A stretch of DNA of 64,000 bases from Leadbettera azotonutricia ZAS-9. Lineage in GTDB: Bacteria > Spirochaetota > Spirochaetia > Treponematales > Breznakiellaceae. The notes under the pieces are model-generated. The model ran no database searches. It was not told where the DNA came from and saw only the letters and a list, made by a program, of their open reading frames with translations. Made by a program: the position numbers and the translations under genes. Below are positions 1 through 64,000 of the stretch, piece after piece; position 1 is the first letter of the stretch, and the number at the start of each line of letters is the position of its first letter. The stretch lies in assembly GCF_000214355.1 (NCBI RefSeq), contig NC_015577.1, positions 2,064,453 to 2,128,452 on the forward strand. Direction: 5' to 3'.

Positions 1-1
1 C

Positions 2-1489
2 ATGCCTTCCAAAAAGCCCGTCTCAGAGGAAATTGATACAACTTTACATGAAGAAGACAAAGTTCATTTAAAACCTTTCCTGGGCATGCGCCCCGGCATT
101 TATTTGGCGGGAATTTACAGCGTGCTTATCGTCCTGATCCTCTATTTTGCCCTCCTCTATCCGGGGATTTCAAAACCCGGCAGCGTGCTGGTTGTTGATT
201 CAGAGCCTTTCGGCGCAGCCATAAGGGTGGACGGTGTTTACATGGCCGCTGCCCCCTGCAGCGTGTTTGTCCCCAGGGGCATTCACCGCGTCGAAGCGGT
301 GCTTCCCGGTTTTGAGCCTTACCGCGTCGAGCTTGAAATAAAATCTCGCGCCTTTGCCTCCCTTTTTGCGCCTTTGAAGCTTCCCTTTAGGGCAGAGCTT
401 AAGCCCCTTGACCCTGCTGCCGCTTTTGTCAACGAGGCTGCTGATTTTGCGGCTTGGACTTTTGCGGGCGAGCCTACAGCATCCTATCAAATTCCTTTGA
501 GCCTTTCGGAGGGTGCATACCGCCTAGGCCCTTCAGCTTCCAACGGGGCGGTCTTTGACGCAATGGATAAGACCCTCAGGGCATCCGCCAGGTTCGCCGT
601 AACCCGCGCAAGTCTCAGGGATTTGGCGAGGGCCAAATTCCTTTTGGACAATCAGGGCCTCTCCCCTTCGCCATTGAGCCTTGTTTCTTCCGCCCAGGAT
701 ATCCTTGCTTTCCTCGGGGCGAACCCCGGCTCTGCCGCATGGCTGGCCGACACGCTCCAGGATAATGCAAGCTCGGAAATCGCAGAATCATCCTGGTACA
801 TGGGGGAAGTCGATTATGCTTCGACCCTGGGCAACCCAGGCGGGGCTGCAACCAGCAACGGGCCTGCTGTCCTGGGCCTCAACTTCAAGGAAATCTCCGG
901 CGGCGAATTTGTCCAGCCCGGCGCCTTTCCCCATAAGGCAAAAGTCGAAAATTTCTACCTGGCCGAAACTGAAATCACCGCCCCGGTCTGGGATCTTTTT
1001 CTGAATGAAAACCCAAAGTGGCGGCAGGAAAATACCGCAGAATTGATGAAACAGGGCCTTGTAAACTCCGATTACCTCAAAGTGGCGGAGTTTCAGGATC
1101 TGAACCGCAATCCTCCTGCGGCCGGCATTCCCGGGATCTCCTGGCACGCTGCCAGGGCATTCTGCCAATGGCTCACTGCCAAACTTCCCCCCGCCTATTC
1201 AAAATGGGAAGCCAGGCTCCCCACGGAGGCTGAATGGGAGTATGCTGCCGGGGCCGGGATTGGCATGCAGGGGGCTTATTGGGAATGGTGCGAGGATTCC
1301 TACGCACCCCTGGATTTTTTCCCCGACCCTGCATCAATTTCCAATAATTTGTCGCCTGAGAAATCGGTAAAGGGCGGCGCCTGGATTAGCCCCTCAGGCT
1401 CCGTGGCTACCGAAACCCGGGGTTCCCTGCCCCCTTATTCCTGCTCCGCATTTGTCTCATTCAGGCCGGCACTGGGGGCAAAACCATGA
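2..1489 (+). CDS. PEGA and SUMF1-like (formylglycine-generating enzyme family) membrane protein
   Basis: A 495-residue protein whose ATG is at the second base of the window, so a longer start upstream cannot be excluded. Residues about 33-53 form one strong hydrophobic segment, followed by a PEGA-like domain (about 60-115, with VVDSEPFGAAIRVDG and a PCSVFVPRGIHRVE strand pair). PEGA domains are usually surface or periplasmic. The C-terminal part (about 290-495) has features of the SUMF1/FGE-sulfatase fold: FYLAETEITAPVWDLF, ARLPTEAEWEYAAG, and a final KGGAWISPSG. Many bacterial SUMF1 proteins of this type are not true formylglycine generators, and I cannot assign a substrate. The stop overlaps the smpB start by 4 bases, implying co-transcription. 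Confidence 0.8.
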   Translation: MPSKKPVSEEIDTTLHEEDKVHLKPFLGMRPGIYLAGIYSVLIVLILYFALLYPGISKPGSVLVVDSEPFGAAIRVDGVYMAAAPCSVFVPRGIHRVEAVLPGFEPYRVELEIKSRAFASLFAPLKLPFRAELKPLDPAAAFVNEAADFAAWTFAGEPTASYQIPLSLSEGAYRLGPSASNGAVFDAMDKTLRASARFAVTRASLRDLARAKFLLDNQGLSPSPLSLVSSAQDILAFLGANPGSAAWLADTLQDNASSEIAESSWYMGEVDYASTLGNPGGAATSNGPAVLGLNFKEISGGEFVQPGAFPHKAKVENFYLAETEITAPVWDLFLNENPKWRQENTAELMKQGLVNSDYLKVAEFQDLNRNPPAAGIPGISWHAARAFCQWLTAKLPPAYSKWEARLPTEAEWEYAAGAGIGMQGAYWEWCEDSYAPLDFFPDPASISNNLSPEKSVKGGAWISPSGSVATETRGSLPPYSCSAFVSFRPALGAKP

Positions 1490-1944
1490 GCGAGGGGATC
1501 AAGATCATTGCCACAAACCGCAGGGCAAGGCACGACTACAGCGTGGACGATACCTATGAATGCGGCATAGAACTCGAGGGGACAGAGGTCAAATCCTTTA
1601 GGGACGGGAAAATCTCCTTCCCCGACGCTTGGGCCGAGGTACTGGACGGGCAGGTCTGGCTCAGATCCCTCAGGGTGGCTGAAAACCCCTTTTCCTCCAT
1701 ATTCAACCATGATCCTGACAGGAAGAAGCGGCTCCTCCTCCATAAAGACGAGATAAAGCGGCTGGCCCGCAAAACCGAGGAAAAGGGCTATACACTTATA
1801 CCCCTTTCGTTCTATTTTAAGAAAAGCCGGGTCAAAGTTGAACTGGGCCTCTGCAAGGGCAAAAAGATGTTCGACAAAAGAGCCGATATTCGGGACAGGG
1901 ATGTTGAGCGGGATTTAGCCAGGGAATTCAGGAGACACCACTAG
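1486..1944 (+). CDS. smpB: SsrA-binding protein SmpB
   Basis: A 152-residue protein of the usual SmpB length. It binds tmRNA and delivers it to stalled ribosomes for trans-translation. The family signatures are clear: IIATNRRARHDY near the start, GIELEGTEVKSFRDGKIS (residues about 27-44), HKDEIKRL, GYTLIPLSFYFK, VKVELGLCKGKK and the basic tail ending in RRHH. It overlaps the PEGA/SUMF1 gene by 4 bases (ATGA), so it is probably translated from the same message. I looked for a neighbouring tmRNA gene and saw none. Confidence 0.97.
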   Translation: MSEGIKIIATNRRARHDYSVDDTYECGIELEGTEVKSFRDGKISFPDAWAEVLDGQVWLRSLRVAENPFSSIFNHDPDRKKRLLLHKDEIKRLARKTEEKGYTLIPLSFYFKKSRVKVELGLCKGKKMFDKRADIRDRDVERDLAREFRRHH

Positions 1945-2019
1945 CTGATTTGCACCAACCCGCCAATAGCATTGTTTTTTTAAGAGAATGGGGATAGTAT
2001 CGTAGCAGAAATTAAATTT

Positions 2020-2886
2020 ATGAGAAAAAGGCTATTGCCATTTTTGGCGGCGGTTTTTTTTCCGTTCCTTGCATACTCGCAGGAATCCAAGCCGATAATC
2101 CGGTTCAGCCCTTTTTTTACCAAGGGCATAGGCATAGAAGAAACTCGCTTCATCGAATCCCTTATCCAGTCCTACCTCAGCGATTTTGGGGATGTGGTAA
2201 ACTTTTTTGACTCTTCCCTGCCCCAGGATTTTTCCGGCACAGGGGCTTTGCCCGATACATGGACAAAAGCCCCCGATTATGTGCTGACCGGCAGCATATA
2301 CCTCGAGCCTGATGGCAGGATCTTCACCCTGGAAGTCCACAATACCGTCTCGGGGGATACCCTAAGCTCCACCACCGTGCACCGCACTGCAAGCGATTTG
2401 GCCCTTAAAGCCCGCTCCCTGGTGGAAAACGTATTTTCCTCCCCGGTGATGGCCGCAAAAGCTTCCCCAGAGGCTAAAGAGGCCCCTGCCGAACGCCCCG
2501 AGCCCATCACTGAAACAGCTGTAATCGGTACCTGGCGGGGGGAATCGGGCATTGAGATGATACGTCTCCAGCAGGGCGGCCGGGGTGTGGCTTTCTTCTC
2601 CTCGGGGGCCCAAATGAACCTTAGCTATACCATCGAGAACAACACCCTTAAGGTACGCCAAAATTCGCCCAATACCGAGCGTTACTATTATCCCCTGCCC
2701 TACGGGGTGGCAAAGCAGCTCAGCGCCGAGGCAGGCCCTATGGTTTGGGAACTCTACCTGTACTCGGGGGGCGCCCACCTTAAAGGGGTCAAGATCTCGG
2801 CAGAGGCCAAGGTTGAAGGCAATCTTTTGGTGGAAATAAACCCCGAAGCCTCCAGGGATACCAAGTGGACCCGGAGCATGCGGTAA
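2020..2886 (+). CDS. secreted protein of unknown function, lipocalin-like C-terminal part
   Basis: A 288-residue protein with a classical N-terminal signal peptide: MRKRLLPFLAAVFFPFLAYS, then Q. The N-terminal half (FSPFFTKGIGIEETRFIESLIQ, later PDYVLTGSIYLEPDGR and VLVENVF-like helices) has the layout of small periplasmic proteins that set up a family-wide TolB/LpoB-like fold. The C-terminal part (VIGTWRGESGIEMIRLQQGG) resembles a small beta-barrel or lipocalin-like module. I do not recognise a specific family. It stands alone, with 75 bases to smpB and converging on the FtsB-like gene only 4 bases away. Confidence 0.65.
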   Translation: MRKRLLPFLAAVFFPFLAYSQESKPIIRFSPFFTKGIGIEETRFIESLIQSYLSDFGDVVNFFDSSLPQDFSGTGALPDTWTKAPDYVLTGSIYLEPDGRIFTLEVHNTVSGDTLSSTTVHRTASDLALKARSLVENVFSSPVMAAKASPEAKEAPAERPEPITETAVIGTWRGESGIEMIRLQQGGRGVAFFSSGAQMNLSYTIENNTLKVRQNSPNTERYYYPLPYGVAKQLSAEAGPMVWELYLYSGGAHLKGVKISAEAKVEGNLLVEINPEASRDTKWTRSMR

Positions 2887-2890
2887 TTTT

Positions 2891-3331
2891 TTATCTGCTT
2901 TTCAGGTAATTGAGGAAGTCGTAGGCGCCAAAACAAATCAGCAATGTAAGGACCGCGAAAAAGGAAAAAATGCGCAAAAACCTGTCGGGGGTATGCTCCG
3001 GGGGTATGGCGGTCACTATGCGGCCTGGAGAAGCTGTCATTTTAGGAGTATTGCCCAGGCCCACTATGCGTATGAACTTTTCGTCAGAGCGGGCAAAGCC
3101 CTGTTCCCGGGCATAGACCGCCAGGGTATCCCTGTCGTAGAGCAGGGCGTCTTTGGTGTTTCCAAGATCGTGGTTTATAACCATCAGCTCTTCAACATTG
3201 GCTTTTTCCTTGTCCAATTCAGCTTCAAGCTGGCTGTAGGCCCTGAAGCCCTTGGGCCCTGAATTTGCGGAAAAAAGCGCATAGATAAGGACCCCAACCC
3301 AGAGGGCGATGAGGTATTTTGCTGCTCTCAT
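2891..3331 (-). CDS. FtsB/DivIC-like septum formation protein
   Basis: A 146-residue protein with an N-terminal membrane helix (about 5-21) followed by a coiled coil (residues about 33-60, AELDKEKANVEELMVINHDL) and the short DTLAVYAREQGFARSDEKFIR segment typical of the FtsB/DivIC (septum formation initiator) family. FtsB-type proteins bridge divisome components across the inner membrane. Unusually, a second hydrophobic helix lies near the C-terminus (about 118-138), so both termini may be anchored or cytoplasmic. It converges with the upstream gene. The family call is good; the role in division is inferred. Confidence 0.7.
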   Translation of the reverse strand: MRAAKYLIALWVGVLIYALFSANSGPKGFRAYSQLEAELDKEKANVEELMVINHDLGNTKDALLYDRDTLAVYAREQGFARSDEKFIRIVGLGNTPKMTASPGRIVTAIPPEHTPDRFLRIFSFFAVLTLLICFGAYDFLNYLKSR

Positions 3332-3470
3332 TATCTCAATTAACGGATACTTCTCCCTGTTTCTTGAGCCATCGCTGCAGGATTGACAACAGGAAAAAGC
3401 TCGGGCTAAGCTTTATAATAGGAGTAGCCGATATTCACTATAACTGTAATCATAAAAGCGGGAGCGGTTC

Positions 3471-5489
3471 ATGGCAAATGACAAAAAACCATCAATATAC
3501 TACGATCGGGGAACCATAGGGTCCTCGGATGAGTTGGACGAATACGGGGTCTGGGTCAAGAGCGAACCTCAGGATCTGTCCTCTTCGGGGGCCGACAGCC
3601 AGGAAGCCCTGGACGAAACCGATGTAGGATCTACCGATATTTTTGACGAAATATCAGCGGATTTTACGGACATTACCCCGGACATGCCTGAGGCAGAAGA
3701 AACGGCTGACGAGGAATCAATTGATATTGAAGATTCCGACGGGCTGGCCGATCTGGATTTGCCTGATCTGGATCTCCCCGCAGGGGATGATTTCTCCGCT
3801 TTTGACGTGCCAGAAGCTGAAATCACGGAAGACGAAACAGACGAGGCGCCGGCAATAGATAACGGCCTGGACCTCGTTGACAGCTCTTCTGATTTGGACA
3901 TGGAAATTCCTGAAATGGATTTTGAGGATTTTGCCGACGAAACCACTGAAAAAGCCAGCGACGAAAGCGCGGACCTGGGCTTTGCCGAAGTTTCCCTTGA
4001 CGATCTTTCGGACGAGGGCGACAATGCTTCCTTTGACGAGTCGATTTCCCTGGACGAGCCCGAGCTTTCAGAGCCGCTTCCCGAAGCTGCCGCCGAGCCT
4101 GCCGGAGGGCATGGGGAAACATCTGCTTCCCAGGAGCTTTCTACCCAGCTCCTCATGAAGATCGCAAACGAGCTTGCCTCCATACGGACCGAGCTGTCCT
4201 CCCTTAAAAAAGATTTTGCAGGCTTCAAAACCGAAAGCGCCCCATCCGGCAGTCCTGCCGATCGCGGCTTCTTCAATCAGGAAGAAGACGACGAAAAAAT
4301 AGCCCTCACAGGGGACGAGATGGACACCATCCTCAATGTCGAGGAGACCGATGAGGTCGAAGACACTGAGATAAAAGGCGGCTTCTTTGATGAAGAAGAA
4401 GACGAGACCATTTCGCTTACCGGCGATGAGCTGGACAATATCCTCAATACCGCGGATTTTACGGAAGAAGCGGGGGCGGATGCCACGGACGAAAGTTTCA
4501 ATCTGGATGATTTAGGGATCGAGGAAGCTGCCGAACCGCCCGCCGAAATTCCGGCGGAGTCTCCCGAGGAGACAATAGACGACCTCGATCTGGATATAAA
4601 CCTGGAAGAGACTGACCTTGACGAACTTGCCGGTGAAACCGCCTTTGATCAGGGTCTCGATGACATGGGCCCCGGTATCGCCGACAGCTTCGAAGAATCC
4701 ATCGAACCCATAGAATTGGATGTCCCCAATGAGCTTAAGCAGCTTCAGGAAGAAGGGGCCCAGCCCATGACTCCTGCTCCGGAGCCCCAGGACACCAGCT
4801 ACCTCGAAGAGGATCCCCTTTCCGGTGAAACCTTTGATGAAGAATCCCTCGATCTTTCGGAAGCAGTAATCGATGAGCCTGATCTTTCCGGAGAAATTCA
4901 GGACAACCCCATCGAGGAACCTTCCCTGGACGATATTTCCATTGATCTTGATATAGGGCTGGAAGACAGCGAAACCACTCCTGCCGAAGAGCCTGAAGAA
5001 GCATTTGAAGAACTGGAAATTCCAACAGAAGAATTCAGCCTTGATGCCGGCGAGGAGATCGAATTCCCCCTGGAGGAAGAGGAGGAAATCCCTGTTTCCC
5101 CTGAAGCTGTTCATGATGAAACTGCCTCTGCGGAAAACGCGGAAGAGGATCTTGCATTGATCCCGGAAGGCTTTGTGGTGGAAGCTGACGAAAGCCAGGG
5201 TGATGCTGAAGTCAGCGCGGACGACGATGCCCTGACCCCGGATGATTTTGCCATTCCCGATGAAACTGCGGTGGAAGATATAATCGAAGAAGTGACTGCC
5301 GATGCAGCAAGCGACGACAGTCCGGGCCCCGGCGGCATACCTTCCCATCTTAAGCAGGAACTCAAAACCGTGCTTTCCTATATGGATCAGCTTCTCGAAT
5401 CCCTGCCTGATGAAAAAATAGAAGAGTTTGCCCGTTCCCAATATTTCGACACCTATAAAAAACTCTTCAAAGAATTAGGGCTTGTATAA
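3471..5489 (+). CDS. highly acidic low-complexity protein with LTGDE motifs
   Basis: A 672-residue protein made mostly of Asp, Glu, Ser and hydrophobic spacers, with no signal peptide or membrane segment. A short coiled coil (QLLMKIANELASIRTELSSL, about residues 226-245) is followed by two related motifs, GFFNQEEDDEKIALTGDEMD and GFFDEEEDETISLTGDELD, each ending in a conserved ILN. The last 50 residues fold differently: SHLKQELKTVLSYMDQLLES then a helical YFDTYKKLFKELGLV end. A large acidic, probably unstructured scaffold with a structured tail is the best description. The next gene starts one base after its stop. No function is claimed. Confidence 0.7.
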   Translation: MANDKKPSIYYDRGTIGSSDELDEYGVWVKSEPQDLSSSGADSQEALDETDVGSTDIFDEISADFTDITPDMPEAEETADEESIDIEDSDGLADLDLPDLDLPAGDDFSAFDVPEAEITEDETDEAPAIDNGLDLVDSSSDLDMEIPEMDFEDFADETTEKASDESADLGFAEVSLDDLSDEGDNASFDESISLDEPELSEPLPEAAAEPAGGHGETSASQELSTQLLMKIANELASIRTELSSLKKDFAGFKTESAPSGSPADRGFFNQEEDDEKIALTGDEMDTILNVEETDEVEDTEIKGGFFDEEEDETISLTGDELDNILNTADFTEEAGADATDESFNLDDLGIEEAAEPPAEIPAESPEETIDDLDLDINLEETDLDELAGETAFDQGLDDMGPGIADSFEESIEPIELDVPNELKQLQEEGAQPMTPAPEPQDTSYLEEDPLSGETFDEESLDLSEAVIDEPDLSGEIQDNPIEEPSLDDISIDLDIGLEDSETTPAEEPEEAFEELEIPTEEFSLDAGEEIEFPLEEEEEIPVSPEAVHDETASAENAEEDLALIPEGFVVEADESQGDAEVSADDDALTPDDFAIPDETAVEDIIEEVTADAASDDSPGPGGIPSHLKQELKTVLSYMDQLLESLPDEKIEEFARSQYFDTYKKLFKELGLV

Positions 5490-5490
5490 T

Positions 5491-6348
5491 ATGGGGCTTT
5501 TAAGCAAAGCGGACAGAGCAAGCATAGATACCCAGCCTGCTGCCGATTTGGACCAAATGGGAAAAGCCCTCCGCGACAGGATACGAAGGCTTCCCCCGAA
5601 AAAGACAGCCCCTTATACGGCTTTAAGCCTGATGAAAGCCTATAGCTCTTTTCAGGCTGGCATCTGCCTTTCCTTAAGGAAGGGGGTTTATACAAGCTAT
5701 GCCTCTGTTGGCCTGGGCATTGAAAAAATCAATATAGATGCAGAAAAATTGTATACCCCTCAAAATGCTTCATCCAAATACTTCAAGCTTGATCAAAGCG
5801 AAACACTTGGAGTAAAGTACCTGGATTCTGATATCTCCATTTGGATCTTTCCCCTAGACAAAGAACACCCCTGGGGTGCTGTGCTGCTATTGGGGGCTGA
5901 TGGTGCCTCGCTTTTTAACCCCGAACCCATAGCCATAATCCTTGAAGGCATTCAGGATATTATCAACCCTCAAATAGACAAAATCATTCAGAGGGATTCA
6001 AAATTTTCCGCTGAAAGAAGCAGCGCTTCCAAGACAGATGAGATAGAAGCAACTATAAAGCAATACCATAAAACCAATCCTGCTTTTTCGGGGATTCTTG
6101 TAGAGCTGCCGAAAACCATCAACGAAGAAGATAAAAAGGGGGTTCCCCTGAAGATTTCGCATATGGTTTCCCTTTTTGGCATTGCGGCCCCCTTTCCTTC
6201 CAACCACAGCCTTATATTGATACCAAGGCAGGCGGACAGAGATTTAATAGCCCACAGGCTAAAAAACAGCCTTAAGACAAATATCCTGGCGGCCTTCGAT
6301 GCAGACAGCCCCGAAGAAGCCTTAAAAACCCTGCAACCCTTCCTTTAG
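5491..6348 (+). CDS. conserved hypothetical protein, partner of the acidic protein
   Basis: About 285 residues. I chose the ATG at 5491 over an upstream TTG, because the ATG follows the stop of the acidic-protein gene by one base, and a coupled start is plausible. The N-terminus has a basic helix (MGKALRDRIRRLPPKK). The middle (KLDQSETLGVKYLDSD, IWIFPLDKEHPWGAVLLLG) looks like a small alpha/beta sensor-like fold, and the C-terminal quarter ends in a helical LKNSLKTNILAAFDADSPEE. There are no catalytic motifs I can name. It sits between the acidic protein and two DUF115 proteins on one strand with near-zero spacing, so the four probably form one operon. Confidence 0.65.
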   Translation: MGLLSKADRASIDTQPAADLDQMGKALRDRIRRLPPKKTAPYTALSLMKAYSSFQAGICLSLRKGVYTSYASVGLGIEKINIDAEKLYTPQNASSKYFKLDQSETLGVKYLDSDISIWIFPLDKEHPWGAVLLLGADGASLFNPEPIAIILEGIQDIINPQIDKIIQRDSKFSAERSSASKTDEIEATIKQYHKTNPAFSGILVELPKTINEEDKKGVPLKISHMVSLFGIAAPFPSNHSLILIPRQADRDLIAHRLKNSLKTNILAAFDADSPEEALKTLQPFL

Positions 6349-6351
6349 GCC

Positions 6352-7791
6352 ATGCAACAGGGGAATATAAAGTCCTTACATTCCCGCTATAATCCCCATG
6401 GGGAAGCGGAAAAATACCTTAACACTCTTGCATTTAATCCAAAAGTAAAAGTTTTTCTTTTAATTGAACCGGGATTAGGGTACCTTGTTCCCCTGTTGCG
6501 AAAGAGGAATCAGAAGGCGAAAATCTTGGCCCTGCATGCTGCCAATCCTGCCCAATTCGGGAATTATCCAAAAGAGAACCGGCCCGATGCTTCCTGGCTG
6601 CCCGAATCACAACTTTCCCTGCAAGAATTCCTGGAAAGCGAAATTCCCGATTTAGAGGGAGCTGAAATAAAGGTAATTGAATGGAGGCCTAGCCTCAGTC
6701 TTTATGGGGAATCCTATGTGCAGCTGCTTTCGGAAGCTGCAAAATTTATTAAGCGTATTGATGCTAATGCCAGGACAGTAAAAGCATTTGGTTTGAAATG
6801 GTTTAAAAATTTTTTCAGGAATATCAATATAATTGGCCAGGCTGTTTTTCCCGTAACTCTGGATTTCCCCATAGTCATGACAGGCGCAGGGCCCGGGCTT
6901 GAAGACACTATTCCGTTAATACGTGAAAACCGTTCAGCCTTGTTTGTGCTGGCTGTATCATCTTCTGTTGCATCGTTGAAAGCGGCAGGCATAAAACCTG
7001 ATTTAGTGCTTGGCACTGACGGTGGAAACTGGGCTTTGCTCCACTTCCATGAATGTTTCAGGGGGGAAGCGTCAAACCAGGCTATTGCGGCTTCGTTGAG
7101 CGCAGCCCTGCCCTCCCAATGCGGGGAATCCCCTGTCTTGACGATCAGCGACTCCAGCCTCTGGCAGGATCTTGTTTTAAAAGGCCTTGGGATACCCTAT
7201 ATCAGCCTGGCCCAGAGGGGGACTGTCACGGCTACGGCACTGGATCTTGCTTTTTATCTTACCAGGGGCACTGTTTTTTTTACCGGTGTGGATCTTTCAA
7301 ATAAGGATATCAGAACCCATGCCAGGCCTTACAGTTTTGATATGCTTTGGGAAGAAAAATCCTGCCGGCTTAACCCTTTTTATTCGCAAATTTTCAGCCG
7401 TTCCGAGGATATAAAAACAGGGGGAAGCCATTCTATCTATGCATCCTGGTTTAAAACCCAACTTGAAGCCTATCCCAAGCGCCTTTATTCCCTTGGCCCG
7501 AACAATCCTGTTTTTGAAAATCTTGCTGTTTCCTCCCTTGGCAAAGCCCTTGAAGCAAAAGGAAATTCCCTTTCCCCTATTAAAACAAAAACACTTAGTT
7601 TCCCCGAAAATCCCGCAAAAACGGGGGCTAAGATATTAAAATCCGCATTGATAAACCCATTGTACACTGCAAGGCTTATAGAAGAATTGTGCCCTTTACT
7701 TTGCCCTGAAGAAGCGCCCATTTCCCTGGATGAATTGGGAGAATCCCTAATGGCGGTGCTTAAACCTTATTGGGGGCAGGGACGTGAATAG
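6352..7791 (+). CDS. DUF115 / Maf-type motility-associated protein (first of two)
   Basis: A 479-residue protein with the DUF115 core in the middle: FPIVMTGAGPGLEDTIPLI (about residues 174-192), LAVSSSVASLKAAGIKPDLVLGTDGG and a later FFTGVDLSN. DUF115 proteins include the flagellin-modifying Maf proteins, and the domain is related to 6-hydroxymethylpterin pyrophosphokinase MptE. In flagellated bacteria they transfer nonulosonic-acid-type sugars to flagellin, which would suit a spirochaete. Here that is inference from the family only. Its stop overlaps the next DUF115 gene by 8 bases. Confidence 0.82.
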   Translation: MQQGNIKSLHSRYNPHGEAEKYLNTLAFNPKVKVFLLIEPGLGYLVPLLRKRNQKAKILALHAANPAQFGNYPKENRPDASWLPESQLSLQEFLESEIPDLEGAEIKVIEWRPSLSLYGESYVQLLSEAAKFIKRIDANARTVKAFGLKWFKNFFRNINIIGQAVFPVTLDFPIVMTGAGPGLEDTIPLIRENRSALFVLAVSSSVASLKAAGIKPDLVLGTDGGNWALLHFHECFRGEASNQAIAASLSAALPSQCGESPVLTISDSSLWQDLVLKGLGIPYISLAQRGTVTATALDLAFYLTRGTVFFTGVDLSNKDIRTHARPYSFDMLWEEKSCRLNPFYSQIFSRSEDIKTGGSHSIYASWFKTQLEAYPKRLYSLGPNNPVFENLAVSSLGKALEAKGNSLSPIKTKTLSFPENPAKTGAKILKSALINPLYTARLIEELCPLLCPEEAPISLDELGESLMAVLKPYWGQGRE

Positions 7792-9424
7792 ACAGTATTT
7801 ATTTGAACGAAACATGCTGGCTTTATCAGGCAAGGACGCTTCCCTTTGTTCAAGGCTTTCTGCGGCCGAGACCACCCGGGGGTATTACCGTTTCCTCGAA
7901 TCCCGGAGCGGTGAAACCATTCCCGCCCGGGTGGATGCTTCGGGCTCGGCCCACCCCCTCCATTCCCTGATTGATCCCGAACGGGAAGGCAAACGGCTCA
8001 TGGAAACCCTTGGCAATGAAGGCCTCGTTATGCTCCTGGGTCTGGGGGGCGGTTTTTCGGCCCAGGCAGCCCTTGAAAGGGAAGAAACATCCCTTGTTTT
8101 GGTCATTGAATACAACATTGACAGTGTTGCTGAACTTCTTGCGTCAAAAGATTATGTTGCCTTGTTTCAGGATCCCCGTTTTCATCTCCTGGTTGATCCC
8201 GACCCTGAAATCCTTGAAGAATACATACTCGATATTTACCAGCCCGTGCTTTCGGGAGGAATCAGGACCTTCCCTCTCAGGGCAAGGACTGAATATGAAA
8301 AAGAAGCTTTTATTGGCGCAGGGGAGGCTGTTGAATCGGCACTGGAAAAAATCTCCGCCGACTATTCAGTCCAGGCTTATTTTGGCACCCGCTGGTTTTC
8401 CAATGTCATACGGAACCTTAAAAAAGCAGAAAACTCCCCCAGCCCCCTGTCGCCCATACGCAGGGCTGCTGTTGCCGCCGCAGGGCCTTCGCTCAATATT
8501 CAAATTCCGGAAATAAAAGAAAAGCGCAAGAATTTTTTTCTGATAGCCGCAGACACAAGCCTCCCTGCGCTTGTAACAGAAGGCATTATACCTGATGCGG
8601 TGGTTTCTATAGATTGCCAGCATATTTCCTATTATCATTTCATGGAGGGGCTTCCTGAAGAAACCCTCCTCTTTCTGGATTTGGCAAGCCCTCCCCTGAT
8701 AGCGTCACGCTCAAAAGAACCCCATTTCTTTTCGGGCGGCCATCCCCTTACAAGGTATATTTCCAGGGCATGGCGCTCATTTCCCGAGCTGGATACATCA
8801 GGCGCCAATGTCACCTATGCCGCGCTTTCCCTGGCAGAAAAATTGGGCGCCCAGGCAATCGAAGTCTACGGCGCGGATTTCTCATACCCGTCGGGCCTTA
8901 GTTACGCCAGGGGGACATATATTCACCCGTATTTTGAAATACGCCAGAACAGGCTTTCTTCACTTGAATCGCTTCATTCAAATTTTCTTTACAGAAGCCC
9001 TTTGGAAAAGAAAATAAAATCCGATGGTTCCTGGTATTACGAAACAAAATCATTAAAATTTTACCGTGAGAAGCTTGAAGGAAAAAGCCTTTTGATGAAC
9101 CCCGAAATAATCCCTGCCATGGGCATAGGGGCGCCCATCAATATTGCCGCCAAAAACAGGACCTATGCCATGAGCCGGGACCTAAGCATCTTTTCCCAGG
9201 GCCCCGCCCGCATGAAGGCGGAAAAATTCCTTGCCCTCTACAGGCAGGCAATTGAAGCCCTTCCCCCCATCGGGAAAGATCTCAAAGATGAGGAACAAAC
9301 CATACTCACCACCCTGCTCCCTGCTGCGGCTGCCTTTAAACGGAGAATGCCATTATTGAAGCCTTACGAGCTCATTGAAGAAACAAAAGCCTGGTGCATC
9401 AAAGAGATAGATTCCGCCTTATAA
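7784..9424 (+). CDS. DUF115 / Maf-type motility-associated protein (second of two)
   Basis: A 546-residue DUF115 paralogue starting with GTG inside the end of the preceding gene. It has an N-terminal Rossmann-like part (LVMLLGLGGGFSAQAALER, about residues 82-100), then the core: AAVAAAGPSLNIQIPEI, FFLIAADTSLPALVTEGIIPDAVVSIDCQ, and IEVYGADFSYPSGLSYARGTY. It is probably a glycosyltransferase-like protein acting on flagellin or another surface substrate, by family. The two copies differ enough to be paralogues with distinct jobs and not a recent duplication. It converges with the MEMO gene and overlaps it by 6 bases. Confidence 0.82.
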   Translation: MNRQYLFERNMLALSGKDASLCSRLSAAETTRGYYRFLESRSGETIPARVDASGSAHPLHSLIDPEREGKRLMETLGNEGLVMLLGLGGGFSAQAALEREETSLVLVIEYNIDSVAELLASKDYVALFQDPRFHLLVDPDPEILEEYILDIYQPVLSGGIRTFPLRARTEYEKEAFIGAGEAVESALEKISADYSVQAYFGTRWFSNVIRNLKKAENSPSPLSPIRRAAVAAAGPSLNIQIPEIKEKRKNFFLIAADTSLPALVTEGIIPDAVVSIDCQHISYYHFMEGLPEETLLFLDLASPPLIASRSKEPHFFSGGHPLTRYISRAWRSFPELDTSGANVTYAALSLAEKLGAQAIEVYGADFSYPSGLSYARGTYIHPYFEIRQNRLSSLESLHSNFLYRSPLEKKIKSDGSWYYETKSLKFYREKLEGKSLLMNPEIIPAMGIGAPINIAAKNRTYAMSRDLSIFSQGPARMKAEKFLALYRQAIEALPPIGKDLKDEEQTILTTLLPAAAAFKRRMPLLKPYELIEETKAWCIKEIDSAL

Positions 9425-10285
9425 ATACACGATGGAAGCGTAGCCTACAAAAGACTCAGGGGTTTCGCCACCCAAAGCCTCGGCGCTGGTACGGTAATCC
9501 AGTAATTTCGGCTTTAAACCGTTTTGGGAAGCAAAGCCCATAGCCCCAAGGACTGCCCCTGCAGAACAGGCGGAGGCATCCTCTTCAGAGCGGGCAAGAA
9601 CCTCATCGGGATTCCCCTTGAGCACAGCCTTGATAAAAGCAGCGTCATTAGTGCCGCGCACCCAATCAAGGGCTTTTTTGCCCATCCCCATGGGCGAAAA
9701 TCCATAATTAGCTCCATAATGGGTCAGATCGGTAGAACCCAGGACTGCCAATTTCCGCCCCAGGGCTTTTGCGGCTTCGGCAAGTATACAACCCCATTCA
9801 GATGCCCGGGAATCTGCCGGAAACCTCGCCCAAAGCAATTGAGCCTTGGGGAAAAAATAATGCACCATGGGGATAAGGACTTCGACAGTATTGTCCTTGT
9901 ACTTGTCCGGCCTGGATTCAACCCTGGCCCGGATAAAATCCCGCAGCTTGCGGTCCATATTCATAGTGCCGAAAGGCGTCTTTACCCCATCCTCTTCAGC
10001 CAGGAGCATAGGGACGCCCGCAGGGAGATGGCCACCAATGATTGCCACAGTGTCGGCATCCTTTGCAAGGCTTGAAACAGAGGCCGCCGCAGTGATACCG
10101 GAAAAGAACCAGCCTGCGTGAGGGCTGATGGCAGCATATGCATGAGCATCTGCTGCACCCCCTGAGAAAGGGCTGCCCCCTGAGAAAGGGCTGCCCTTTG
10201 AAAAAGGGCTTAGGAATTCTTCAATTTCGTGGAGATTCCTGGGGTACCAGCCTGCCGGAAGAGAGGGTTCCCGTAAATTCATCAT
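9419..10285 (-). CDS. MEMO1 family protein (AmmeMemoRadiSam system protein B-like)
   Basis: A 288-residue protein starting MMNLREPSLPAGWYP, with the conserved ISPHAGWFFSG (residues about 54-64), VAIIGGHLP, VEVLIPMVHYFFPKAQLLWAR, LGSTDLTHYGANYGF and SCSAGAVLGAMGFA-like blocks of the MEMO family. MEMO proteins are structurally related to class III extradiol dioxygenases; in bacteria they often sit with an AMMECR1 protein and a radical-SAM protein, but neither neighbour is present here. An oddity is a low-complexity linker, SPFSKGSPFSGGSPFSGG, encoded by an 18-bp unit repeated three times near 10159-10210. The gene is divergent from the next one. Confidence 0.85.
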   Translation of the reverse strand: MMNLREPSLPAGWYPRNLHEIEEFLSPFSKGSPFSGGSPFSGGAADAHAYAAISPHAGWFFSGITAAASVSSLAKDADTVAIIGGHLPAGVPMLLAEEDGVKTPFGTMNMDRKLRDFIRARVESRPDKYKDNTVEVLIPMVHYFFPKAQLLWARFPADSRASEWGCILAEAAKALGRKLAVLGSTDLTHYGANYGFSPMGMGKKALDWVRGTNDAAFIKAVLKGNPDEVLARSEEDASACSAGAVLGAMGFASQNGLKPKLLDYRTSAEALGGETPESFVGYASIVYL

Positions 10286-10362
10286 TATAATTTAGCATGG
10301 TATGGAGAAAAGGTATATAATTTCCGATAATTTATAAAGAGAAATAACATTAAGGAAGGATC

Positions 10363-11484
10363 ATGGGTGTTTCAGGCAAAACATCGCTCGTTTCCTCAGT
10401 AATAGCTGCCGTTTGCATCTTTTTGTACATAGCAGCCATTGCCTTGGGGGCAGTAAGGATTATTTCGGGCATAGGGGATCGCCGGGTTCTGATAGAAGAG
10501 GAATGCAGCGATCTGACCGACAGGGCCAATTCCGCAGCTATTCTCGGATTTATGAGCCAGGGCTATCAGGAATCCATAAGTGATGCCCTGAACAGCTCCA
10601 AAACCCTTTTGGGGATTATTATTTCAGGTTCTTCAGGTGAATACGGCTTTGAACGCCAACCGGGAAGCGTCATCACCTGGATTGGGAATTCAGGACGCTT
10701 CAAGACTGGTTTCGGCCTTCCTTCCGAACCGTATCACCGGAACCTGCGCATAGATGGCCAGCGCAATGCCACAATCCGGATCCTGTATAGCTATGTTGAT
10801 TATGATTTCTTTATCATCACCTTGAAAAACACCCTGCTCTTCATTCTGGCAGGTCTTGCTATCGCAGTCCTCACCCTTTTGATAGAGCTTGCCGCAAAGA
10901 ACCGCACAAGCTATTATCGTGCCCCTTCCACAGCCCCCTGGACTGATGAAACCGAAAAAGAACCCCCTGTTGCGCAGGGGCTATATTCGCCCAGAGGTAA
11001 TGTAGGCTGGGAATCTTATACCCATGACAGGCTTGAAGCCGAGCTTCACCGCTGCGCTTCATCCGAGCAGGATCTTTCTTTTATTGTGATGGAATACACT
11101 GCGGAAGAACCTGATCCTGCCTTTTACAAAGCCTTTGCGGATGAGGCGGTAAGCTTCTTTAACCTGAGGGATTTGATATTCGAAAAAGGCGGACAGGGCC
11201 TTGCGGTCATTATACCCGGCATAGATGTGGATCTGGGCTTTGCAAGATCCGAAGAATTCCACAGCAGGATAAGTAAAAAATTCCCCCAGTATTTTGCAAA
11301 TCGCGAAGACCTCTGCATAGGCCTTTCTTCCAGGGCAGGCAGGCTCATTGAAGCAAAACGCATCATGTTTGAAGCATCCCAGGCTTTAAACAAAGCCATG
11401 GAGAGTAAATCATCTCCCATCGTGGCATTTAAAAGCGATCCCGAAAAATACCGGGAGTTTATTTCCAAAAATCACGGCCAATAA
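10363..11484 (+). CDS. membrane protein with degenerate GGDEF-like domain
   Basis: A 373-residue protein with two hydrophobic segments (about residues 13-33 and 148-171) flanking an extracytoplasmic part of about 110 residues, then a cytoplasmic domain that resembles a diguanylate cyclase fold: YTHDRLEAELHRCASSEQ, a FNLRDLIFEKGGQGLAVIIPG segment in the place of the catalytic loop, and IGLSSRAGRLIEAKRIMFEA with the helix that ends such domains. The GGDEF signature is replaced by GGQGL, so catalysis is unlikely; a binding or dimerisation role is inferred. The start has a good GGAAGG ribosome site. The gene end overlaps the convergent DUF4340 gene. Confidence 0.7.
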   Translation: MGVSGKTSLVSSVIAAVCIFLYIAAIALGAVRIISGIGDRRVLIEEECSDLTDRANSAAILGFMSQGYQESISDALNSSKTLLGIIISGSSGEYGFERQPGSVITWIGNSGRFKTGFGLPSEPYHRNLRIDGQRNATIRILYSYVDYDFFIITLKNTLLFILAGLAIAVLTLLIELAAKNRTSYYRAPSTAPWTDETEKEPPVAQGLYSPRGNVGWESYTHDRLEAELHRCASSEQDLSFIVMEYTAEEPDPAFYKAFADEAVSFFNLRDLIFEKGGQGLAVIIPGIDVDLGFARSEEFHSRISKKFPQYFANREDLCIGLSSRAGRLIEAKRIMFEASQALNKAMESKSSPIVAFKSDPEKYREFISKNHGQ

Positions 11485-12401
11485 GAGGCTTCCCGGAAAA
11501 TGCGGCTTATAGCCCATTCGGCCAAAGAATACACAAAGGGGGAATTCGTTATTGACGAGTTCCTCCTTTTTTCTTCCCCTGATGCGCCAACCTTAAGCTC
11601 CCTGATTGTGCCATCCCCCAATTCAAGGGTGATGCTGGCTTCATTAAAACCATTAGTGTCAGGGGAAGATGCAAAACTTTCTGCCTCTGCGTCAATAATT
11701 GCCCGCACCCAGGATTCGGCTTTTGAAGTTTCCACAGCCAATAGCGAATCTGAAAGCTGCCAGCCGTTGTTGACCCTGGAAAGGGCATAGGCAGCCCCGT
11801 CGCCCGGAAGCGGGTTAACACGCACCCTTTGCACTGTGCCTATATTGAGACCCGGAAAAAGCCTGAGGTCGAGCCAGGAATTTTTGGAGCCTTCCGTATA
11901 AAGGGTAAACACGTCTTCCCCCGAACGGGCTTCATTTTGGTTTGCCTTCCGCAAATACAGCCCGCTGCCCGGGGCATCGGCAAAACCCACGAGGAGATCC
12001 AAAAGGGGAAGCCCTGCCCCGCCCCTCACGGTAATGCGTGACGCCTTTCCCTCAACAAGGCCAAGCCTTTCCATTGCCGAAGCTGAAGTGGAACGCACAG
12101 GAAAACTATTCCTCATTGAGAGAACCCGAAAAAGATCCCCTACCCTGGACTGTTTAACAGGATAATCAATAGTGCCTTCAGAAATGACCCAAAGATTGTT
12201 TTTCCTGCTCAAAACCGTATTGCCCTGAGAACCGGCGATTTCAATTCTATCAGCCCTGTCGAGGAGGTCGCTTGTTATCCAGGCATAGGCTGAACTTTTA
12301 GCTCCTTGCCTTTCAGGATCAAAAATGATGGTCAGTATGTATGACAAAGCTAAAACCAGTACCAGGCCCGAAAGAAGGGTAAGCTTTTTTTTATAAATCA
12401 T
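11472..12401 (-). CDS. DUF4340 domain protein
   Basis: About 309 residues. I chose the ATG at 12401 (MIYKKKLTLL) because a strong GGGGGA lies 5-10 bases upstream; a longer version from 12431 is possible. One N-terminal membrane helix is followed by a DUF4340 domain: RIEIAGSQGNTVLSRKNNLWVI, the LFRVLSMRNSFPV helix, and repeated strand blocks ending in NSPFVYSLAEWAI. DUF4340 proteins commonly follow Gld-type ABC export genes, as here, and are probably extracytoplasmic subunits of that system. It overlaps the GldG-like gene by 11 bases. Confidence 0.85.
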   Translation of the reverse strand: MIYKKKLTLLSGLVLVLALSYILTIIFDPERQGAKSSAYAWITSDLLDRADRIEIAGSQGNTVLSRKNNLWVISEGTIDYPVKQSRVGDLFRVLSMRNSFPVRSTSASAMERLGLVEGKASRITVRGGAGLPLLDLLVGFADAPGSGLYLRKANQNEARSGEDVFTLYTEGSKNSWLDLRLFPGLNIGTVQRVRVNPLPGDGAAYALSRVNNGWQLSDSLLAVETSKAESWVRAIIDAEAESFASSPDTNGFNEASITLELGDGTIRELKVGASGEEKRRNSSITNSPFVYSLAEWAISRIFREASYWP

Positions 12402-14004
12402 GGTTATCCCCCTTTGTTGATTTTTGTTCATTGCGCCGCTTTATGGAAAGGAAGAGCCCAATGGTAACCACAAGCAGAGGAACGGCGAACACATTGAGGC
12501 CCTTGGAAAAATTCATGGCAGCCGCCTTTTTCTTTGCGTCCTGTATCTTGTTGAGCCTTCCCGCTTCCCCCTGGCGGCTGCGGATGGAGATGATGTCATC
12601 ATCGCTGGAAAGCCAGTCTGCCGCATTGAGGAGGAAGCTGAGATTCCTGTCCTCGCCCCGGGAAACCTGCATAAAGTTTCCCGCAAAATCCGTATCCCCG
12701 ATTACAATAATACGCGAAGGGGAAGGGACTGGAGGCAGGTCGGGGAGTATTTCTTCCGAGCCTTCCCGAATTGGTTTTGGGCTTCCTCTAAAGGCGCTGG
12801 GGAAGCCCCCCTGAAGGGATGCGCCGAGGATTTTTGTCCCCCTGGTTTCGCCTGCTTCCTGTTCAGCAAGGGAGAGCATGTCAGGGTTGGTAATAAAATC
12901 CTTTGTCTGGAGCCATGCCTCGGGGGTGCTGGTAAAAAGAGGTTCAGCTTGTACTCCCGCCGGGGGCTTGAGTTCCAGAGGGCTTGGCCAATAGAGGTCG
13001 ATGCCCTTAAAACGGGCAGTTACAGCATGGTTTTTATTTCCGTTTTGTTCCAGCACGCCTATCCATTCAGGATAACGCATGGTGCGGTATTGGGTAACAT
13101 TCCCGCTCCGTATCTGAAAAGTGATTTGCAATGCGGAAGTGTCAAGAACCATGGCAGGCCGTATAACAGCGCCATAATTTGCGACCATGGCGAAAAGCCC
13201 CTGATCCGCCACAGCCCCTGCCTCAAGCCCGCTTTGAGTATTGACCGAAATTCCTTCCAGTGCAAAAAGGGTTTTGCCCCCTGTTTGTATATAATGATCG
13301 ATGCGGTAGAGGGCCCAGGCGTCAAGATCGGCCGCGCCCCCCAGCACAAAAAGGCTGGGCAATGACGCAGGGATTTCATCGCCAGGGGCAATGAGCCGGA
13401 TCTTATATCCTGCTGCGGCAAGCTCCTGGTTAAGATAGCCGAATTCGGTGTTCCACTGTTTTGCGGGAGATCCCACAATAATGCCAATTTCACGTTCCCT
13501 GTCCAAAACAAGGGATCTGATCCTGGATGTAAGATCGTATTCCAGGGTATCCAAAGAAAACACCACAGGGAGAACCGCGCGTTTTTCAAGATATTCGATG
13601 GTCACGCCTGTATAGACTGTAGCTACCGTAGTTTCATTATTTTCCACTACCTGGATCTGCTGCGGGGCTATGCCAAGTTCTTCCATGAGACCGGCAAGGT
13701 TAGCTTTAATCGGGTCGCGCTGGGTAAAGCGTATTTTTCCTCTTGAATGGGCTGCATATTCCCTTAAAAGATCAGAAATTTCTTCCGGCAGGGGATGCGC
13801 CCGGGCAAGGCGATCCGAAATATAATAGGTGATGCTTACAGGGTCGGGTATCTCTTTATAGAGGTTCCTTGAAACTTCAGAGATGGTGTATGCCTTGTTC
13901 TTGGTAAGATCCAGGCGGAACCAGATCCTGCTGCTCAGCATAAAAGCCAGAACAAAGGCCGCGACAGAAAGGATGGCAATGATATTGATTTGCTTTTTTG
14001 TCAT
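12391..14004 (-). CDS. GldG-like ABC exporter-associated protein
   Basis: A 537-residue protein with a membrane helix at each end (about residues 9-26 and 507-525) and a large extracytoplasmic region between. The N-terminal KNKAYTISEVSRNLYKEIPDPVSITYY is typical of the GldG/ABC-type uncharacterised transport family, with EYLEKRAVLPVVFSLDTLEYDLTSRIR and IGIIVGSPAKQ following. In Bacteroidetes GldG works with GldF and GldA in gliding motility; in other phyla homologues serve unknown export or surface functions. It sits second in a four-gene cluster on the minus strand with a permease and an ATPase. Confidence 0.85.
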   Translation of the reverse strand: MTKKQINIIAILSVAAFVLAFMLSSRIWFRLDLTKNKAYTISEVSRNLYKEIPDPVSITYYISDRLARAHPLPEEISDLLREYAAHSRGKIRFTQRDPIKANLAGLMEELGIAPQQIQVVENNETTVATVYTGVTIEYLEKRAVLPVVFSLDTLEYDLTSRIRSLVLDREREIGIIVGSPAKQWNTEFGYLNQELAAAGYKIRLIAPGDEIPASLPSLFVLGGAADLDAWALYRIDHYIQTGGKTLFALEGISVNTQSGLEAGAVADQGLFAMVANYGAVIRPAMVLDTSALQITFQIRSGNVTQYRTMRYPEWIGVLEQNGNKNHAVTARFKGIDLYWPSPLELKPPAGVQAEPLFTSTPEAWLQTKDFITNPDMLSLAEQEAGETRGTKILGASLQGGFPSAFRGSPKPIREGSEEILPDLPPVPSPSRIIVIGDTDFAGNFMQVSRGEDRNLSFLLNAADWLSSDDDIISIRSRQGEAGRLNKIQDAKKKAAAMNFSKGLNVFAVPLLVVTIGLFLSIKRRNEQKSTKGDNHDL

Positions 14005-14005
14005 G

Positions 14006-14740
14006 TTACGCCCTCTTCCTGTAGATCAGTACTTCAGTATTCAAAAAGAGGAATAAACCGGTAGTAAGGATAAAAAAGGCCAGATCCCGGGAATCCAAAA
14101 GCCCCCGGGAAAAACTTTCAAAATGGAAGGAGAGGGAAATATAATTGATGAACAGGCTAAGCCATGAGGGAAGCCCTGCCCAAAGGGTGATCTGATTTAA
14201 CAATATTACTGCCATGAGCACCACCGCAGTTCCAAGGAAAGCTCCTGCCTGGTTCTTTGCCAGAGCCGACAGGAAAAGCCCCAGGCTTATGGCAGCACAG
14301 CCCAGAAACACAGCACCGGCATATTCACCAATTATGACGCCGGGATCAAAATTGCCCAGGGGGATAAGGCTTAAAGGAACCGGCAGTGTTAGTACTAACA
14401 GTGACAGCAATACTGCGAATGAAGAAATAAACTTCCCCAAGCATAACTCCCATTCGGAGAAAGGCATGGTTAACAGTATTTCAACACTGCCAAGTTTTTT
14501 TTCTTCTGCCCAGCTTTTCATGGTAAGCACAGGGATAATGAGTATATAGACGAGAGGAAAACCAGCAAAAAAGGGCCTGAGGCTCGCAGTATCCATGATA
14601 AAAAAACGCTGAAGATAAAAAAGCCAAACCGACACAAACACCAAAAAGAAAACAGCAATACCGTAAAACGCCGGTGAATAAAGGGAAGAGTAGCACTCTT
14701 TCCGTGCCAGGGCCAAAGCCCGTTTGGATATGATACTCAT
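14006..14740 (-). CDS. ABC-2 type permease (GldF-like)
   Basis: A 244-residue protein with six hydrophobic segments, the usual design of ABC-2 permeases. The early SIISKRALALARKECYSSLY precedes the first helix at about 25-45, and the LKSWAEEKKLGSVEILLTMP-like loop (here MKSWAEEKKLGSVEILLTMP) is a strong family mark. It follows the ATPase gene with a 4-base ATGA overlap and precedes the GldG-like gene by 1 base, so the ATPase, permease, GldG-like and DUF4340 genes are translationally linked. The transported substrate is unknown. Confidence 0.88.
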   Translation of the reverse strand: MSIISKRALALARKECYSSLYSPAFYGIAVFFLVFVSVWLFYLQRFFIMDTASLRPFFAGFPLVYILIIPVLTMKSWAEEKKLGSVEILLTMPFSEWELCLGKFISSFAVLLSLLVLTLPVPLSLIPLGNFDPGVIIGEYAGAVFLGCAAISLGLFLSALAKNQAGAFLGTAVVLMAVILLNQITLWAGLPSWLSLFINYISLSFHFESFSRGLLDSRDLAFFILTTGLFLFLNTEVLIYRKRA

Positions 14741-15678
14741 GATGCATGCTCCTCGGAAGTGAGCTTTACAAAAATATCTTCAAGGCTGAGACGCTTCCTG
14801 TTCATGCTGAGTATTTTGAAATTATGGGAAACAGCCCAGTCGAAAATCCTTTCGCCTGCGTCTGCATCCTGTATGCTGAACACAAGTTTTACTATTCCCG
14901 CTTCGACAGCTTCAATGCTTGCGGAATGAGGATCTATGCCTAACCCTCCCAGACAGTTTTGCAGGCTTTGCTCATGGGCTTTGAGGAGAATGTCCCAGGT
15001 GTCCCTGCCCTTCATGGTTCCTGCGATTTCTTCGCTCGTGCCCTTGGCTGCTATATGGCCCTCGTTGAGGATAAGCACTTCCGAACAAACTGCCTCCACT
15101 TCCTGGAGTATATGGGTTGAGAGTATTACTGTTTTTCTCTTCCCCAATTCCCGGATAAGGGAGCGGATTTCTATGATCTGGTTGGGATCCAGGCCCGAAG
15201 TGGGTTCGTCCAGTATGAGAATGGGCGGATCGTGGATAATGGCCTGTGCCAAACCCACCCTCTGTTTGTAGCCCTTGGACAAAGTTTCGATGCGTTTATC
15301 CCGGAAATGGGTGAGCCCGCAGGCAGCAATCGCCGCATTTATTGCTTTGAGCCGCTCCGGTTTGGGGATAAGCCTTGCCTCGGCCATGAAGCCCAAATAT
15401 TCAGCAGGGGTCAGATCGCCGTAAAGGGGAACGCTTTCGGGGAGATAGCCTATGCGTTTCTTTACCTCCACAGGATCATCCTCTACGGAAATGCCGTCTA
15501 TAATGGCAGCCCCCTTTGAAGGGAAATGGTAGCCCGTGAGGATCTTCATAATGGTGGTCTTGCCTGCCCCGTTAGGGCCAAGAAAACCCAGGACCTGATC
15601 CTGCCCAACCGAAAAAGAAACATCCTTTACTGCTTCAAATGCACCGTAACGCTTTGACAGATTCTGCACTTCTATCAT
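14737..15678 (-). CDS. ABC transporter ATP-binding protein (GldA-like)
   Basis: A 313-residue ATPase from the ATG at 15678, which has a GGTGGTGAG ribosome site; an upstream ATG at 15699 is in frame but less well placed. Walker A is GPNGAGKTT (about residues 31-39), the signature is LSKGYKQRVGLAQA, and Walker B is PPILILDEPTSGLDP, followed by the H-loop ILSTHILQEVEA. The C-terminal 90 residues form the extra domain found in GldA/NatA-like exporters. It is the first gene of the export operon and is preceded closely by rnz on the same strand. Confidence 0.93.
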   Translation of the reverse strand: MIEVQNLSKRYGAFEAVKDVSFSVGQDQVLGFLGPNGAGKTTIMKILTGYHFPSKGAAIIDGISVEDDPVEVKKRIGYLPESVPLYGDLTPAEYLGFMAEARLIPKPERLKAINAAIAACGLTHFRDKRIETLSKGYKQRVGLAQAIIHDPPILILDEPTSGLDPNQIIEIRSLIRELGKRKTVILSTHILQEVEAVCSEVLILNEGHIAAKGTSEEIAGTMKGRDTWDILLKAHEQSLQNCLGGLGIDPHSASIEAVEAGIVKLVFSIQDADAGERIFDWAVSHNFKILSMNRKRLSLEDIFVKLTSEEHAS

Positions 15679-15691
15679 TTTCTCACCACCT

Positions 15692-16618
15692 CTAGTCAAT
15701 AAAATCTATAGGTAAAACCATTCTATCCCTTGAAAGTACCGTATCAGGAAATATGGCTTCCGCCTCTTTTAATACCTGCTTGAGATCATACTCGGTGTAA
15801 CGGGGGCTATAGTGAATCAGCGCCAGCTTCTTTACCTTGGCATCCAGGGCAATCCGGGCAGCCTGTTCTGCGGTCATGTGCTTCTTTTCCCTGGCGCTTT
15901 CGAGAAGAGCCTGCTCAAACATGCCTTCGCAGACAAAAAGATCCGAGCCTGCCACTTCCGCCGATATTTCCGGGAAGGCGAGAGTGTCGGTAACAAAGGA
16001 AAATTTGCGGCCCGAACGGAAAGCGCCAAGTACCTGTTCGGGCCTTACTTCCGAGCCGTCTTCAGCCCACACAGCCTCTCCCGACTGGAGTTTTGACCAG
16101 AGGGGACCCATTTTAACCCCAAGGGCCATAGCCTTATCGGGATGGAATTCACCGGGCCTGATATCTTCTTCGAGGGTATAGCCGTAGCAAGGCTTGGTAT
16201 GGCGAAGGGGGAAGGCCCTCACTTTATAGCCCTCGCCCTCGTAAACTACGCCAGGGGCGGTAATCTCTTTTACGATGATTTCATAGTTGATGTACATATC
16301 CAAAACCCGTCTGCTTGTTTCGATATACTCAGCAATGCGCGGAGGCCCGATTATATAAAGGGGATCGTCCCTGTCAACCTGGGACGAAAGCATAAGCAGA
16401 CCCGGAATACCCGTAACATGATCAGCGTGGGTATGGCTTATAAAGATAACGGAAATCTTCTTCCACCTGAGGTTGAGCTTGCGCAGGGACACCTGGGTCC
16501 CTTCGCCCCCGTCAAACAGAAAAAGCTCCCCTTCCCGCCTTAAAAGCACAGACGTAAGATGCCGGTTGGGCAGAGGCATCATGCCCCCACAGCCAAGTAT
16601 AAAGGCTTCAAGATTCAT
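15692..16618 (-). CDS. rnz: ribonuclease Z
   Basis: A 308-residue metallo-beta-lactamase-fold nuclease that trims tRNA 3' ends. I chose the ATG at 16618 (MNLEAFILGCGG), since RNase Z proteins begin with this strand; the open frame extends 29 codons further without homology. The zinc motif SHTHADHVTG gives His62, His64, Asp66 and His67; LRHTKPCYGY and FVTDT carry the later ligands, and LALIHYSPRYT the last one. Since neither tRNA gene in the window encodes CCA, tRNA maturation here needs 3' processing and CCA addition. It lies 13 bases ahead of the ABC ATPase. Confidence 0.93.
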   Translation of the reverse strand: MNLEAFILGCGGMMPLPNRHLTSVLLRREGELFLFDGGEGTQVSLRKLNLRWKKISVIFISHTHADHVTGIPGLLMLSSQVDRDDPLYIIGPPRIAEYIETSRRVLDMYINYEIIVKEITAPGVVYEGEGYKVRAFPLRHTKPCYGYTLEEDIRPGEFHPDKAMALGVKMGPLWSKLQSGEAVWAEDGSEVRPEQVLGAFRSGRKFSFVTDTLAFPEISAEVAGSDLFVCEGMFEQALLESAREKKHMTAEQAARIALDAKVKKLALIHYSPRYTEYDLKQVLKEAEAIFPDTVLSRDRMVLPIDFID

Positions 16619-16743
16619 GGATGGCAGTATACCGAAAAGACGACAATTTTTCCAGCCCCAAAAAAGAACCGTCACCCCCGGAACATCCCGCGAACCGGCA
16701 AGCATTCGATTAAAAAATATCCAATTACTAATTCCAAATACTG

Positions 16744-19224
16744 CTAATCGAAAATGTTAAACCCCAAAGATTTATATCCGTTAACCCGCTTATTATACAT
16801 TCGCAGTAAAACCGGGACTTTCTCGTCCACATAATCGTATATCCTGGTTTCTGTTTTTCCATAATAGGTACGGTTGAGCCGTCCTGCATATTGTATTAAA
16901 GTACCTTTCCAGGAGAAGGGAAAAACAAGAAAGAGCGTATCAAGACAAGGCAAATCGAAACCCTCGCCAAGGTATTTTCCGGTTGCCAGTATTATTCTAT
17001 GAGCATCAGACGGCTCATTTTGAATATTCTCCATGATGGTCTTTAGCTGCTTTTTTCCGAGGCCGCCTTTCAACACAAAAAGATAATCTGTAAACCGGAG
17101 AAGGGCTTCCTCTAACAAGGCAAGGTGATCGATCCGTTCACTGAGAACAAGAATCTCCCGTCCCTCGGTAAAAGCTGCGACAATATCCTGTATGATTTGC
17201 CTGTTCCTGTTTTCATCCATCCATAAATGCCTGAAAATATCCTGAATTTCGAGAGGCTTATCCTCTGTTGCCGGTAGTTGAAATTCGGTATAATGAGGTA
17301 TAACTTTTTGAATGAATTGAGTATTACTTTGCCGCACTGAATATCGAATGTCACCCAAATTCATGATGACTATGGGTTGCTGCCCATCCTTGCGGGTTAC
17401 GGTTGCCGAAAGACCCAGGCGGTAATAGGCAGGACATTTCCTGATGATGCTTTCAAAGGAGGATGCTGAAATATGATGGCATTCGTCAACAATTATCTGA
17501 CCATAATCCTTTACCCAATCTGCGACATTTCCTTTTTTGCTGATGCTTTGCATGACTGCAATATCAATGATCCCGGTCCGTTTCTTTTTAGCCCCGCTAA
17601 AGCAACCGATTTCAGTCTTTGGAATATTCAAAAATTGCTGTATCCTTTCCACCCATTGATCCAGCAATTGTTTACGGTGGACAAGGATTAAGGTGTTGAC
17701 TTTTCGATGGACAATCAGCCACAACGCAATAACTGTTTTTCCGAAAGCCGTGGACGCAGAAAGTATCCCTGTGGGGTTAATTGCCATCGCATCTGCCGCA
17801 GCTTTTTGTTCAGCATACAATTCCCCCTGAAAACTGACATTGATCGGCGTTCCGTGGTTTTGCTTATCCTGGAACTGCGGCGTAATATGATAAAAATCAA
17901 AAATCTTTGTCAGCTCACTAAGGCAACCGATGGGGAGTCCGATATATTCCGGGAAAAACTCGTAACAATAAAGAATTCGCGGCTTGTTCCAGGTAGGAAG
18001 ACGCATTGCCTGCGCCCGGTAGAATTCGGGATTTGAAAAGGATGCCAGACGCAGGATACGGTTGCGGAGTATCGGCGGAAGACCGGTATGATTTATATAA
18101 ATTTGATCCGAAATAATTACATCAATTACGGAGGGCAAGGGATCCATAATAGCGGGCAGCGTGTAAGGAAACTGCAGGCTTCCGGGTTTCCTTTGCCAAG
18201 GTTTATCTTCACTGTCAATTTCAAGGGGATTGAACGATACCGGAAGCAATTCGTTACGTTCCAGAGCAGTTTGTATGATCGCGTCAATCGTTTCTTCATC
18301 AATTCGTTTTATTGAAGCAAGGTATTGCCATTGGTCAAGATAAGGAACCATATCAGGATCAAGAAAAACACTGTGATTTTTTACCCGCGCTGCTTTTTGC
18401 AGGGGCAAGGCGATAAGGTTGCCAAATCCGCCTTTGGGCAGGGTGTCCTGATTAGGGAAAAACCGGTCAAAGGAGTCGAGCCCTATTTCGGGCCGCCGGT
18501 CGAGGGTCCGGGTCATTAAAAGGGAACCAAGTTTCCTGGCCTTGGACGCCGGTATCGGGTGGTCAAAGAAAATCCAGATGTGAGCACCATTTCCGGATCG
18601 GGAACGCTCAACACTGGCGGGAATCCCTTCTGTCTGACATGTTTCAAAAAAAGCCTTCACGTCTTCCTGCCATGATTGTTTGTCGAAATCGACAGCCAAT
18701 AAATGACAGGTTTCATTTTGCAGCAAAGGATATATCCCCATTACGAAAGGACTTGGTTTACCCCAGTCGGTACGGGATGGAATAAACCCTGCGAGGTGGT
18801 TTCTAATAACCTCATCGGTTACAGGTTCAAAAGATCGATGAGGGCAGACACCGCAGGCCACTTGGGCTTTCTCGCATACTTCCCTAACCCATTCATTTTT
18901 ACAGACCGGTTGATAGCCCGATTTTCCCGTCTTTTTGCTTTCAAACCGTTTGGCGTATATATCTTCTCTTCCCCTGAAGAGTGAACGGAACAGGGTGATT
19001 TTATCTTCGGGAGCGGAATGGTTATTGATGCCGGGGCTGCTGGCATCCTCAGTCGGGTTTTGGAGTATCAAACTCTCGACCGGCGATTCAACTTTTACTG
19101 GTTCGGTTGCGATTGCATGAGGCTCCGTCTTAAGCTGGACGAGTTCAGCTTTCTTCTGTAAAAGCAAACTTTCAAGATCAGCAATTTCAGCTACAAGCGT
19201 TTCGATAGATGCTGCTTCGTCCAT
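16744..19224 (-). CDS. archaeo-eukaryotic primase domain fused to SF2 helicase (TOTE conflict-system type)
   Basis: An 826-residue protein. Residues 1-35 are a coiled coil. The primase domain (about 80-300) shows AVDFDK with Asp179 and Asp181 as candidate metal ligands, RSGNGAHIWIFF with His215, and a Cys-rich CEKAQVACGVCPH just before it that may bind zinc. Residues about 465-826 are a superfamily 2 helicase with Walker A (STAFGKTVIA, Lys496), DECHH at 580-584, LGLSATVTRKDG and QYAGRLNRTY. This pairing matches the primase-helicase of TOTE conflict systems, thought to act in defence. The gene stands alone between rnz and the integrated elements, so it may be cargo of a decayed element. Confidence 0.85.
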   Translation of the reverse strand: MDEAASIETLVAEIADLESLLLQKKAELVQLKTEPHAIATEPVKVESPVESLILQNPTEDASSPGINNHSAPEDKITLFRSLFRGREDIYAKRFESKKTGKSGYQPVCKNEWVREVCEKAQVACGVCPHRSFEPVTDEVIRNHLAGFIPSRTDWGKPSPFVMGIYPLLQNETCHLLAVDFDKQSWQEDVKAFFETCQTEGIPASVERSRSGNGAHIWIFFDHPIPASKARKLGSLLMTRTLDRRPEIGLDSFDRFFPNQDTLPKGGFGNLIALPLQKAARVKNHSVFLDPDMVPYLDQWQYLASIKRIDEETIDAIIQTALERNELLPVSFNPLEIDSEDKPWQRKPGSLQFPYTLPAIMDPLPSVIDVIISDQIYINHTGLPPILRNRILRLASFSNPEFYRAQAMRLPTWNKPRILYCYEFFPEYIGLPIGCLSELTKIFDFYHITPQFQDKQNHGTPINVSFQGELYAEQKAAADAMAINPTGILSASTAFGKTVIALWLIVHRKVNTLILVHRKQLLDQWVERIQQFLNIPKTEIGCFSGAKKKRTGIIDIAVMQSISKKGNVADWVKDYGQIIVDECHHISASSFESIIRKCPAYYRLGLSATVTRKDGQQPIVIMNLGDIRYSVRQSNTQFIQKVIPHYTEFQLPATEDKPLEIQDIFRHLWMDENRNRQIIQDIVAAFTEGREILVLSERIDHLALLEEALLRFTDYLFVLKGGLGKKQLKTIMENIQNEPSDAHRIILATGKYLGEGFDLPCLDTLFLVFPFSWKGTLIQYAGRLNRTYYGKTETRIYDYVDEKVPVLLRMYNKRVNGYKSLGFNIFD

Positions 19225-19485
19225 GTTATTTTTTCACTAATTTATGGCAGGGCCTGAGTGTGCGGGGTATTCCCGAACGGCAACGCCTAGCCCGGTGGTT
19301 GGATTGAACTCTTTCATATCCTGCAAAATCCACCCGGAGTCGGTGGGTTTTAGTCCGTTCTGTCCATTGTTTTGCCGAATGACGGTAGATTTTGCCATTC
19401 AAACCCTTTTTATGGTAACTATTGTACCATAAATCCAGTTTTTATGCTAGAAATGTCAGGTGAAATCTGTGGAGGTTTTAGTATT

Positions 19486-19728
19486 ATGAAAACTATTGAA
19501 GAATATATGAATGATCCTGATATTCAAACTATGCCCGAATATTTGCGGGAAATCCATGCGGCCCGCCATCTGATTCAGGATGAGACTGTCGGAATGTCAG
19601 CCGAAGAGGAAGCGAAATACCATCGGAAAAAGACAGATGAACTCTTTGCAAGGTTGGGACTTCCCCAACCCCAATATGTTGATTTTTCCGGTCAAGGCCG
19701 TCTGGATCTCACGAGACTGCCCTATTAG
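19486..19728 (+). CDS. orphan antitoxin-like protein (second copy of the PIN partner)
   Basis: An 80-residue protein starting at the ATG at 19486 behind a good GGAGG site. It is nearly identical to the protein at 43517, which overlaps a PIN-domain toxin gene. Here no PIN gene precedes it: the shared DNA begins near the ribosome site and continues past the stop to about 19785. The helical, acidic, DNA-binding-like character (MKTIEEYMNDPDI, VGMSAEEEAKYHRKKTDELF) fits an antitoxin, but I know no named family. It probably survives from the ruined third element. Confidence 0.6.
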   Translation: MKTIEEYMNDPDIQTMPEYLREIHAARHLIQDETVGMSAEEEAKYHRKKTDELFARLGLPQPQYVDFSGQGRLDLTRLPY

Positions 19729-19811
19729 CCGGAAAGTCAGCATAGTAGGACAGAACTTCAAGAGCAAAACTTACCGGATTTATCCGGGCAATCTTGTTTG
19801 ATTCGTAACGA

Positions 19812-19875
19812 GGGTACATACCCAAGAATTCGCTCCCGCGAGGGAGCCTTGGGGCGTTATAAATGGTATGTACCC
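19812..19875. repeat. nested inverted repeat (three stacked stems)
   Basis: Outer arms GGGTACATACC (19812-19822) and GGTATGTACCC (19865-19875) are perfect. Inside them CCCAAG (19821-19826) pairs with CTTGGG (19848-19853), and GCTCCC (19832-19837) pairs with GGGAGC (19842-19847) around a GCGA loop. It lies between the orphan antitoxin and the integrase remnant, in what looks like a deletion scar. Confidence 0.8.
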
Positions 19876-19918
19876 GAGTCTAATACCTTTAAAGAACAAC
19901 CATACCCCGACCGCTCTG

Positions 19919-20105
19919 CGGGGTTGGCTGATTTTGGGTTTTCGGGCAGCCCATCATCAAGCCATTTTTAGGCTATGGTTTCGGCTTTTCTCTCATCGCT
20001 GGTTCCCGTTGAGCGAGTAGCGACCTGTTTTCTTGTAACAGTGTCCATGAGGATGAATTGAAAATTGTCTCCGGAGTTTCTTTACCTTAGATAATAATGA
20101 CGCAT
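19919..20105 (-). pseudogene. integrase remnant (N-terminal part, two in-frame stops)
   Basis: Reading the minus strand from the ATG at 20105 gives MRHYYLR, stop, RNSGDNFQFILMDT, then TSDERKAETIA, stop, KWLDDGLPENPKS. This matches the start of the intact integrase at 54938 (MRRYYLRRRKPGGNWSAIFMDT, TPDEKKADAIAQEWLANGLP) residue for residue in alignment, with TAA in place of an Arg and a Gln codon. Homology fades near 19915, so about 60 codons remain. The DNA upstream of this ATG (20106-20230) also resembles that upstream of the intact integrase, up to the att repeat. This shows that a third element of the element 2 type once stood here. Confidence 0.88.
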
Positions 20106-20230
20106 TTTCTTTCCCTTTTGGCACGAATTTGGTAATTCAGTCCAATAGTATGAATGAAAACACGCCTTTTGCGGTGGTAGCGTTTTCTTAATTTGAGTTA
20201 ATTCCTTGTAACACAACAAATTAGCTTCTT

Positions 20231-20282
20231 TTTGGGGAGTGGAGGATTTGAACCTTCGAAGGCTGAGCCAACAGATTTACAG
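20231..20282. repeat. attachment-site repeat (tRNA-Tyr 3' half), left copy
   Basis: This 52-bp stretch is identical to 55050-55101 inside and next to the intact tRNA-Tyr gene, and differs at one base from 42688-42739. It covers the tRNA from the anticodon loop to the 3' end. Sequence diverges immediately after ACAG, in the anticodon stem, which is a known crossover region for tyrosine integrases at tRNA genes. Confidence 0.93.
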
Positions 20283-20415
20283 AACCCCGATAATGCCCCA
20301 TGCAAGCCTATACAGTCTTATTGTGTATCATTTTAGCCCATTTTGATTGATTATTCAAGCTATTTGACGTATTTTGGCGTATTCCGGCCTAGACTGCATT
20401 ACCTTGACATAGACG

Positions 20416-20449
20416 TTTTTGTGTCGATCTCTGTGTCGTTTTTGGAATC
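20416..20449. promoter_or_regulatory. paired GTGTCG repeats, candidate integrase arm site (element 1, left end)
   Basis: GTGTCG at 20421 and 20433, 12 bases apart, each preceded or followed by runs of T. Nearly the same block occurs at 42583-42612 by the integrase at the other end of element 1 and nowhere else that I noticed. Confidence 0.6.
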
Positions 20450-20479
20450 CTTGACAGAGCATACAAAAAGTAATACATC

Positions 20480-20635
20480 ATGAATAAGGTAATTGAAAAG
20501 ACCCTTTTTGTGGTATATGCCGAAAAAGGGAATGGCAAACAATTAATCACGGCCCGCCTGGCTACAAAGGCGGAAAGGAGATCATACAATGGCTATTATA
20601 GAATCGACGGTGAAGGTTGGACAAAAGCCACCTAA
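20480..20635 (+). pseudogene. brnT: BrnT toxin, C-terminal fragment
   Basis: An open frame of 51 codons encodes the C-terminal half of a BrnT ribonuclease toxin (EKTLFVVYAEKGN, then LITARLATKAERRSYNGYY, which matches the family's ISARxATxxER end). BrnT proteins are about 90 residues, and the N-terminal half with its first catalytic residues is missing; a stop lies just upstream of the ATG in this frame. It overlaps the intact brnA by 47 bases. The toxin is probably inactive. Confidence 0.75.
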
Positions 20636-20912
20636 AGAAGCATTAAAGCGGATCCGTAAAGAAATTAAGGAAGCCGCAAAATTCCCTATAAACCTTGAGG
20701 ATGCGCCGGAACTTTCCCCGGAGGCTCTTAAGGAATTTGCCCACCTGGCGGCAGAGCGGAACCGGCAGAAAAAGCGACAAGTAGTAACCCTGCGCCTTGT
20801 CCCTGATTGCCTTTCAAAATATAAGTCTCTGGGTAAAGGGTATACCAGCATAATGGCCGATGTGCTGAACTATGCCGCGAATAATCCGGAAATACTTTCA
20901 AAGTTTCGGTAA
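20589..20912 (+). CDS. brnA: BrnA-type antitoxin
   Basis: A 107-residue protein with the BrnA layout: a helical N-terminal arm (VKVGQKPPKEALKRIRKEIKE), DAPELSPEALKEFAHLA, then the DNA-binding ribbon-helix-helix part QVVTLRLVPDCLSKYKSLGKGYTSIM and a final ADVLNYAANNPE helix. BrnA binds BrnT and represses the shared promoter. Here BrnT is truncated, so the antitoxin is effectively orphaned. The start at 20589 follows GAAAGGAG. Confidence 0.85.
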   Translation: MAIIESTVKVGQKPPKEALKRIRKEIKEAAKFPINLEDAPELSPEALKEFAHLAAERNRQKKRQVVTLRLVPDCLSKYKSLGKGYTSIMADVLNYAANNPEILSKFR

Positions 20913-20931
20913 TAGCTCTTTTTTCTACCAG

Positions 20932-21207
20932 ATGAACACACTGCGTATAACCATAGATATTCCGCAGGGCCTGGCAGACCAGGTTGCCTCTGCCCAGATA
21001 GAGCAGGAATTCAAGCAATTCATTGCCATGAAATTCTACGCCGATAAAAAAATTACTATCGGTATGGCTGCCCACTATGCCGGGATGAATCGTTATGATT
21101 TTGAGCAGTATCTCGCCCAATATAATGTCCCCTGCTCTCTTCTTGAATATAATGATGTCATGGCCGACCTCGAAAAAATGAAAGACCTCACCGCTCCAGC
21201 GCAATAA
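20932..21207 (+). CDS. UPF0175 family protein (likely antitoxin)
   Basis: A 91-residue protein from the ATG at 20932 (MNTLRITIDIPQGLA). The UPF0175 pattern is clear: a strand-forming N-terminus, then KFYADKKITIGMAAHYAGMNRYDFEQYLAQYNVP, which is a helix-turn-helix-like segment with the conserved G-x-A-A-x-x-A-G-M. UPF0175 proteins usually act as antitoxins of PIN-like or RNase toxins. No partner toxin follows, as the next 2.4 kb have no intact gene. Confidence 0.82.
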   Translation: MNTLRITIDIPQGLADQVASAQIEQEFKQFIAMKFYADKKITIGMAAHYAGMNRYDFEQYLAQYNVPCSLLEYNDVMADLEKMKDLTAPAQ

Positions 21208-21881
21208 ATTCTGATATTAAGTGTTGTAACCTTGGCTGACGCATGAAGGTTGCGGCCAAGGCTCGGACTATAGCGGGGCTTACTTACCCCTTCACTACTA
21301 AATCGCTGCCCTATCTGGTCGGGGCCATACCACAGGCAGGAGCGGCCCTTGGGGAGTGCAACCGCATTCCGAGTTCCTCCTCCTGACACTTGGCGAGATA
21401 GGGTATTAGGCTTTTCCCCCGCGCCCCCTTTTGCCCTTGTGGTGAAAACAGGCCCCTATAAGGGTGTTAAGCGTCAATCTATTTTGCCCGGTTTAGCAAA
21501 ATATGGCAATTTTCAAGCCCGTGCGCGCTCCCCCCTGGGTCGGAAAAAATTGACGGCAGCAGCGTTCCGTGACGCTTAATGCTGCTTGTACGTCATTTTC
21601 CACTTCTTTATATATATCCCTTTATTATTATATTTACTCTTTTTTTATGTCATAAGCAACATAAAAAAAATTAAAGAAATTATATATGGTTGAAAAAAAA
21701 TCCGACACTTTTATGCGCCATTATTAAGTGTCATTCGATGTAGCATTGATGCGTCATTTCCTTGGTTCAGCGGCGGGATGGCTCGTCCATCAGCTAAAAG
21801 AATGACAAAACCAGTTGTCATAAATGACCGAGCTCAGGGCCGGTTTCGAGGGATTTCTGTCATTGGTCATGCTTCGGGCAG

Positions 21882-22083
21882 AATGAATGACGAGGTTTGG
21901 AAAATACAGATCTGGCGTATGAACAGCCATTCTGTCTGGCTGCATTCTTCCCCGGATTGCTGCATATATCAATTTCGGACGGCAGTTCATGGGATACTGT
22001 TTTTTCCCTGAATTCGGGAGAAAAAGGCCCTTCTGTGCAATCCTGAGCAACACTGAACACAAATTTGGTACATTCTTAGGGCA
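21882..22083 (+). pseudogene. decayed copy of the Cys-rich element protein
   Basis: Frame 1 gives MNSHSVWLHSSPDCCIYQFR and HGILFFP, matching MNGHSVRLCSSPDCAIYQYR and MGVLFFP of the protein at 38720. After FFP the match continues in another frame (LNSGEKGPSVQS, stop, ATLNTNLVH), so there is both a frameshift and a nonsense codon. Two of the Cys ligands are also lost. Confidence 0.75.
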
Positions 22084-22216
22084 AGGAGAATGCACCCCAT
22101 CCAAAATGAAAATTACTGAACTTGCTTTGACCAGGACGGCCAAGCCTTCTTATGGCTTTTCGGAGGATCCCTGCTTTCAATAGCGGTCAGATTCTTACTC
22201 TACATCAGCCGTTGGC

Positions 22217-22318
22217 AAGCCCGGTCCGAAGGACGGGGCGCATCTGGGCGATCTTTTTCTTGGAAAATGTATCACTACCCAACAAAGGCCGCCATGCCCG
22301 GTAGGGCTGGGCAGTTAT
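22217..22318. repeat. 102-bp direct repeat, copy A
   Basis: Starts with AAGCCCGGTCCGAAGGACGG and ends in GGTAGGGCTGGGCAG. It is closely matched by 22536-22637. A GTCC-GAA-GGAC hairpin sits at its left end and GCCC-GGTA-GGGC at its right end. Confidence 0.75.
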
Positions 22319-22535
22319 TACTGAATGAGGCTTTAGCTTGTCGAAGTGGAAATACTGCCGCTTAGGATTTTTTTCACTATTGCTATAGGATGCTGCTCTT
22401 TCGATTCAGGCAATAACGGTTACTGATTTAGATGTATCCCACGGGCAGAGCCTGTGGGAAAAGTCGGCGATTTTTTTAACGGTGGTAATATTTGCAGGAA
22501 TAGTCTGTTGAGGCGGTTTCTTTGGGGTATCATGT

Positions 22536-22637
22536 AAGCCCGGTCCGAAAGACGGGGCGCGTATAGGTAATCTTGGTCTTGGTAAATTTATTACTAGCCA
22601 ACAAAGGCCGCCATGCCCGATAGGGCTGGGCGGTTAT
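22536..22637. repeat. 102-bp direct repeat, copy B
   Basis: Same layout as copy A with the loop variants GAA and GATA. The block AACAAAGGCCGCCATGCCC is identical in both copies, while the middle differs at many positions, suggesting the ends are under constraint or the copies are old. Confidence 0.75.
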
Positions 22638-22777
22638 GATTGGTAATGGTATCACTGTCGAGGGTGGTGAATTAGCTTCACCAGGCGGGTATGTATCATT
22701 GATGCCGCAGCCGTGGGGCGAAGTACGATGGGCTTGTTGGAAAACGAAAAGCTGGGTGGGCAAAGTACGCCCAGCTT

Positions 22778-23038
22778 GTGGCGGTTTAGGGACGGGGAGG
22801 CAGGAAGCCGACTGGGAAGTAAAAAAATACCGGCATGGACGCCGGGATTTTTTTATTCTTTGCGGCGAACGACCTACGGGAGTGAGCTGTTCCTCCCCCT
22901 TTGAGCCGTTGATGAAGGGTTTGCGACCGGAACGGAGCGCAGCGGAGTGGAGAGAGTAAACCTAACCTATGTCTCTTGTAGAGGGGGAAGCCCGGCGGCG
23001 AGGGGGAGGGACAATGGATGCCGTCCCTAAACTGCCAC
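22778..23038. repeat. 18-bp inverted repeat enclosing 225 bp
   Basis: GTGGCGGTTTAGGGACGG at 22778-22795 is answered by CCGTCCCTAAACTGCCAC at 23021-23038, with 17 of 18 pairs matching. The interior holds the terminator-like hairpin. Confidence 0.65.
22821..22857 (+). terminator. terminator-like hairpin with T-run
   Basis: CCGGC (22830-22834) pairs with GCCGG (22841-22845) across ATGGAC, with an A-run before and ATTTTTTTATT after it. It could work on either strand. No intact gene ends just upstream. Confidence 0.55.
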
Positions 23039-23451
23039 CGAAGCACGATAGGCTTGAAGGTGGCGCGGCCTGGGGTGGGCATAGTACGATGAGTTCCCCA
23101 CGGTCTTTATACAGCCGTTTGGGAATGACGTTTTTATTATCGAAACAGCGGGCGTTCGAGTCACCGGAGGGGGCTGCTGCTATTCCCGAAGGGAAGGGCG
23201 GCGGTTTGTGCGGGGGCTTTTTGCTTGGGGGTGGTATGAGGGTTCAAGGGGGAAGGCGAAGCTGCCTGGGACGGTAGTTTTACTATTGGCGGGATTGGGG
23301 TCTTTGGTGCGGATGATGTTGTCCCCGCCTTTAATCCCCCTTGGTAAATCGGGGAAACGCCTTGGGCCGTGGAGGGAGCGGCGTTTACGGAGCGGACGGA
23401 ACGGCCTATGGCGTTTTGTCCTTAATTTTCGTTTTGGGGAGGTCAATTCCG

Positions 23452-23572
23452 CTTACCCTATCGGATGTATCAATTTACGTCTGGCGTTGCTCTGGATTGC
23501 AAGGAAGGGCTTTTTTCAGGGGAAATCAGGGGGAAAAACCATGCCCCTGAGCTGCCGCCAAATTTGCAATAA
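23452..23572 (-). pseudogene. second decayed copy of the Cys-rich element protein (3' part)
   Basis: On the minus strand the DNA matches the 3' part of the gene at 38720 (compare CTTTTTTCAGGGGAAATCAG here with CTTTTTGGGGTGAATTCAAG at 38869), with stops in the reading frame. Only the end of the gene is recognisable. Confidence 0.6.
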
Positions 23573-23641
23573 TATATAAGTTTAGCGGTTTGGATAGCAT
23601 AAAATCTTTTTCTCAATACGCCTTTTCATATACCTTCGTAG

Positions 23642-25000
23642 TCAATTTAAAGTTACCCACTGTCCTGTCTTGTCAGAACCCTCCCGTTTGATAATGTTTT
23701 TTTCGGTCAATATTTTTATATTGCGTAAAATCGTTCGCCGGCTCACTGCTATTTCGGCTACCATCTTATCGATTGTGATTCCCTTATTTGCGTTTATCAG
23801 CAAGAGGATTGATTTTTGGGTTTCGCTTAAATCGTTCTTTACAGTGCCATTTACAGTGCCATTTACAGTGCCATTTACAGTGCCATTTACAGTGCCATCG
23901 CCCTCATTTCGTTCAAAATCACTTGCATAGGGGAATGTCACCACGATAAAGCTCGGGGTAATTTCAAACACGGAACGGTCGTATGCTTCCAAAATGCGCC
24001 GCATACCGGAGCCTAAGCCTTCGACGAGTTCCACGTCTTTGAACACGCGCATAAGTTCACGGTTGCGGAGCATGGAACGACCGGCAAAAAAGTCCTCTTG
24101 CGACAAGCCTTCCACAAGCCCGCCGGTAGAAGTGATGGTCACTCTGTCGGAAAAGAACTCAACGACGGGCCAACCTAAATTGTAGTCGTTATGAACTACG
24201 GCGTTTATAAATGCCTCTCTCAGGGCAACCGGATTAATAAGTTTCCGCTCCAATCGGTTGCGTGGAGTGATTTTTGCGAAGGTCTTATTCTCGACTGCCA
24301 ACTTATCAAGGACACGATATATCGATGTTATCAAACATCGATAGCCGTATTCCTCATTTTCAATCAGGTCAATTTTATCAGTTCCCGCATATTTAGCAAC
24401 TTTAATTGATGCGCCGTTGCTGTCTGCCAACAGGTACGCGAGAAGATTATACGAGCTGTCGCCGGTACGCAAGTCAAGATTTTCTTCAAACTGGTCATTC
24501 AGCGTTAAACCGAGTTCGTTGTAGTAGATATGAAGCTGCTCAAATGTCAGCTTTTGCCGCGATACCGGTGTGGTGGCGAGGGAGTTTGCCTGCCTGTGCT
24601 GAAGCTGCCGCTCAATCATCGCTTCGGTCATCGGCTGGGCAGAGGCGCCTACCCGGATGAAGCAGCCATCCTCAGTCATTCCTTTCTTGCGGATATAGTA
24701 GGGTTTCTGCATTCCGCTCGATACAACTATGCGGATAATATTTTTGCCGTCCATTTCTTCGGCAACTACATCAAATAATCCCAAAATCTTTGGACGGATA
24801 TTATTACCAAGCCTATCGGTAATCTTACGCTGTTCGGCATCGGAATTGGCAACACCGACAACTGAGCCATCATCGTCAACGCCAATGAGTATTTCGCCGC
24901 CGCCATTATAATTAAGAAAGGCCACCACGGCTTTTTCGAGCTTGTCGCCTTTGTCGGCTTCGCGCTTGTATTCAAGGCGGTTGGATTCCAAGTTAGCCAT
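23642..25000 (-). CDS. AlbA-type (Schlafen-like) ATP-binding transcriptional regulator
   Basis: A 452-residue protein with the N-terminal AlbA_2/Schlafen-AAA domain (ESNRLEYKREADKGDKLEKA, AFLNYNGGGEILIGVDDDG), a GHKL-like C-terminal segment (RNRLERKLINPVALREAFIN, FFSDRVTITSTGG, GLGSGMRRILEAY), and a winged helix at the end (KMVAEIAVSRRTILRNIKILTEK). Proteins of this family are usually annotated as DNA-binding or RNA-binding regulators; some act in defence. Between the domains is a run of NGTV repeats. It is the last gene of an operon of four, sharing ATGGCTAA with the nucleotidyltransferase gene. Confidence 0.88.
   Translation of the reverse strand: MANLESNRLEYKREADKGDKLEKAVVAFLNYNGGGEILIGVDDDGSVVGVANSDAEQRKITDRLGNNIRPKILGLFDVVAEEMDGKNIIRIVVSSGMQKPYYIRKKGMTEDGCFIRVGASAQPMTEAMIERQLQHRQANSLATTPVSRQKLTFEQLHIYYNELGLTLNDQFEENLDLRTGDSSYNLLAYLLADSNGASIKVAKYAGTDKIDLIENEEYGYRCLITSIYRVLDKLAVENKTFAKITPRNRLERKLINPVALREAFINAVVHNDYNLGWPVVEFFSDRVTITSTGGLVEGLSQEDFFAGRSMLRNRELMRVFKDVELVEGLGSGMRRILEAYDRSVFEITPSFIVVTFPYASDFERNEGDGTVNGTVNGTVNGTVNGTVKNDLSETQKSILLLINANKGITIDKMVAEIAVSRRTILRNIKILTEKNIIKREGSDKTGQWVTLN
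23841..23898. repeat. 12-bp tandem repeat inside the AlbA-type gene
   Basis: ACAGTGCCATTT repeated four full times plus a partial fifth copy. Being a multiple of three, changes in copy number keep the frame and add or remove NGTV units in the linker between the ATPase-like part and the winged helix. Confidence 0.9.
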
Positions 25001-25325
25001 AAATTTTTATCCCTTTGGTCGATACTATCCTTTCGATTGTTGTAATACCAGTGGAGCGATCTAAAAACTTACTCTTTTTATGTACCAGTAAATCTATAGC
25101 ATGATTTTGTTTCTTATATATTGCAAGACCTACGGCCTCTATAGCTTCCATTTCCCGTATTGGGGTCTCATCTTTTAGGACTATATATAAATCAAGGTCG
25201 GAATCCTTATGCGGTATTCCATAGGCATAGGATCCAAAGAGATATATCTGCTCAACCGGGATTGTTTCTGCGATGATTTTGGTGAGAATATCAAGTTCAT
25301 TTCTAATGGAGTCTATGTTATTCAT
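24993..25325 (-). CDS. MNT-type nucleotidyltransferase domain protein (second of two)
   Basis: A 110-residue minimal nucleotidyltransferase from the ATG at 25325 (MNNIDSIRNELDIL). It has the GSYAYGIPHKDSDLDLYIVL motif, with Gly-Ser and the two metal-binding Asp residues intact. In HepT/MntA pairs the MNT protein modifies the HEPN toxin with AMP and so silences it. It follows the HEPN gene with an 8-base overlap (ATGAATAA) and precedes the AlbA gene with another 8-base overlap. This MNT is paralogous to the one at 25733. Confidence 0.85.
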   Translation of the reverse strand: MNNIDSIRNELDILTKIIAETIPVEQIYLFGSYAYGIPHKDSDLDLYIVLKDETPIREMEAIEAVGLAIYKKQNHAIDLLVHKKSKFLDRSTGITTIERIVSTKGIKIYG

Positions 25326-25740
25326 TTTCCTTTTCGGCCATCTCGATTTCAACAATAGATACCTTCATTAAGCAAAAATCGTATACTTGCTTTGCTTTGT
25401 CTAAAACCGATTTTGTTATTGCTTCATCAACATCCAGTTCATTCGGATAACGGGTAAGAACGCCATAGCCTGTTAAATCTGCACAGTAGGGCCTGATTAC
25501 TTCAAAAGCCTTATCCAGTTCAAGGCAGAGGGAATTTAATAAACGCAGGTCATGTTTTTTGGGAGGTTCAATATCCTTAAAAAATAAATATCCTTTCAAA
25601 GATTTTTCTGCTGATTGCTGGCAATGATAACAGGCAATTTCCAATAATTTGGGATATACATCATTAATAGCATGTTGAGCAATAATCAAATCATTGCTTG
25701 CATATTGAAACCATTCTTTTACAAGTTTAATATCAGCCAT
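25318..25740 (-). CDS. HEPN domain protein
   Basis: A 140-residue protein from the ATG at 25740 (MADIKLVKEWFQYASNDL); a longer frame upstream overlaps the MNT gene. The HEPN helical core is shown by ACYHCQQSAEKSLKGYLFF and PKKHDLRLLNSLC, and a later TRYPNELDVDEAITKS. HEPN proteins are typically RNases or RNA-binding toxins, but the Arg-x4-6-His motif is not clear here, so activity is uncertain. It sits between two MNT genes. Confidence 0.85.
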   Translation of the reverse strand: MADIKLVKEWFQYASNDLIIAQHAINDVYPKLLEIACYHCQQSAEKSLKGYLFFKDIEPPKKHDLRLLNSLCLELDKAFEVIRPYCADLTGYGVLTRYPNELDVDEAITKSVLDKAKQVYDFCLMKVSIVEIEMAEKENE

Positions 25741-26053
25741 ATAATAATATACCTTCTTTATTAATTTTTCGTTCAATCGTCGGCTGTGAGCTGCGATATT
25801 CAAACCGATTTTTGTAATTTGCAAGTACATCTATCGGCATTCGTGTGTTGAAATTCATCAAGCTTCGATTTATCATTTCCATAGCAATAATCGGTTTCTC
25901 AGGAAAATCATCTTTTAGCACTACATAAAAGTCATAATCGCTGTCGGCAGTTGGTGTACCGTAAGCATAGGAACCGAACAAATATATTCTTTCACAGTCA
26001 ACGCTGTTGAGGATTATGTCTTTTATTTTTAGAATTTCTTCATTTATTGGCAT
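25733..26053 (-). CDS. MNT-type nucleotidyltransferase domain protein (first of two)
   Basis: A 106-residue minimal nucleotidyltransferase with GSYAYGTPTADSDYDFYVVL, so the Gly-Ser and Asp-x-Asp motifs are present. It is the first gene of the MNT-HEPN-MNT-AlbA operon and overlaps the HEPN gene by 8 bases (ATGGCTGA). It is a clear paralogue of the MNT at 24993 (compare the ends GILLYG and GIKIYG). It may AMPylate the HEPN partner, by analogy with MntA. Confidence 0.85.
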   Translation of the reverse strand: MPINEEILKIKDIILNSVDCERIYLFGSYAYGTPTADSDYDFYVVLKDDFPEKPIIAMEMINRSLMNFNTRMPIDVLANYKNRFEYRSSQPTIERKINKEGILLYG

Positions 26054-26140
26054 TTATGGTTTTATTCCCCCTCCAACATATTTTATATAAAACAGTAAGA
26101 TAATCGAAACTACTGTATTCGGCGAAAATTTTATTCATTC

Positions 26141-28309
26141 CTATTGCATCATCTTATTATAATGTCCCTCATAACCACTCTCAACAAATACAAGTCTAAA
26201 TGCATCTTTAAAAGTATTATAATCAAATTCCTTGATGTCAAAGATATTTTCCCCTAACGAATGCGATTCTTTATTTATATATCGATAAAAAGCTTGGTAT
26301 TTAACATCTTGTAAACTTTGTTTCTGAAACACATTGGCCAATTCCATTTTCTCAATAAAATTAAAAAAATACTCAATGATGTTGCGCATGCAATTTGCAA
26401 TTAATGCGGGTGAATAATTTATATCTTTTATAACATCCCAGTAACTATGGTAGTCATTTTGAATCTCATGATAATGCATAGACTTTATCTCAGCACCATT
26501 ACTAGTCTTTATCAGTCTATATAAAGCCATATACTGTTTTCGATCCTCTTGTTTGGTAAAAGTCAATTCATAAAAAAAGTATAAACTATGTGTTAAGATA
26601 ATAACTTGGTCATACTGACTTTTTGGATTAGTAAAATTATTCTTTATAAGTAGACCGATGTTGAATACATAAATATGAGAAAGGGAAGATATAGGATCAT
26701 CAATGACAATAATTTTACCTGTATTCGTATCCGAGGCAGATTTCTTACCTTTGCAGAGTTCAATAAAATAAAGAAAACTTATTATCATTTTCTCACCCTC
26801 ACTGAGCGTCTTAAATGTATCACCTTTTTCATTGATTCTTGTAATCTTGTATAAAACATCTGTGTGTTTTTCAATTTTAAAGGAATCAATACCTAAATCA
26901 ATAAGTTCATCACTGATAACACGCACTGCTTCATCAATATTGACAGTTTTTTTCTGCTGTTCAGTAATATATTGTTTCTTTTTTGATAATTCGGTACTAA
27001 TGGTCGATAATTTCTCCTTTATTTTCCCCACTTTTATTTCACTTTGGCTCTTTTCATTAAGAAAATTTGAAATGGTCTGATCATATTCCCAACGCATGAT
27101 TTCCCAAAATATTATTTTAATTTTATTTAACGAAGACTCTTTATTGTCAAGTCTTGCATTGTGTTCAGTAATTTCTTTATTCACGTTTTTTATAAGATCA
27201 TTAAAATCATTTACAACAGTAGTCGAGTCGATGAAAAATATTTTTTGGCTAGGCGATTTAATTTTATCTTCAATAGCTCTTTTGTTTTGCGAAACGCATT
27301 GCAATACAGATTTATATCGGTTTTCAAAATCATCTTTTTTACCAATGATGAAAGGGTTTGATATAAATATTTCTTCCGATGGAATAGCGTTCATGCTATT
27401 AGTATAAATAGATGACAGTCGCTTTATTTCCTCAATATCAAGTGTATATGTGCCATCAAAATAATTTTTTATTTTGTTAGCTAAAATAGAATTGACTGTC
27501 GTTTCTTGACAAAAAGGACAAGGAATGGTTTTATCTCCGATTTCAGAAGGCAAATAATCCAATCCCGCTTTCACCCAATCAGAATTTCCCAACTTTGTTA
27601 TCAATTCGGAAATAGTACTATTTTCGTTACCAACAATCGATTTTTGAAATATCGAATTAGTTTCAATCTCAGTTCCATCAAAATTTATCAGTGGTAATTC
27701 GTTGTATTTTTGCGCAGCGTTCCCTTTTAGAGATTCGACATCTTCTTTTAATTTGGCAATCGTCATTATTGGCTGAGATACTGGTTTTGACACTTGTAGT
27801 ATATGGGTGAAAAGAGATTCTTTTTTGCCCTGCAATCCTGTTAGGCAATATTCTAAAACACGATCCCCACCAGTGTATTTTTGTTTTATATTCCATACTG
27901 TATTTTCCGCTTCTTGTTTTTTACGCGATATTTCCAAATTAGTTTCTTCGAGGATATTATTTTGGTTTTTCTGTTCATCATCCAAGTTATGTATTTCTTT
28001 TTCGGTTTTTAAAATAGTTTCTTCAGCAACTTTGTTTTCTTTCGACAAGGTAAAAATACCCTTTAAAGTATCACTTTCATAAAAATATTCACTGATAAAA
28101 CGCTGATTATAGACAAGAATATCCTCATTGGCTAATCCTTCAATAGCACAATATTCATAATTTGGGTCATTCCTATCATAGAGATAGTTTGAAAGAGTGC
28201 TTTTCCCTGTTCCATTTAAACCATAAATAAGATTAACCTTTTTATTAGTAATAAGAGCAGTGCTGTCTTTATAACAAGCAACATTATTCATAGTTATTTT
28301 CGTTATCAT
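26141..28309 (-). CDS. RloC/PrrC-like AAA_13 ATPase, putative anticodon nuclease
   Basis: A 722-residue protein. Walker A is YGLNGTGKSTL (about residues 29-39), the ABC signature is LSEGEKMIIS, and Walker B is KIIVIDDPISSLSH. Coiled-coil arms in the middle carry a zinc-hook-like CPFC (residues 264-267), as in RloC. Near the C-terminus Arg642 and Glu646 (RNIIE) are followed by His683 (NKESHS), matching the spacing of the Arg-x3-Glu...His triad of PrrC-family tRNA nucleases. PrrC and RloC cut tRNA anticodons when a linked restriction system is disturbed. The gene overlaps the methyltransferase by ATGA and ends the operon. Confidence 0.8.
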   Translation of the reverse strand: MITKITMNNVACYKDSTALITNKKVNLIYGLNGTGKSTLSNYLYDRNDPNYEYCAIEGLANEDILVYNQRFISEYFYESDTLKGIFTLSKENKVAEETILKTEKEIHNLDDEQKNQNNILEETNLEISRKKQEAENTVWNIKQKYTGGDRVLEYCLTGLQGKKESLFTHILQVSKPVSQPIMTIAKLKEDVESLKGNAAQKYNELPLINFDGTEIETNSIFQKSIVGNENSTISELITKLGNSDWVKAGLDYLPSEIGDKTIPCPFCQETTVNSILANKIKNYFDGTYTLDIEEIKRLSSIYTNSMNAIPSEEIFISNPFIIGKKDDFENRYKSVLQCVSQNKRAIEDKIKSPSQKIFFIDSTTVVNDFNDLIKNVNKEITEHNARLDNKESSLNKIKIIFWEIMRWEYDQTISNFLNEKSQSEIKVGKIKEKLSTISTELSKKKQYITEQQKKTVNIDEAVRVISDELIDLGIDSFKIEKHTDVLYKITRINEKGDTFKTLSEGEKMIISFLYFIELCKGKKSASDTNTGKIIVIDDPISSLSHIYVFNIGLLIKNNFTNPKSQYDQVIILTHSLYFFYELTFTKQEDRKQYMALYRLIKTSNGAEIKSMHYHEIQNDYHSYWDVIKDINYSPALIANCMRNIIEYFFNFIEKMELANVFQKQSLQDVKYQAFYRYINKESHSLGENIFDIKEFDYNTFKDAFRLVFVESGYEGHYNKMMQ

Positions 28310-31300
28310 ACCTTACCTTCCACTACCTTAACCTCTTCTTCCGTCAACCCATACAACTTATATACAATCTTATCAATCTGCGTCTCAATCTGCGTAGTAT
28401 CTGCTGTTGGATTGGCGGCTTTGGCGACAAGTATTTTGCTAACAAGCTCAATAAATTGTCTTTGTTCTGTTGGAATTCGTATCGGTAGTTGTTCAATTTC
28501 ATACCCGCCGACATGATTATTCGTGCTAGTTTTGCGAAAATACCAATCTAATAATTTGCTGTTTAATAAAGAAAGAAAAAATAAGTTATTCTCAGGGTTT
28601 TTTAATCGAACCTTATTGGCGGTATGTCCAAAGAGAAATGGTTCCCCTGTATTTGTCAGTGCAAAATGCAATCGCCACTTATCAACTGTTCCTGTAACTT
28701 CTTGGCAAACCAAGAAAGTATCGTTTTGGTTTGCTGTTACAAGTTCCGTCTTATAATTTGGTTTGATAAATTCATCAGTATCATAGTTAATATAATATTT
28801 GGAAATATTCCTACCTCTAAGTAGTTTTATTCTTGTTTTTGAATTAATAATATATGCCTTTGAAGTAGTTAAATTTATATCACCTTGGCTTATCGATTGT
28901 ATTATATCTCTAAATCGTATAGAGATATTATTTATTTTTCTTATAATATCAAATTCGCCATTTTTTACTAACGGAATATTAAACGAATCAGGATAAATAC
29001 ATCTTATTGATTCTTGGACCATTTTCTCAAATGACAAGCTTTTTAAAGTCGTTGTATCATTGTTAATTGAGATACTAAATATATATCCAGATTCAGGGAT
29101 TGATTTTGTAACCACAGATATACAAGTACCCTGCAATACAGATTGAAAAACTTGACCGAGATGTGATGGTGCAATTTTTGGAAATTCAATTATATATATT
29201 ATTTTACATTGAGTTAACAATAGTTCTCGTGTGTATTGGGAACTTAAATCACAAAGTAAACTACTCTGTGTTATCAAACATTGACAACCATTATCTTTAG
29301 AAAAATTATATGCCGCTTCAATAAAAACTTTATATAAGTTTTGTTTGCCCTTGTCTTTACCTTCGGAGAAGGGGAATGTGTCTTTAGATACACTTCCTTT
29401 AGGAATTTGCTTATACGGCGGATTCCCAATCACCACATCAAACCCATCTTTTATGCCAAACATAATTTCACTGTCAAAAAAAGGTGAAGCATAGCAAACA
29501 CTAAAAGGATTCCATGCATTAACCTTTTCTATTTCATCGGACGCCATATTGTTGTTCTTTAGCAGAGTAATCAGTTCCAGTTTTTTGGCTTCAAAGCTAT
29601 TTTTTATATTCTCTTTTTCTTTTGGCGTTTTTGCCTGTGTGAACGGCGTAAAAACAGAAGTGAGTTCCTTACATTTTGCAAACAATTCTTCATTAAATAA
29701 ATCAGCGCCTTTTAAGTTAAGCCCAATCAGAGTATTTGCCGTAACAAATTTAGTTTCCAAATTCGGTAGCACTTCAAAATCTTCAAGCTTGACAGGTATT
29801 TCATAATCAACAAGTAGAGAAATGAAAAAACGGAGTTTAGTTATTTCTATCGCAATATTTTGAATATCAATCCCATAAATGCAACTGGTAATTATGTCCA
29901 ATTTGTTTTTGTAAGTTGTTTTATGTTCCTGCAATTTTTCTATTGTTCGAACCATTAGGTTAAACATTCCCATGGGAAACGCACCAGAACCACACGCAGG
30001 ATCAAGGATTTTGAGATCAGTAATGGCAGATATTATTTTGTTTTTTTGTGGGAAATCAAGTTTATCTTCGTGTTCGTCAATAAGTTTATTAATACTATCT
30101 GTCAAATTGGGGAAACGATTTTTCAAACTTTCTTTTAGACTTTCTTTACACATATAATCTACAATTTCACGCGGAGTATAAAAACTGCCTGTATTCTTGC
30201 GGTCGTTGGCAATTTGCTTTGTTTCGGGATTATATGCGCCAATCAGATTTTCAAATACAGTCCCCAAAAGTTCAGGGTCAAGTGCGACCACAATATCATG
30301 CGGTGTATTTTCCTCAATAGTAAATGCATAATCAGTAAAAAGGTCTATGAGTTGAAATATTACACTATCGCTCAATTTTACTCGCTCTTTTGGATTATCA
30401 CTAAAGCCATCAATAATGTAATTCTGTTCTATGTTTTTTTTGTTGCTAATGATATCGAGTCCCGAAAATTTATAATCGTGGCAAGTAAATAAGCCGCCGT
30501 TTACAAAAGGAATATTTCTGGTTTTTTCAATAAATTCATCAGCCTTACCATCCTTAAAAAAATCTTTAAATCTAAATACGTCAGAAATACCATAGTCATT
30601 CTTTTGGGGGTCATAATGATTAGCATTATCTTGTTTTCTAAAACGCCGTTCATTAATTTTTTTATTCAAAACTGCAAAAAACAAATTTTGCAAAACGGCG
30701 TTATAATAAACATTTTCATGCTTTAGAAATTTTGCATTAAATTCTCTGGTAAAAAAACCACTTTCGATTAAACCTTTTTCTTTCATAAACCAAATAAACA
30801 TAAGCCGTATTATAATGCGTATCACCGCCTGTGGCTTAAGTTCATCGTCAATCTTTTTGTCAAGAATCTTGCTTGCCATAGATAAATCAATTTTAATATC
30901 GTTTAAAGCAATGTCATACCATGAAGCCAGCTTATTGTAGAATTCCTTATTAAGAACCTCAACAGAGAAACGGCTTTTTAAGTCCGAATCATCTTTAACT
31001 CGTCCCTTCTCTATCAAATACTGCTGTGGGGTCTTTACTTTTGCATCGCGCCCTAAAATAAAAGAATATCGCCGAGGATTGGAATAATCCCGTTTAACCT
31101 CGCCTTTATCATTTACCACGGGAGTAAATTCAACTAAAGAGAAACGATAGAAATCGTCATTGTTCTGGGGAACAAATAGAACCAAAGCTCTGGCGTGTGA
31201 AGTATAATGATAAACAACGCGAAAAGCATCTTTGCTCAAACCTACACGAGCATCATTTGTTGACTTATGTTTAATTTCAAATGCCGTTAATCCTAATGAG

Positions 31301-31452
31301 GCGGACTCACCTAGTTTTGTAACAGCTTGGGTATATTCAAGTTTTTCAGTAAAAGATACATCTTTTTCATCAACAGTAAAATCATCAGGTAAAAATGAAT
31401 CTTCGAGGAAAGACAGCCATGCCTTGCGATTATACTTTTCTTTAAAATCCAT
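28306..31452 (-). CDS. Eco57I-type restriction-modification methyltransferase
   Basis: A 1048-residue protein. Motif I is LDPACGSGAF (from residue 484) and the catalytic motif IV is NPPY (677-680), typical of N6-adenine methyltransferases. PTGSFYTPREIV-like GSFYTPREIVDYM precedes motif I. The C-terminal third is a target-recognition region (IEQLPIRIPTEQ). The N-terminal 200 residues contain LTAFEIKHK, a possible half of a nuclease motif, but the full motif is not evident. The gene is joined to the helicase gene by TAATG and to the ATPase by ATGA, so all three are co-translated. Confidence 0.88.
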   Translation of the reverse strand: MDFKEKYNRKAWLSFLEDSFLPDDFTVDEKDVSFTEKLEYTQAVTKLGESASLGLTAFEIKHKSTNDARVGLSKDAFRVVYHYTSHARALVLFVPQNNDDFYRFSLVEFTPVVNDKGEVKRDYSNPRRYSFILGRDAKVKTPQQYLIEKGRVKDDSDLKSRFSVEVLNKEFYNKLASWYDIALNDIKIDLSMASKILDKKIDDELKPQAVIRIIIRLMFIWFMKEKGLIESGFFTREFNAKFLKHENVYYNAVLQNLFFAVLNKKINERRFRKQDNANHYDPQKNDYGISDVFRFKDFFKDGKADEFIEKTRNIPFVNGGLFTCHDYKFSGLDIISNKKNIEQNYIIDGFSDNPKERVKLSDSVIFQLIDLFTDYAFTIEENTPHDIVVALDPELLGTVFENLIGAYNPETKQIANDRKNTGSFYTPREIVDYMCKESLKESLKNRFPNLTDSINKLIDEHEDKLDFPQKNKIISAITDLKILDPACGSGAFPMGMFNLMVRTIEKLQEHKTTYKNKLDIITSCIYGIDIQNIAIEITKLRFFISLLVDYEIPVKLEDFEVLPNLETKFVTANTLIGLNLKGADLFNEELFAKCKELTSVFTPFTQAKTPKEKENIKNSFEAKKLELITLLKNNNMASDEIEKVNAWNPFSVCYASPFFDSEIMFGIKDGFDVVIGNPPYKQIPKGSVSKDTFPFSEGKDKGKQNLYKVFIEAAYNFSKDNGCQCLITQSSLLCDLSSQYTRELLLTQCKIIYIIEFPKIAPSHLGQVFQSVLQGTCISVVTKSIPESGYIFSISINNDTTTLKSLSFEKMVQESIRCIYPDSFNIPLVKNGEFDIIRKINNISIRFRDIIQSISQGDINLTTSKAYIINSKTRIKLLRGRNISKYYINYDTDEFIKPNYKTELVTANQNDTFLVCQEVTGTVDKWRLHFALTNTGEPFLFGHTANKVRLKNPENNLFFLSLLNSKLLDWYFRKTSTNNHVGGYEIEQLPIRIPTEQRQFIELVSKILVAKAANPTADTTQIETQIDKIVYKLYGLTEEEVKVVEGKV

Positions 31453-34400
31453 TATAGTAATTCCTCGCTTAAAATAATGCTTTCCTTGCCTTCGTCAATA
31501 TCACAGGCCATTTTAATAACCCTGTCCAGAAAGTCCTGGTCTATCTCCTGTGGCAACGTATTGAATTCAGCAGGTTTTAGTTGGCGGATAAATTGCATTG
31601 AGAGGCCTGAAAGGGCGCCAATTTCTGTAACATATTGTAGGTCCTTTATGTAATCACTATTTAAAGTGCCACTTTGGGCAATGGCGTTTATTTTATCCAG
31701 AACTTCACGTTTTTGTTTATCGGTCTTTTCGGTAACAGTAGTCTTGAAAAGTCCTTGCTTTATGATCTGATAAATAGCATCAAAGCTTTCCGAGACCGGC
31801 TTTGCCTGTTCAATAATATCTGCTTCAAGTAATTTAAAGGCATCTTCTTCTGCAAGAATTTCAGAATCCAGTAAATCCCTGGACATTTTGAAAACACAAG
31901 TGTCTTTTTTCCGGCCAAACATCAAAACACCTCTGCGGCCTTTATCGGCTGTTCTCCCTACACGGGAACGATGGGGAATGGTTAAGGCGGTTTCGTGCTC
32001 TTTTGTGCCTTTGGCTTCTTCTAATAATCGCTTGTATTTTGTTTCCCAGCTTTCAACTTCGCTTGCATTAACCATTTTCCTGTATTGGTCAGCAAAGAAA
32101 GAGCGGAGCTCTATATCGCCAGTAAGGACTTTAGTATCTTCGCCGATTATGGCGTTAATCATCGCCATTTTGAGGGTCGAGATTTCCTTGGTGCGGGTTT
32201 CACTTTCGCCAATGCTTGTGGGGAAATAGTTATAGATATAAAGGCGATCAAATACTTTTTTGTTGATACGGTTAATTCGGCCTACACGCTGAATTACACG
32301 GGTGGGATTATAGGGAATATCATAATTGAATACGGTTCCTGCGCGGTGCAGGTTATAGCCTTCTGAAATAGCGTCAGTAGCGACAAGAATATCATAATCA
32401 TTATCCTGGTTTTTCTTTCCTGCGTCAAAGTTACGTTCGATAATGGCCTTGTTTGTTTTATTCGATTCTTTTGATGTATATTTAAATACGCGCAAAGCGC
32501 TTCCTTTTAGTTTTTCATAAAGATCATCTATGGTATCAGCGTAGGAACTGAAAACGATAATTTTGCGTTGTGGATCGTTTTTAATCTGGGATGATATAAT
32601 TTCAGCAAAATGGTCACGCTTTGGGTCGGCCAAGTTTATGCCTTTTCCAAACCAGCTTTGCTGAATTTGTTCCAGTATTTGAATATCACCCTTTATATCA
32701 TTTACAAAGGCATCATCAAAATAGTCTGTTTCAAGTTCAAACAAGCCCTTTGCTTCGAGTTTGCTTAATTCAACTTCAAAGGTTGAATCGGCAATTTCCT
32801 CAGCAAAAAGGTCATCGGTACTGGCATTCTCTTTATAAATCTCTTCTATGTCGGGCAAGTATCCTCTTTTAAAGATAGGCACTTTACCACGCTTTTCTAT
32901 CCAGTTTAAAATATTACGAGACGTAGAAATCATCCTGCCCAAGGATATTTCAAAGGCTTTTCTGGAGCTTTCAAACCGCTGGACAAGCATTCGCCGCATG
33001 AATTTTGAAAGGTTACTTTGGGTTCCGATAAACAGGTTATATTCAATCCCTGCTTCTTCAACTCTTTTCTGGAGCCTTTCTTCAAACTCCGGTTTTACAT
33101 AGGTTACTGCGTTATAGCGGGCGGCTTGATAGTGTGGCCGCATAGCGTCTGCTTCGATAGACAAGTCAGGTGAAATTTGCTGCAAGGTATCAAGGTATAA
33201 ATCTTTTATATCGCCCAAATCATATTCGAGAGCTTCGGGGTCGCCGGTTTCGGCAAAGCCTATTTTTTGCTTTTCGAGGTCTTCCTTATATGAGGGAATT
33301 CCCAGTAAATCGAGCCGGGAACGGCGAATTACCAGAGGGGAAATGATACGGCGGATCTGACCTGCGATTTTATCTACTTCATTTTTTAGCGTTATTTCAT
33401 CAATTGTTTTTTTACGCTGTTGCTTTCGTATATCATTGTATTGGTTAATCAGCTCATTAAAGCGGAATCCAAGGTTATCAACGGATTTTAATGTTGATTT
33501 AAGGGGTAACTGGAACAATTTAACCATCGAATAAATATCAGAGGGACGGTTATTAAATGGGGTTGCGGTTAAAAGCATTACCTTATTACCACGGCAAAGG
33601 TTGTGTAAATTATTATAATCGGAGGTAAGCTCATTACGGTATTTATGGGCTTCGTCAATGATAATGAGCCAAGGCTTGCCAAAGGTTGATTTTTCCTTGA
33701 AGTATTCGAGGGCTGCCTCGGTTTTACCGGATGAATAAACCACTGCGTGATAGTTAAAATCGGCTGCATAATCTACCCATTGGGGTACCAGATGCGGGGG
33801 AGCCACGATGATAATCCGCAAGCCTAAATTATGGGCAACGGCTGAACCGATGATACTTTTCCCCAAACCAACAACATCGCTGATTATAACGCCATTATGG
33901 GTTTCTATTGTCGCAAGGGCTAATTTAATGGCGTCTGTTTGGTACTTAAGATCATAGAAATAATCATTAATATCATGGGCGGTCTTGAAATCTTTGTCAT
34001 AGTTGACCGAAAAATACTCATCCAATACCCGGAGAAAAAAGCAGTATGGTTTATAGAGTTTTTCGTACCAGATTTTTTCGATTACCGCATTTTCAAATTC
34101 GGCCAGATTGTCTTTGTCGGCAAGGATGACGGCGCTTTCCCATAGCTCATCAAATATTTTTTTCCCTTCTTCGTAATCGGACTTATCCCGGAGAATGGCG
34201 TTTAATTCCAGGCGGCCTTTAAGTCCCTGAAACGTGAGGTTGCTTGAACCGGTGATAAGGGATCCCGGATAGGAATCGCCTTCGTTATTTTCTGGCGCGT
34301 TTTCAAACAGGTACATCTTTGCATGATTGCTTTCTTTGGTCTTGCGGATTTCCAAGGTTCCTTCTTTTATTTTGGTCAAAAAGAGGGTAAACGCTTCCTG

Positions 34401-34718
34401 GGCTTTTTCACTGTCAAAGTAGTCCGTTTCATTGAAAAGATCGGCTAGGGATTCATAAAAGGTAGCTTTAAGAGCGCCCCGAGTTTGCTTCTCTGTTGTG
34501 TGATAATCAACCTCGCGGACACGGTTTATCATGTCCTGTTCGATTTCAAGGCCAACAAGAACCCGGAGATGCTTGTCTTTAAGCCCCTGGTAAATCTCGG
34601 CAAAACCGGAAAAATAGAAATAGCCGACCAGAAATGAGGCGTTTTGAGCTTTGGGCAGTATACTCTGGATGATTTCGGAGAGGAATTTGCCGTTCTGATT
34701 GGTGATGAAGCTACCCAC
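31452..34718 (-). CDS. PLD-like nuclease fused to SNF2-family helicase
   Basis: A 1088-residue protein. The N-terminus is a phospholipase D-like domain with His132-x-Lys134 (NHAKMYLFE) and GSSNLT (157-162), a single HKD half that would need to dimerise. Then an SF2/SNF2 helicase: DVVGLGKSIIG (Walker A, Lys288), IIIDEAHKYRN (355-358), LLTATPFNN, and DILVATDAISEGYNLH and QRVGRINRINKK in the second RecA lobe. Such PLD-helicases translocate and cut in several defence systems, including Mokosh-like ones. It is the first gene of the three-gene operon, and an IS element lies 45 bases upstream of its start. Confidence 0.88.
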   Translation of the reverse strand: MGSFITNQNGKFLSEIIQSILPKAQNASFLVGYFYFSGFAEIYQGLKDKHLRVLVGLEIEQDMINRVREVDYHTTEKQTRGALKATFYESLADLFNETDYFDSEKAQEAFTLFLTKIKEGTLEIRKTKESNHAKMYLFENAPENNEGDSYPGSLITGSSNLTFQGLKGRLELNAILRDKSDYEEGKKIFDELWESAVILADKDNLAEFENAVIEKIWYEKLYKPYCFFLRVLDEYFSVNYDKDFKTAHDINDYFYDLKYQTDAIKLALATIETHNGVIISDVVGLGKSIIGSAVAHNLGLRIIIVAPPHLVPQWVDYAADFNYHAVVYSSGKTEAALEYFKEKSTFGKPWLIIIDEAHKYRNELTSDYNNLHNLCRGNKVMLLTATPFNNRPSDIYSMVKLFQLPLKSTLKSVDNLGFRFNELINQYNDIRKQQRKKTIDEITLKNEVDKIAGQIRRIISPLVIRRSRLDLLGIPSYKEDLEKQKIGFAETGDPEALEYDLGDIKDLYLDTLQQISPDLSIEADAMRPHYQAARYNAVTYVKPEFEERLQKRVEEAGIEYNLFIGTQSNLSKFMRRMLVQRFESSRKAFEISLGRMISTSRNILNWIEKRGKVPIFKRGYLPDIEEIYKENASTDDLFAEEIADSTFEVELSKLEAKGLFELETDYFDDAFVNDIKGDIQILEQIQQSWFGKGINLADPKRDHFAEIISSQIKNDPQRKIIVFSSYADTIDDLYEKLKGSALRVFKYTSKESNKTNKAIIERNFDAGKKNQDNDYDILVATDAISEGYNLHRAGTVFNYDIPYNPTRVIQRVGRINRINKKVFDRLYIYNYFPTSIGESETRTKEISTLKMAMINAIIGEDTKVLTGDIELRSFFADQYRKMVNASEVESWETKYKRLLEEAKGTKEHETALTIPHRSRVGRTADKGRRGVLMFGRKKDTCVFKMSRDLLDSEILAEEDAFKLLEADIIEQAKPVSESFDAIYQIIKQGLFKTTVTEKTDKQKREVLDKINAIAQSGTLNSDYIKDLQYVTEIGALSGLSMQFIRQLKPAEFNTLPQEIDQDFLDRVIKMACDIDEGKESIILSEELL

Positions 34719-34763
34719 GGGTATATTCTACCCTTTTCACCCCTACTTTGCAAGGATACGCGT

Positions 34764-36162
34764 TGCCTCATAAATAATCTAACCCAAAACAGGGAATGCC
34801 TCATAATAAAATTCTAACCCAAATTATGTAGCCTATATCCGGTAACAAGGGTACCGGAGGGCTCAATGGGGTTAACGATGAAAGAGAAACAGGCGCTTGC
34901 CAGAGAAATCAGCAAGCGGTATCGCAAAGCCGGGAAAAAGGGCAAGACCGCTATCCTGGACGAGTTTGTCCAGAACACAGGGTACAACCGGAAATACGCC
35001 CTGCACCTTTTGGCGAATTGGGGGAGAACGGAACTGGTCAGACTGGCCGGAAGGGTTGTTAAGCTCAAGGCCGATGCGTTTAAAAAACGAAAAGCAGGGG
35101 GAGGGCGGAAGCCGGTCTACCAGGCGGCAACGATAAAAGCCCTCAAACTGATTTGGGAGTTCTTTGATTACATGTGCGGGAAAAGGCTTTCCCCCTTCCT
35201 CCGGGAACAGATGCCTTTCCTCAATCCCTGCAAGGAGTTTGGCATCACCAAGGAGGTAAAGGCGCAGCTGCTTGCCATAAGCCCCGCCACCATCGACCGG
35301 AAGCTCAAGCCTGAACGGAAGAAGCTGGAATTAAAAGGACGGAGCGCCACACGGCCCGGCGGCCTCCTCAAGCACCAGATCCCCATCCGTGTCTTTTATG
35401 CCTGGGATGAGAGGAAACCGGGCTTTTTTGAGCTGGATACGGTGGTTCATGACGGCGGAAACGCCTCAGGCGAGTTCTGCTGTACCCTCAATGCCACCGA
35501 TGTCTATTCAGGCTGGGTGGAGCTCCGCGCCCTCCTCAACAAGGCCCATCGCTGGGTTAAAGAGGAGGTGTCTCTCTTCCCCTCCCAGTTTCCCTTCCCC
35601 CTTTTGGGCATCGACAGCGATAACGGCGGGGAGTTCATTAATTACCAGCTCAAGGCATGGTGTGACGAACACCGCGTCCAGTTCACCCGCAGCCGTTCCT
35701 ACCACAAGAACGACAACTGCTTCGTGGAGCAGAAAAACGACATGACCGTCCGCAGGACCGTGGGGTACTATCGCTATGACACCCTCCAGGCCAGAGACGC
35801 CCTGGCCGAGGTCTACCGCCATCTCTGTCCCCTGCTCAACTATTTTTACCCTTCAGAAAAAATAATCGCCAAGGAGCGGATAGGGGCCAGGGTCAAGAAG
35901 GTGTACGACAAACCCAAGTCGCCCTACAGGCGCCTCTTGGAATCCCCTGACCTTCCTGATACATTCAAGGACGAGCTTCGACGCAGGGCTGCCCGTCTCA
36001 ATCCGGTCAAACAGAAACGCCTGGTCAACCATGCACTGATGGCTCTCTTCGAGCTTCAGAGCCAGAAGTCCCTTGCTGCTTCGGCTCTTGAAGATGTTTA
36101 GCCACGGTTAGATTTTTATTGTGAGGCAGCCGTTCCTTTCGGTTAGATTTTATTTTGAGGCA
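34764..36162. mobile_element. insertion sequence with doubled terminal repeats
   Basis: Ends are defined by TGCCTCA at 34764 and its complement TGAGGCA ending at 36162. Each end has two copies of the pattern TGCCTCA, A/T-rich, TCTAACC, about 35 bases apart. One transposase gene fills the interior. The flanking bases give no certain target duplication. It is inserted between the helicase start and the HIRAN gene. Confidence 0.8.
34866..36101 (+). CDS. integrase-core (DDE) transposase, ISNCY-like
   Basis: A 411-residue transposase. The N-terminus has helix-turn-helix character (KTAILDEFVQNTGYNRKYALHLL). The integrase-core region shows ELDTVVHDGG (first Asp), LLGIDSDNGGEF (second Asp) and SYHKNDNCFVEQKN (Glu), so the catalytic triad is present. 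The family is probably ISNCY or IS1202-like; the group assignment is not certain. Base composition is higher in GC than the flanking AT-rich genes, indicating a recent arrival. It appears complete. Confidence 0.85.
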   Translation: MGLTMKEKQALAREISKRYRKAGKKGKTAILDEFVQNTGYNRKYALHLLANWGRTELVRLAGRVVKLKADAFKKRKAGGGRKPVYQAATIKALKLIWEFFDYMCGKRLSPFLREQMPFLNPCKEFGITKEVKAQLLAISPATIDRKLKPERKKLELKGRSATRPGGLLKHQIPIRVFYAWDERKPGFFELDTVVHDGGNASGEFCCTLNATDVYSGWVELRALLNKAHRWVKEEVSLFPSQFPFPLLGIDSDNGGEFINYQLKAWCDEHRVQFTRSRSYHKNDNCFVEQKNDMTVRRTVGYYRYDTLQARDALAEVYRHLCPLLNYFYPSEKIIAKERIGARVKKVYDKPKSPYRRLLESPDLPDTFKDELRRRAARLNPVKQKRLVNHALMALFELQSQKSLAASALEDV

Positions 36163-36352
36163 TTACGGGATAGGATGAGACCTTTATTGAGATGAAAAAA
36201 TTGATGGAATTTGGACAATTTGAGGTAAAAATGACATTATGTGATAATTTGTCATAATAAATGTTTCAACTGCTCTAAATTCCAATGGTTTTTGAGGAGC
36301 TTATGAAAGTTTATTGTCCCACGTGAGCTGATTGACCAGGCGATTACCTGTT

Positions 36353-36751
36353 TTAATCGTCCAGGTAAATTTGCATTGAAACATTCAGCCAATCGTCACG
36401 ATACTCTTTCTCGTGGATGGTCCCATAAATCAATTTCCCGGCATCCATAAGCCTGGCTAAAACTTCATTTTTATTGCGGGGGACATAACCGATTTTATTA
36501 CCCTGGTCATCTTTTACTACAATGGCAAGTTTATCATGGGGGTTTTCCGGCTCCCGGTAAAAATTCAATTTTTTTCCTACTACAAGGTTCGGCTCCAATT
36601 CTTCAATGTTATCAACGTACATGGTTCCGGCGATATGAGCATCAACCAAATAAATCTGCTTGACGAAAGGTTTCCCGGCTGCTTTAAGGGTGTCTCCACT
36701 GTGAAGGATACTTATAATATTTGTTTCATCAAGTTTTATGATGTCGTTCAT
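36353..36751 (-). CDS. HIRAN domain protein
   Basis: A 132-residue protein with the HIRAN fold in residues about 28-130: VDAHIAGTMYV, GKKLNFYREPENPHDKLAIVV, and GNKIGYVPRNKNEVLARLMDAG. HIRAN domains recognise DNA ends or stalled forks and often accompany helicases in defence loci. It overlaps the J-domain-like gene by 4 bases. The next gene in its direction across the IS is the PLD-helicase, so both may once have been in one operon. Confidence 0.88.
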   Translation of the reverse strand: MNDIIKLDETNIISILHSGDTLKAAGKPFVKQIYLVDAHIAGTMYVDNIEELEPNLVVGKKLNFYREPENPHDKLAIVVKDDQGNKIGYVPRNKNEVLARLMDAGKLIYGTIHEKEYRDDWLNVSMQIYLDD

Positions 36752-37563
36752 TGGGCGCCTCCGGTTAGATCATTCAATCTTTGTTCATATTGGATATAAA
36801 TGGCATTATATTCATCAATTTTGTCTGTTAGTTCCTGTTTTTTCTGATCTACCAATTCAGGGCTTTTCAGGAAATCAAGCTGATTGTACGGGAAAGATTT
36901 TTTTATGTCTTCGATACTGGCATTGATATTGATAATCCGTTCCTGCAAAGAGGTATGCCTCTTTTTTAATTCTTCCGTAGTATTTAATTTCGAGGACTTA
37001 GGATCTGGTTTATCAACCATGAGGCTGATTGCAGAGAGGGACTCATAATCGCCTGTTTTATAGGCTTCGACTGCTTTTAAGAAAAGTTCATTTTTTGCCT
37101 TATCGGGTTCTGGTAATAAATCGGGATGCAGTTTTTTGACTATGATTCCATACAGTTTCTTTACATCTTTAGCCTTGTCTTTGTCGAGAAAACCACTTTC
37201 CTTGCGGTTAAGGGCATTTTGGAAAATATCGTATTGGGCTTTAAGTTTTTTTGTATATTCTTCATACTCGGTATCTAACTGTTTTTCTATGGTTTCGAGG
37301 ATAAATGTTTCCTGGCGGTTTATTTTTTGGCGGATTAATTCTATTTTGCGTTTTATGCGTAATATCTGGGTTTCTTTTTCGTAAAGATTATATTCCAGAG
37401 CGCCGATTTTTAGCATGTATTCCATTTCAATATTTTTGCATATCTGGTATTGTAATTCGTCTTTTTCAAAGTACAGCGCAGCCAGTTCATCTTGTAGTTG
37501 ATGAATATCAGATAGTAGATTTTGAAATTCCTCATGGAAGGCGATGGTTTGCTTCTTTGCCAT
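36748..37563 (-). CDS. coiled-coil protein with J-domain-like HPD motif
   Basis: A 271-residue protein that is mostly coiled coil (residues 10-130 and 195-265) with a compact central segment: YGIIVKKLHPDLLPEPDKAKNEL (HPD near residue 148), then FLKAVEAYKTGDYESL. The helix-HPD-helix layout is that of a J domain, which would recruit a DnaK-type chaperone. No DnaK is nearby. It lies 2 bases after the ATP-grasp gene and overlaps the HIRAN gene by 4 bases. Its role in this cluster is unknown. Confidence 0.75.
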   Translation of the reverse strand: MAKKQTIAFHEEFQNLLSDIHQLQDELAALYFEKDELQYQICKNIEMEYMLKIGALEYNLYEKETQILRIKRKIELIRQKINRQETFILETIEKQLDTEYEEYTKKLKAQYDIFQNALNRKESGFLDKDKAKDVKKLYGIIVKKLHPDLLPEPDKAKNELFLKAVEAYKTGDYESLSAISLMVDKPDPKSSKLNTTEELKKRHTSLQERIININASIEDIKKSFPYNQLDFLKSPELVDQKKQELTDKIDEYNAIYIQYEQRLNDLTGGAQ

Positions 37564-37565
37564 AA

Positions 37566-38456
37566 TTAGTTGATACCTTTATTGAATAGAGAATATACAT
37601 CCTGATAAAACTTGTTTTTATCTTCTTTCTCAGGTATACCAGCAACCTGACCATCGCCAAGTTCTATTATTATGAATTTGTCATTTTTTGTTTTGGCAAT
37701 ATCCATTGTAAAAAAGTTACTGCTAATGGAAATTGCGATTTCTTTAAATTGTTTAATATCAGGAAGCTCGGTATTGTACTCACCTTCTTCCCAGTAATTA
37801 TAGATCTCCAAAAGACTATGATTAAGAAAAAAAAGGCGATATTCTTCGGATAAAGGCATGTTGCTTTTTGAATGGACTGAAATGTTTTTAAGGTCTATAT
37901 ATTCTCTAACAACAATTCCAACATTGAGGGATGAACCACGAAGGTCGATAAATGTTTTTATGACTTCCCTTAATTTGGATGAATTAGTTGCATCTTCTAC
38001 AAAACAGGCATTTTTCCAGTAATGCTTTTCTGATTTTACATAATCCTTTATAATTACCGGGTTAGGGCCAAAAATTTTTGCTTCTTCAATTATAAAGTCA
38101 ATATCATTTTCATCTTCATGTTTTTGAAAAATAGTCTTTGGCGTGTAATTACTGATAAACTGAAGGCTGTCAGGTAAATAATGACAGTTTTCATATTCTT
38201 GGGGTTCATTTATAAGTTTATAATTCTTCTTAAAAAGCTGCGCGTATAAATCGCTATATTGCCGGGAAGTCAGCATCCATCCCCTATAGATTATCGTTTC
38301 AGGATTGTCTGTGGGTACGATTCTACTGGTGGACAAATTATCATAATCAAAGAGGAGTGTTTCAAATCCAGCGTTTTTTGCTGCAACATATTCTTCAGCA
38401 AATGCTTCATCAGGTTTGTAGGGGTATAATGCGCTTTGACTGAAAATTATTTTCAT
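37566..38456 (-). CDS. ATP-grasp protein (DUF4343-like)
   Basis: A 296-residue protein with an ATP-grasp layout. The N-terminal pre-ATP-grasp part (MKIIFSQSALYPYKPDEAF) is followed by PVIIKDYVKSEKHYWKNACFV (Lys binding site, about 134-154) and VGIVVREYIDLKNI. The final metal-binding strand is FIIIELGDGQVAGIPE. ATP-grasp enzymes join a carboxylate to an amine or thiol by way of acyl phosphate. The substrate cannot be told. It is the first gene of the ATP-grasp, J-like, HIRAN set, and has its own upstream gap of 88 bases. Confidence 0.82.
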   Translation of the reverse strand: MKIIFSQSALYPYKPDEAFAEEYVAAKNAGFETLLFDYDNLSTSRIVPTDNPETIIYRGWMLTSRQYSDLYAQLFKKNYKLINEPQEYENCHYLPDSLQFISNYTPKTIFQKHEDENDIDFIIEEAKIFGPNPVIIKDYVKSEKHYWKNACFVEDATNSSKLREVIKTFIDLRGSSLNVGIVVREYIDLKNISVHSKSNMPLSEEYRLFFLNHSLLEIYNYWEEGEYNTELPDIKQFKEIAISISSNFFTMDIAKTKNDKFIIIELGDGQVAGIPEKEDKNKFYQDVYSLFNKGIN

Positions 38457-38544
38457 AATCCGGCGAAGTCCTTTTGGGGTTGGAATATGAGAAAAGTATA
38501 GACAATTTTGGTCAAAATAGACAATAGAGGAAAAGCTTATTATC

Positions 38545-38727
38545 TCAGGGTTTTTCCTTCTGGCTTTTCGTTACCGTATAGGTAATGTCCACTATCCGGC
38601 CATCGTGAAACCGTAATGAAACTGCCGCAGTACCGTAACGCAAGCCGGATGTATTCTCCGCAAGCCGGGCAACGATGGTAGCCAGGTGGTACCGGGCAGG
38701 AGATTCCCGTTCCTTCGGGTCACTCAT
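38545..38727 (-). CDS. small DUF2292-like element protein
   Basis: About 60 residues. The start at 38727 (ATG after AGAGGTG) overlaps the Cys-rich gene by 8 bases. The C-terminal part, LRYGTAAVSLRFHDGRIVDITYTV, is the beta-strand pair with the G-x-V-x-h-x-F-x-D-G-R-h-V pattern seen in DUF2292 proteins. Function unknown. A related, frameshifted gene is present in element 2 at 52208-52421. Confidence 0.7.
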   Translation of the reverse strand: MSDPKERESPARYHLATIVARLAENTSGLRYGTAAVSLRFHDGRIVDITYTVTKSQKEKP

Positions 38728-39124
38728 AATCACCTCTGCTTTTTCGTTTTGGAAAGGCCAATTCCCCTTGTCCTACCGGAATCCTCCGCCGAGAAGCGGA
38801 GCTTCGAAGGTTCCCCTCCGGATATACTATTTTCGTGTCCGGTGTTGCACCGGATTGCATAGAAGGGGCTTTTTGGGGTGAATTCAAGGGGAAAAACAGT
38901 ACCCCCATAACTGTCGCCCGATATTGATAAATGGCACAATCCGGGGAAGAACAGAGTCGGACAGAATGACCGTTCATACACCAGGCGCAATACTTCCGGA
39001 TCGCTCCGTTTCTATCCGCACCCCGTTTGGGCTTCATCAGCCCATGGAGGGGGCAGCGGGTATCCGTACACTTGGTCTCGGTGCAGTCCAGACACCGGGC
39101 TTTTATGGCTTGCTTGGCTGTCAT
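38720..39124 (-). CDS. Cys-rich, probably zinc-binding element protein
   Basis: A 134-residue protein from the ATG at 39124 (MTAKQAIKARCLDC), just 1 base after the excisionase-like gene. The Cys pattern C-x2-C-x5-C-x4-C (residues 11-25) and CAWC, then LCSSPDCAIYQYR, suggests two zinc sites. Small proteins with this layout (KQAIKAxCLDC ... CSSPDCxIYxYR) are common in prophages and integrated elements and have no assigned role. Two decayed copies lie at 21882 and 23452, showing that the gene family has been reshuffled inside this element. Confidence 0.75.
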   Translation of the reverse strand: MTAKQAIKARCLDCTETKCTDTRCPLHGLMKPKRGADRNGAIRKYCAWCMNGHSVRLCSSPDCAIYQYRATVMGVLFFPLNSPQKAPSMQSGATPDTKIVYPEGNLRSSASRRRIPVGQGELAFPKRKSRGDYE

Positions 39125-39125
39125 A

Positions 39126-39323
39126 TTACTGCCGCCTTTCCGTACTTGGGGCGGTATGCGCATCAAGCCATGCATCCAATACGGCCTTCTTGAAAAGTAC
39201 CCGGCGCCGTATCTGTGTCCGGGGAATATCAAGGCGGTCAAGCGTGGTTTTGCAAACACGCAGGTAAGCCGCTGCTTCCGTGCGGCTTAGGACATCGGAA
39301 ATTGTGTCTTTAGTAACTGTCAT
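39126..39323 (-). CDS. excisionase-like helix-turn-helix protein (element 1)
   Basis: A 65-residue protein with a MerR/excisionase-type helix-turn-helix (SRTEAAAYLRVCKTTLDRLD) and a beta-wing ending in VLFKKAVLDAWLDAH. Such proteins act as recombination directionality factors or as regulators in elements with tyrosine integrases. It is the closest gene on the non-IS side to the integrase genes and overlaps no other gene. Confidence 0.8.
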   Translation of the reverse strand: MTVTKDTISDVLSRTEAAAYLRVCKTTLDRLDIPRTQIRRRVLFKKAVLDAWLDAHTAPSTERRQ

Positions 39324-39436
39324 ATTCTATCCTCCCATAAGCTGTTCCGTGAATTTCATTTGTTCACGGTATGCTTGAAGGATACGTAATAATTCACACT
39401 ATGGGTTAGGACAAGAAAAAACAGATATACACATAT

Positions 39437-40682
39437 GGGAACCTCTAAAAACCACTTATTAAATATCCTGACATAGCTTATTAAATAATTTTTTTTGGAA
39501 TTGATAAGAAAAAAACGAAAAATTGATATAATTGGGCTTATTTATTGCCTCATTCATTCGCTCTTGCCCACAATCGTGTGTCGTGGACAGACTCCCCTTA
39601 TGCATATGCCCGCTTTCCCCTCATAAGAAATATATACCGCCAGAAATTATAGGTCAAATTCATAAGCGCTATATTAGCGTGTGCCCGTGCCATCCCTATA
39701 CTCCGGACCACTATCCCTCTCATCGTATTCGTCATCGTGGCAAATACATGCTCAACCCGCGCCCGTATTTTCGATTTCCGCGTGTTGTTCGCTTTTTGTG
39801 TCTTTGTTAACGGCCGGTTCCGGTATCCTTTCTCATGTATCCGATTTTTTGCCTTCCTGGGTATGCATTTCTGTATCTCTTCCCCAACATAGGCACTATC
39901 CGCATACAAAATGTTATCTTTCTCATCCACCAATTTTGATAATTCCTGACTGTCATGTACTGCTGCACTGGTCGTACTGAACTTCGTTATCAGTTTGCTT
40001 TCCGCGTCTATTTTTACATGGTCTTTATATCCGTAATGCCGTTCCTTGTTTTTGGTCGCCCACCGGGCATCAATGTCCTTTTGTGACTTTTTATGCTTTT
40101 TCTTTTTTCCTTCCCATTCTTCAGGCACCTTGCCTTCCTTTATCTTCTGGTTTTCCGCCTTGCTGTTCCGCTGCCGCGGCGCATCCACAAAGGTCGCGTC
40201 CACTATGCTTCCGCTGTAGCTTATTATTTCCTGCTCCTCAAGCTGCCTGACAAATCGGTAAAATATCGTATCCAATATGTTTGCCTTTACCAGTTCTTCC
40301 CGAAAATGCCATATCGTTTTCGCGTCGGGAACGGTATCGCACAGAGCCAATCCCAGAAACCGTTGAAAACTCAACCTGTCTTTTATTTGGTATTCGGCCT
40401 GATCGTCACTTACATTGTACAGTTTTTGCAATATCAGTATTTTAAACATCATTACGTAATCAAAGGGCGGTCTGCCTCCCGGCCCCTGCGCCTCTTTTTT
40501 CAACGTTTTATTTAATATCCCCCGAAAATTATCCCATTTAATGTATTTGTTTAATTTTTCCAGGGGATCGCCGAGCGCGCTTAATTCTTTAAGCCTATCA
40601 TTTTCATCAAAAAATCCATGCTGTTTCATGAATTTATTTTATCACAGTTCAGCTTGTTTTTAAAGAGTTTTTAGAGATGCCC
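39437..40682. mobile_element. IS5-family insertion sequence
   Basis: Ends read GGGAACCTCTAAAAAC from the left (39437) and GGGCATCTCTAAAAAC from the right (complement of 40667-40682), flanked by ATAT on both sides as a likely target duplication. One full-length transposase gene is inside. It separates the small excisionase-like cluster from the hypothetical gene next to the integrase. Confidence 0.85.
39598..40629 (-). CDS. IS5-family transposase
   Basis: A 343-residue transposase: the N-terminal FDYVMMFKILILQKLYNVSDDQ and SFQRFLGLALCDTVPDAKTIWHFRE blocks, SIVDATFVDAP (first Asp), LYADSAYVGEEI (second Asp), RARVEHVFATMTNTM (Glu), as expected for a DDE enzyme of IS5 type. The gene has no interruption and should be active. 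Confidence 0.93.
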   Translation of the reverse strand: MKQHGFFDENDRLKELSALGDPLEKLNKYIKWDNFRGILNKTLKKEAQGPGGRPPFDYVMMFKILILQKLYNVSDDQAEYQIKDRLSFQRFLGLALCDTVPDAKTIWHFREELVKANILDTIFYRFVRQLEEQEIISYSGSIVDATFVDAPRQRNSKAENQKIKEGKVPEEWEGKKKKHKKSQKDIDARWATKNKERHYGYKDHVKIDAESKLITKFSTTSAAVHDSQELSKLVDEKDNILYADSAYVGEEIQKCIPRKAKNRIHEKGYRNRPLTKTQKANNTRKSKIRARVEHVFATMTNTMRGIVVRSIGMARAHANIALMNLTYNFWRYIFLMRGKRAYA

Positions 40683-40758
40683 ATATATAACAAAAGAGCA
40701 TTTACCGGGTTGTTTTATTGTTACCGGATGTGTTTTTACTGTTTTTTTTGTCCACAAT

Positions 40759-41247
40759 TCAGGAAAGGATTTCTTTTATTTTGTGCAGGATTTCCCGGAT
40801 TTTTTCGGGTTCCCCGCCCTCAACTTCCCCAATAAGTTTTTTTATGGTGTTGAAGGCAGACCTTTCTTTCTTTTCCTGGTCGATTCTAGCCCGCTGCTGT
40901 TGTACTGCCGCCTTGATTTTCATAAAGTCTTTTGACTCTGGCGGCTTAAGGGGGTTCGCATTGTTATCGGCTAACTTCCGAAGAGTTCCGCGCTTTATCC
41001 TGAACGTGGTTTCTATTGGTTCCCAGAATCCACCGGGAACATACTCTACATTACTACCAATCCATTTGAAGTATTCGGCGAGGCTCGTTTTGCTCTTAAC
41101 CCATTCGTATTGGTCAAAGGCGTCATGTTTAACCACACCCTCCTCAATGAGTATGCCAATATCAGCGCGGAACTGGGGGAAGCTTATAAAGCAACGGGTG
41201 ATATCCTCCATTTCTTTTTCGTCGTCCCCGTTGCCGAATATCCACAT
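40759..41247 (-). CDS. hypothetical protein next to the integrase
   Basis: A 162-residue protein with a strong AGGGGG ribosome site, 11 bases after the integrase stop and so probably in its operon. The first half (CFISFPQFRADIGILIEEGVV, SLAEYFKWIGSN) looks globular; the last 60 residues are a basic, charged helix. No family recognised. Similar small proteins next to integrases often help recombination or regulation, but this is only position. Confidence 0.6.
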   Translation of the reverse strand: MWIFGNGDDEKEMEDITRCFISFPQFRADIGILIEEGVVKHDAFDQYEWVKSKTSLAEYFKWIGSNVEYVPGGFWEPIETTFRIKRGTLRKLADNNANPLKPPESKDFMKIKAAVQQQRARIDQEKKERSAFNTIKKLIGEVEGGEPEKIREILHKIKEILS

Positions 41248-41258
41248 TTTGGTTCCCC

Positions 41259-42572
41259 CTAAACCGCTCTGGCCTCTAAAGGCAGAATATCCCCGAACGC
41301 CTCCACCTGCGCCTGTTGCATCTTTTGGCGGTCACCGTCAAGAACATGATCAGAATAATGATCCAGCATGACTAAAGATTTATGGCCGGTTTGTTTTTGC
41401 AGCAGTTTTTCATCAATACGGGGCCTCTTGTATGCCGTGAAAAAATGCCTCCAAGCGTGGAAAGTATAGACCTTCGCGGTTTCCATGGACATACCGGTCT
41501 GAACAAGGGCGTCCCGGAGGTCATCAAGCAGGAGCCGCTCTTCAAGGGGCTTGTCCGCTTTCAGGGCTGCCCAGAATATAAATGAATCCATGTTACAGCC
41601 ATGCGGGTTTTGCGCGGCCAGATTCATCATGTCCCTGATGATGCCGGGGAAAGGCAGCTCCACCCGCCGGGGTTCATTGTTCTTGGTTTCCTTAAGCCCT
41701 TCGAGGCGGTTGAAGGAATGGCGGATATAGAGGCAGTCCTGCCCCATGTCCTGAACCCGCAAGGCTTTTATTTCCCCGGAGCGCAGTCCCGTGACTGCCG
41801 CAAGCAGATTCCCCAGCCGGGTACGTTCATCCTTCCATGATGCGCGGAATACTGCCGCCGCCTGTTCGGGGCTGAGGATCTGCCGTTCCTTCGTCTTCCC
41901 GGAAAACCAGATAATCCCTGCGGATACATCCTTTTCTATCATTTCCCGGTTGAACGCCCATTTCAGGGCGATGGTACCGGCCCGGATAACCATGTTTTTC
42001 CAGGGGGCCGATGTTTCCTGACTCCCTATGGAATCGATAAAGGCGTTCAAGTCCTGCCGGGTTATCTCCCCCAAAAGGCGGCCAGAAAAATAGGGCTTCC
42101 AGCATCGTTCCACTGCCCGGGCCATTTGGCGGCAGTGGGTTTCGTGGAGGCTGTGTTTTTTGCGAAGTTTTTCTTGGACATAGGGGCTGCGCTTCCAGTC
42201 CCAGAACTCGGTGAGGAATTCAATCAGATCCCGGGCCTTGTCTGTGCCGGTCAGGATATACCCCTTCAAAAAGCCCATGCGTTTAAGCTCTTTCAGGATG
42301 GTTTCGGCTTCCCGCTCGGTGGATATGCCATGAACCAGGCTTTTCAGGGAAAGCTGCTTGACCTGGACCTTTTCCTGCTTTTGGGGGATGCCCTCTTGAA
42401 GCCACTGGAAAGCCACTTTGAAGGCTTCCGCCTCCGTGGCTTTTTTGGTTGAGACAGGCGGCATAAATTTTCCGGTTTCGTCTTTGAAAGCCACTGAATA
42501 ACAGGGCCGGTTAGCCCTTTTGAAAATGGAGAACGGATAATTGTTCACGTTCACACCCTCCGGAAACGGCAT
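41259..42572 (-). CDS. tyrosine recombinase (integrase) of element 1
   Basis: About 437 residues from the ATG at 42572 (MPFPEGVNVNNYPF). I prefer this start over 42674 because the paired arm repeats lie just upstream of it, as in element 2. The N-terminal SAM-like DNA-binding part is at about residues 155-230 (YFSGRLLGEITRQDLNAFID). The catalytic residues are Arg in TGLRSGEIKALR, HxxR in HAWRHFF, then His in QTGHKS and Tyr in MLDHYSDH. It catalyses integration and excision at the tRNA-Tyr anticodon-loop region. Same overall layout as the element 2 integrase, with low sequence identity. Confidence 0.92.
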   Translation of the reverse strand: MPFPEGVNVNNYPFSIFKRANRPCYSVAFKDETGKFMPPVSTKKATEAEAFKVAFQWLQEGIPQKQEKVQVKQLSLKSLVHGISTEREAETILKELKRMGFLKGYILTGTDKARDLIEFLTEFWDWKRSPYVQEKLRKKHSLHETHCRQMARAVERCWKPYFSGRLLGEITRQDLNAFIDSIGSQETSAPWKNMVIRAGTIALKWAFNREMIEKDVSAGIIWFSGKTKERQILSPEQAAAVFRASWKDERTRLGNLLAAVTGLRSGEIKALRVQDMGQDCLYIRHSFNRLEGLKETKNNEPRRVELPFPGIIRDMMNLAAQNPHGCNMDSFIFWAALKADKPLEERLLLDDLRDALVQTGMSMETAKVYTFHAWRHFFTAYKRPRIDEKLLQKQTGHKSLVMLDHYSDHVLDGDRQKMQQAQVEAFGDILPLEARAV

Positions 42573-42582
42573 TGAGAACGGC

Positions 42583-42612
42583 TTTTTGTGTCGTTCTATG
42601 TGTCGTTTTTTT
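42583..42612. promoter_or_regulatory. paired GTGTCG repeats, candidate integrase arm site (element 1, right end)
   Basis: GTGTCG at 42588 and 42600, 12 bases apart in the same orientation as at 20421 and 20433, again with flanking T-runs. It lies immediately upstream of the integrase start, which may let the integrase repress itself. Confidence 0.6.
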
Positions 42613-42687
42613 CCGTATAGGATAATGAACGCCCTCTGTAAGGGTAGTTCAATTTGTAATTCCTTGCAACGCAAGGAATTAACTCAC

Positions 42688-42739
42688 TTTGGGGAGTGGA
42701 GGATTCGAACCTTCGAAGGCTGAGCCAACAGATTTACAG
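42688..42739. repeat. attachment-site repeat (tRNA-Tyr 3' half), middle copy
   Basis: Matches the copies at 20231 and 55050 except for C in place of T in GATTCGAAC, which alters the T-loop. The block just left of it, ATTCCTTGCAACGCAAGGAAT, is a near-perfect inverted repeat. It marks the junction of elements 1 and 2. Confidence 0.93.
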
Positions 42740-42885
42740 GCTCGACCAGACTACCTCATAATGCTATATAGAGCCTTATTATGTCCTCTCAGGCTTATTT
42801 TACCCTCAAAAATAAAAGGATTTCAAGTGTTTTATGGGACTTTATGGTACTTTCTCTGGTCCTATGGAGCTATATGATGTCAAAA

Positions 42886-42905
42886 TTTTGGCATGGTTTT
42901 GGCAT
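42886..42905. promoter_or_regulatory. paired TTTTGGCAT repeats, candidate arm site (element 2, left end)
   Basis: TTTTGGCAT at 42886 and again at 42897, 11 bases apart. The opposite end has TTTTGGCACC at 54949 and 54960 with the same spacing and orientation. Confidence 0.6.
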
Positions 42906-43034
42906 AGCTTTTCAGATTTTTACCCTCGTGAATAACCTAATTTATTATTTTGTAATATCAATGAAAATACATAATCAAAATTTCAGCCGTTTTCAATTTC
43001 TGTCTTTTTTGATAAAATTATATTTGGAGAAGTA

Positions 43035-43520
43035 ATGGACATACAAAAAATTTACCTTGAAACTACCATGTTCAGTTTTTATCACGAGGAGCGGACTAAG
43101 CAAGGTTATATCAGTTTGAAGGAAGATACCCGAAAAGTATTTGACCTTATAAAAACAGGCAAATATGAAGCGTATACATCAACTGTAACAACTGATGAAA
43201 TAATTAAGGAAACTAACCTTGAAAAAAGGGGGAAAATGGCTTCTCTCATTACTGAATTTGGCGTTAAAATCCTTGTAGAATCCGTTGAGGCCAAGCGTCT
43301 TGCAGAGCTTTATCTGCGGGAAAAGGTTGTTCCTGAATCCGAACCGATTGATGCGGCGCATATTGCAATAACAACCGCCAATGGCATAGACTTTATAGTG
43401 AGCCTGAATTTTGAGCATATAGTCCGGCCTTGGACGATTGAGCGGGTTCGCCGGATAAATTTGCAGCATGGATACAAGCCCATTGGAATCTATAAACCTG
43501 CGGAGGTTTTGGTATTATGA
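43035..43520 (+). CDS. PIN-domain toxin (VapC-like)
   Basis: A 161-residue protein with a PIN fold: KIYLETTMFSFY near the start (the usual first Asp is replaced by Glu here), STVTTDEIIKETN with an acidic residue on the second helix, and DAAHIAITTANGIDFIVSLNFEHI with the conserved Asp and Asn. PIN toxins are magnesium-dependent RNases. The order is unusual because the toxin gene comes first and its partner second, with a 4-base ATGA overlap. A short version of the partner without the toxin exists at 19486. Confidence 0.82.
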   Translation: MDIQKIYLETTMFSFYHEERTKQGYISLKEDTRKVFDLIKTGKYEAYTSTVTTDEIIKETNLEKRGKMASLITEFGVKILVESVEAKRLAELYLREKVVPESEPIDAAHIAITTANGIDFIVSLNFEHIVRPWTIERVRRINLQHGYKPIGIYKPAEVLVL

Positions 43521-43777
43521 AAACTATCGAAGAATATATGAATGATCCTGATATTCAAGCCATGCCCGAATATTTGCGGGAAATTCATGCGGCCCGCCGT
43601 CTGATTCAGGATGAGACTGTCGGAATGTCAGCCGAAGAAGAAGCGGAATACCATCGGAAAAAGACAGATGAACTCTTTGTCAGTTTGGGACTTCCCCAAC
43701 CCCAATATGTTGATTTTTCCGGTCAAGGCCACTTGGAACCTCACGAGACTACCTTATCAGCCGGAAAGCCAGCATAG
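43517..43777 (+). CDS. putative antitoxin partner of the PIN toxin
   Basis: An 86-residue acidic helical protein (MKTIEEYMNDPDIQAMPEYL, VGMSAEEEAEYHRKKTDELF). It starts within the stop of the PIN gene, so its synthesis is coupled. Its pairing with PIN marks it as a likely antitoxin; a DNA-binding domain is not obvious. The orphan at 19486 differs at a few positions and has a different tail. Confidence 0.65.
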   Translation: MKTIEEYMNDPDIQAMPEYLREIHAARRLIQDETVGMSAEEEAEYHRKKTDELFVSLGLPQPQYVDFSGQGHLEPHETTLSAGKPA

Positions 43778-43888
43778 TAGTACAAAGCCTCATGATCAAA
43801 GCCTGCCGGATTTATCCGAGCGGGCCACAGGGGTTTGGGGGTGTATGCCCCCATTCGGCGGTAAGGTTTTAGGCGTACCGCAAAAAAG

Positions 43889-44101
43889 TCATTTACCGCC
43901 ATCAGGAATATACTCAATAATTTCCCCAGGCTGGCAGTTTAAGGCAGAGCATAGGCGTTCCAATATTTTGCCATCAACAGGTTGATTTTTTGACATCTTT
44001 GCCAAGGTCATTGTGCTTATATCAGCAATAGTATACAAGTCAGTTTTCTTCATACCTTTTTGAGCAAGTTGAACCCATAAAGGTCTGTAACTTATTCCCA
44101 T
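43889..44101 (-). CDS. small XRE-type repressor (HTH_26)
   Basis: A 70-residue Cro/CI-like regulator: KKTDLYTIADISTMTLAKMSKN is the helix-turn-helix and ILERLCSALNCQPGEIIEYI closes the fold. It is divergent from the GIY-YIG gene, with a shared intergenic region that holds a promoter and a palindrome. It probably represses that gene or its own. Confidence 0.85.
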   Translation of the reverse strand: MGISYRPLWVQLAQKGMKKTDLYTIADISTMTLAKMSKNQPVDGKILERLCSALNCQPGEIIEYIPDGGK

Positions 44102-44179
44102 ATCATTTTCCTATCTTGAAGATTATATATATTTTATCAGTTTTTTCAAATAATTTCTATAAAAATACAAATATTTCTC

Positions 44180-44215
44180 TTGACAATTATATGCAATTAC
44201 ATATATTATATATGT
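44180..44215 (+). promoter_or_regulatory. promoter with overlapping palindromic operator for the GIY-YIG gene
   Basis: TTGACA at 44180 and TATTAT at 44204, with an 18-base spacer, fit a sigma-70-type promoter. ACATATA-TTA-TATATGT (44199-44215) is a palindrome covering the -10 element, a natural site for the divergent XRE-type repressor. An AAGGAG ribosome site precedes the ATG at 44241. Confidence 0.6.
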
Positions 44216-44240
44216 TATAGCTGATATTAAGGAGTATAAT

Positions 44241-45467
44241 ATGAAATTCAATTCATCGGTTTTTGAAAAACTTTTGTTCCCCCTCAACAAAAAAGCGTAT
44301 GGGGAACTGCAAAAAGCGGTTGACGGCATCGACCGCAACAACCCCGGCAAACTTAAGGAAATGCTTGAAAACTACCAGAACGCCGCCACCGAAAGCACCC
44401 TCAAGGAAGAATGGAGGCCGGGGGCCGCAAACCAGACCAAGTATCCGACCTTGAATATCACCATCTACTTTGATCCCTCTACAGACCACAAAATCTCGAC
44501 CCTCCATAAGGCCAGTGATTACCGCATCATCGTTGACTATGAGGAAAAAACGCCAGCCTTATATACCGGAAATCATCTTGTCGTGGGTTTCCACCATAAG
44601 GGGGTACTTAACTCCTTCATTGTACCTATGGAGTACCTTTTTGGGTTTGGCGAGACGGCGGTGCTGAAACAGGGATCATACCAGCTTTATTCCCATACCC
44701 TGCTTCCCGAAGAAAGCCAGTACGAAACAGCATACCCCCTCATGCAAAATCCCCTTCCCGACATTAACCAGAAAGGGCTATACAGGGCTCAGAAAGCCCA
44801 TCAGGAGAAATCCTCTATTTATGTGGGCATAACAAAGCGGACATGGCAGGAACGGTACAAACAGCATTGCTACGCCACCATGAAGGGTTCAAACCTTCTG
44901 TTCCATCGTGCCTTGAGGGGAGAATTCTTCAAAATCAAAGTGCTGGAACATATTGTGGAAAGGGCAGGGCTTACCGAAACCCAAGCCCTTGACCTTGAAG
45001 AAACAGAAGTAGAGAACCGCTCCCTTTCTTCCCTGTACCAGAAAGGCTTGAACATGATCCCCGGCGGCAAAGCAGGATTGCAGTGTATCAGCCATTTTGC
45101 CAAGCGGACAGGCTACACCCTTGTCCAAGAGCTTAACGCCGATAACATGGAAGCCGTTTTATTGGAAGTCCAGAAGCATACGCTAGAGCGGAATTTTCAT
45201 ACTTCCGATATGAAGCTGGTCAACGAGAAAATTGCCAAACTATGGGCTGAAAATATGGATTTCAGGGTCAAGGTCATGACCGGACAGCACAATCGGTTTT
45301 CCTTCCGGCAGATACAGTCGGCCCGAATATGGGACGCTTCCGGCTGGACGCATGACAAGATACTGGAAAACCTTGTGAAAATTGAAAACCGGAAAATCGG
45401 CATGGATCAGCTTGAACGGCTGCTTGATGGAAAAACTTACACATCCATACCGGAGGTATTGATGTAA
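44241..45467 (+). CDS. GIY-YIG nuclease-domain protein
   Basis: A 408-residue protein. The GIY-YIG-like segment is at about residues 190-260: SSIYVGITKRTWQERYKQHC with a Tyr-Val-Gly core, an Arg (QERY), then FHRALRGEFFKIKVLEHI and an acidic EETEVENRSL that carries the candidate metal-binding Glu. The first 180 residues and the last 140 are not recognised. Such proteins are found in plasmids and phages; a defence, homing or conjugation role is possible. Its start follows AAGGAG and the promoter described above. Confidence 0.75.
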   Translation: MKFNSSVFEKLLFPLNKKAYGELQKAVDGIDRNNPGKLKEMLENYQNAATESTLKEEWRPGAANQTKYPTLNITIYFDPSTDHKISTLHKASDYRIIVDYEEKTPALYTGNHLVVGFHHKGVLNSFIVPMEYLFGFGETAVLKQGSYQLYSHTLLPEESQYETAYPLMQNPLPDINQKGLYRAQKAHQEKSSIYVGITKRTWQERYKQHCYATMKGSNLLFHRALRGEFFKIKVLEHIVERAGLTETQALDLEETEVENRSLSSLYQKGLNMIPGGKAGLQCISHFAKRTGYTLVQELNADNMEAVLLEVQKHTLERNFHTSDMKLVNEKIAKLWAENMDFRVKVMTGQHNRFSFRQIQSARIWDASGWTHDKILENLVKIENRKIGMDQLERLLDGKTYTSIPEVLM

Positions 45468-45503
45468 GCTGGTACAATCAAGGCATAGCAGAGTTCATCC
45501 GTC

Positions 45504-46178
45504 TCATTTTGAATAAATTATCCATTTGGCTTCCGGGGAAATATTCTTATTGGAAACATTTATGACATTATTTGTTTCCAAGATAGAAATAATGTTCCAG
45601 CCTTTTTTTAAGCTATAATTTACTCGCCATGATTTTTCCGGATAGTCAACATCTTGATAAGAATCCTTAAAAGTAACATCCCCATCGGAATAGGCAATAT
45701 CAAAATAGTCACTATAGGGGTACCCTATTCCAATATCCGTAAATCTGAGACACAAGGCAATTGTTTCATCTTTTCTGGTTTCAAGCCGAATATTCCCGGA
45801 CAATACATTTGGATCAGATTCTTTGGTAGCTGTTTCGGTATCACTGGATCGGTACAATTCCAGAGCCGAAGGAGGGATCGTAACAGTAAGAACGCCGTCT
45901 TGGATATAACCTACCTTTACAGGTTTTGTATTGAAATTGTAATTTATAATTTCCGGCGTATCCTTGGTTCTGCCAGGAACCTTAATAGTCGCCTTGCTAT
46001 CAGCGACTGCTTCATAAAGCGGTGCACTAATAACAAGGTTTCCGTCCCCATCGACCGAAATACCAGCCGTATTGGGCTTGGAATCAAGTTGGGCACTTTG
46101 TCCCTGCCCTCCGCCGGAACAGGCCGTAAAGGACAACAGCATGACCATTACTGTCAGAAAAATCATGTTTATTCGCAT
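45504..46178 (-). CDS. predicted lipoprotein, unknown function
   Basis: A 224-residue protein from the ATG at 46178, with the lipobox LSFTACS (Cys at residue 20), so it should be acylated and surface or periplasmic. The mature part is beta-rich: VDGDGNLVISAPLYEAVADS, IRLETRKDETIALCLRFTDIG, KSWRVNYSLKKGWNIISIL. No family recognised. Together with the next lipoprotein gene it forms a pair on the minus strand, unrelated in sequence. Confidence 0.7.
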   Translation of the reverse strand: MRINMIFLTVMVMLLSFTACSGGGQGQSAQLDSKPNTAGISVDGDGNLVISAPLYEAVADSKATIKVPGRTKDTPEIINYNFNTKPVKVGYIQDGVLTVTIPPSALELYRSSDTETATKESDPNVLSGNIRLETRKDETIALCLRFTDIGIGYPYSDYFDIAYSDGDVTFKDSYQDVDYPEKSWRVNYSLKKGWNIISILETNNVINVSNKNISPEAKWIIYSK

Positions 46179-46240
46179 TATAACTTCACTCCATTGGGTC
46201 AGATCATTATCATCCTTCAAAGCTCGCTTGAAGAAAGTAC

Positions 46241-46738
46241 TTACTCTCCACCGGCGCTTTCGGAACCCCCGCATGGAAGCTCTAGTAATATAGAATTCGC
46301 GGGGATACCTTCTTCATTTATGGCATAAGGGAAGTATATTATACTTATACCCCAGAAAGTGGTAAATTCTGTTGACGGAAAATAATCTTCTGCCCCAAAA
46401 TAAGCAAAATAAATCCCATCCTCATATCCACTTTTTTCTGGCTCTGGGGCTTCACCAAGCTTTTTTTGCCAAGCACTAACATATTGATCAAAAATGGATT
46501 TACTGCAATTTGTCCACAGGACAGATAAACTCTCACTGTTATCATCCATATAGTATGAATGATAACTGCCCCCTGATGGGACAACGAAATCCTCTGCCCC
46601 TATAGCTTCAAAAGCGTCTGCTACTTCATTAGGCACATCCGGATTACCGGAATTCCCTGAAGGATCATCAGAGCAAAAGGTTAGCCCAAACAAGCAAAAT
46701 ACAGCCATTAGAACAGTAAATACCACTTTGGGTTTCAT
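46241..46738 (-). CDS. predicted lipoprotein, unknown function
   Basis: A 165-residue protein from the ATG at 46738, behind GGAGG. The signal sequence ends with LFGLTFCSD, a good lipobox. The mature domain (YHSYYMDDNSESLSVLWTN, FDQYVSAWQKKLG, YFPSTEFTTFWGI) looks like a small alpha-beta domain. No family recognised. It may be cargo for surface exclusion or adaptation, but nothing proves this. Confidence 0.7.
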   Translation of the reverse strand: MKPKVVFTVLMAVFCLFGLTFCSDDPSGNSGNPDVPNEVADAFEAIGAEDFVVPSGGSYHSYYMDDNSESLSVLWTNCSKSIFDQYVSAWQKKLGEAPEPEKSGYEDGIYFAYFGAEDYFPSTEFTTFWGISIIYFPYAINEEGIPANSILLELPCGGSESAGGE

Positions 46739-46767
46739 AAATGCCTCCATAATAAAATTAAAAATCC

Positions 46768-46802
46768 GCTATAAGCAAGTTTATTTATAACTTATTTATA
46801 GC
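46768..46802. promoter_or_regulatory. inverted and direct repeats in the divergent lipoprotein/XRE gap
   Basis: GCTATAA (46768) and TTATAGC (46796) are inverted, and the block between holds two TTATTTATA copies. This is a natural operator between the lipoprotein gene and the XRE regulator at 46850. Confidence 0.5.
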
Positions 46803-46849
46803 AAGTTGTCAACTCATTCTTAATCTTTAACATAAAAAACGGAGTATTT

Positions 46850-47212
46850 ATGCCAACTAAACCCGAGGAAATACGAAAATCCCTTTCGTTGAATATTAAA
46901 AAGCACCGGAAACGGCTCAAAATTTCACAGGAAAAACTTGCAGAAATTACTGGATTAGCCGCTCAAACTATCAATGATATTGAAGGAGGTCGAAAATGGG
47001 TCAGTGATCGAACTTTGTCCAAAATCTCCAATGCTTTCGATATTGCCCCATTTTTATTGCTGGTTTCTGATGAAAGTACCATTGGTAAGCAGGAAGGTAC
47101 TTCCCCAGTCGAGCTTTTATCGCTTCTTCGGGTGAACCTAAAGAAATCCGTTAGTCGGCAAATTGATACTGAGATTGATGAAATTTTTAAAGAGGAAATC
47201 CTTAGTAAATAG
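46850..47212 (+). CDS. XRE-family transcriptional regulator
   Basis: A 120-residue protein with an N-terminal helix-turn-helix (ISQEKLAEITGLAAQTINDIEGGRKWVSDRTL) and a helical tail (LLRVNLKKSVSRQIDTEIDEI) for dimerisation. It is the only plus-strand gene in this part of the element and diverges from the lipoprotein genes, which it probably controls together with itself. Confidence 0.85.
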   Translation: MPTKPEEIRKSLSLNIKKHRKRLKISQEKLAEITGLAAQTINDIEGGRKWVSDRTLSKISNAFDIAPFLLLVSDESTIGKQEGTSPVELLSLLRVNLKKSVSRQIDTEIDEIFKEEILSK

Positions 47213-47256
47213 GTAATATACTAAGGTAAGCTCCAAGTAAACTTTGGCGCCTAATA

Positions 47257-47601
47257 TTACGTATTCCTCACCCGTTGGATTTCCTCATATTTTTCCAATG
47301 AACGTTTTTCTTTATCCCGATATTCTCGTAATGCTTGATTTACGATTTCATTAAGATTAGTCGCCTTGACTACCGAAATTTTCTTAATGTCTTCATGCAA
47401 AGAGGGTTGAATAAGAAGGTTTAAGCGTTTCGTTTTATGTTCCATTCCATCCTTGCCCCTTGTAGGATGTGTCTTAGGAGGGGTAGATTTTGGCATTGGT
47501 AAGGTTTCTTCATCTCTGGGAGAATCCTCACCATTGTTGAAACTAGCCATTCTTGTAATAAATTCATCCGCTGGATTGATATTAGTTCTTTTCTTCGGCA
47601 T
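47257..47601 (-). CDS. ribbon-helix-helix partition partner of ParA
   Basis: A 114-residue protein with a disordered, charged N-terminus and a C-terminal ribbon-helix-helix: TKRLNLLIQPSLHEDIKKIS followed by LNEIVNQALREY. It overlaps the end of parA by 20 bases. Small RHH proteins downstream of ParA usually bind the centromere site and repress the operon. The TGTATA-rich repeats upstream of parA are natural targets. Confidence 0.8.
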   Translation of the reverse strand: MPKKRTNINPADEFITRMASFNNGEDSPRDEETLPMPKSTPPKTHPTRGKDGMEHKTKRLNLLIQPSLHEDIKKISVVKATNLNEIVNQALREYRDKEKRSLEKYEEIQRVRNT

Positions 47602-48352
47602 TTTTATCCTCCAAATATTCTCTTATAAAACTTGAATAATCATCCACAGCGTTGCTTTTAGGAGCTTCAAGAAAAATATCCGAACAAATAGCCTCTGCTT
47701 CTTTAATAGCAACGCATTCACGGATGCGGGATTTAAATACCTTTGTATTGAGTTTATCCGCCGCTTTTTCAAATTTTTCAGTGAATTCACCACTTATATT
47801 TGTATGGTTAAACCTTGTAATCAGTATACCTGCAATTTTTAAATTTTGATTGCAATACTTTTTCACGCTTTCCAATGTCTGTGAAAAATCTGCAAGACCT
47901 TGGAGGCTGTAAATATCCGGCTGTGAGGGTATTATTAAATCCTCACAAGCCGTAAAGGCATTTATTGTTAAAATACTAAGGGCTGGCGGAGTATCAATTA
48001 CAATATAATCATACTGGTCCTTTATTTCTGCCAAGGCTTCTCTAAGCAAAAATTCCGATCCCACCTTATTAATCTTCTTATCCGCACTTGATAATAATGG
48101 GGTTGAAGACAGGCAATCGCCATAATGTACTTTTTGTATGGCTTCTGAAATGGACATTTCCTGCAATAATACATCCATGATAGTTCCCTCTTTATTTACA
48201 GCTTGCAACGTATGTGTCATATTGCATTGTGGATCAAGGTCTATAAATAAGACTTTCTTTTTCAGATAGTACATAGCTTGACCAAAAGTATTAGCTGTAC
48301 TGGTTTTCGCGACGCCACCTTTCTGATTTGCGAATACAACGATTTTTCCCAT
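47582..48352 (-). CDS. parA: ParA-type partition ATPase
   Basis: A 256-residue ParA. The deviant Walker A is KGGVAKTSTA (residues 11-20), Walker B region KVLFIDLDPQCN, and YIVIDTPPALSILT follows. It lacks the N-terminal DNA-binding domain of type Ia ParA, so it is a short (Ib-like or Soj-like) form. ParA pulls plasmid copies apart before division, which supports a plasmid past for element 2. It starts 4 bases after the stop of the small gene upstream. Confidence 0.93.
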   Translation of the reverse strand: MGKIVVFANQKGGVAKTSTANTFGQAMYYLKKKVLFIDLDPQCNMTHTLQAVNKEGTIMDVLLQEMSISEAIQKVHYGDCLSSTPLLSSADKKINKVGSEFLLREALAEIKDQYDYIVIDTPPALSILTINAFTACEDLIIPSQPDIYSLQGLADFSQTLESVKKYCNQNLKIAGILITRFNHTNISGEFTEKFEKAADKLNTKVFKSRIRECVAIKEAEAICSDIFLEAPKSNAVDDYSSFIREYLEDKNAEEKN

Positions 48353-48356
48353 AAAT

Positions 48357-48602
48357 TTACTCCTTATACATAATATGTGTATCTGATGTATATTCTGTAT
48401 ATTGTGTATACAAAATATTTAAATACTCTCTACGCCCTTCTGTTCTAAAAATCCTATCAGGAAAGACTTTATGGATAGGTCGATACATTTTGCGATTTCT
48501 AAAAACAAAATCAATGGCGGCCCCTTCTCGATGTTCCAGAAGGGAATTTTTAATACTTTCTGGGCAAAAGGAATCCGTTTTCAAATTGCTTTTACGGATC
48601 AT
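48357..48602 (-). CDS. small protein upstream of parA
   Basis: About 81 residues from the ATG at 48602 (MIRKSNLKTDSFCPESIKNS). The frame is open much further upstream, but that part translates hairpins and AT-rich repeats and is unlikely to be coding. The recognisable body (EHREGAAIDFVFRNRKMYRPIHKVF, FRTEGRREYLNIL) is basic and could bind nucleic acid. Its end reads through the TGTATA repeats. A second copy with a changed end is at 49578. Confidence 0.5.
   Translation of the reverse strand: MIRKSNLKTDSFCPESIKNSLLEHREGAAIDFVFRNRKMYRPIHKVFPDRIFRTEGRREYLNILYTQYTEYTSDTHIMYKE
48366..48416. repeat. TGTATA-type iterons upstream of parA
   Basis: The short stretch contains TGTGTAT, TGTATAT, TGTATAT and TGTGTATAC at about 10-14-base steps, with the last also forming GTATAC. 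Such phased repeats ahead of parA are candidates for the partition site or for a replication origin. Confidence 0.55.
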
Positions 48603-48772
48603 GATGTTTTTGTAAGAAACTTTTGCAATTTTCAATAAATATAGTGTGTATAAGATGCATCTTATGTGTATTGTGTATGTAATGTACACTATGTATAATT
48701 TAAAAACATATAATATTTGAGCTTCATAGTAGTAAAATCTGTATATTACATAGGTATTAAATTGTTTAAACA

Positions 48773-48842
48773 GTGGCTTTGAAAAAGCCACTAACTTACT
48801 AGGGACTTTTTCAAAGTCCCGTAAGCCAAAGGGTTTCACCCT
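48773..48842. repeat. three consecutive hairpins downstream of the relaxase
   Basis: GTGGCTTT/AAAGCCAC (48773-48791), GGGACTTT-TTC-AAAGTCCC (48802-48820) and AGGGT-TTC-ACCCT (48830-48842). The same set is repeated 1185 bases on. They could end transcription of the relaxase gene, or be part of a single-strand origin. Confidence 0.75.
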
Positions 48843-48883
48843 CTGGACTCCCACAAACAACAGCAGCACCTTACTACATAATT

Positions 48884-49588
48884 TCATATTTTTCTTCCTC
48901 CGCCAAGATTTATCTGTGAGCTTAATATTCTGACCATTTTTCTTTCCCTTATCGCAGATATCTCTTCTATTGGTTTCTCAGCCAAATCCTTTTCCGCAGT
49001 TTCCGCTCGAAACTTCATTTTTTCATATTCAAACTTTAAAGTGGTATGCTTTGTGTTTAACTCCTTATAGTCGATGATCAACTTTTGAAAAGCGGCCTTA
49101 ATGCCATTAAAGAAGTCGGTAATAGTTTCCTGAACCCCATCCCGCCAAGATTGTTTGTTCATCAATGGAGGATCAGGAATTTGAGGAATTTCATATTTAA
49201 AGGCTTTTTCGCTTTCGTCCAAAACCTTCAATTTGTTTATTATCTCAATATTCTGCTTTATATTCGCTTTCTGAGTTTCCACCATCACTTGCTTTAAATG
49301 CTCCGTTTCCGCTATCTCACGGCTTAAAGTTTCTTCCTTTTGCCGGTTTGAATTAATAAGCCCTTCAAGCTCCTTTTCCTTTTGTTGAATCTTCCCAAGA
49401 TAGGTTTCTTCATTATGTTTATACTCCCCAAGCGAGACATGCCTTGCCCTTGAGCCTTCTTTACCACGCCCCAAACCAAAATTTTTACCAACCATTTCAT
49501 ATAAATCCGTATGTAGTGCCTTTATATCTTTTATCCCGCCAATGAAATCAGATGATGAATATTTACAGCCGGATTTATCAAAGACCAA
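48884..49588 (-). pseudogene. relaxase 3' fragment (duplicated)
   Basis: A 234-codon open frame identical to the last 233 codons of the relaxase at 50069, beginning at the duplication joint. It lacks the relaxase catalytic region (the HFDETTPHIH motif), so it is a by-product of the duplication. The only available start is a TTG. Confidence 0.85.
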
Positions 49589-49787
49589 AGGTATACAAAA
49601 TATTTAAATACTCTCTACGCCCTTCTGTTCTAAAAATCCTATCAGGAAAGACTTTATGGATAGGTCGATACATTTTGCGATTTCTAAAAACAAAATCAAT
49701 GGCGGCCCCTTCTCGATGTTCCAGAAGGGAATTTTTAATACTTTCTGGGCAAAAGGAATCCGTTTTCAAATTGCTTTTACGGATCAT
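49578..49787 (-). pseudogene. duplicated copy of the small gene, altered end
   Basis: Same as the gene at 48357 up to NILYT, then the duplication joint replaces the end with FGL and a stop. About 69 codons. It is probably without function. Confidence 0.6.
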
Positions 49788-50775
49788 GATGTTTTTGTAA
49801 GAAACTTTTGCAATTTTCAATAAATATAGTGTGTATAAGATGCATCTTATGTGTATTGTGTATGTAATGTACACTATGTATAATTTAAAAACATATAATA
49901 TTTGAGCTTCATAGTAGTAAAATCTGTATATTACATAGGTATTAAATTGTTTAAACAGTGGCTTTGAAAAAGCCACTAACTTACTAGGGACTTTTTCAAA
50001 GTCCCGTAAGCCAAAGGGTTTCACCCTCTGGACTCCCACAAACAACAGCAGCACCTTACTACATAATTTCATATTTTTCTTCCTCCGCCAAGATTTATCT
50101 GTGAGCTTAATATTCTGACCATTTTTCTTTCCCTTATCGCAGATATCTCTTCTATTGGTTTCTCAGCCAAATCCTTTTCCGCAGTTTCCGCTCGAAACTT
50201 CATTTTTTCATATTCAAACTTTAAAGTGGTATGCTTTGTGTTTAACTCCTTATAGTCGATGATCAACTTTTGAAAAGCGGCCTTAATGCCATTAAAGAAG
50301 TCGGTAATAGTTTCCTGAACCCCATCCCGCCAAGATTGTTTGTTCATCAATGGAGGATCAGGAATTTGAGGAATTTCATATTTAAAGGCTTTTTCGCTTT
50401 CGTCCAAAACCTTCAATTTGTTTATTATCTCAATATTCTGCTTTATATTCGCTTTCTGAGTTTCCACCATCACTTGCTTTAAATGCTCCGTTTCCGCTAT
50501 CTCACGGCTTAAAGTTTCTTCCTTTTGCCGGTTTGAATTAATAAGCCCTTCAAGCTCCTTTTCCTTTTGTTGAATCTTCCCAAGATAGGTTTCTTCATTA
50601 TGTTTATACTCCCCAAGCGAGACATGCCTTGCCCTTGAGCCTTCTTTACCACGCCCCAAACCAAAATTTTTACCAACCATTTCATATAAATCCGTATGTA
50701 GTGCCTTTATATCTTTTATCCCGCCAATGAAATCAGATGATGAATATTTACAGCCGGATTTATCAAAGACCAAAG
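49591..50775. repeat. 1185-bp tandem duplication, copy 2
   Basis: Second copy of 48406-49590. It joins on its right to the unduplicated 5' part of the relaxase gene, so this copy holds the functional 3' part. Confidence 0.95.
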
Positions 50776-51205
50776 GTATACAGAATATATGTATATGCGG
50801 CGTTGTCTCGTCAAAATGAATCGCATAGGTAATGATTACATCCCCATATTTGACTTTCACAAATTCAACAATCTCATTAAAATGCTTCCTGACAGTTTCA
50901 TATTCTTTTTTATCAGTTTCCCAATTCTTGCAAAACTCATGGCTATACGAAAAAACAAACTCTATCATTTTACTGGCATTTTTTTGAATTTTCCGCTTTG
51001 AGGTGATGAGTTTCATTTTCTCCCTATAAATATTTTGAAGCTCGTCTATCGTCCTTGCTCCGCCATAAATATTATATTCTGACCGTTCAGGATCTATATA
51101 TTCGTCTAAATAAGTCTTTTGCCTTAAATTATGAAGCAGGCAATTTTTCACACCTGTCCAAGTCTTCCGTCGCTCAAACCGTACAACTTGATAATGATTT
51201 TCCAT
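50069..51205 (-). CDS. MobV/Pre-family relaxase
   Basis: A 378-residue protein. The N-terminus (NHYQVVRFERRKTWTGVKN) and the catalytic HFDETTPHIHIFCIPL (about residues 129-144, His-x-Asp-Glu-x-Thr-Pro-His-x-His) are those of Pre/Mob relaxases. The C-terminal 200 residues are coiled coil. The enzyme nicks its origin of transfer and pilots the strand into a recipient. It starts at the stop of the RepA-type gene (TAATG). No origin of transfer can be named from sequence alone. Confidence 0.9.
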   Translation of the reverse strand: MENHYQVVRFERRKTWTGVKNCLLHNLRQKTYLDEYIDPERSEYNIYGGARTIDELQNIYREKMKLITSKRKIQKNASKMIEFVFSYSHEFCKNWETDKKEYETVRKHFNEIVEFVKVKYGDVIITYAIHFDETTPHIHIFCIPLVFDKSGCKYSSSDFIGGIKDIKALHTDLYEMVGKNFGLGRGKEGSRARHVSLGEYKHNEETYLGKIQQKEKELEGLINSNRQKEETLSREIAETEHLKQVMVETQKANIKQNIEIINKLKVLDESEKAFKYEIPQIPDPPLMNKQSWRDGVQETITDFFNGIKAAFQKLIIDYKELNTKHTTLKFEYEKMKFRAETAEKDLAEKPIEEISAIRERKMVRILSSQINLGGGRKI

Positions 51206-52224
51206 TACTTTGCCCCTTGATTGGTATTTTCATTGTTTCCGATAGTTACAACAGGAATTTTGTCTCCAATCAACGCCAAATTAACTAATTCATTTTCCCC
51301 TAGAGAGAGTGAATTAGTTAATTTATTGGCTGACCATAACCCACGGCTTGTCTTTGTAACAAAACCCATATTACCCATTCTTTTTAGGATATTGATGGTA
51401 TTCTGTTCCGACTTTCCAGCCTTTTTAGCAATATCTGATGTTTCAAGAGATTCAGGAGCTGACTGTTGTAAAATATCGATTATTATTTGTTGATCAACAG
51501 AAAGCAATTTATTCTTTGGGGCATTGCCTGTTTTAGTCCATATGCATAACTTCTTATCCCAGTTTAGCGCCCAATGTATGTCCTCAATATCCCGCCCGGT
51601 AGCTCTTAGGAAACCTTCACTGCTTTCTCGCTTCCGCGTCAGGGTTATTGTGCAGTCAGCGGTTCCATTAATCCCCATACTTCCAAGACCGCCATCCATC
51701 CAGTCTCCTGTACCACTCTCAACACCTTTACGTGTATGGTGAATTGCTATAATGGCAATTCCTAATTCATCTGCTATGCTTTTCAATAAACCCAAAGCCT
51801 TTACAACCTCCCCATAGGCATTGAGATCAGAAATTTTAGCAAATTTCTGCAAAGTATCAATAATTACTACTTTGTATTTAGGTTTATCTTGCAAATAAGT
51901 TTTTAATTTAATTATTTCTTTTTCCCAGGTTGTTTCAAGCCAGGCATCATTGAATACAACAATACCAAGTTTTGTAAGCCGTCGTTGAATTCTTGCTTCT
52001 GTATCTTCCAAGGCGAAATAAATAATGCCAAGTTTCTGTACTGCCAACTCCCCAAGGAAATGGCTGCCGTTGTCAATATCAATTGCAAGTTGGAGAACAA
52101 ACCAGCTTTTCCCGATTTTTGATGCGCCCAAGACAAGCGTCAGTCCATTTGTTATTAACTTTTCCACGACCCAAATTGCTGTGGGGAACACTTTTTGCAT
52201 TAAATCCTTAAATAGGATTCCCAT
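51205..52224 (-). CDS. RepA-type (AAA_25) replicative ATPase
   Basis: A 339-residue protein with the RecA-like core of plasmid RepA helicases: LVLGASKIGKSWFVLQLA (Walker A, about 31-48), GIIYFALEDTEARIQRRL, VVIIDTLQKF (Walker B) and IAIIAIHHTRKG. The C-terminal 90 residues end with a winged-helix-like LETSDIAKKAGKSEQNTINIL. It is likely to load or act as helicase at the element's replication origin and pairs with the relaxase as the replication-transfer unit of element 2. Confidence 0.9.
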   Translation of the reverse strand: MGILFKDLMQKVFPTAIWVVEKLITNGLTLVLGASKIGKSWFVLQLAIDIDNGSHFLGELAVQKLGIIYFALEDTEARIQRRLTKLGIVVFNDAWLETTWEKEIIKLKTYLQDKPKYKVVIIDTLQKFAKISDLNAYGEVVKALGLLKSIADELGIAIIAIHHTRKGVESGTGDWMDGGLGSMGINGTADCTITLTRKRESSEGFLRATGRDIEDIHWALNWDKKLCIWTKTGNAPKNKLLSVDQQIIIDILQQSAPESLETSDIAKKAGKSEQNTINILKRMGNMGFVTKTSRGLWSANKLTNSLSLGENELVNLALIGDKIPVVTIGNNENTNQGAK

Positions 52225-52421
52225 TTTTTCCCTCCATTAGATTATTTTTTCTTTTAATGTTTTCATCTTTTCCCTCATCAACAATACTTGAATCCTTAGT
52301 ATAAAAGTCATACTTCACCAGCCTACCATCATAGAAAAAAAAATTCAATCTCTAGGCTTCCATAAAAGGGTCTCTCATTTTTGATTCTTTCAATCAATTT
52401 TATCCAAAAGCTATTTTCCAT
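52208..52421 (-). pseudogene. DUF2292-like small gene with a 9-base homopolymer frameshift
   Basis: From the ATG at 52421 the frame reads MENSFWIKLIERIKNERPFY, then GSLEIEFFF. A run of nine A on the plus strand (52335-52343) then shifts it to a stop. With eight bases it would continue YDGRLVKYDFYTKDSSIVDE to a stop at 52208, giving about 70 residues with the same strand pair as the element 1 gene at 38545. It may be a dead gene, or one rescued by slippage or by copy-number change of the run. Confidence 0.65.
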
Positions 52422-52626
52422 TTTTTACACATCCTACCATATGTGATTTAATATAAGCTATTAATGTTTCCTGGTAAAACCTTACGCTTCTTCCATATCG
52501 GATACGAGGAAGTTCATCTTCACTGATCTTATCTAAAGATGCTATAGACATGTTCAGATAGACTGAAGTCTCCTTGCGATCTAGCACAGGCTTGGTCGTG
52601 TCAAGCATAATTCTTTTTTTTCTCAT
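52411..52626 (-). CDS. excisionase-like helix-turn-helix protein (element 2)
   Basis: A 71-residue protein with LDRKETSVYLNMSIASLDKI as helix-turn-helix and RIRYGRSVRFYQETLIAYI as wing and second helix, the pattern of AlpA/excisionase proteins. Its likely role is excision control or regulation of the RepA operon that follows. It overlaps the frameshifted small gene by 11 bases. Confidence 0.82.
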   Translation of the reverse strand: MRKKRIMLDTTKPVLDRKETSVYLNMSIASLDKISEDELPRIRYGRSVRFYQETLIAYIKSHMVGCVKNGK

Positions 52627-52752
52627 TTTTGTGTAACATCATACACCTCCCTAAAGTATACCCTACGTTTCTATAAAACGCATTGTTATTTGAGAAGGTA
52701 GCATAGATAAAAGAAAATAGGTTACAAAATCAATTGTAAGATTTATGTAAAA

Positions 52753-53139
52753 TTATTTTCCTTTTATTATATCATTAATTATGCTATATTTCACGGGCGC
52801 ACCCCTATTATTATTTTGTAACATTTCTGTTGTTAATACTATAATCTCATTATTATCTAACCATGAAAAAAAGTAAGCAATGATACTATAATTAGGATGC
52901 TTTTTACGTTTAGCATGATCACTTAAATAGTTTACGAAACAACCTATATCAATATTCCAGATAAAACCAGTATTTGTTTCAAAAATAATTCTGTTAGATT
53001 TAAACCTTTCTAAATGTAGCCTAAAATCTGGAAAAAAATTAAAAACTGCATCTTTTTTATATACTGGTATAATCTCTTTGTTTTGGGAATTTGCTTCCCG
53101 AATTAATAATCTTTCTTTTTCTTGCTTTATATCATCCAA
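52753..53139 (-). CDS. hypothetical protein, AT-rich
   Basis: A 128-residue protein with no family I know. It is helical at the start (MDDIKQEKERLLIREANSQN) and beta-rich in the middle (IIFETNTGFIWNIDIGCFVN). The AT content is high. It lies 33 bases after the next upstream gene on the same strand and probably shares its message. Confidence 0.5.
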   Translation of the reverse strand: MDDIKQEKERLLIREANSQNKEIIPVYKKDAVFNFFPDFRLHLERFKSNRIIFETNTGFIWNIDIGCFVNYLSDHAKRKKHPNYSIIAYFFSWLDNNEIIVLTTEMLQNNNRGAPVKYSIINDIIKGK

Positions 53140-53172
53140 GAATTTTTTTTAATTCACGATCCGGTTTAAGTG

Positions 53173-53673
53173 TTACATATTTTTGTAAAAAAATGATAAT
53201 AGCGGATTCTTAAAAAACAATTTAATTGAAACCTTTTTATAAAAGATGAATGGAATATAAACAATATTATCTGGAGTATATTGAAAAAGGTCATAAAGAA
53301 TTGAATTATATCTGGCGAAATAGTCACTTATAATTCTTCTTTGATTTTTTAAATCTTTTAAATTTAAAATCTTATTTCTAAAATTAAGCTCCCAAGGCTT
53401 TTCTGATTCTGCTGCCTTGATATATTCATTTCTTTTCATAGCTTCAGCCGGATTTAACCTTTCAGTATGCTGTTTTGCACTATCTATTATAGATTTACAA
53501 TATTTATATAACTCATCAAAGTCATGTAAAAATTTATAATATGTATAAATTATATATGAAAGATAAAATTCATATTTATCCAGCTGTGATAAAATTTCAG
53601 TATCATTATAACTAGATGCATTCCAATCTCTTAGATACGAACGAAGATTAAGATCATCTTTAGGCATATACAA
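53173..53673 (-). CDS. hypothetical protein, helical, AT-rich
   Basis: A 166-residue protein, mostly helical with many Tyr and Phe (YEFYLSYIIYTYYKFLHDFDELYKYC in the first half, given here in part). No signal peptide or membrane span is certain, and no family is recognised. It is the first of two unknown genes between the integrase and the excisionase-like gene; cargo function is open. Confidence 0.5.
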   Translation of the reverse strand: MYMPKDDLNLRSYLRDWNASSYNDTEILSQLDKYEFYLSYIIYTYYKFLHDFDELYKYCKSIIDSAKQHTERLNPAEAMKRNEYIKAAESEKPWELNFRNKILNLKDLKNQRRIISDYFARYNSILYDLFQYTPDNIVYIPFIFYKKVSIKLFFKNPLLSFFYKNM

Positions 53674-53756
53674 CCTACCTCATTATCAAGAATACTATGT
53701 ATTATGGAGTCTTTATTTACCTTATTCAAGCATCCTGAGTTGTATGGCATCTTGCC

Positions 53757-54938
53757 TTACTGAGCCTTATGCAACTCCTCAATCCTCGGTCGAAGCCCCT
53801 GCTTTATAGCCTCTGCCATCTTGTCAAAGGTCTCTGTATCAAAATGCCTCGCATAATAGTCAAATAAAAATCCAGTTTTATGTCCAAGAATAGCCATTGC
53901 AATAGCCCGAGGGGTATTCGCTTGTGCGAGGTTTTTAGCGCAATAGTGACGCCAGCTATGAAAAACTATATTCCTTTCCTTACGTTTTTTGTCATCTATT
54001 TGGATTTTTTCAAGCATGGCATGATAGTCTTTTTCTATCTGCTTGTTGTCATAGGGAATATCCTTATTTATTCCAGGGAATAAAAAACTTTCTGACCGAT
54101 AAAGTCCCCCGAATTGTTTAATATAGACAATAAATTCTTCATGCAATTCAGGCAAAATAGGAATTTTACGCTGTTCCTGTGTTTTAGTGCATTTCAAGCC
54201 GCCGTCAACTTTACTCCAACTGTGTTCAACGTTAATCCTATCCTTTAAAATATCGCAAACCCGAAGTGCCCGAATTTCGCCCATGCGCATACCGGTTTGA
54301 GAAGCAATAAGGTTCACCAGTCGGGAACGAGGATCACGCCATTCCAGTTTGAATAAATTTTCAACTTCATTTCGTTCTAAGATGCCCCGTCTTTCTGGTT
54401 CCCCCCATGCCCTAAAAACCGCATCAAAATCAAAATGTTTTATCATTTTTTTTGCTTTGGCATACCGCAACGCCTTTACGGCAACATTCCGGGCTTGGTT
54501 AATTGTACTTGCTGACAATTTCTTCTCTTGTTTTAGATATACTAAAAAACTTACAAATTTTAGTTCTTCAATTTTGTAGAGTAATATATTACCAAAATAG
54601 TCGGAATAATATCGTACTACCAGCTTTTGCTGTTCTTGGGCATGAGCACGGTGAGGCTCCTTCCCCATGGTTTGAAGTTCTTTAAAATACTCGGAAGTGT
54701 CAAAATCCCAAAAGCCAGTAAGGAAATCACAAAAACTCATTGATCTGGCAGTTTTGGAGATTGGAGGCTCATCATCGGGAAGCCCATTGGCCAGCCATTC
54801 CTGCGCTATGGCATCGGCTTTTTTCTCGTCCGGTGTCCTGGTAGTCCGGGTTTTCTCCTGCTGGCTGGTATCGGTGTCCATAAAAATGGCAGACCAGTTG
54901 CCGCCGGGCTTCCGCCGGCGTAAATAATAACGGCGCAT
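53757..54938 (-). CDS. tyrosine recombinase (integrase) of element 2
   Basis: About 393 residues from the ATG at 54938 (MRRYYLRRRKPGGNW) behind AAAGGAG; upstream extension to 55049 is unlikely because the arm repeats lie there and the remnant at 20105 has the same start. Catalytic residues: Arg in TGMRMGEIRALR, HxxR in HSWRHYC, His in LGHKTG and Tyr in FLFDYYARHF. It catalyses site-specific recombination at tRNA-Tyr. It is closely related to the integrase remnant of the third element and more distantly to that of element 1. Confidence 0.93.
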   Translation of the reverse strand: MRRYYLRRRKPGGNWSAIFMDTDTSQQEKTRTTRTPDEKKADAIAQEWLANGLPDDEPPISKTARSMSFCDFLTGFWDFDTSEYFKELQTMGKEPHRAHAQEQQKLVVRYYSDYFGNILLYKIEELKFVSFLVYLKQEKKLSASTINQARNVAVKALRYAKAKKMIKHFDFDAVFRAWGEPERRGILERNEVENLFKLEWRDPRSRLVNLIASQTGMRMGEIRALRVCDILKDRINVEHSWSKVDGGLKCTKTQEQRKIPILPELHEEFIVYIKQFGGLYRSESFLFPGINKDIPYDNKQIEKDYHAMLEKIQIDDKKRKERNIVFHSWRHYCAKNLAQANTPRAIAMAILGHKTGFLFDYYARHFDTETFDKMAEAIKQGLRPRIEELHKAQ

Positions 54939-54948
54939 TTTCCGCTCC

Positions 54949-54969
54949 TTTTGGCACCGTTTTGGCACC
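54949..54969. promoter_or_regulatory. paired TTTTGGCACC repeats, candidate arm site (element 2, right end)
   Basis: TTTTGGCACC at 54949 and 54960, spaced 11 bases, directly upstream of the integrase start. The counterpart is at 42886-42905; a single degenerate version is seen near 20116 in the third element's remnant. Confidence 0.6.
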
Positions 54970-55049
54970 AGAGAGGAAAAACACGCCGTTGGTGGTGGTA
55001 GTGCTTTTTCTATAAACCCTAATTCCTTACAACGTAAGAAATTACACAT

Positions 55050-55101
55050 TTTGGGGAGTGGAGGATTTGAACCTTCGAAGGCTGAGCCAACAGATTTACA
55101 G
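55050..55101. repeat. attachment-site repeat, right copy (inside intact tRNA-Tyr)
   Basis: The 52 bases shared with 20231-20282 exactly. Here they continue into the 5' half of the tRNA, so this copy restores the functional gene after integration. Confidence 0.93.
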
Positions 55102-55133
55102 TCTGCCCCGTTTGACCACTCTGGAAACTCCCC
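55052..55133 (-). tRNA. tRNA-Tyr (GUA)
   Basis: 82 bases with a 7-bp acceptor stem (GGGGAGT pairing with ACTCCCC), a long variable arm typical of tRNA-Tyr, T-loop GTTCAAATC and anticodon loop CTGTAAA, anticodon GTA. The CCA end is not encoded, so it must be added after RNase Z cleavage. It is the target site of the elements to its left. Confidence 0.97.
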
Positions 55134-55170
55134 AATAATTTCAAAAACCTATTGCCCGCTCTTAGGCTTC

Positions 55171-55243
55171 AGCCATCTTCCGGAATCGAACCGAAGACCT
55201 ACTGATTACAAGTCAATCGCTCTACCAACTGAGCTAAGATGGC
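55171..55243 (-). tRNA. tRNA-Thr (UGU)
   Basis: 73 bases with acceptor GCCATCT/AGATGGC, D-loop AGTTGGTAGAG, anticodon loop CTTGTAA with anticodon TGT, and T-loop GTTCGATTC. No CCA encoded. It lies 37 bases upstream of the tRNA-Tyr gene on the same strand, so the two are probably made as one transcript. Confidence 0.97.
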
Positions 55244-55362
55244 AACTTTCTTCTACGCCCTCAAGGACTCCTCAAGGGAATTGAACTATAACCCAAGACG
55301 GAATAAATGTCAACAATCTACAACTCCGCCCCTCGCCGAGAATGCTTGGCCGCGATAATAGC

Positions 55363-56373
55363 TCAGGTTATTTGCTCCAGGTCATTGTGGACCACTTCGA
55401 AGGCTTCCACTACACGGGGGTCAAAATGGCTGCCTTTGCCTTCGAGGATGATGCGGCAGACTTCATCATGGGACATGCGAGAGCGGTACACGCGGTCGTT
55501 GGAGAGGGCGTCGTACACGTCGGCGACTGCCATAATGCGACCTGAGAGGGGGATGTCGTCACCTTTAAGGCCGGCGGGGTAGCCTTGGCCGTTGAATTTC
55601 TCATGGTGGGAGGCGGCTATCATGCGGGCATACTGGAGGTAGCGCTGGTTGGGGGTGCGGGCGTGAAGATGGAAAAGCATTTCGGCGCCCATGGCAGCGT
55701 GCTTCTTCATAGCGGCGAATTCGGCGTCGTCCAGCTTGCCGGGCTTGAGGAGTATGCGGTCGCTTACGGCTATTTTCCCTATATCATGGAGGGGGGAGCC
55801 GCGCACAATAAGCTCCAGCCCCTCTTCGCTCAGCTCGCCTGGAAAGGCACCCATTTTAAGGAGTTCCCTGCCCAGGCGCTCCACATATTTGGAGGTCCTG
55901 GTCACATGGCCCCCGGTGTTCTCATCCCTGCATTCTATAAGCTCTGCGAAGGCAACCGCCATGCTGTCCGAGATGGAACTGACAGTGTATTCAAGCTGGA
56001 CCTGGTAGGATGAGAACCTGAGGTGGAGCTCTATGCGGTGGATAAGGATATTCTTCTCTATAGGCTTGGTGATGAAATCCCTGGCCCCGGACTTAAGGCC
56101 TTTGACCTCGGTTTCTGAATCTATGTTGCCGGTAAGGAAAATTACCGGTATGCGGCTTAAGGCGGGGTTATGCCTCAGTTTATCCATAACCTCAAAGCCG
56201 TTCATGCCGGACATTTCTATATCAAGAAGGATGAGATCGGGCCGCTGCCTGGCACAGATCTGCAGGGCAGATTCCCCGGATTTAGCCAGGGATACTTCAT
56301 AATTCCCCGCCAATTGGGCATCTATCTGTTTGAGGCTTGAAAGGTTGTCATCAACTACAAGGATTTGCTTCAA
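55363..56373 (-). CDS. response regulator with HD-GYP domain (second of pair)
   Basis: A 336-residue protein. The receiver domain (1-120) has Asp8, Asp9, the phospho-acceptor Asp51 (LLLDIEMSG) and Lys in DFITKP. The HD-GYP domain follows: NTGGHVTRTSKY, PLHDIGKIAV (His196, Asp197), a ASHHEKFNGQGYPAGL block, and ADVYDALSNDRVYR. All metal ligands appear present, so it should hydrolyse cyclic di-GMP, the standard activity of the family. It overlaps the upstream paralogue by 4 bases. Confidence 0.92.
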   Translation of the reverse strand: MKQILVVDDNLSSLKQIDAQLAGNYEVSLAKSGESALQICARQRPDLILLDIEMSGMNGFEVMDKLRHNPALSRIPVIFLTGNIDSETEVKGLKSGARDFITKPIEKNILIHRIELHLRFSSYQVQLEYTVSSISDSMAVAFAELIECRDENTGGHVTRTSKYVERLGRELLKMGAFPGELSEEGLELIVRGSPLHDIGKIAVSDRILLKPGKLDDAEFAAMKKHAAMGAEMLFHLHARTPNQRYLQYARMIAASHHEKFNGQGYPAGLKGDDIPLSGRIMAVADVYDALSNDRVYRSRMSHDEVCRIILEGKGSHFDPRVVEAFEVVHNDLEQIT

Positions 56374-57428
56374 CCTAAAGGCCCCTTGGTCTCAACTTTA
56401 TTCGCAGCGTGCAATTCTATGCCGAGTTTTTCAAACTTGCTGCTTATGGATTTAAAAACATCCACAATGCGGGGGTCAAACTGGGTCCCCGAGCCATTGA
56501 TGATGACCTCGCAGGCTTCAGCATGGCTCAATGCAGGGCGGTAGATCCGATCTGTCATGCAGCCGTCGTACACGTTGATCACTGACATGATGCGGCTGCA
56601 GAGGGGTATGCCTTCGCCACTGAGGCCGTAGGGGTAGCCTTCGCCATTGAACCATTCATGATGCCCTTCAGCTATCAGCTTGGCCATCTTAAAATAAGGC
56701 TGATTCGGGGTACGCTCCGAAATATTCTGGAGCACTTCGGCGCCTATGAGGGTATGCTTTTTCACTTCCTCATATTCCTCAGGGGTCAAGGTACCTTTCT
56801 TAAGCAGTATAGTGTCGCTAATCCCCATTTTCCCTATGTCATGAAAGGGGACGGCCCTGATCATCTGGGTTAGATCCATAAAGGTAAAAGACTGATCGAC
56901 AATCCCCTGGTCCAGGATTTCTTTCCCCAATAATTCCATATATTTGCCGGCCCTCATCACATGGCCGGCTATGTTTTCGTCCTTGCATTCTATTAATTCA
57001 GCAAAAGAAGCCCCGATATTGTCCTCCAGCTCCTTAACCATTTTCTCCAGGTGAAGCTGATAGGCGGTAAACTGGAGGTGGAGCTCAATGCGATGGTACA
57101 AAATATCGGTATTTGCTGGTTTTAGGATAAAATCTACAGCTCCTGACTCCAAAGCCCTGATTTCCGTGGCCGAATCGCTGTTCCCTGTGAGGAAAATCAC
57201 CGGAATTTGGCGCAAGGCCGGGTATTCCCTGATTTTGGCTATAGTTCTGAAGCCGTCCATGCCGGACATTTCAACATCCAGGAGTATCAAATCGGGCTTC
57301 TCTTTCCTGGCAATATCCAGCCCCATGGTGCCGGATTTGGCAAGATAGACTTCATAATCACCATGAAGCTGGGCGCCTATCTGCTTGAGGCTTGCTAAGT
57401 TGTCGTCCACCACCAGGATAGATTTCAT
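56370..57428 (-). CDS. response regulator with HD-GYP domain (first of pair)
   Basis: A 352-residue paralogue of the next gene. The receiver domain keeps Asp8, Asp9, Asp51 and the Lys of DFILKP. The HD-GYP domain has NIAGHVMRAGKY, PFHDIGKMGI and GHHEWFNGEGYP, but the usual DVYDA is here NVYDG, so an Asp that helps bind metal in this family is an Asn. It may have reduced activity or another metal arrangement. The pair overlaps by 4 bases and probably responds to one or two kinases elsewhere in the genome. Confidence 0.9.
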   Translation of the reverse strand: MKSILVVDDNLASLKQIGAQLHGDYEVYLAKSGTMGLDIARKEKPDLILLDVEMSGMDGFRTIAKIREYPALRQIPVIFLTGNSDSATEIRALESGAVDFILKPANTDILYHRIELHLQFTAYQLHLEKMVKELEDNIGASFAELIECKDENIAGHVMRAGKYMELLGKEILDQGIVDQSFTFMDLTQMIRAVPFHDIGKMGISDTILLKKGTLTPEEYEEVKKHTLIGAEVLQNISERTPNQPYFKMAKLIAEGHHEWFNGEGYPYGLSGEGIPLCSRIMSVINVYDGCMTDRIYRPALSHAEACEVIINGSGTQFDPRIVDVFKSISSKFEKLGIELHAANKVETKGPLG

Positions 57429-57498
57429 GCCATTCGTATTATATACACATATTTAGATTTGTTAAATATGCATACGACCTCTATATTCTCCAATGGCG

Positions 57499-57867
57499 CT
57501 ATTTTCTGTCCGGTCTTAGCACTTCAGCGCCATTGCGGTACACATGGGCGATTTCCTGATCCTCGTCCAGATAGCAATGAACAAGGATGCGGACAGTCCG
57601 TTCCAGCCCTCCCCGAATCCGGGCTTCCTGGACCGCGAAAAGGCTTGCCTCCCCCGCCCTTCCGCCCTGGCGCAGGGCTGCAGCAGGGTTCTTGGCATCC
57701 AGGTCGTCAGTCACAGAAAAAATGATGGAAACAATGTCCGCTTCCGGGAGCTGGTTGCGCCTCAAGAGTTCGTCGTAGAGTTCGACAACCTGCCTGGATA
57801 TGTCCTTTTCCTCGTTAAGGCACTGGCAGGCGCCCCTGAGGCCGAAAAGCCTTTTATGCCCATTCAT
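57499..57867 (-). CDS. aroH: chorismate mutase, AroH type
   Basis: A 122-residue protein from the ATG at 57867 (MNGHKRLFGLRGACQC), which overlaps the membrane-protein stop by 4 bases. It matches monofunctional AroH: LRGA at the start with the conserved Arg, VELYDELLRRNQLPEADIVSI, FSVTDDLDAKNPAAALRQ and ARIRGGLERTVRILVHCYLD, with the final Arg that binds substrate. AroH turns chorismate into prephenate for Phe and Tyr synthesis. It is well away from other aromatic genes. Confidence 0.92.
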   Translation of the reverse strand: MNGHKRLFGLRGACQCLNEEKDISRQVVELYDELLRRNQLPEADIVSIIFSVTDDLDAKNPAAALRQGGRAGEASLFAVQEARIRGGLERTVRILVHCYLDEDQEIAHVYRNGAEVLRPDRK

Positions 57868-58211
57868 GCGGCATTGCCCCCTGCTGCAGCGATTATGAAA
57901 AAGGCCACGGCTGCTGCCGCGAAGCCAAAGGCCCCGAGGACAAGGTAGATTCCGCCGCCTCCAAGGAAGCGCAGCCAGCGGTTCCTGATGTACAGAATCA
58001 AATCCAGGGCAAACCCATAGAGGGCGCCTATCAAAAGCAGGAGCCCCAATACTGCGGCTATCCTGAGGAGTACCAGCTGGGTAGAATCCATAAAGCCCTG
58101 GGCAGTGCCTATGGCATAGAGAAAAAGGGTAATGAGGCACATGGAGAAGAAGAAAATCACTACCCTGCATGTAAGGATAGTAAGAAACTGATATTTAAAA
58201 GGCCGGTTCAT
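57864..58211 (-). CDS. small membrane protein, unknown
   Basis: A 115-residue protein from the ATG at 58211 (MNRPFKYQFLTIL) with three hydrophobic segments (about 11-34, 45-70 and 80-110). It carries few charged residues except in loops (RNRWLRF). No family is recognised. Its 4-base overlap with aroH suggests shared translation, and it diverges from the SPFH-like gene. Confidence 0.65.
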   Translation of the reverse strand: MNRPFKYQFLTILTCRVVIFFFSMCLITLFLYAIGTAQGFMDSTQLVLLRIAAVLGLLLLIGALYGFALDLILYIRNRWLRFLGGGGIYLVLGAFGFAAAAVAFFIIAAAGGNAA

Positions 58212-58285
58212 GGCATCCTTAACAGGCTTGCTTGCAGGCAAGCCTTACATAGGTTATCATAAAAGGAAAACAAGAAGAAGGGGTC

Positions 58286-59110
58286 ATGAAAAAATTTATT
58301 GCCATAGTGGTCATTTTGATTATCCTCGGAGGGGCGGGCTTCTTTTTCGGCTGGGCCCAGCTCGAAGTCCCCCCAGGATCTTACGGGGTCATACGGTCCA
58401 AACTATACGGCGTGGATCCCCAGGTTATAAAAGAAGGCGAATTCCGCTGGGTCTGGTTCAAGCTCATCCCTACCAATGTTGATATTCAAGCCTATAGCCT
58501 GGGGCGTATGAGCCGCGATTTGAAAAGCTCCGGCACCCTGCCCTCGGGGGATGTCTATGCGGATCTTGCAGGGCTTAAGGCAGATTTTTCCTGGGAAATC
58601 TCGGGGGAATTTTCATTCAGCCTGAAGCCGGATATCCTCCCTTCCCTTCTTGAAAGGGAAAACATCCAAGGCCAGGACAGCCTTGAAGCCTATGAAAAGG
58701 CCTATGCCGACAAAATTGAAGCCTTCGTCCTTCAAAGGCTCCAGACCTACGGCAGGGACGAGGCAAAACTGGCTGCCTTGCTCCTTTCCGGCAGCCTTCC
58801 CGAACTGGACAGCGCTGCCCAGGCAGCCTTCCCTGAAATCGAAAATTTTGCCTGCCTTGTAAGGGCTGCCAGGTATCCTGATTATGAACTCTACAACGCT
58901 GCCAAGGGCCTTTATGGCGAATACATAGCCCGGCAGCAGGCGACCCTGAGGGATGATGTAGCCAGGGGAGCGGAAGCCCGCATGCATGCCAGGCTGAGGC
59001 TTGATGAACTGGCCCAGTACGGGGAGCTTCTCACCAAATACCCCATACTGCTCCAGTATCTGACCCTGGAAAAAGATGTAAACCCCTCCCCGGCAGGCGG
59101 CGGGCAGTAA
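58286..59110 (+). CDS. SPFH-like membrane-anchored protein
   Basis: A 274-residue protein with an N-terminal membrane helix (about 3-24), then VPPGSYGVIRSKLYGVDPQVIKEGEFRWVW, which is the start of an SPFH/band-7 domain, and LKADFSWEISGEFSF. The C-terminal part is helical with KLAALLLSG and a long amphipathic helix (EYIARQQATLRDDV). SPFH proteins form rings at membranes and regulate proteases or channels. The assignment is by layout, not by a clear full-length match. Confidence 0.6.
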   Translation: MKKFIAIVVILIILGGAGFFFGWAQLEVPPGSYGVIRSKLYGVDPQVIKEGEFRWVWFKLIPTNVDIQAYSLGRMSRDLKSSGTLPSGDVYADLAGLKADFSWEISGEFSFSLKPDILPSLLERENIQGQDSLEAYEKAYADKIEAFVLQRLQTYGRDEAKLAALLLSGSLPELDSAAQAAFPEIENFACLVRAARYPDYELYNAAKGLYGEYIARQQATLRDDVARGAEARMHARLRLDELAQYGELLTKYPILLQYLTLEKDVNPSPAGGGQ

Positions 59111-59238
59111 CTTAAGCCCTAAAATTTTGTTTAGCCTATGAGTACGTTCCCATAGCTCGAAGGCTGTGATTGCCAACTTTTGCCTCTTTCGGTATAGTTA
59201 AAGGGGTGTTGAATATTTGCGCTACAGGAGTTTTGCAT

Positions 59239-59874
59239 ATGCGAAGGATCTGGATCCTTTTATTGATATTGGCTTTGGCTGGACTACCCCTATATGCCCA
59301 GGAGGATGGGGACGAGCCGGGCGGAGGGGGGAATCCTCCGGCGCCTCCCATAGAATCCGACTGGGATGCTTTTACACCGGATCTCTATGCCCGGGGGGAC
59401 AAAACCTTTGTCATAAGCCTGGGCGTTCTGATCCCCACCGTGTTCACAGGTTCCGGGCTGCATGGGAACGAAGACAATATCAAACTGGGCGGCACAGGCT
59501 CCCTGGCATTCAATTATTTCCTGGGCGCCCACCTCTTTGTAGGCGGGGAGCTGGGGGGCATGTTTGCCAGCACCTTGGGGAAGAATATGCTCTTCATAGT
59601 TCCTTTTGGCCTTCGGGTGGGGTATCAATTCATAGTAAAACGCTTTGAATTCCCCATTTCGTTGATGATTGGGGCCTCCCCTACAAAATACCTGGATCAG
59701 GGCTACTTTGGAATGATCATTAAGCCCGGTGCGTCGGCTTATTTCAGGTTTAATTCGGACTGGTCTTTTGGGCTAAACACCAACTGGTGGATGGTGCCCC
59801 AGTGGCCTAAGGACGGCGAAAATGTTTTCGGGAATTTCCTGGAAGTCACCCTTTCGGCCCGGTATCATTTCTAA
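59239..59874 (+). CDS. outer-membrane beta-barrel-like protein
   Basis: A 211-residue protein from the ATG at 59239 behind ACAGGAG; signal peptide MRRIWILLLILALAGLPLYA, then Q. After a Gly/Pro-rich linker come repeated amphipathic strands (KTFVISLGVLIPTVFTG, GTGSLAFNYFLGAHLFVGGELG, LRVGYQFIVKRFEF) and a final EVTLSARYHF, with the terminal Phe typical of outer-membrane barrels. It may be a porin-like or structural outer-membrane protein. It lies 14 bases before the next gene. Confidence 0.75.
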   Translation: MRRIWILLLILALAGLPLYAQEDGDEPGGGGNPPAPPIESDWDAFTPDLYARGDKTFVISLGVLIPTVFTGSGLHGNEDNIKLGGTGSLAFNYFLGAHLFVGGELGGMFASTLGKNMLFIVPFGLRVGYQFIVKRFEFPISLMIGASPTKYLDQGYFGMIIKPGASAYFRFNSDWSFGLNTNWWMVPQWPKDGENVFGNFLEVTLSARYHF

Positions 59875-59888
59875 CGAGGTTAATGTAT

Positions 59889-61019
59889 ATGACAAAACGC
59901 TTTGGAGGAAAGCTTAGGGCTTTCGCCTTTTTGCTTCCCCTCATTATGGCCCTGGCCCTGTCATGCGCGCAGGACTCGATTTTTTCAGGCATCGCCGCCG
60001 AGCAGGAACCCAAAGACCCCCGCATCGCCGGCACCCCCGCAAATATCGTTGCCATAGGCAATGCGGTCTACGCGGCCAGCATAGGCTCAGGAACCATACA
60101 CAAATATGAGGGAGGCTGGAGCACATTCGGAAGCAACGGGGGAAGGGTCATAGGCCTTGCGTCTGATGGGACAGACCTCTATGCCCTGACCGGCGGCGAC
60201 CGGATGAACGCCTCCCTGAAAAAATACCCTGTTTCCGGTGAAACCTGGAGCACTATCGGCAAGGGGGATGCGGAGGGCTTTTCGCTCCAATACATTTACG
60301 GCGCCGGCGAGAGACTCTTTGCCGGGGGAAGCCAGGGCGGCAATTGGAAGGTTTTTTACACTGATGGCGCCGCCGATCTCCAGGAGGTCCCGGATATGCC
60401 TGCCAATAGTTCTTCCCAGCTCAGCGGGGCTGCGGCGGATGGTTCCGGAAATTTCTATATCGCGACCTTTGGAAACGGGATATTTATAACGGATCTTCTC
60501 AGCGGTACAGCGCAAGTCGCCGCAGGCGCGCAGGTAACAGGGATTCTGAATGTGAATGGCGTTATTACAGCGGTTACCAGGGGCGGTCAGATACTTGCGT
60601 ATGATGGTTCAGATTTTATAGCCATATCTACAGGCGGCCCAAACTATACCGGGGGCATGTCAATCTGGAAGGAATATATAAATACAGGCACTGAAGTTGC
60701 TCCCGCAGGGGTGTGGGAGTCCAAACTCCTGCTTCTGGGAATGCAGAGCAGAAGCAGCTACAGCAAGGGGTACAGGGAAATAGAACTGGATTCAGCAGGG
60801 AAGCCGTTCATGCCGCCTATCCATGTCGAGGTGAACTCTCCGGGCAGCATAATCCCGTCCAGCGTCGCCCTGGAGGATCGCAAAAAATACGATGCCAGCA
60901 TCGCGCGGTATTCGGTGTTCCATATACTCCAGGTTCCCAGAGAACCGGTGATCTTCGCCTCCACTGCCAACAACGGCCTCCAGTCCCTGAGGGGCGGCTT
61001 ATGGAATGCCGAAGAATAA
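59889..61019 (+). CDS. predicted lipoprotein with propeller-like repeats
   Basis: About 376 residues. Two starts lie 6 bases apart (59883 and 59889). The signal ends in IMALALSCAQ, so a lipoprotein is likely. The mature part repeats short strand units (NIVAIGNAVYAASIGSG, VIGLASDGTDLYALTGG, GEAGERLFAGGSQGG-like blocks and GNFYIATFGNGIFI) of a beta-propeller kind. Function unknown. It follows the barrel gene closely and so may work with it in the envelope. Confidence 0.7.
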   Translation: MTKRFGGKLRAFAFLLPLIMALALSCAQDSIFSGIAAEQEPKDPRIAGTPANIVAIGNAVYAASIGSGTIHKYEGGWSTFGSNGGRVIGLASDGTDLYALTGGDRMNASLKKYPVSGETWSTIGKGDAEGFSLQYIYGAGERLFAGGSQGGNWKVFYTDGAADLQEVPDMPANSSSQLSGAAADGSGNFYIATFGNGIFITDLLSGTAQVAAGAQVTGILNVNGVITAVTRGGQILAYDGSDFIAISTGGPNYTGGMSIWKEYINTGTEVAPAGVWESKLLLLGMQSRSSYSKGYREIELDSAGKPFMPPIHVEVNSPGSIIPSSVALEDRKKYDASIARYSVFHILQVPREPVIFASTANNGLQSLRGGLWNAEE

Positions 61020-61041
61020 GCCTCTGCAAAGATAAATCCGC

Positions 61042-63369
61042 GTGAGCGATCTCTTTGCCTCGGGGGGGAATGCCGGGGAGCAGGGTCCTCTGGCGGACCG
61101 CATGAGGCCCCAAACCCTGGACGATGTCATAGGCCAGGATCATATAGTCGGCCCCGGAAGGCTCCTCCGCAGGGCAATACAGGCAGACCGCCTTTCTTCC
61201 CTGATTTTTTACGGCCCCCCGGGCACAGGCAAAACCAGCCTTGCCAGGGTCATTGCCAACACTACCCGCAGCACCTTCGAAAGCCTCAACGCCGTATTAA
61301 CAGGCATTAAAGACATACGGGAAGTCATAGACCGCTCCGACGAAAGGCGGCGGCTCTACGGCAAGCGCACCATACTCTTTGTAGACGAAGTCCACCGCTG
61401 GAATAAAGCCCAGCAGGACGCGCTCCTCCCCTGGGTGGAGAACGGCACTGTGATCCTCATCGGGGCCACCACGGAAAACCCCTTTTTCGAGGTCAACCGC
61501 GCCCTGGTCTCACGAAGCCGCATTTTTCAGCTTAAACCTATTAAGTTAGAGGATCTACGAAAAGTCGCGGAACGCACCCTGACCGACAGGGAACGGGGCT
61601 ATGGCAAATGGAAAGTGGTTTTCGAAGAAGGCGCCCTGGAACATCTTGTGGAAGTTTCAGGAGGCGATGCCCGGAGCCTTCTCAACGCCCTGGAGCTTTC
61701 AATAGAAACGTCCGTGCAAGACGGCAAAGCTGTTTTGCAATGGCCTCCCCCTCCGGGCGCCGAAATCAAGGTGAGCTTTGAGGCAGCCGAAGAAAGCATA
61801 CAGCGCCGGGCGGTCCTCTACGACCGGGACGGCGATTACCATTTCGATACCATCAGCGCCTTCATCAAAAGCGTCAGGGGGAGCGACCCTGACGCTGCCC
61901 TTTACTGGCTTGCCAAAATGGTGAGGGCCGGCGAAGACCCTTCGTTTATTTTCAGGCGCATGATAATACTCGCAATGGAAGACGTGGGCCTGGCCGATCC
62001 CAATGCCATCAGGGAGGTCATGGCCTGCGCAGAAGCTTTTGACCGCATCGGTTTCCCCGAAGGGAATTTCGCCCTGTCCATGGCCTGCCTCTACCTTGCG
62101 ACAGCCCCCAAATCCAATACCACTCTGGCCTTTTTCGATGCCCTTGCGGAAGTTGACAAGGAAGACGCGGAAGTGCCCAACCACCTGCGGGACGCAAGCA
62201 GAGACGCCGAAGGCTTCGGCCACGGCGAAGGCTATATCTATCCTCATGCGTACCGGGATCACTGGGCAGCCCAGCAGTACCTCCCCACGGCTCTCAAGGG
62301 CAAAACCTTCTATGCCCCTTCGACAGTAGGCTACGAAGGCCATATACGCGACGAAGTCCAGAAGAAGCGGGAAGTCCAGGCCGCAGTGATTTTAGGCGAC
62401 ATGAGCGAGAATGCAGCCAATGCCGCGGAAGGCGAAATCCTCACCTGGTCCGCAGCTTCGAAAGGCCGCGAAGGCTGGTTCAAGCGGCTCGAATCGGGCC
62501 GCAGCAGCCTGCTCCTTTCCGACAGGGACGCCATTCTGGGGGCTTCCGAAATTTCCCGGCACCACCGCATTCTAATTGCCCAGGCCAACGACGGCCTCCT
62601 CCTCTGGGAAAGCCTGAGACGCGCCCCCGAAGGTCTCTGCGCCGCCCTGGTCGATACCGAAGCCGCAAAAGAAGCCCTGCTTCGTTTTGCAGCGGCTTTG
62701 GATGAAGCTGAACAGCCCTTAATTAAGGTTCAAACCCCCGGGAACATGCCGGGCAATCTGCCTGATCCAAAAGAAGCGGAAGAAAATTTTTCCACATCCC
62801 AATTCGATCATATCTTTGCCCGCGAACCCTGGCGCAGGGTTGCTCCGGGGCCCGGGGCCTTTTCAGCCTTTGCCCTGCAGGCCAAAAAACTCCTGGCCCC
62901 AAAAGGCACTATTGTGCTGCTCCAGTCCCCTCCCCTTTTGGGCGAAAGGATTTCAAGGATATTGAGTGAAGAAACAATCGCCCAGGGAAGCGCAAAGAAA
63001 ACAGCCCCCGTCCCTGCAAGCCTCGTCAAAAAACTTAAAAAGGCAGAGGAGAGCTTCTTTAACACTTTAGGCGACGATGCGGCCCGCTGGAATTGGGATG
63101 CCGCGCTGCTCGAAAAAAGCTTTACAGAAGCAGGATTCAAAACCTCCGTCACTCTGATAGAACAGAAAGAAGAACGCCTTCTTACCGCAAAGGATCTCCA
63201 GGCCTGGTTCGATCCTGCCCGCTCAAGCTGGGGCAGCAGCATCTTCCAGGCTCTGGGGGAAAAAGATTTCTACACCCTCAGGGATGCCTTGCAGGAACGC
63301 GTCAAGGAAGGCCCCATAGCCTGGCAGTGGAAGAGCGTGCTGATGAGCGCATCCGCTGCCAGGGAATAG
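61042..63369 (+). CDS. rarA: replication-associated recombination protein A with C-terminal extension
   Basis: A 775-residue protein from a GTG start at 61042. The first 430 residues are RarA/Mgs[41 protein letters not shown] (Walker A), [20 protein letters not shown] (Walker B), [12 protein letters not shown] and the C-terminal TYLAT-like [10 protein letters not shown] and VPNHLRDA blocks. RarA acts at stalled forks with SSB. The usual RarA is about 430-450 residues, and the extra 330 residues contain a methyltransferase-like (Rossmann) region ([27 protein letters not shown]) that seems not to keep the full SAM motif. Confidence 0.9.
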
Positions 63370-63378
63370 CCAGTCAGT

Positions 63379-64000
63379 TCAGTTAGCGCTCCGGGCGGCG
63401 CTGGCTCCGGCGAGTTTGCCCGAGGTAAAGGCCCAGCCCTGGGCGAGACCGCCGTAAGTGACATAGGCTTTCTTCTCAGTGAGCAGGACCCCGAGGCAGT
63501 CCGTACCGGAAGCATAGAGCCCAGGTATTGGGGCGGTACTGCCTGAACGGAGAACCTGGAGGCTGGTGTTCACATCCAGGCCGCCAGTAGTGCTGTAGCA
63601 GTAAGGCGCCCCAAGGAATGCATAATAAGGGCCGCTGCTGCCCAGCGGAACGAGGAACTCCTTGGCTTTGTGGAAGTCTGCGTCAACCCCGGTATTGCAG
63701 TACCCATTGTACTTCTGTACCGTCGCCGCGAGCTTTGCCGGATCGATTTTTAACTGCCGGGCAAGACCTTCCAGGGTATCGGCCTTGCAGCTGATGCCGT
63801 GGGCAATCGCCGCATTGATAACCTCATCAATATTCGAGATGGGGTACCCCGTAGGAACCCCGCCCTGGCTTATAAAGGCCCCCACGGTTACAGTGTCGAA
63901 GCCTTTAGAGCGCACCTTGTCGATCTGATCCTGGGACCAGATTGAATAGAATTCAGGCCCGCCCTTCCAGGGTTCGAGGAAGCCAAGTCCCGACTCATCA
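63379..64000 (-). CDS. flavocytochrome c-type FAD-dependent reductase (C-terminal part)
   Basis: The frame continues past 64000, so only the last 206 or so residues are seen. The end matches the flavoprotein domain of fumarate reductase / urocanate reductase-type enzymes: YSTTGGLDVNTSLQVL (FAD and substrate site), IPGLYASGTDCLGVL and GGLAQGWAFTSGKLAG. A capping-domain stretch (LARQLKIDPAKLAATVQKYN) precedes it. It would reduce a double-bonded acid using FAD. Domain order upstream cannot be seen. Confidence 0.85.
   Translation of the reverse strand, partial: DESGLGFLEPWKGGPEFYSIWSQDQIDKVRSKGFDTVTVGAFISQGGVPTGYPISNIDEVINAAIAHGISCKADTLEGLARQLKIDPAKLAATVQKYNGYCNTGVDADFHKAKEFLVPLGSSGPYYAFLGAPYCYSTTGGLDVNTSLQVLRSGSTAPIPGLYASGTDCLGVLLTEKKAYVTYGGLAQGWAFTSGKLAGASAARSAN

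Follow-up and report, generated by a model that had tools for sequence, protein, structure and literature searches.

The 64,000-nucleotide stretch of the Leadbettera azotonutricia ZAS-9 genome analyzed here (the window; positions 2,064,453 to 2,128,452 of contig NC_015577.1) contains the stump of an integrase gene that is very probably the decayed integrase end of a third integrative element, C, which would have entered the tRNA-Tyr gene before its neighbors A and B. A third integrative element is required because the stump lies outside A, stands beside a third tRNA 3' half and is not a recent copy of B. All sequence that can be assigned to C spans about 0.8 kb (19462-20282, minus strand), delimited by homology to B at both ends and by the outer boundary of A, the latter known from comparison with a relative (G018).

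BLASTN of 19001-20700 against 53401-55400 returned a single strong match, in which 19942-20282 aligned with 54775-55101 at 234 of 341 identical positions (69%, E 4e-46). With the shared tRNA-derived 50 bp removed beforehand, so that only DNA left of 20233 was scored, the local score was 80, whereas 1000 dinucleotide-preserving shuffles of the fossil sequence gave a mean of 11.3 (SD 1.6) and a maximum of 20. The real score thus beats all 1000 shuffles in the very test that the first-pass annotation had named. Scored separately, the leader upstream of the ATG reached 33 and the coding part of the stump 46, against shuffle maxima of 20 and 23, respectively. Both parts of the earlier reading are borne out by these comparisons, namely an N-terminal remnant matching the integrase at 54938 and upstream DNA that is homologous up to the att copy. 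When the element B integrase was searched against the whole genome in six frames, the stump likewise came up as a single match (E 2.2e-23, 50% identity) that includes two TAA codons.

By alignment, translation and shuffle test, the stump (19935-20105, minus strand) comprises codons 1 to about 55, where its homology to integrase ends, and its start codon is the complement of the ATG at 20103-20105. These codons form one frame with two TAA (codons 8 and 46) and no frameshift, contrary to the earlier statement that no single reading frame would show the relationship. The limits first proposed, 19919-20105, were right at the start codon; at the other end the homology extends only to about 19942, since 19798-19933 is a dispersed repeat. 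The catalytic Phage_integrase domain (PF00589) is absent from fossil C. It is found (E 9.6e-16) in the intact integrase of element B (53757-54938, minus strand), whose start we re-assigned to the ATG at 54938, preceded by a GGAG-like ribosome site, and which has a conserved R, HxxR, H, Y region.

The target of all three insertions is a tRNA-Tyr gene (55051-55134, minus strand), no other tRNA-Tyr locus having been found in the genome. Three copies of its 3' half exist in the whole genome, at 20233-20282, 42690-42739 and 55052-55101, the last of these inside the gene, and each copy adjoins an integrase 5' end on its left, which is intact for A and B and reduced to the stump at 20233. The att copy of C (20233-20282, minus strand) lies in direct orientation with the tRNA-Tyr gene and is identical to it at 50 of 50 positions. 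Because the identity among the 3' halves ends at TTTACAG, the anticodon loop, this motif is presumed to be the crossover point. Between the integrase start and the tRNA 3' half of C runs the leader (20106-20232, minus strand; shuffle test and alignment), which shares a motif with related elements in the alignment and includes an imperfect inverted repeat (20198-20223) that is degraded relative to those of the other elements. AT-rich inverted repeats of this kind sit just outside the tRNA 3' end at all three copies (the other two at 42656-42681 and 55018-55044); they are common to elements with quite different integrases, a similar one is present at tRNA-Met in relatives, and an integrase site and a tRNA terminator are candidate roles. 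On the host side of the tRNA, 55363-57428 holds two adjacent ORFs that are diverged tandem duplicates (64% DNA identity).

Element A (20283-42739; integrase at 41259-42674) was delimited by domain searches, att copies and comparison with G018, and carries defense-type cargo with restriction, helicase, AAA and Schlafen-type genes. A dense defense-type block occupies 23642-34718 (Schlafen/AlbA, HEPN, AAA_13, a type IIG-like enzyme and a PLD-helicase). Element B (42740-55101; domain searches and att copies) encodes a Mob_Pre relaxase and the integrase as well as ParA-like and AAA_25 ATPases. In its relaxase region, 48406-49603 and 49591-50788 form a 1.2-kb tandem duplication with 99.9% identity, which could be very recent or an assembly matter. 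The outer edge of A follows from G018, in which the element at tRNA-Tyr has an integrase closely related to that of A (window 41307-42742, 85% DNA identity). The inner left end of that element matches window 20231-20442 (79%) from the att copy inward, and the sole G018 match to the left of the att copy is a short tRNA-adjacent stretch from 20199, which in G018 lies on the integrase side and not on the outer flank. Because G018 matches the end of A but not the DNA beyond it, A begins at 20283, which leaves the stump beyond its edge.

Comparable stumps are also present at tRNA-Tyr in relatives. The first 80 integrase residues, searched against 195 genomes of the family, gave 24 matches in 22 genomes, of which the ten best (E 2.6e-7 or better) were judged by translation and the 14 weaker ones left out. 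Seven of these ten are decayed (C, G037, G126, G185, G058, G059 and G167) and three are intact (B, G163 and G032), G163 and G032 being located at tRNA-Met. Frameshifts break the integrases of G058, G059 and G167, the first two of which resemble B mainly at the N-terminus; in G185 the frame of an integrase at tRNA-Tyr is broken, and in G126 the integrase beside tRNA-Tyr (L079 1296-1532) has TAG at codon 8 followed by more than 300 open codons and has lost its C-terminus. The nearest parallel to C is the complete 4.06-Mb genome G037, in which an integrase N-terminus also lies beside a displaced tRNA-Tyr 3' half on the outer side of an array, with 36 of 50 residues identical to B. Unlike C, the G037 stump breaks off at codon 49-50 and is joined there to another gene, which by eye reads as a Schlafen/AlbA-type protein; the stump has no internal stops before the cut and shows neither antitoxin nor repeat at the junction. 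Because of this cut and the fusion to a different gene, G037 represents an independent loss. An intact version of the remaining parts of C together was not found in the searches of relatives. A scan of genome contigs gave four loci. Three of them are in treponeme-type records, Breznakiella homolactica RmG30 among them, and the fourth is a weak match labeled Lachnospiraceae. The stump was also considered as a phage relic and this idea was dropped, a viral scan with the integrase alignment having given a single remote match (25% identity).

The relatives also bear on the codons that became stops. At codon 8, C has TAA, G126 TAG, G037 and G163 CAG, G032 AAG and B CGG (Arg); at codon 46, C has TAA, G163 has CAT and the other four sequences (B, G126, G037 and G032) have CAG. 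Because two relatives have CAG at codon 8 and another has TAG, the first stop of C probably replaced a Gln rather than an Arg codon. Of the earlier description, TAA at an Arg and a Gln codon, the two stops are confirmed, the Gln at codon 46 agrees with four of the five sequences compared, and the Arg at codon 8 is to be replaced, probably by Gln. The stump has 27 of 50 residues in common with B. Over these 50 codons, the differences at first, second and third positions number 16, 12 and 30 between C and B (58/150), 18, 12 and 28 between C and G037, and 9, 9 and 20 between B and G037 (38/150); measured against G037, the extra changes on the branch of C relative to B are 9, 3 and 8. The third-position excess between C and B indicates that the stump was once selected as protein, most of its divergence apparently predating the loss of that role. 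The spread of the extra changes on the branch of C, which is not weighted toward third positions, is as would be expected of decay after loss of function, the numbers being small.

An alternative view is that the DNA itself was kept as a working sequence, either as the integrase arm-binding att region for joint excision of A and B or to supply a spare tRNA half with its 3' end and terminator. We regard this as unlikely. The 50-bp tRNA half without a single difference from the functional one, the leader motifs conserved across elements and the stump of similar length at the same position in G037 are what it would lead one to expect, but the inverted repeat of C is degraded relative to the others, and the extra substitutions of C are not concentrated at third positions, a point that bears on the protein only. 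In addition, the arms at 20233 and at 55052 would both be of the integrase side, and two such arms are not the usual excision pair; nor does an outermost piece need selection in order to survive. A more specific version, to which we give little credence, holds that the leader together with about the first 50 codons acts as a functional att arm and that stumps are retained beside displaced tRNA-Tyr halves for this reason. If it were true, the fossil would be a reserve att site plus tRNA 3' half, and the 34.8-kb A+B block could leave together, with tRNA-Tyr restored by the half of C.

The left part of the sequence assigned to C contains a gene tail and an ORF. The last codons of a toxin-like gene (SVEVLVL-stop; 19466-19489, plus strand), recognized by translation, are homologous to the PAEVLVL-stop tail of the ORF at 43035-43520; the rest of the gene is missing. 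Behind it lies an orphaned antitoxin-like ORF of 80 aa (19486-19728, plus strand) with 90% DNA identity to a copy at 43517, near the left end of B, whose putative antitoxin role is deduced from its place behind the toxin-like gene. This antitoxin-like gene is still intact after deletion of the toxin gene, and the 118-aa ORF that contains it matches no Pfam family. No other transfer-type ORF is present in 19462-20282, the integration and transfer genes of C having been lost save the integrase stump. Toxin tail and antitoxin piece together (19463-19789) match element B at 90%. It counts against the reading of C as one element that the antitoxin piece is 90% and the stump 69% identical to B, so that C would be a mosaic or the antitoxin would have come separately.

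We count the antitoxin piece common to C and B as speaking for element C. It would also be expected if the stump were a duplicated, decayed copy of the right end of B itself, formed by recombination within the array, since the best within-genome matches of the leader and of the antitoxin piece are both in element B. A copy of B should, however, be closer to B than B is to G037, and the stump, with 58 as against 38 differences in 150 positions, is further away; we consider this origin highly improbable. The residues in common and the divergence of its own described above mean that C is not a recent copy of B. That the stump is a recoded or read-through integrase fragment in which TAA is decoded as an amino acid has next to no probability and was rejected: the independent stop at codon 8 in G126, with its long open frame behind, would suit it, but the integrase body is missing in C and the C-terminus in G126, so that read-through could not make either of them active.

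What separates the antitoxin piece of C from its integrase piece is precisely a structured dispersed repeat of 136 bp (19798-19933). The repeat is roughly 140 bp long with hairpins, a typical copy starting TTGATTCG and ending GGTTGATT, and shorter and internally deleted versions exist. A search of the own genome returned 13 matches: one is the query, one the antitoxin copy in B and one the leader of B, and the other ten are matches of the repeat, two of them pieces of one copy; among 58 sampled family genomes, the repeat was matched in 24, own included (23 of 57 others). No Rfam family matched, and no transposase was recognized by eye among the ORFs flanking nine copies; a guess that the repeat is a known RNA of the HEARO/omega-RNA type came to nothing. 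Because the repeat fills the gap between antitoxin and integrase pieces, the deletion of the integrase body ended at the repeat, which suggests that it may have run through the repeat or between repeat copies.

The left end of C is where the fossil gives out, and the findings there count against the element reading. The whole-genome search, at a threshold that could miss a degraded copy, found only the three att copies and none to the left; the best other att-like site in the window matches at 27 of 50 positions, and the own-genome (G000) loci covering 2003000-2066000 contain no att-like site of at least 30/50. The MBL-fold gene at 15692-16705 belongs to the core, being present in 42 of 42 good genomes and in 162 of all 195. 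This core gene adjoins the fossil block here; in the three other single-contig genomes compared, its distance from tRNA-Tyr is 136-286 kb. Its 5' neighbor is not generally conserved, being shared by only three among 15 loci. In 10 of 32 downstream stretches from relatives, tRNA-Tyr is followed by two conserved genes, and the ZAS-9 orthologue of these empty-site neighbors maps to genome coordinates 2003.9-2004.9 kb, which puts it 80 kb to the left of the fossil. In the eight genomes queried, own included, the second conserved gene is far from tRNA-Tyr or on another contig, and the stretch above it, read in six of the seven other genomes, contains no tRNA-Tyr. In other relatives the tRNA or its fragment is followed by ruvAB-like genes or by a third gene, with ZAS-9 orthologues at 2003-2022 kb (at 2006-2022 kb for the neighbors in G025 and G046), and overall the orthologues of genes beside an empty tRNA-Tyr are 60-80 kb further left. 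Judged by gene order, the left flank of the fossil is rearranged relative to relatives, and the left boundary is a rearrangement because the empty-site neighbors and the core gene lie displaced. An attempt to place the left edge of C through the ancestral tRNA-Tyr neighbor did not fix it, these neighbors being displaced or unlinked. The first-pass annotation had called the stump proof of a third, decayed element: the existence of the element stands, and its extent does not, with the left att copy not found, about 0.8 kb secure and the left flank rearranged.

Between the core gene and the fossil lies a TOTE-type primase-helicase gene (16744-19224, minus strand), which is sporadic in the family (20 of 195 genomes) and foreign, and not securely part of C. 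As cargo of C it was set aside, the homology among TOTE loci ending at about the start of the gene itself, with no junction in common with C. In G031 (L160 2997-3268), a TOTE gene 93% identical to that of the window is situated beside an integrase C-terminal scrap and tRNA-Leu. Because of this location and the sporadic distribution, TOTE genes are probably mobile, and their surroundings suggest that they may travel on tRNA islands. A literature search on TOTE systems found no paper naming TOTE.

The arrangement can be accounted for by successive insertion. Each element would bring its own tRNA 3' half next to its integrase, and crossover in the anticodon loop would restore the tRNA and displace the older 3' half outward. 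Successive insertions into the tRNA would push C to the outside, and on this reading C would be the oldest element and B the youngest, with A in between. C would then have lost the toxin gene, the integrase body and its left end by deletion, the integrase stump gaining two stop codons; the outer end may have been deleted or carried off with the rearrangement. The array is explained in this way without a new mechanism. It presents layered island accretion at one tRNA gene among termite-gut spirochaete relatives, with tRNA halves and integrase ends readable like strata, and the oldest layer would escape gene callers and island finders that rely on an intact integrase plus both fragments.

Searches of the literature on tandem or decayed tRNA islands and on the organism did not turn up this array, which is not proof that it is undescribed; a paper found for the organism treats integrons rather than this locus. 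Its parts are familiar. In the Islander report (PMC4383910), tandem tRNA islands consist, as here, of a tRNA gene with displaced 3' fragments as element ends, a tyrosine integrase per member and crossover of the anticodon-loop class; a table there has four tandems of three or more compared with 125 of two or more. Unlike those tandems, the outermost member C has only an integrase stump and its outer fragment was not found, so that it is uncallable by that method as there described. A review (PMC5704250) describes integrative and mobilizable elements as often in tandem with other, generally decayed elements, by a route of integration, decay and new integration at the att site. C resembles the CIME in accretion with IMEs or ICEs outlined there, in which a resident decays and another element enters its att site, producing a tandem with a decayed member. 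A CIME, as defined there, keeps both att sites; because the outer copy was not found and one site is present, C is not a strict CIME. An array built by tandem accretion of integrative elements, its outermost member decayed, is nevertheless a well-known kind of arrangement, of which the tRNA-Tyr array is an unusually clear case.

Follow-up and report, generated by a model that had tools for sequence, protein, structure and literature searches.

Six genes that lie side by side on one strand may form one defence system or may merely be neighbours, and a locus of the termite-gut spirochaete Leadbettera azotonutricia ZAS-9 raises the question of which of the two applies. The host genome is complete (3,855,671 bp), and a stretch of 64,000 nucleotides from it (the window) was analyzed. 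A first-pass annotation of the window had described six minus-strand genes in two tightly coupled blocks, parted only by an IS and about 190 bases, and had proposed that all six form one defence system. ORF calls and domain searches of the window confirmed the layout: the six ORFs were found at exactly the positions annotated, with their motifs intact, and 185 bases separate the IS from the HIRAN stop codon. The gene identities (R2K_3, J core, HIRAN, PLD-SNF2, Eco57I and RloC-type) were likewise upheld by domain scores and motifs. The single system was not. We favor, at a probability of roughly 0.7, two functionally separate neighbouring cargo modules, namely a restriction-like operon with an RloC back-up (block B, 34718-26141) and an R2K gene with a J-HIRAN cassette (block A, 38456-36353). 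The features are as follows.

37566..38456, minus strand: R2K family 3 ATP-grasp ligase, block A gene 1 (296 aa; R2K_3 domain)
36748..37563, minus strand: coiled-coil protein with an embedded J-domain core, block A gene 2 (271 aa; HPD at 146)
36353..36751, minus strand: stand-alone HIRAN protein, block A gene 3 (132 aa; fold match to the HLTF HIRAN domain)
34759..36167, plus strand: IS (1,409 bp; integrase-core transposase at 34866-36101)
31452..34718, minus strand: PLD(HKD)-SNF2 helicase, block B gene 1 (GTG start; 1088 aa)
28306..31452, minus strand: Eco57I-type N6-adenine DNA methyltransferase with a TaqI-like specificity domain, block B gene 2 (1048 aa)
26141..28309, minus strand: RloC-type protein, predicted anticodon nuclease, block B gene 3 (722 aa; ABC ATPase, zinc hook, triad)

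The tight coupling within the blocks was also borne out. R2K and J are 2 nt apart and J and HIRAN overlap by 4 nt, while in block B the overlaps are 1 nt (helicase and methyltransferase) and 4 nt (methyltransferase and RloC). Since the IS is flanked by a perfect 5-bp target duplication (GGATA at 34754-34758 and 36168-36172), and since at least nine further copies at 99% or higher identity occur in the host genome, it represents a recent insertion into an existing intergenic gap. Once the IS is removed, the blocks are about 220 bp apart; thus, an existing neighbourhood was split by it.

Block B and its likeness to known systems

The helicase contains PLDc_2 and SNF2/Helicase_C domains (Pfam) with a complete set of motifs, i.e., HxK (HAK) at 132, GSSN at 157, Walker A at 282, DEAH at 355 and QRVGRINR at 810, and carries one HKD-type site. 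The methyltransferase contains Eco57I and TaqI_C domains (Pfam), with DPACGSG at 484 and NPPY at 677. A conserved D...ExK nuclease motif is absent from its N-terminal region in 15 aligned sequences, which leaves the HKD domain of the helicase as the likely DNA cutter, as judged from the motifs. A type IIG restriction enzyme was rejected on the same alignment, where the N-terminus has no conserved PD-(D/E)XK motif.

Helicase relatives occur in 39 of the 393 genomes sampled from the phylum, and a methyltransferase relative is adjacent to or near the helicase in the majority of loci with a readable neighbourhood. The pair also occurs on a Parabacteroides plasmid, where AlbA_2 and TIR genes adjoin it and the helicase is 51% identical; DNA of the window's cluster itself had no match on plasmids. 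The accessory genes at helicase loci vary, and include AlbA_2 (genomes G080 and G185), AAA_21 (G035) and a YhcG-type nuclease with an AAA_21 ATPase (G005). The order helicase-methyltransferase-RloC is contiguous in G271 and is kept in G005, where the YhcG-type nuclease and the ATPase are inserted. Block B is thus a real operon.

Its closest counterpart is found among the DUF499-centred, "Hma"-like systems related to Type-2 BREX, in which an N-terminal HKD nuclease is fused to an SNF2 helicase and accompanied by an N6-adenine methyltransferase, an arrangement proposed to act in restriction-modification-like fashion (PMC12839542). Both the HKD-SNF2 helicase and the N6-methyltransferase are present in block B, but DUF499 and PglZ are not, and its third gene is of the RloC type. 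The DUF499 ATPase (PF04465) is absent from the whole host genome, as is PglZ (PF08665), and the methyltransferase scored 81.6 against a cut-off of 500 for the PglX model. A DUF499-centred Type-2 system was rejected on the first of these absences and BREX on the missing PglZ together with the PglX score; by its domains, block B resembles the HKD-SNF2/N6-methyltransferase arm of the Type-2 BREX-related systems and is not a member. To DISARM class 1 (DrmD and DrmMI), the relation of the SNF2 helicase and the adenine methyltransferase is a remote one; however, PLD is fused to the helicase, no DrmA/B/C-like gene was noticed among the neighbouring ORFs, and the helicase scored 112 bits against the DrmD family cut-off of 610, on which DISARM was rejected. 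The phospholipase D-like anti-phage protein NF042964 was also rejected (89.7 bits against a curated cut-off of 1100). Block B is a new pairing of known parts.

The RloC-type gene and the predicted working of block B

RloC proteins were defined as having 658-897 aa, a split ABC ATPase, a CX2C zinc hook and a C-terminal Arg-X3-Glu-X36-52-His triad (PMC2610378). The window's protein, which matches AAA_13 (Pfam) at 367 bits, is 722 aa long, with GLNGTGKST at 30, CPFC at 264 and LSEGEK at 502. Its triad is R642, E646 and H683 (spacing 36, Ser before His), of which the Glu is not conserved in every aligned relative. Size, ABC motifs, zinc hook and an Arg-X3-Glu-X36-His triad with Ser before His are all shared with RloC of Geobacillus kaustophilus (PMC2610378), but the window's copy is linked to a PLD-SNF2/Eco57I system and not to a type I or III restriction-modification enzyme. 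RloC membership also includes an activity, zinc-responsive tRNA anticodon cleavage with wobble excision; for the window's protein, tRNA cutting is inferred from its sequence.

Because an RloC-type gene stands beside the helicase at only three helicase loci, the window's included, its link to the helicase-methyltransferase core is occasional. Elsewhere, with neighbours judged from sequences and not by family scan, relatives lie in a type I restriction-modification locus (G152), beside Dam-like methylases (G056, G117 and G036) or with no evident restriction-modification neighbour (G185, G048 and G101). The G152 copy (L071, 8713-10914) contains an internal stop. In a 15-sequence tree, the three helicase-methyltransferase-linked copies do not form one group, and at least two changes are required by the starred branches, so that RloC appears to have been recruited to the core separately at least twice. 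On account of these separate positions, RloC looks like a module repeatedly plugged into restriction loci, as was earlier proposed for HEPN ribonucleases by comparative work (PMC3710099).

The same distribution bears on a different explanation, in which helicase and methyltransferase alone make up an ordinary restriction system and the RloC-type gene travels with them as an independent passenger, triggered separately by DNA damage. In other bacteria, RloC mostly lacks a link to restriction-modification (PMC2610378), three relatives here lack such a neighbour, and only three helicase loci have it alongside. However, the gene overlaps that of the methyltransferase by 4 nt, and the gene order recurs in G271, where RloC was separately recruited. 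We therefore regard the independent passenger as unlikely, and a three-gene, ATP-dependent restriction-modification-like system with RloC as its fail-safe as plausible from the gene set.

Gene content, order, motifs and the recurrence or non-recurrence of linkage were observed directly; the activities, the logic of restriction and the trigger of RloC are all predicted from them as follows. The methyltransferase would mark self DNA. On unmarked DNA the SNF2 motor would translocate, presumably with the methyltransferase/TRD as site reader, and cutting would fall to the N-terminal single-HKD nuclease, probably acting as a dimer. The RloC-type protein would act as a second line: its zinc-hook/ABC part may sense DNA breaks or failed restriction, upon which its HEPN-type C-domain would cut tRNA anticodons and stop translation. 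The logic of the first-pass annotation, i.e., modification and helicase-nuclease attack followed by tRNA cleavage, thus fits block B, given its intact motifs and the gene order in G271 and G005, but does not extend to six genes. PrrC-EcoprrI likewise combines a restriction system with an anticodon-nuclease back-up, and in block B a regulatory interaction between the two is a putative one; PrrC-EcoprrI differs in having a type I hsd enzyme and a short PrrC without a zinc hook. An RloC on a PLD-SNF2/Eco57I core would widen the principle of restriction plus tRNA cutting beyond type I and III enzymes.

Block A and its relation to block B

The first protein of block A belongs to R2K family 3 (R2K_3, 110 bits against a Pfam cut-off of 26.3), part of a described ATP-grasp clade (PMC4431377). 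The second scores 15 bits as a single sequence against Pfam DnaJ, below cut-off; a profile of 45 J-like sequences matches solved J-domain structures (E 7e-07), and HPD is invariant in all 45. In an AlphaFold model (pLDDT 87), the J core lies between long helices, and HPD falls between helices II and III (model helices 128-145 and 155-170) as in a J-domain. A whole-chain Foldseek search of this protein returned coiled-coil noise only. The third protein has a HIRAN domain (65 bits, Pfam), is well conserved among relatives, and in its model resembles the HIRAN-DNA structures of HLTF (E about 1e-06).

A genome-wide scan with the J-protein alignment yielded 52 J-like loci in Firmicutes, Fusobacteria, spirochaetes, Bacteroidetes, Verrucomicrobia and Methanobrevibacter, with HIRAN directly downstream of J in 46. 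Of the other six, two are at a contig end and four, from "Spirochaetia bacterium" genomes, have J alone. R2K was absent from the DNA covered, up to 10 kb on each side, at all of these 52 loci outside the window; it occurs in three of 60 genomes of the family, in the other two of which it is not beside J-HIRAN. R2K was accordingly rejected as a fixed partner, there being also an R2K relative in G479 without J or HIRAN. A truncated R2K relative in G016, several kb from the methyltransferase and on the opposite strand, was taken as chance.

Neither a description nor a function of the J-HIRAN pair was found in the literature searched. The likeness to HIRAN-HipA(HipI)/diDNase clusters (PMC11706625) is that a stand-alone HIRAN gene and a partner gene lie in genomic islands, but in block A the partner is a J-domain coiled-coil protein, not HipA or diDNase. 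On domain content, J-HIRAN appears to be a widespread, uncharacterised co-chaperone/DNA-binding cassette, here with an R2K gene in front. HIRAN probably has DNA ends or single-stranded DNA as its target, with DnaK probably brought by the J protein to whatever assembles there. A more specific proposal, that the pair is an undescribed two-gene DNA-repair or anti-invader device in which HIRAN senses such DNA and the complex bound there is remodelled through DnaK, is rather doubtful.

The neighbours of J-HIRAN vary. McrBC, HsdR, MmeI, a metallophosphatase-NTPase, hsdMSR-like or cas-like genes occur at some loci and housekeeping genes at many. For example, the pair lies downstream of hsdM-, hsdS- and hsdR-like genes in G372 (L179, 1698-10243) and adjoins genes resembling type I CRISPR cas genes in G240 (L180, 2678-3900). 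That J-HIRAN is itself a small mobile module for defence or DNA repair, prone to insert into defence islands, and that its place by block B reflects this habit, would account for a conserved pair with changing neighbours, for detectable restriction-modification genes within 10 kb at 11 of the 52 loci and for the gene sets of L179 and L180. It agrees less well with the housekeeping neighbours and with the PADLOC hits, which by coarse family counts are not clearly more frequent in the nearest genes than beyond 5 kb. We consider this explanation a tentative one, somewhat short of even odds. No J-HIRAN pair was confirmed on viral contigs, and plasmids gave no J-like gene and only two partial HIRAN matches. 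With restriction or CRISPR genes nearby in a minority of loci, J-HIRAN may have a defence role.

That R2K, J and HIRAN serve as sensor or regulator arm and helicase, methyltransferase and RloC as effector arm of one six-gene operon, recently split by the IS, would explain the common strand, the tight spacing within blocks and the short distance between them without the IS; moreover, some genomes have McrBC, HsdR, MmeI or cas genes next to J-HIRAN. Linkage argues strongly against it. None of the block B genes (helicase, methyltransferase and RloC) is present in the DNA covered, up to 10 kb on each side, at the 52 J-HIRAN loci. J was sought in 34 genomes, of which 33 carry the helicase and the other is G479; a clear J-like gene was found in one, G016, at a distance of 0.8 Mb, and one weak match in G207. 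Across the 393 phylum genomes, J-like genes occur in 10 and the helicase in 39, with an overlap of two where about one is expected by chance. The first-pass annotation had itself offered the co-occurrence of the two blocks as a point on which its proposal could fail, and in no sampled locus outside the window's genome are they linked. One six-gene system was rejected on these three samples, and we consider it highly improbable.

Thus, block A is not a component of block B. Counter to this separation, the blocks are adjacent on one strand in ZAS-9, at a single such locus, and on that locus a local functional link between them may exist. Of the two modules favored here, block A holds the greater novelty in its J-HIRAN pair, which the analysis exposes as widely conserved.

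Surroundings of the locus

Downstream of block B, and directly adjoining it on the minus strand, is a HEPN-type ORF (25318-25830), followed by an MntA-like nucleotidyltransferase (24993-25355; 34 bits, below the cut-off of 60) and, at 23642-25000, a protein with relatives among the SLFN_AlbA_2 neighbours found at other helicase loci. The region 23642-25830 resembles a toxin-antitoxin pair with a further gene attached. Farther away, an 826-aa protein (16744-19224) matches primase-polymerase-like (PrimPol_Msp, 94 bits against a cut-off of 200) and XPB-like helicase families.

Two tyrosine-integrase-like genes (41259-42674 and 53757-55243, the second beside tRNA-Tyr and tRNA-Thr) suggest nested integrated elements around the region. 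A duplication lies within 48357-51205: the ORFs 48357-48887 and 49578-50072 are near-identical, and most of 48884-49588 is identical to the C-terminal part of 50069-51205, a mobilisation-like protein.
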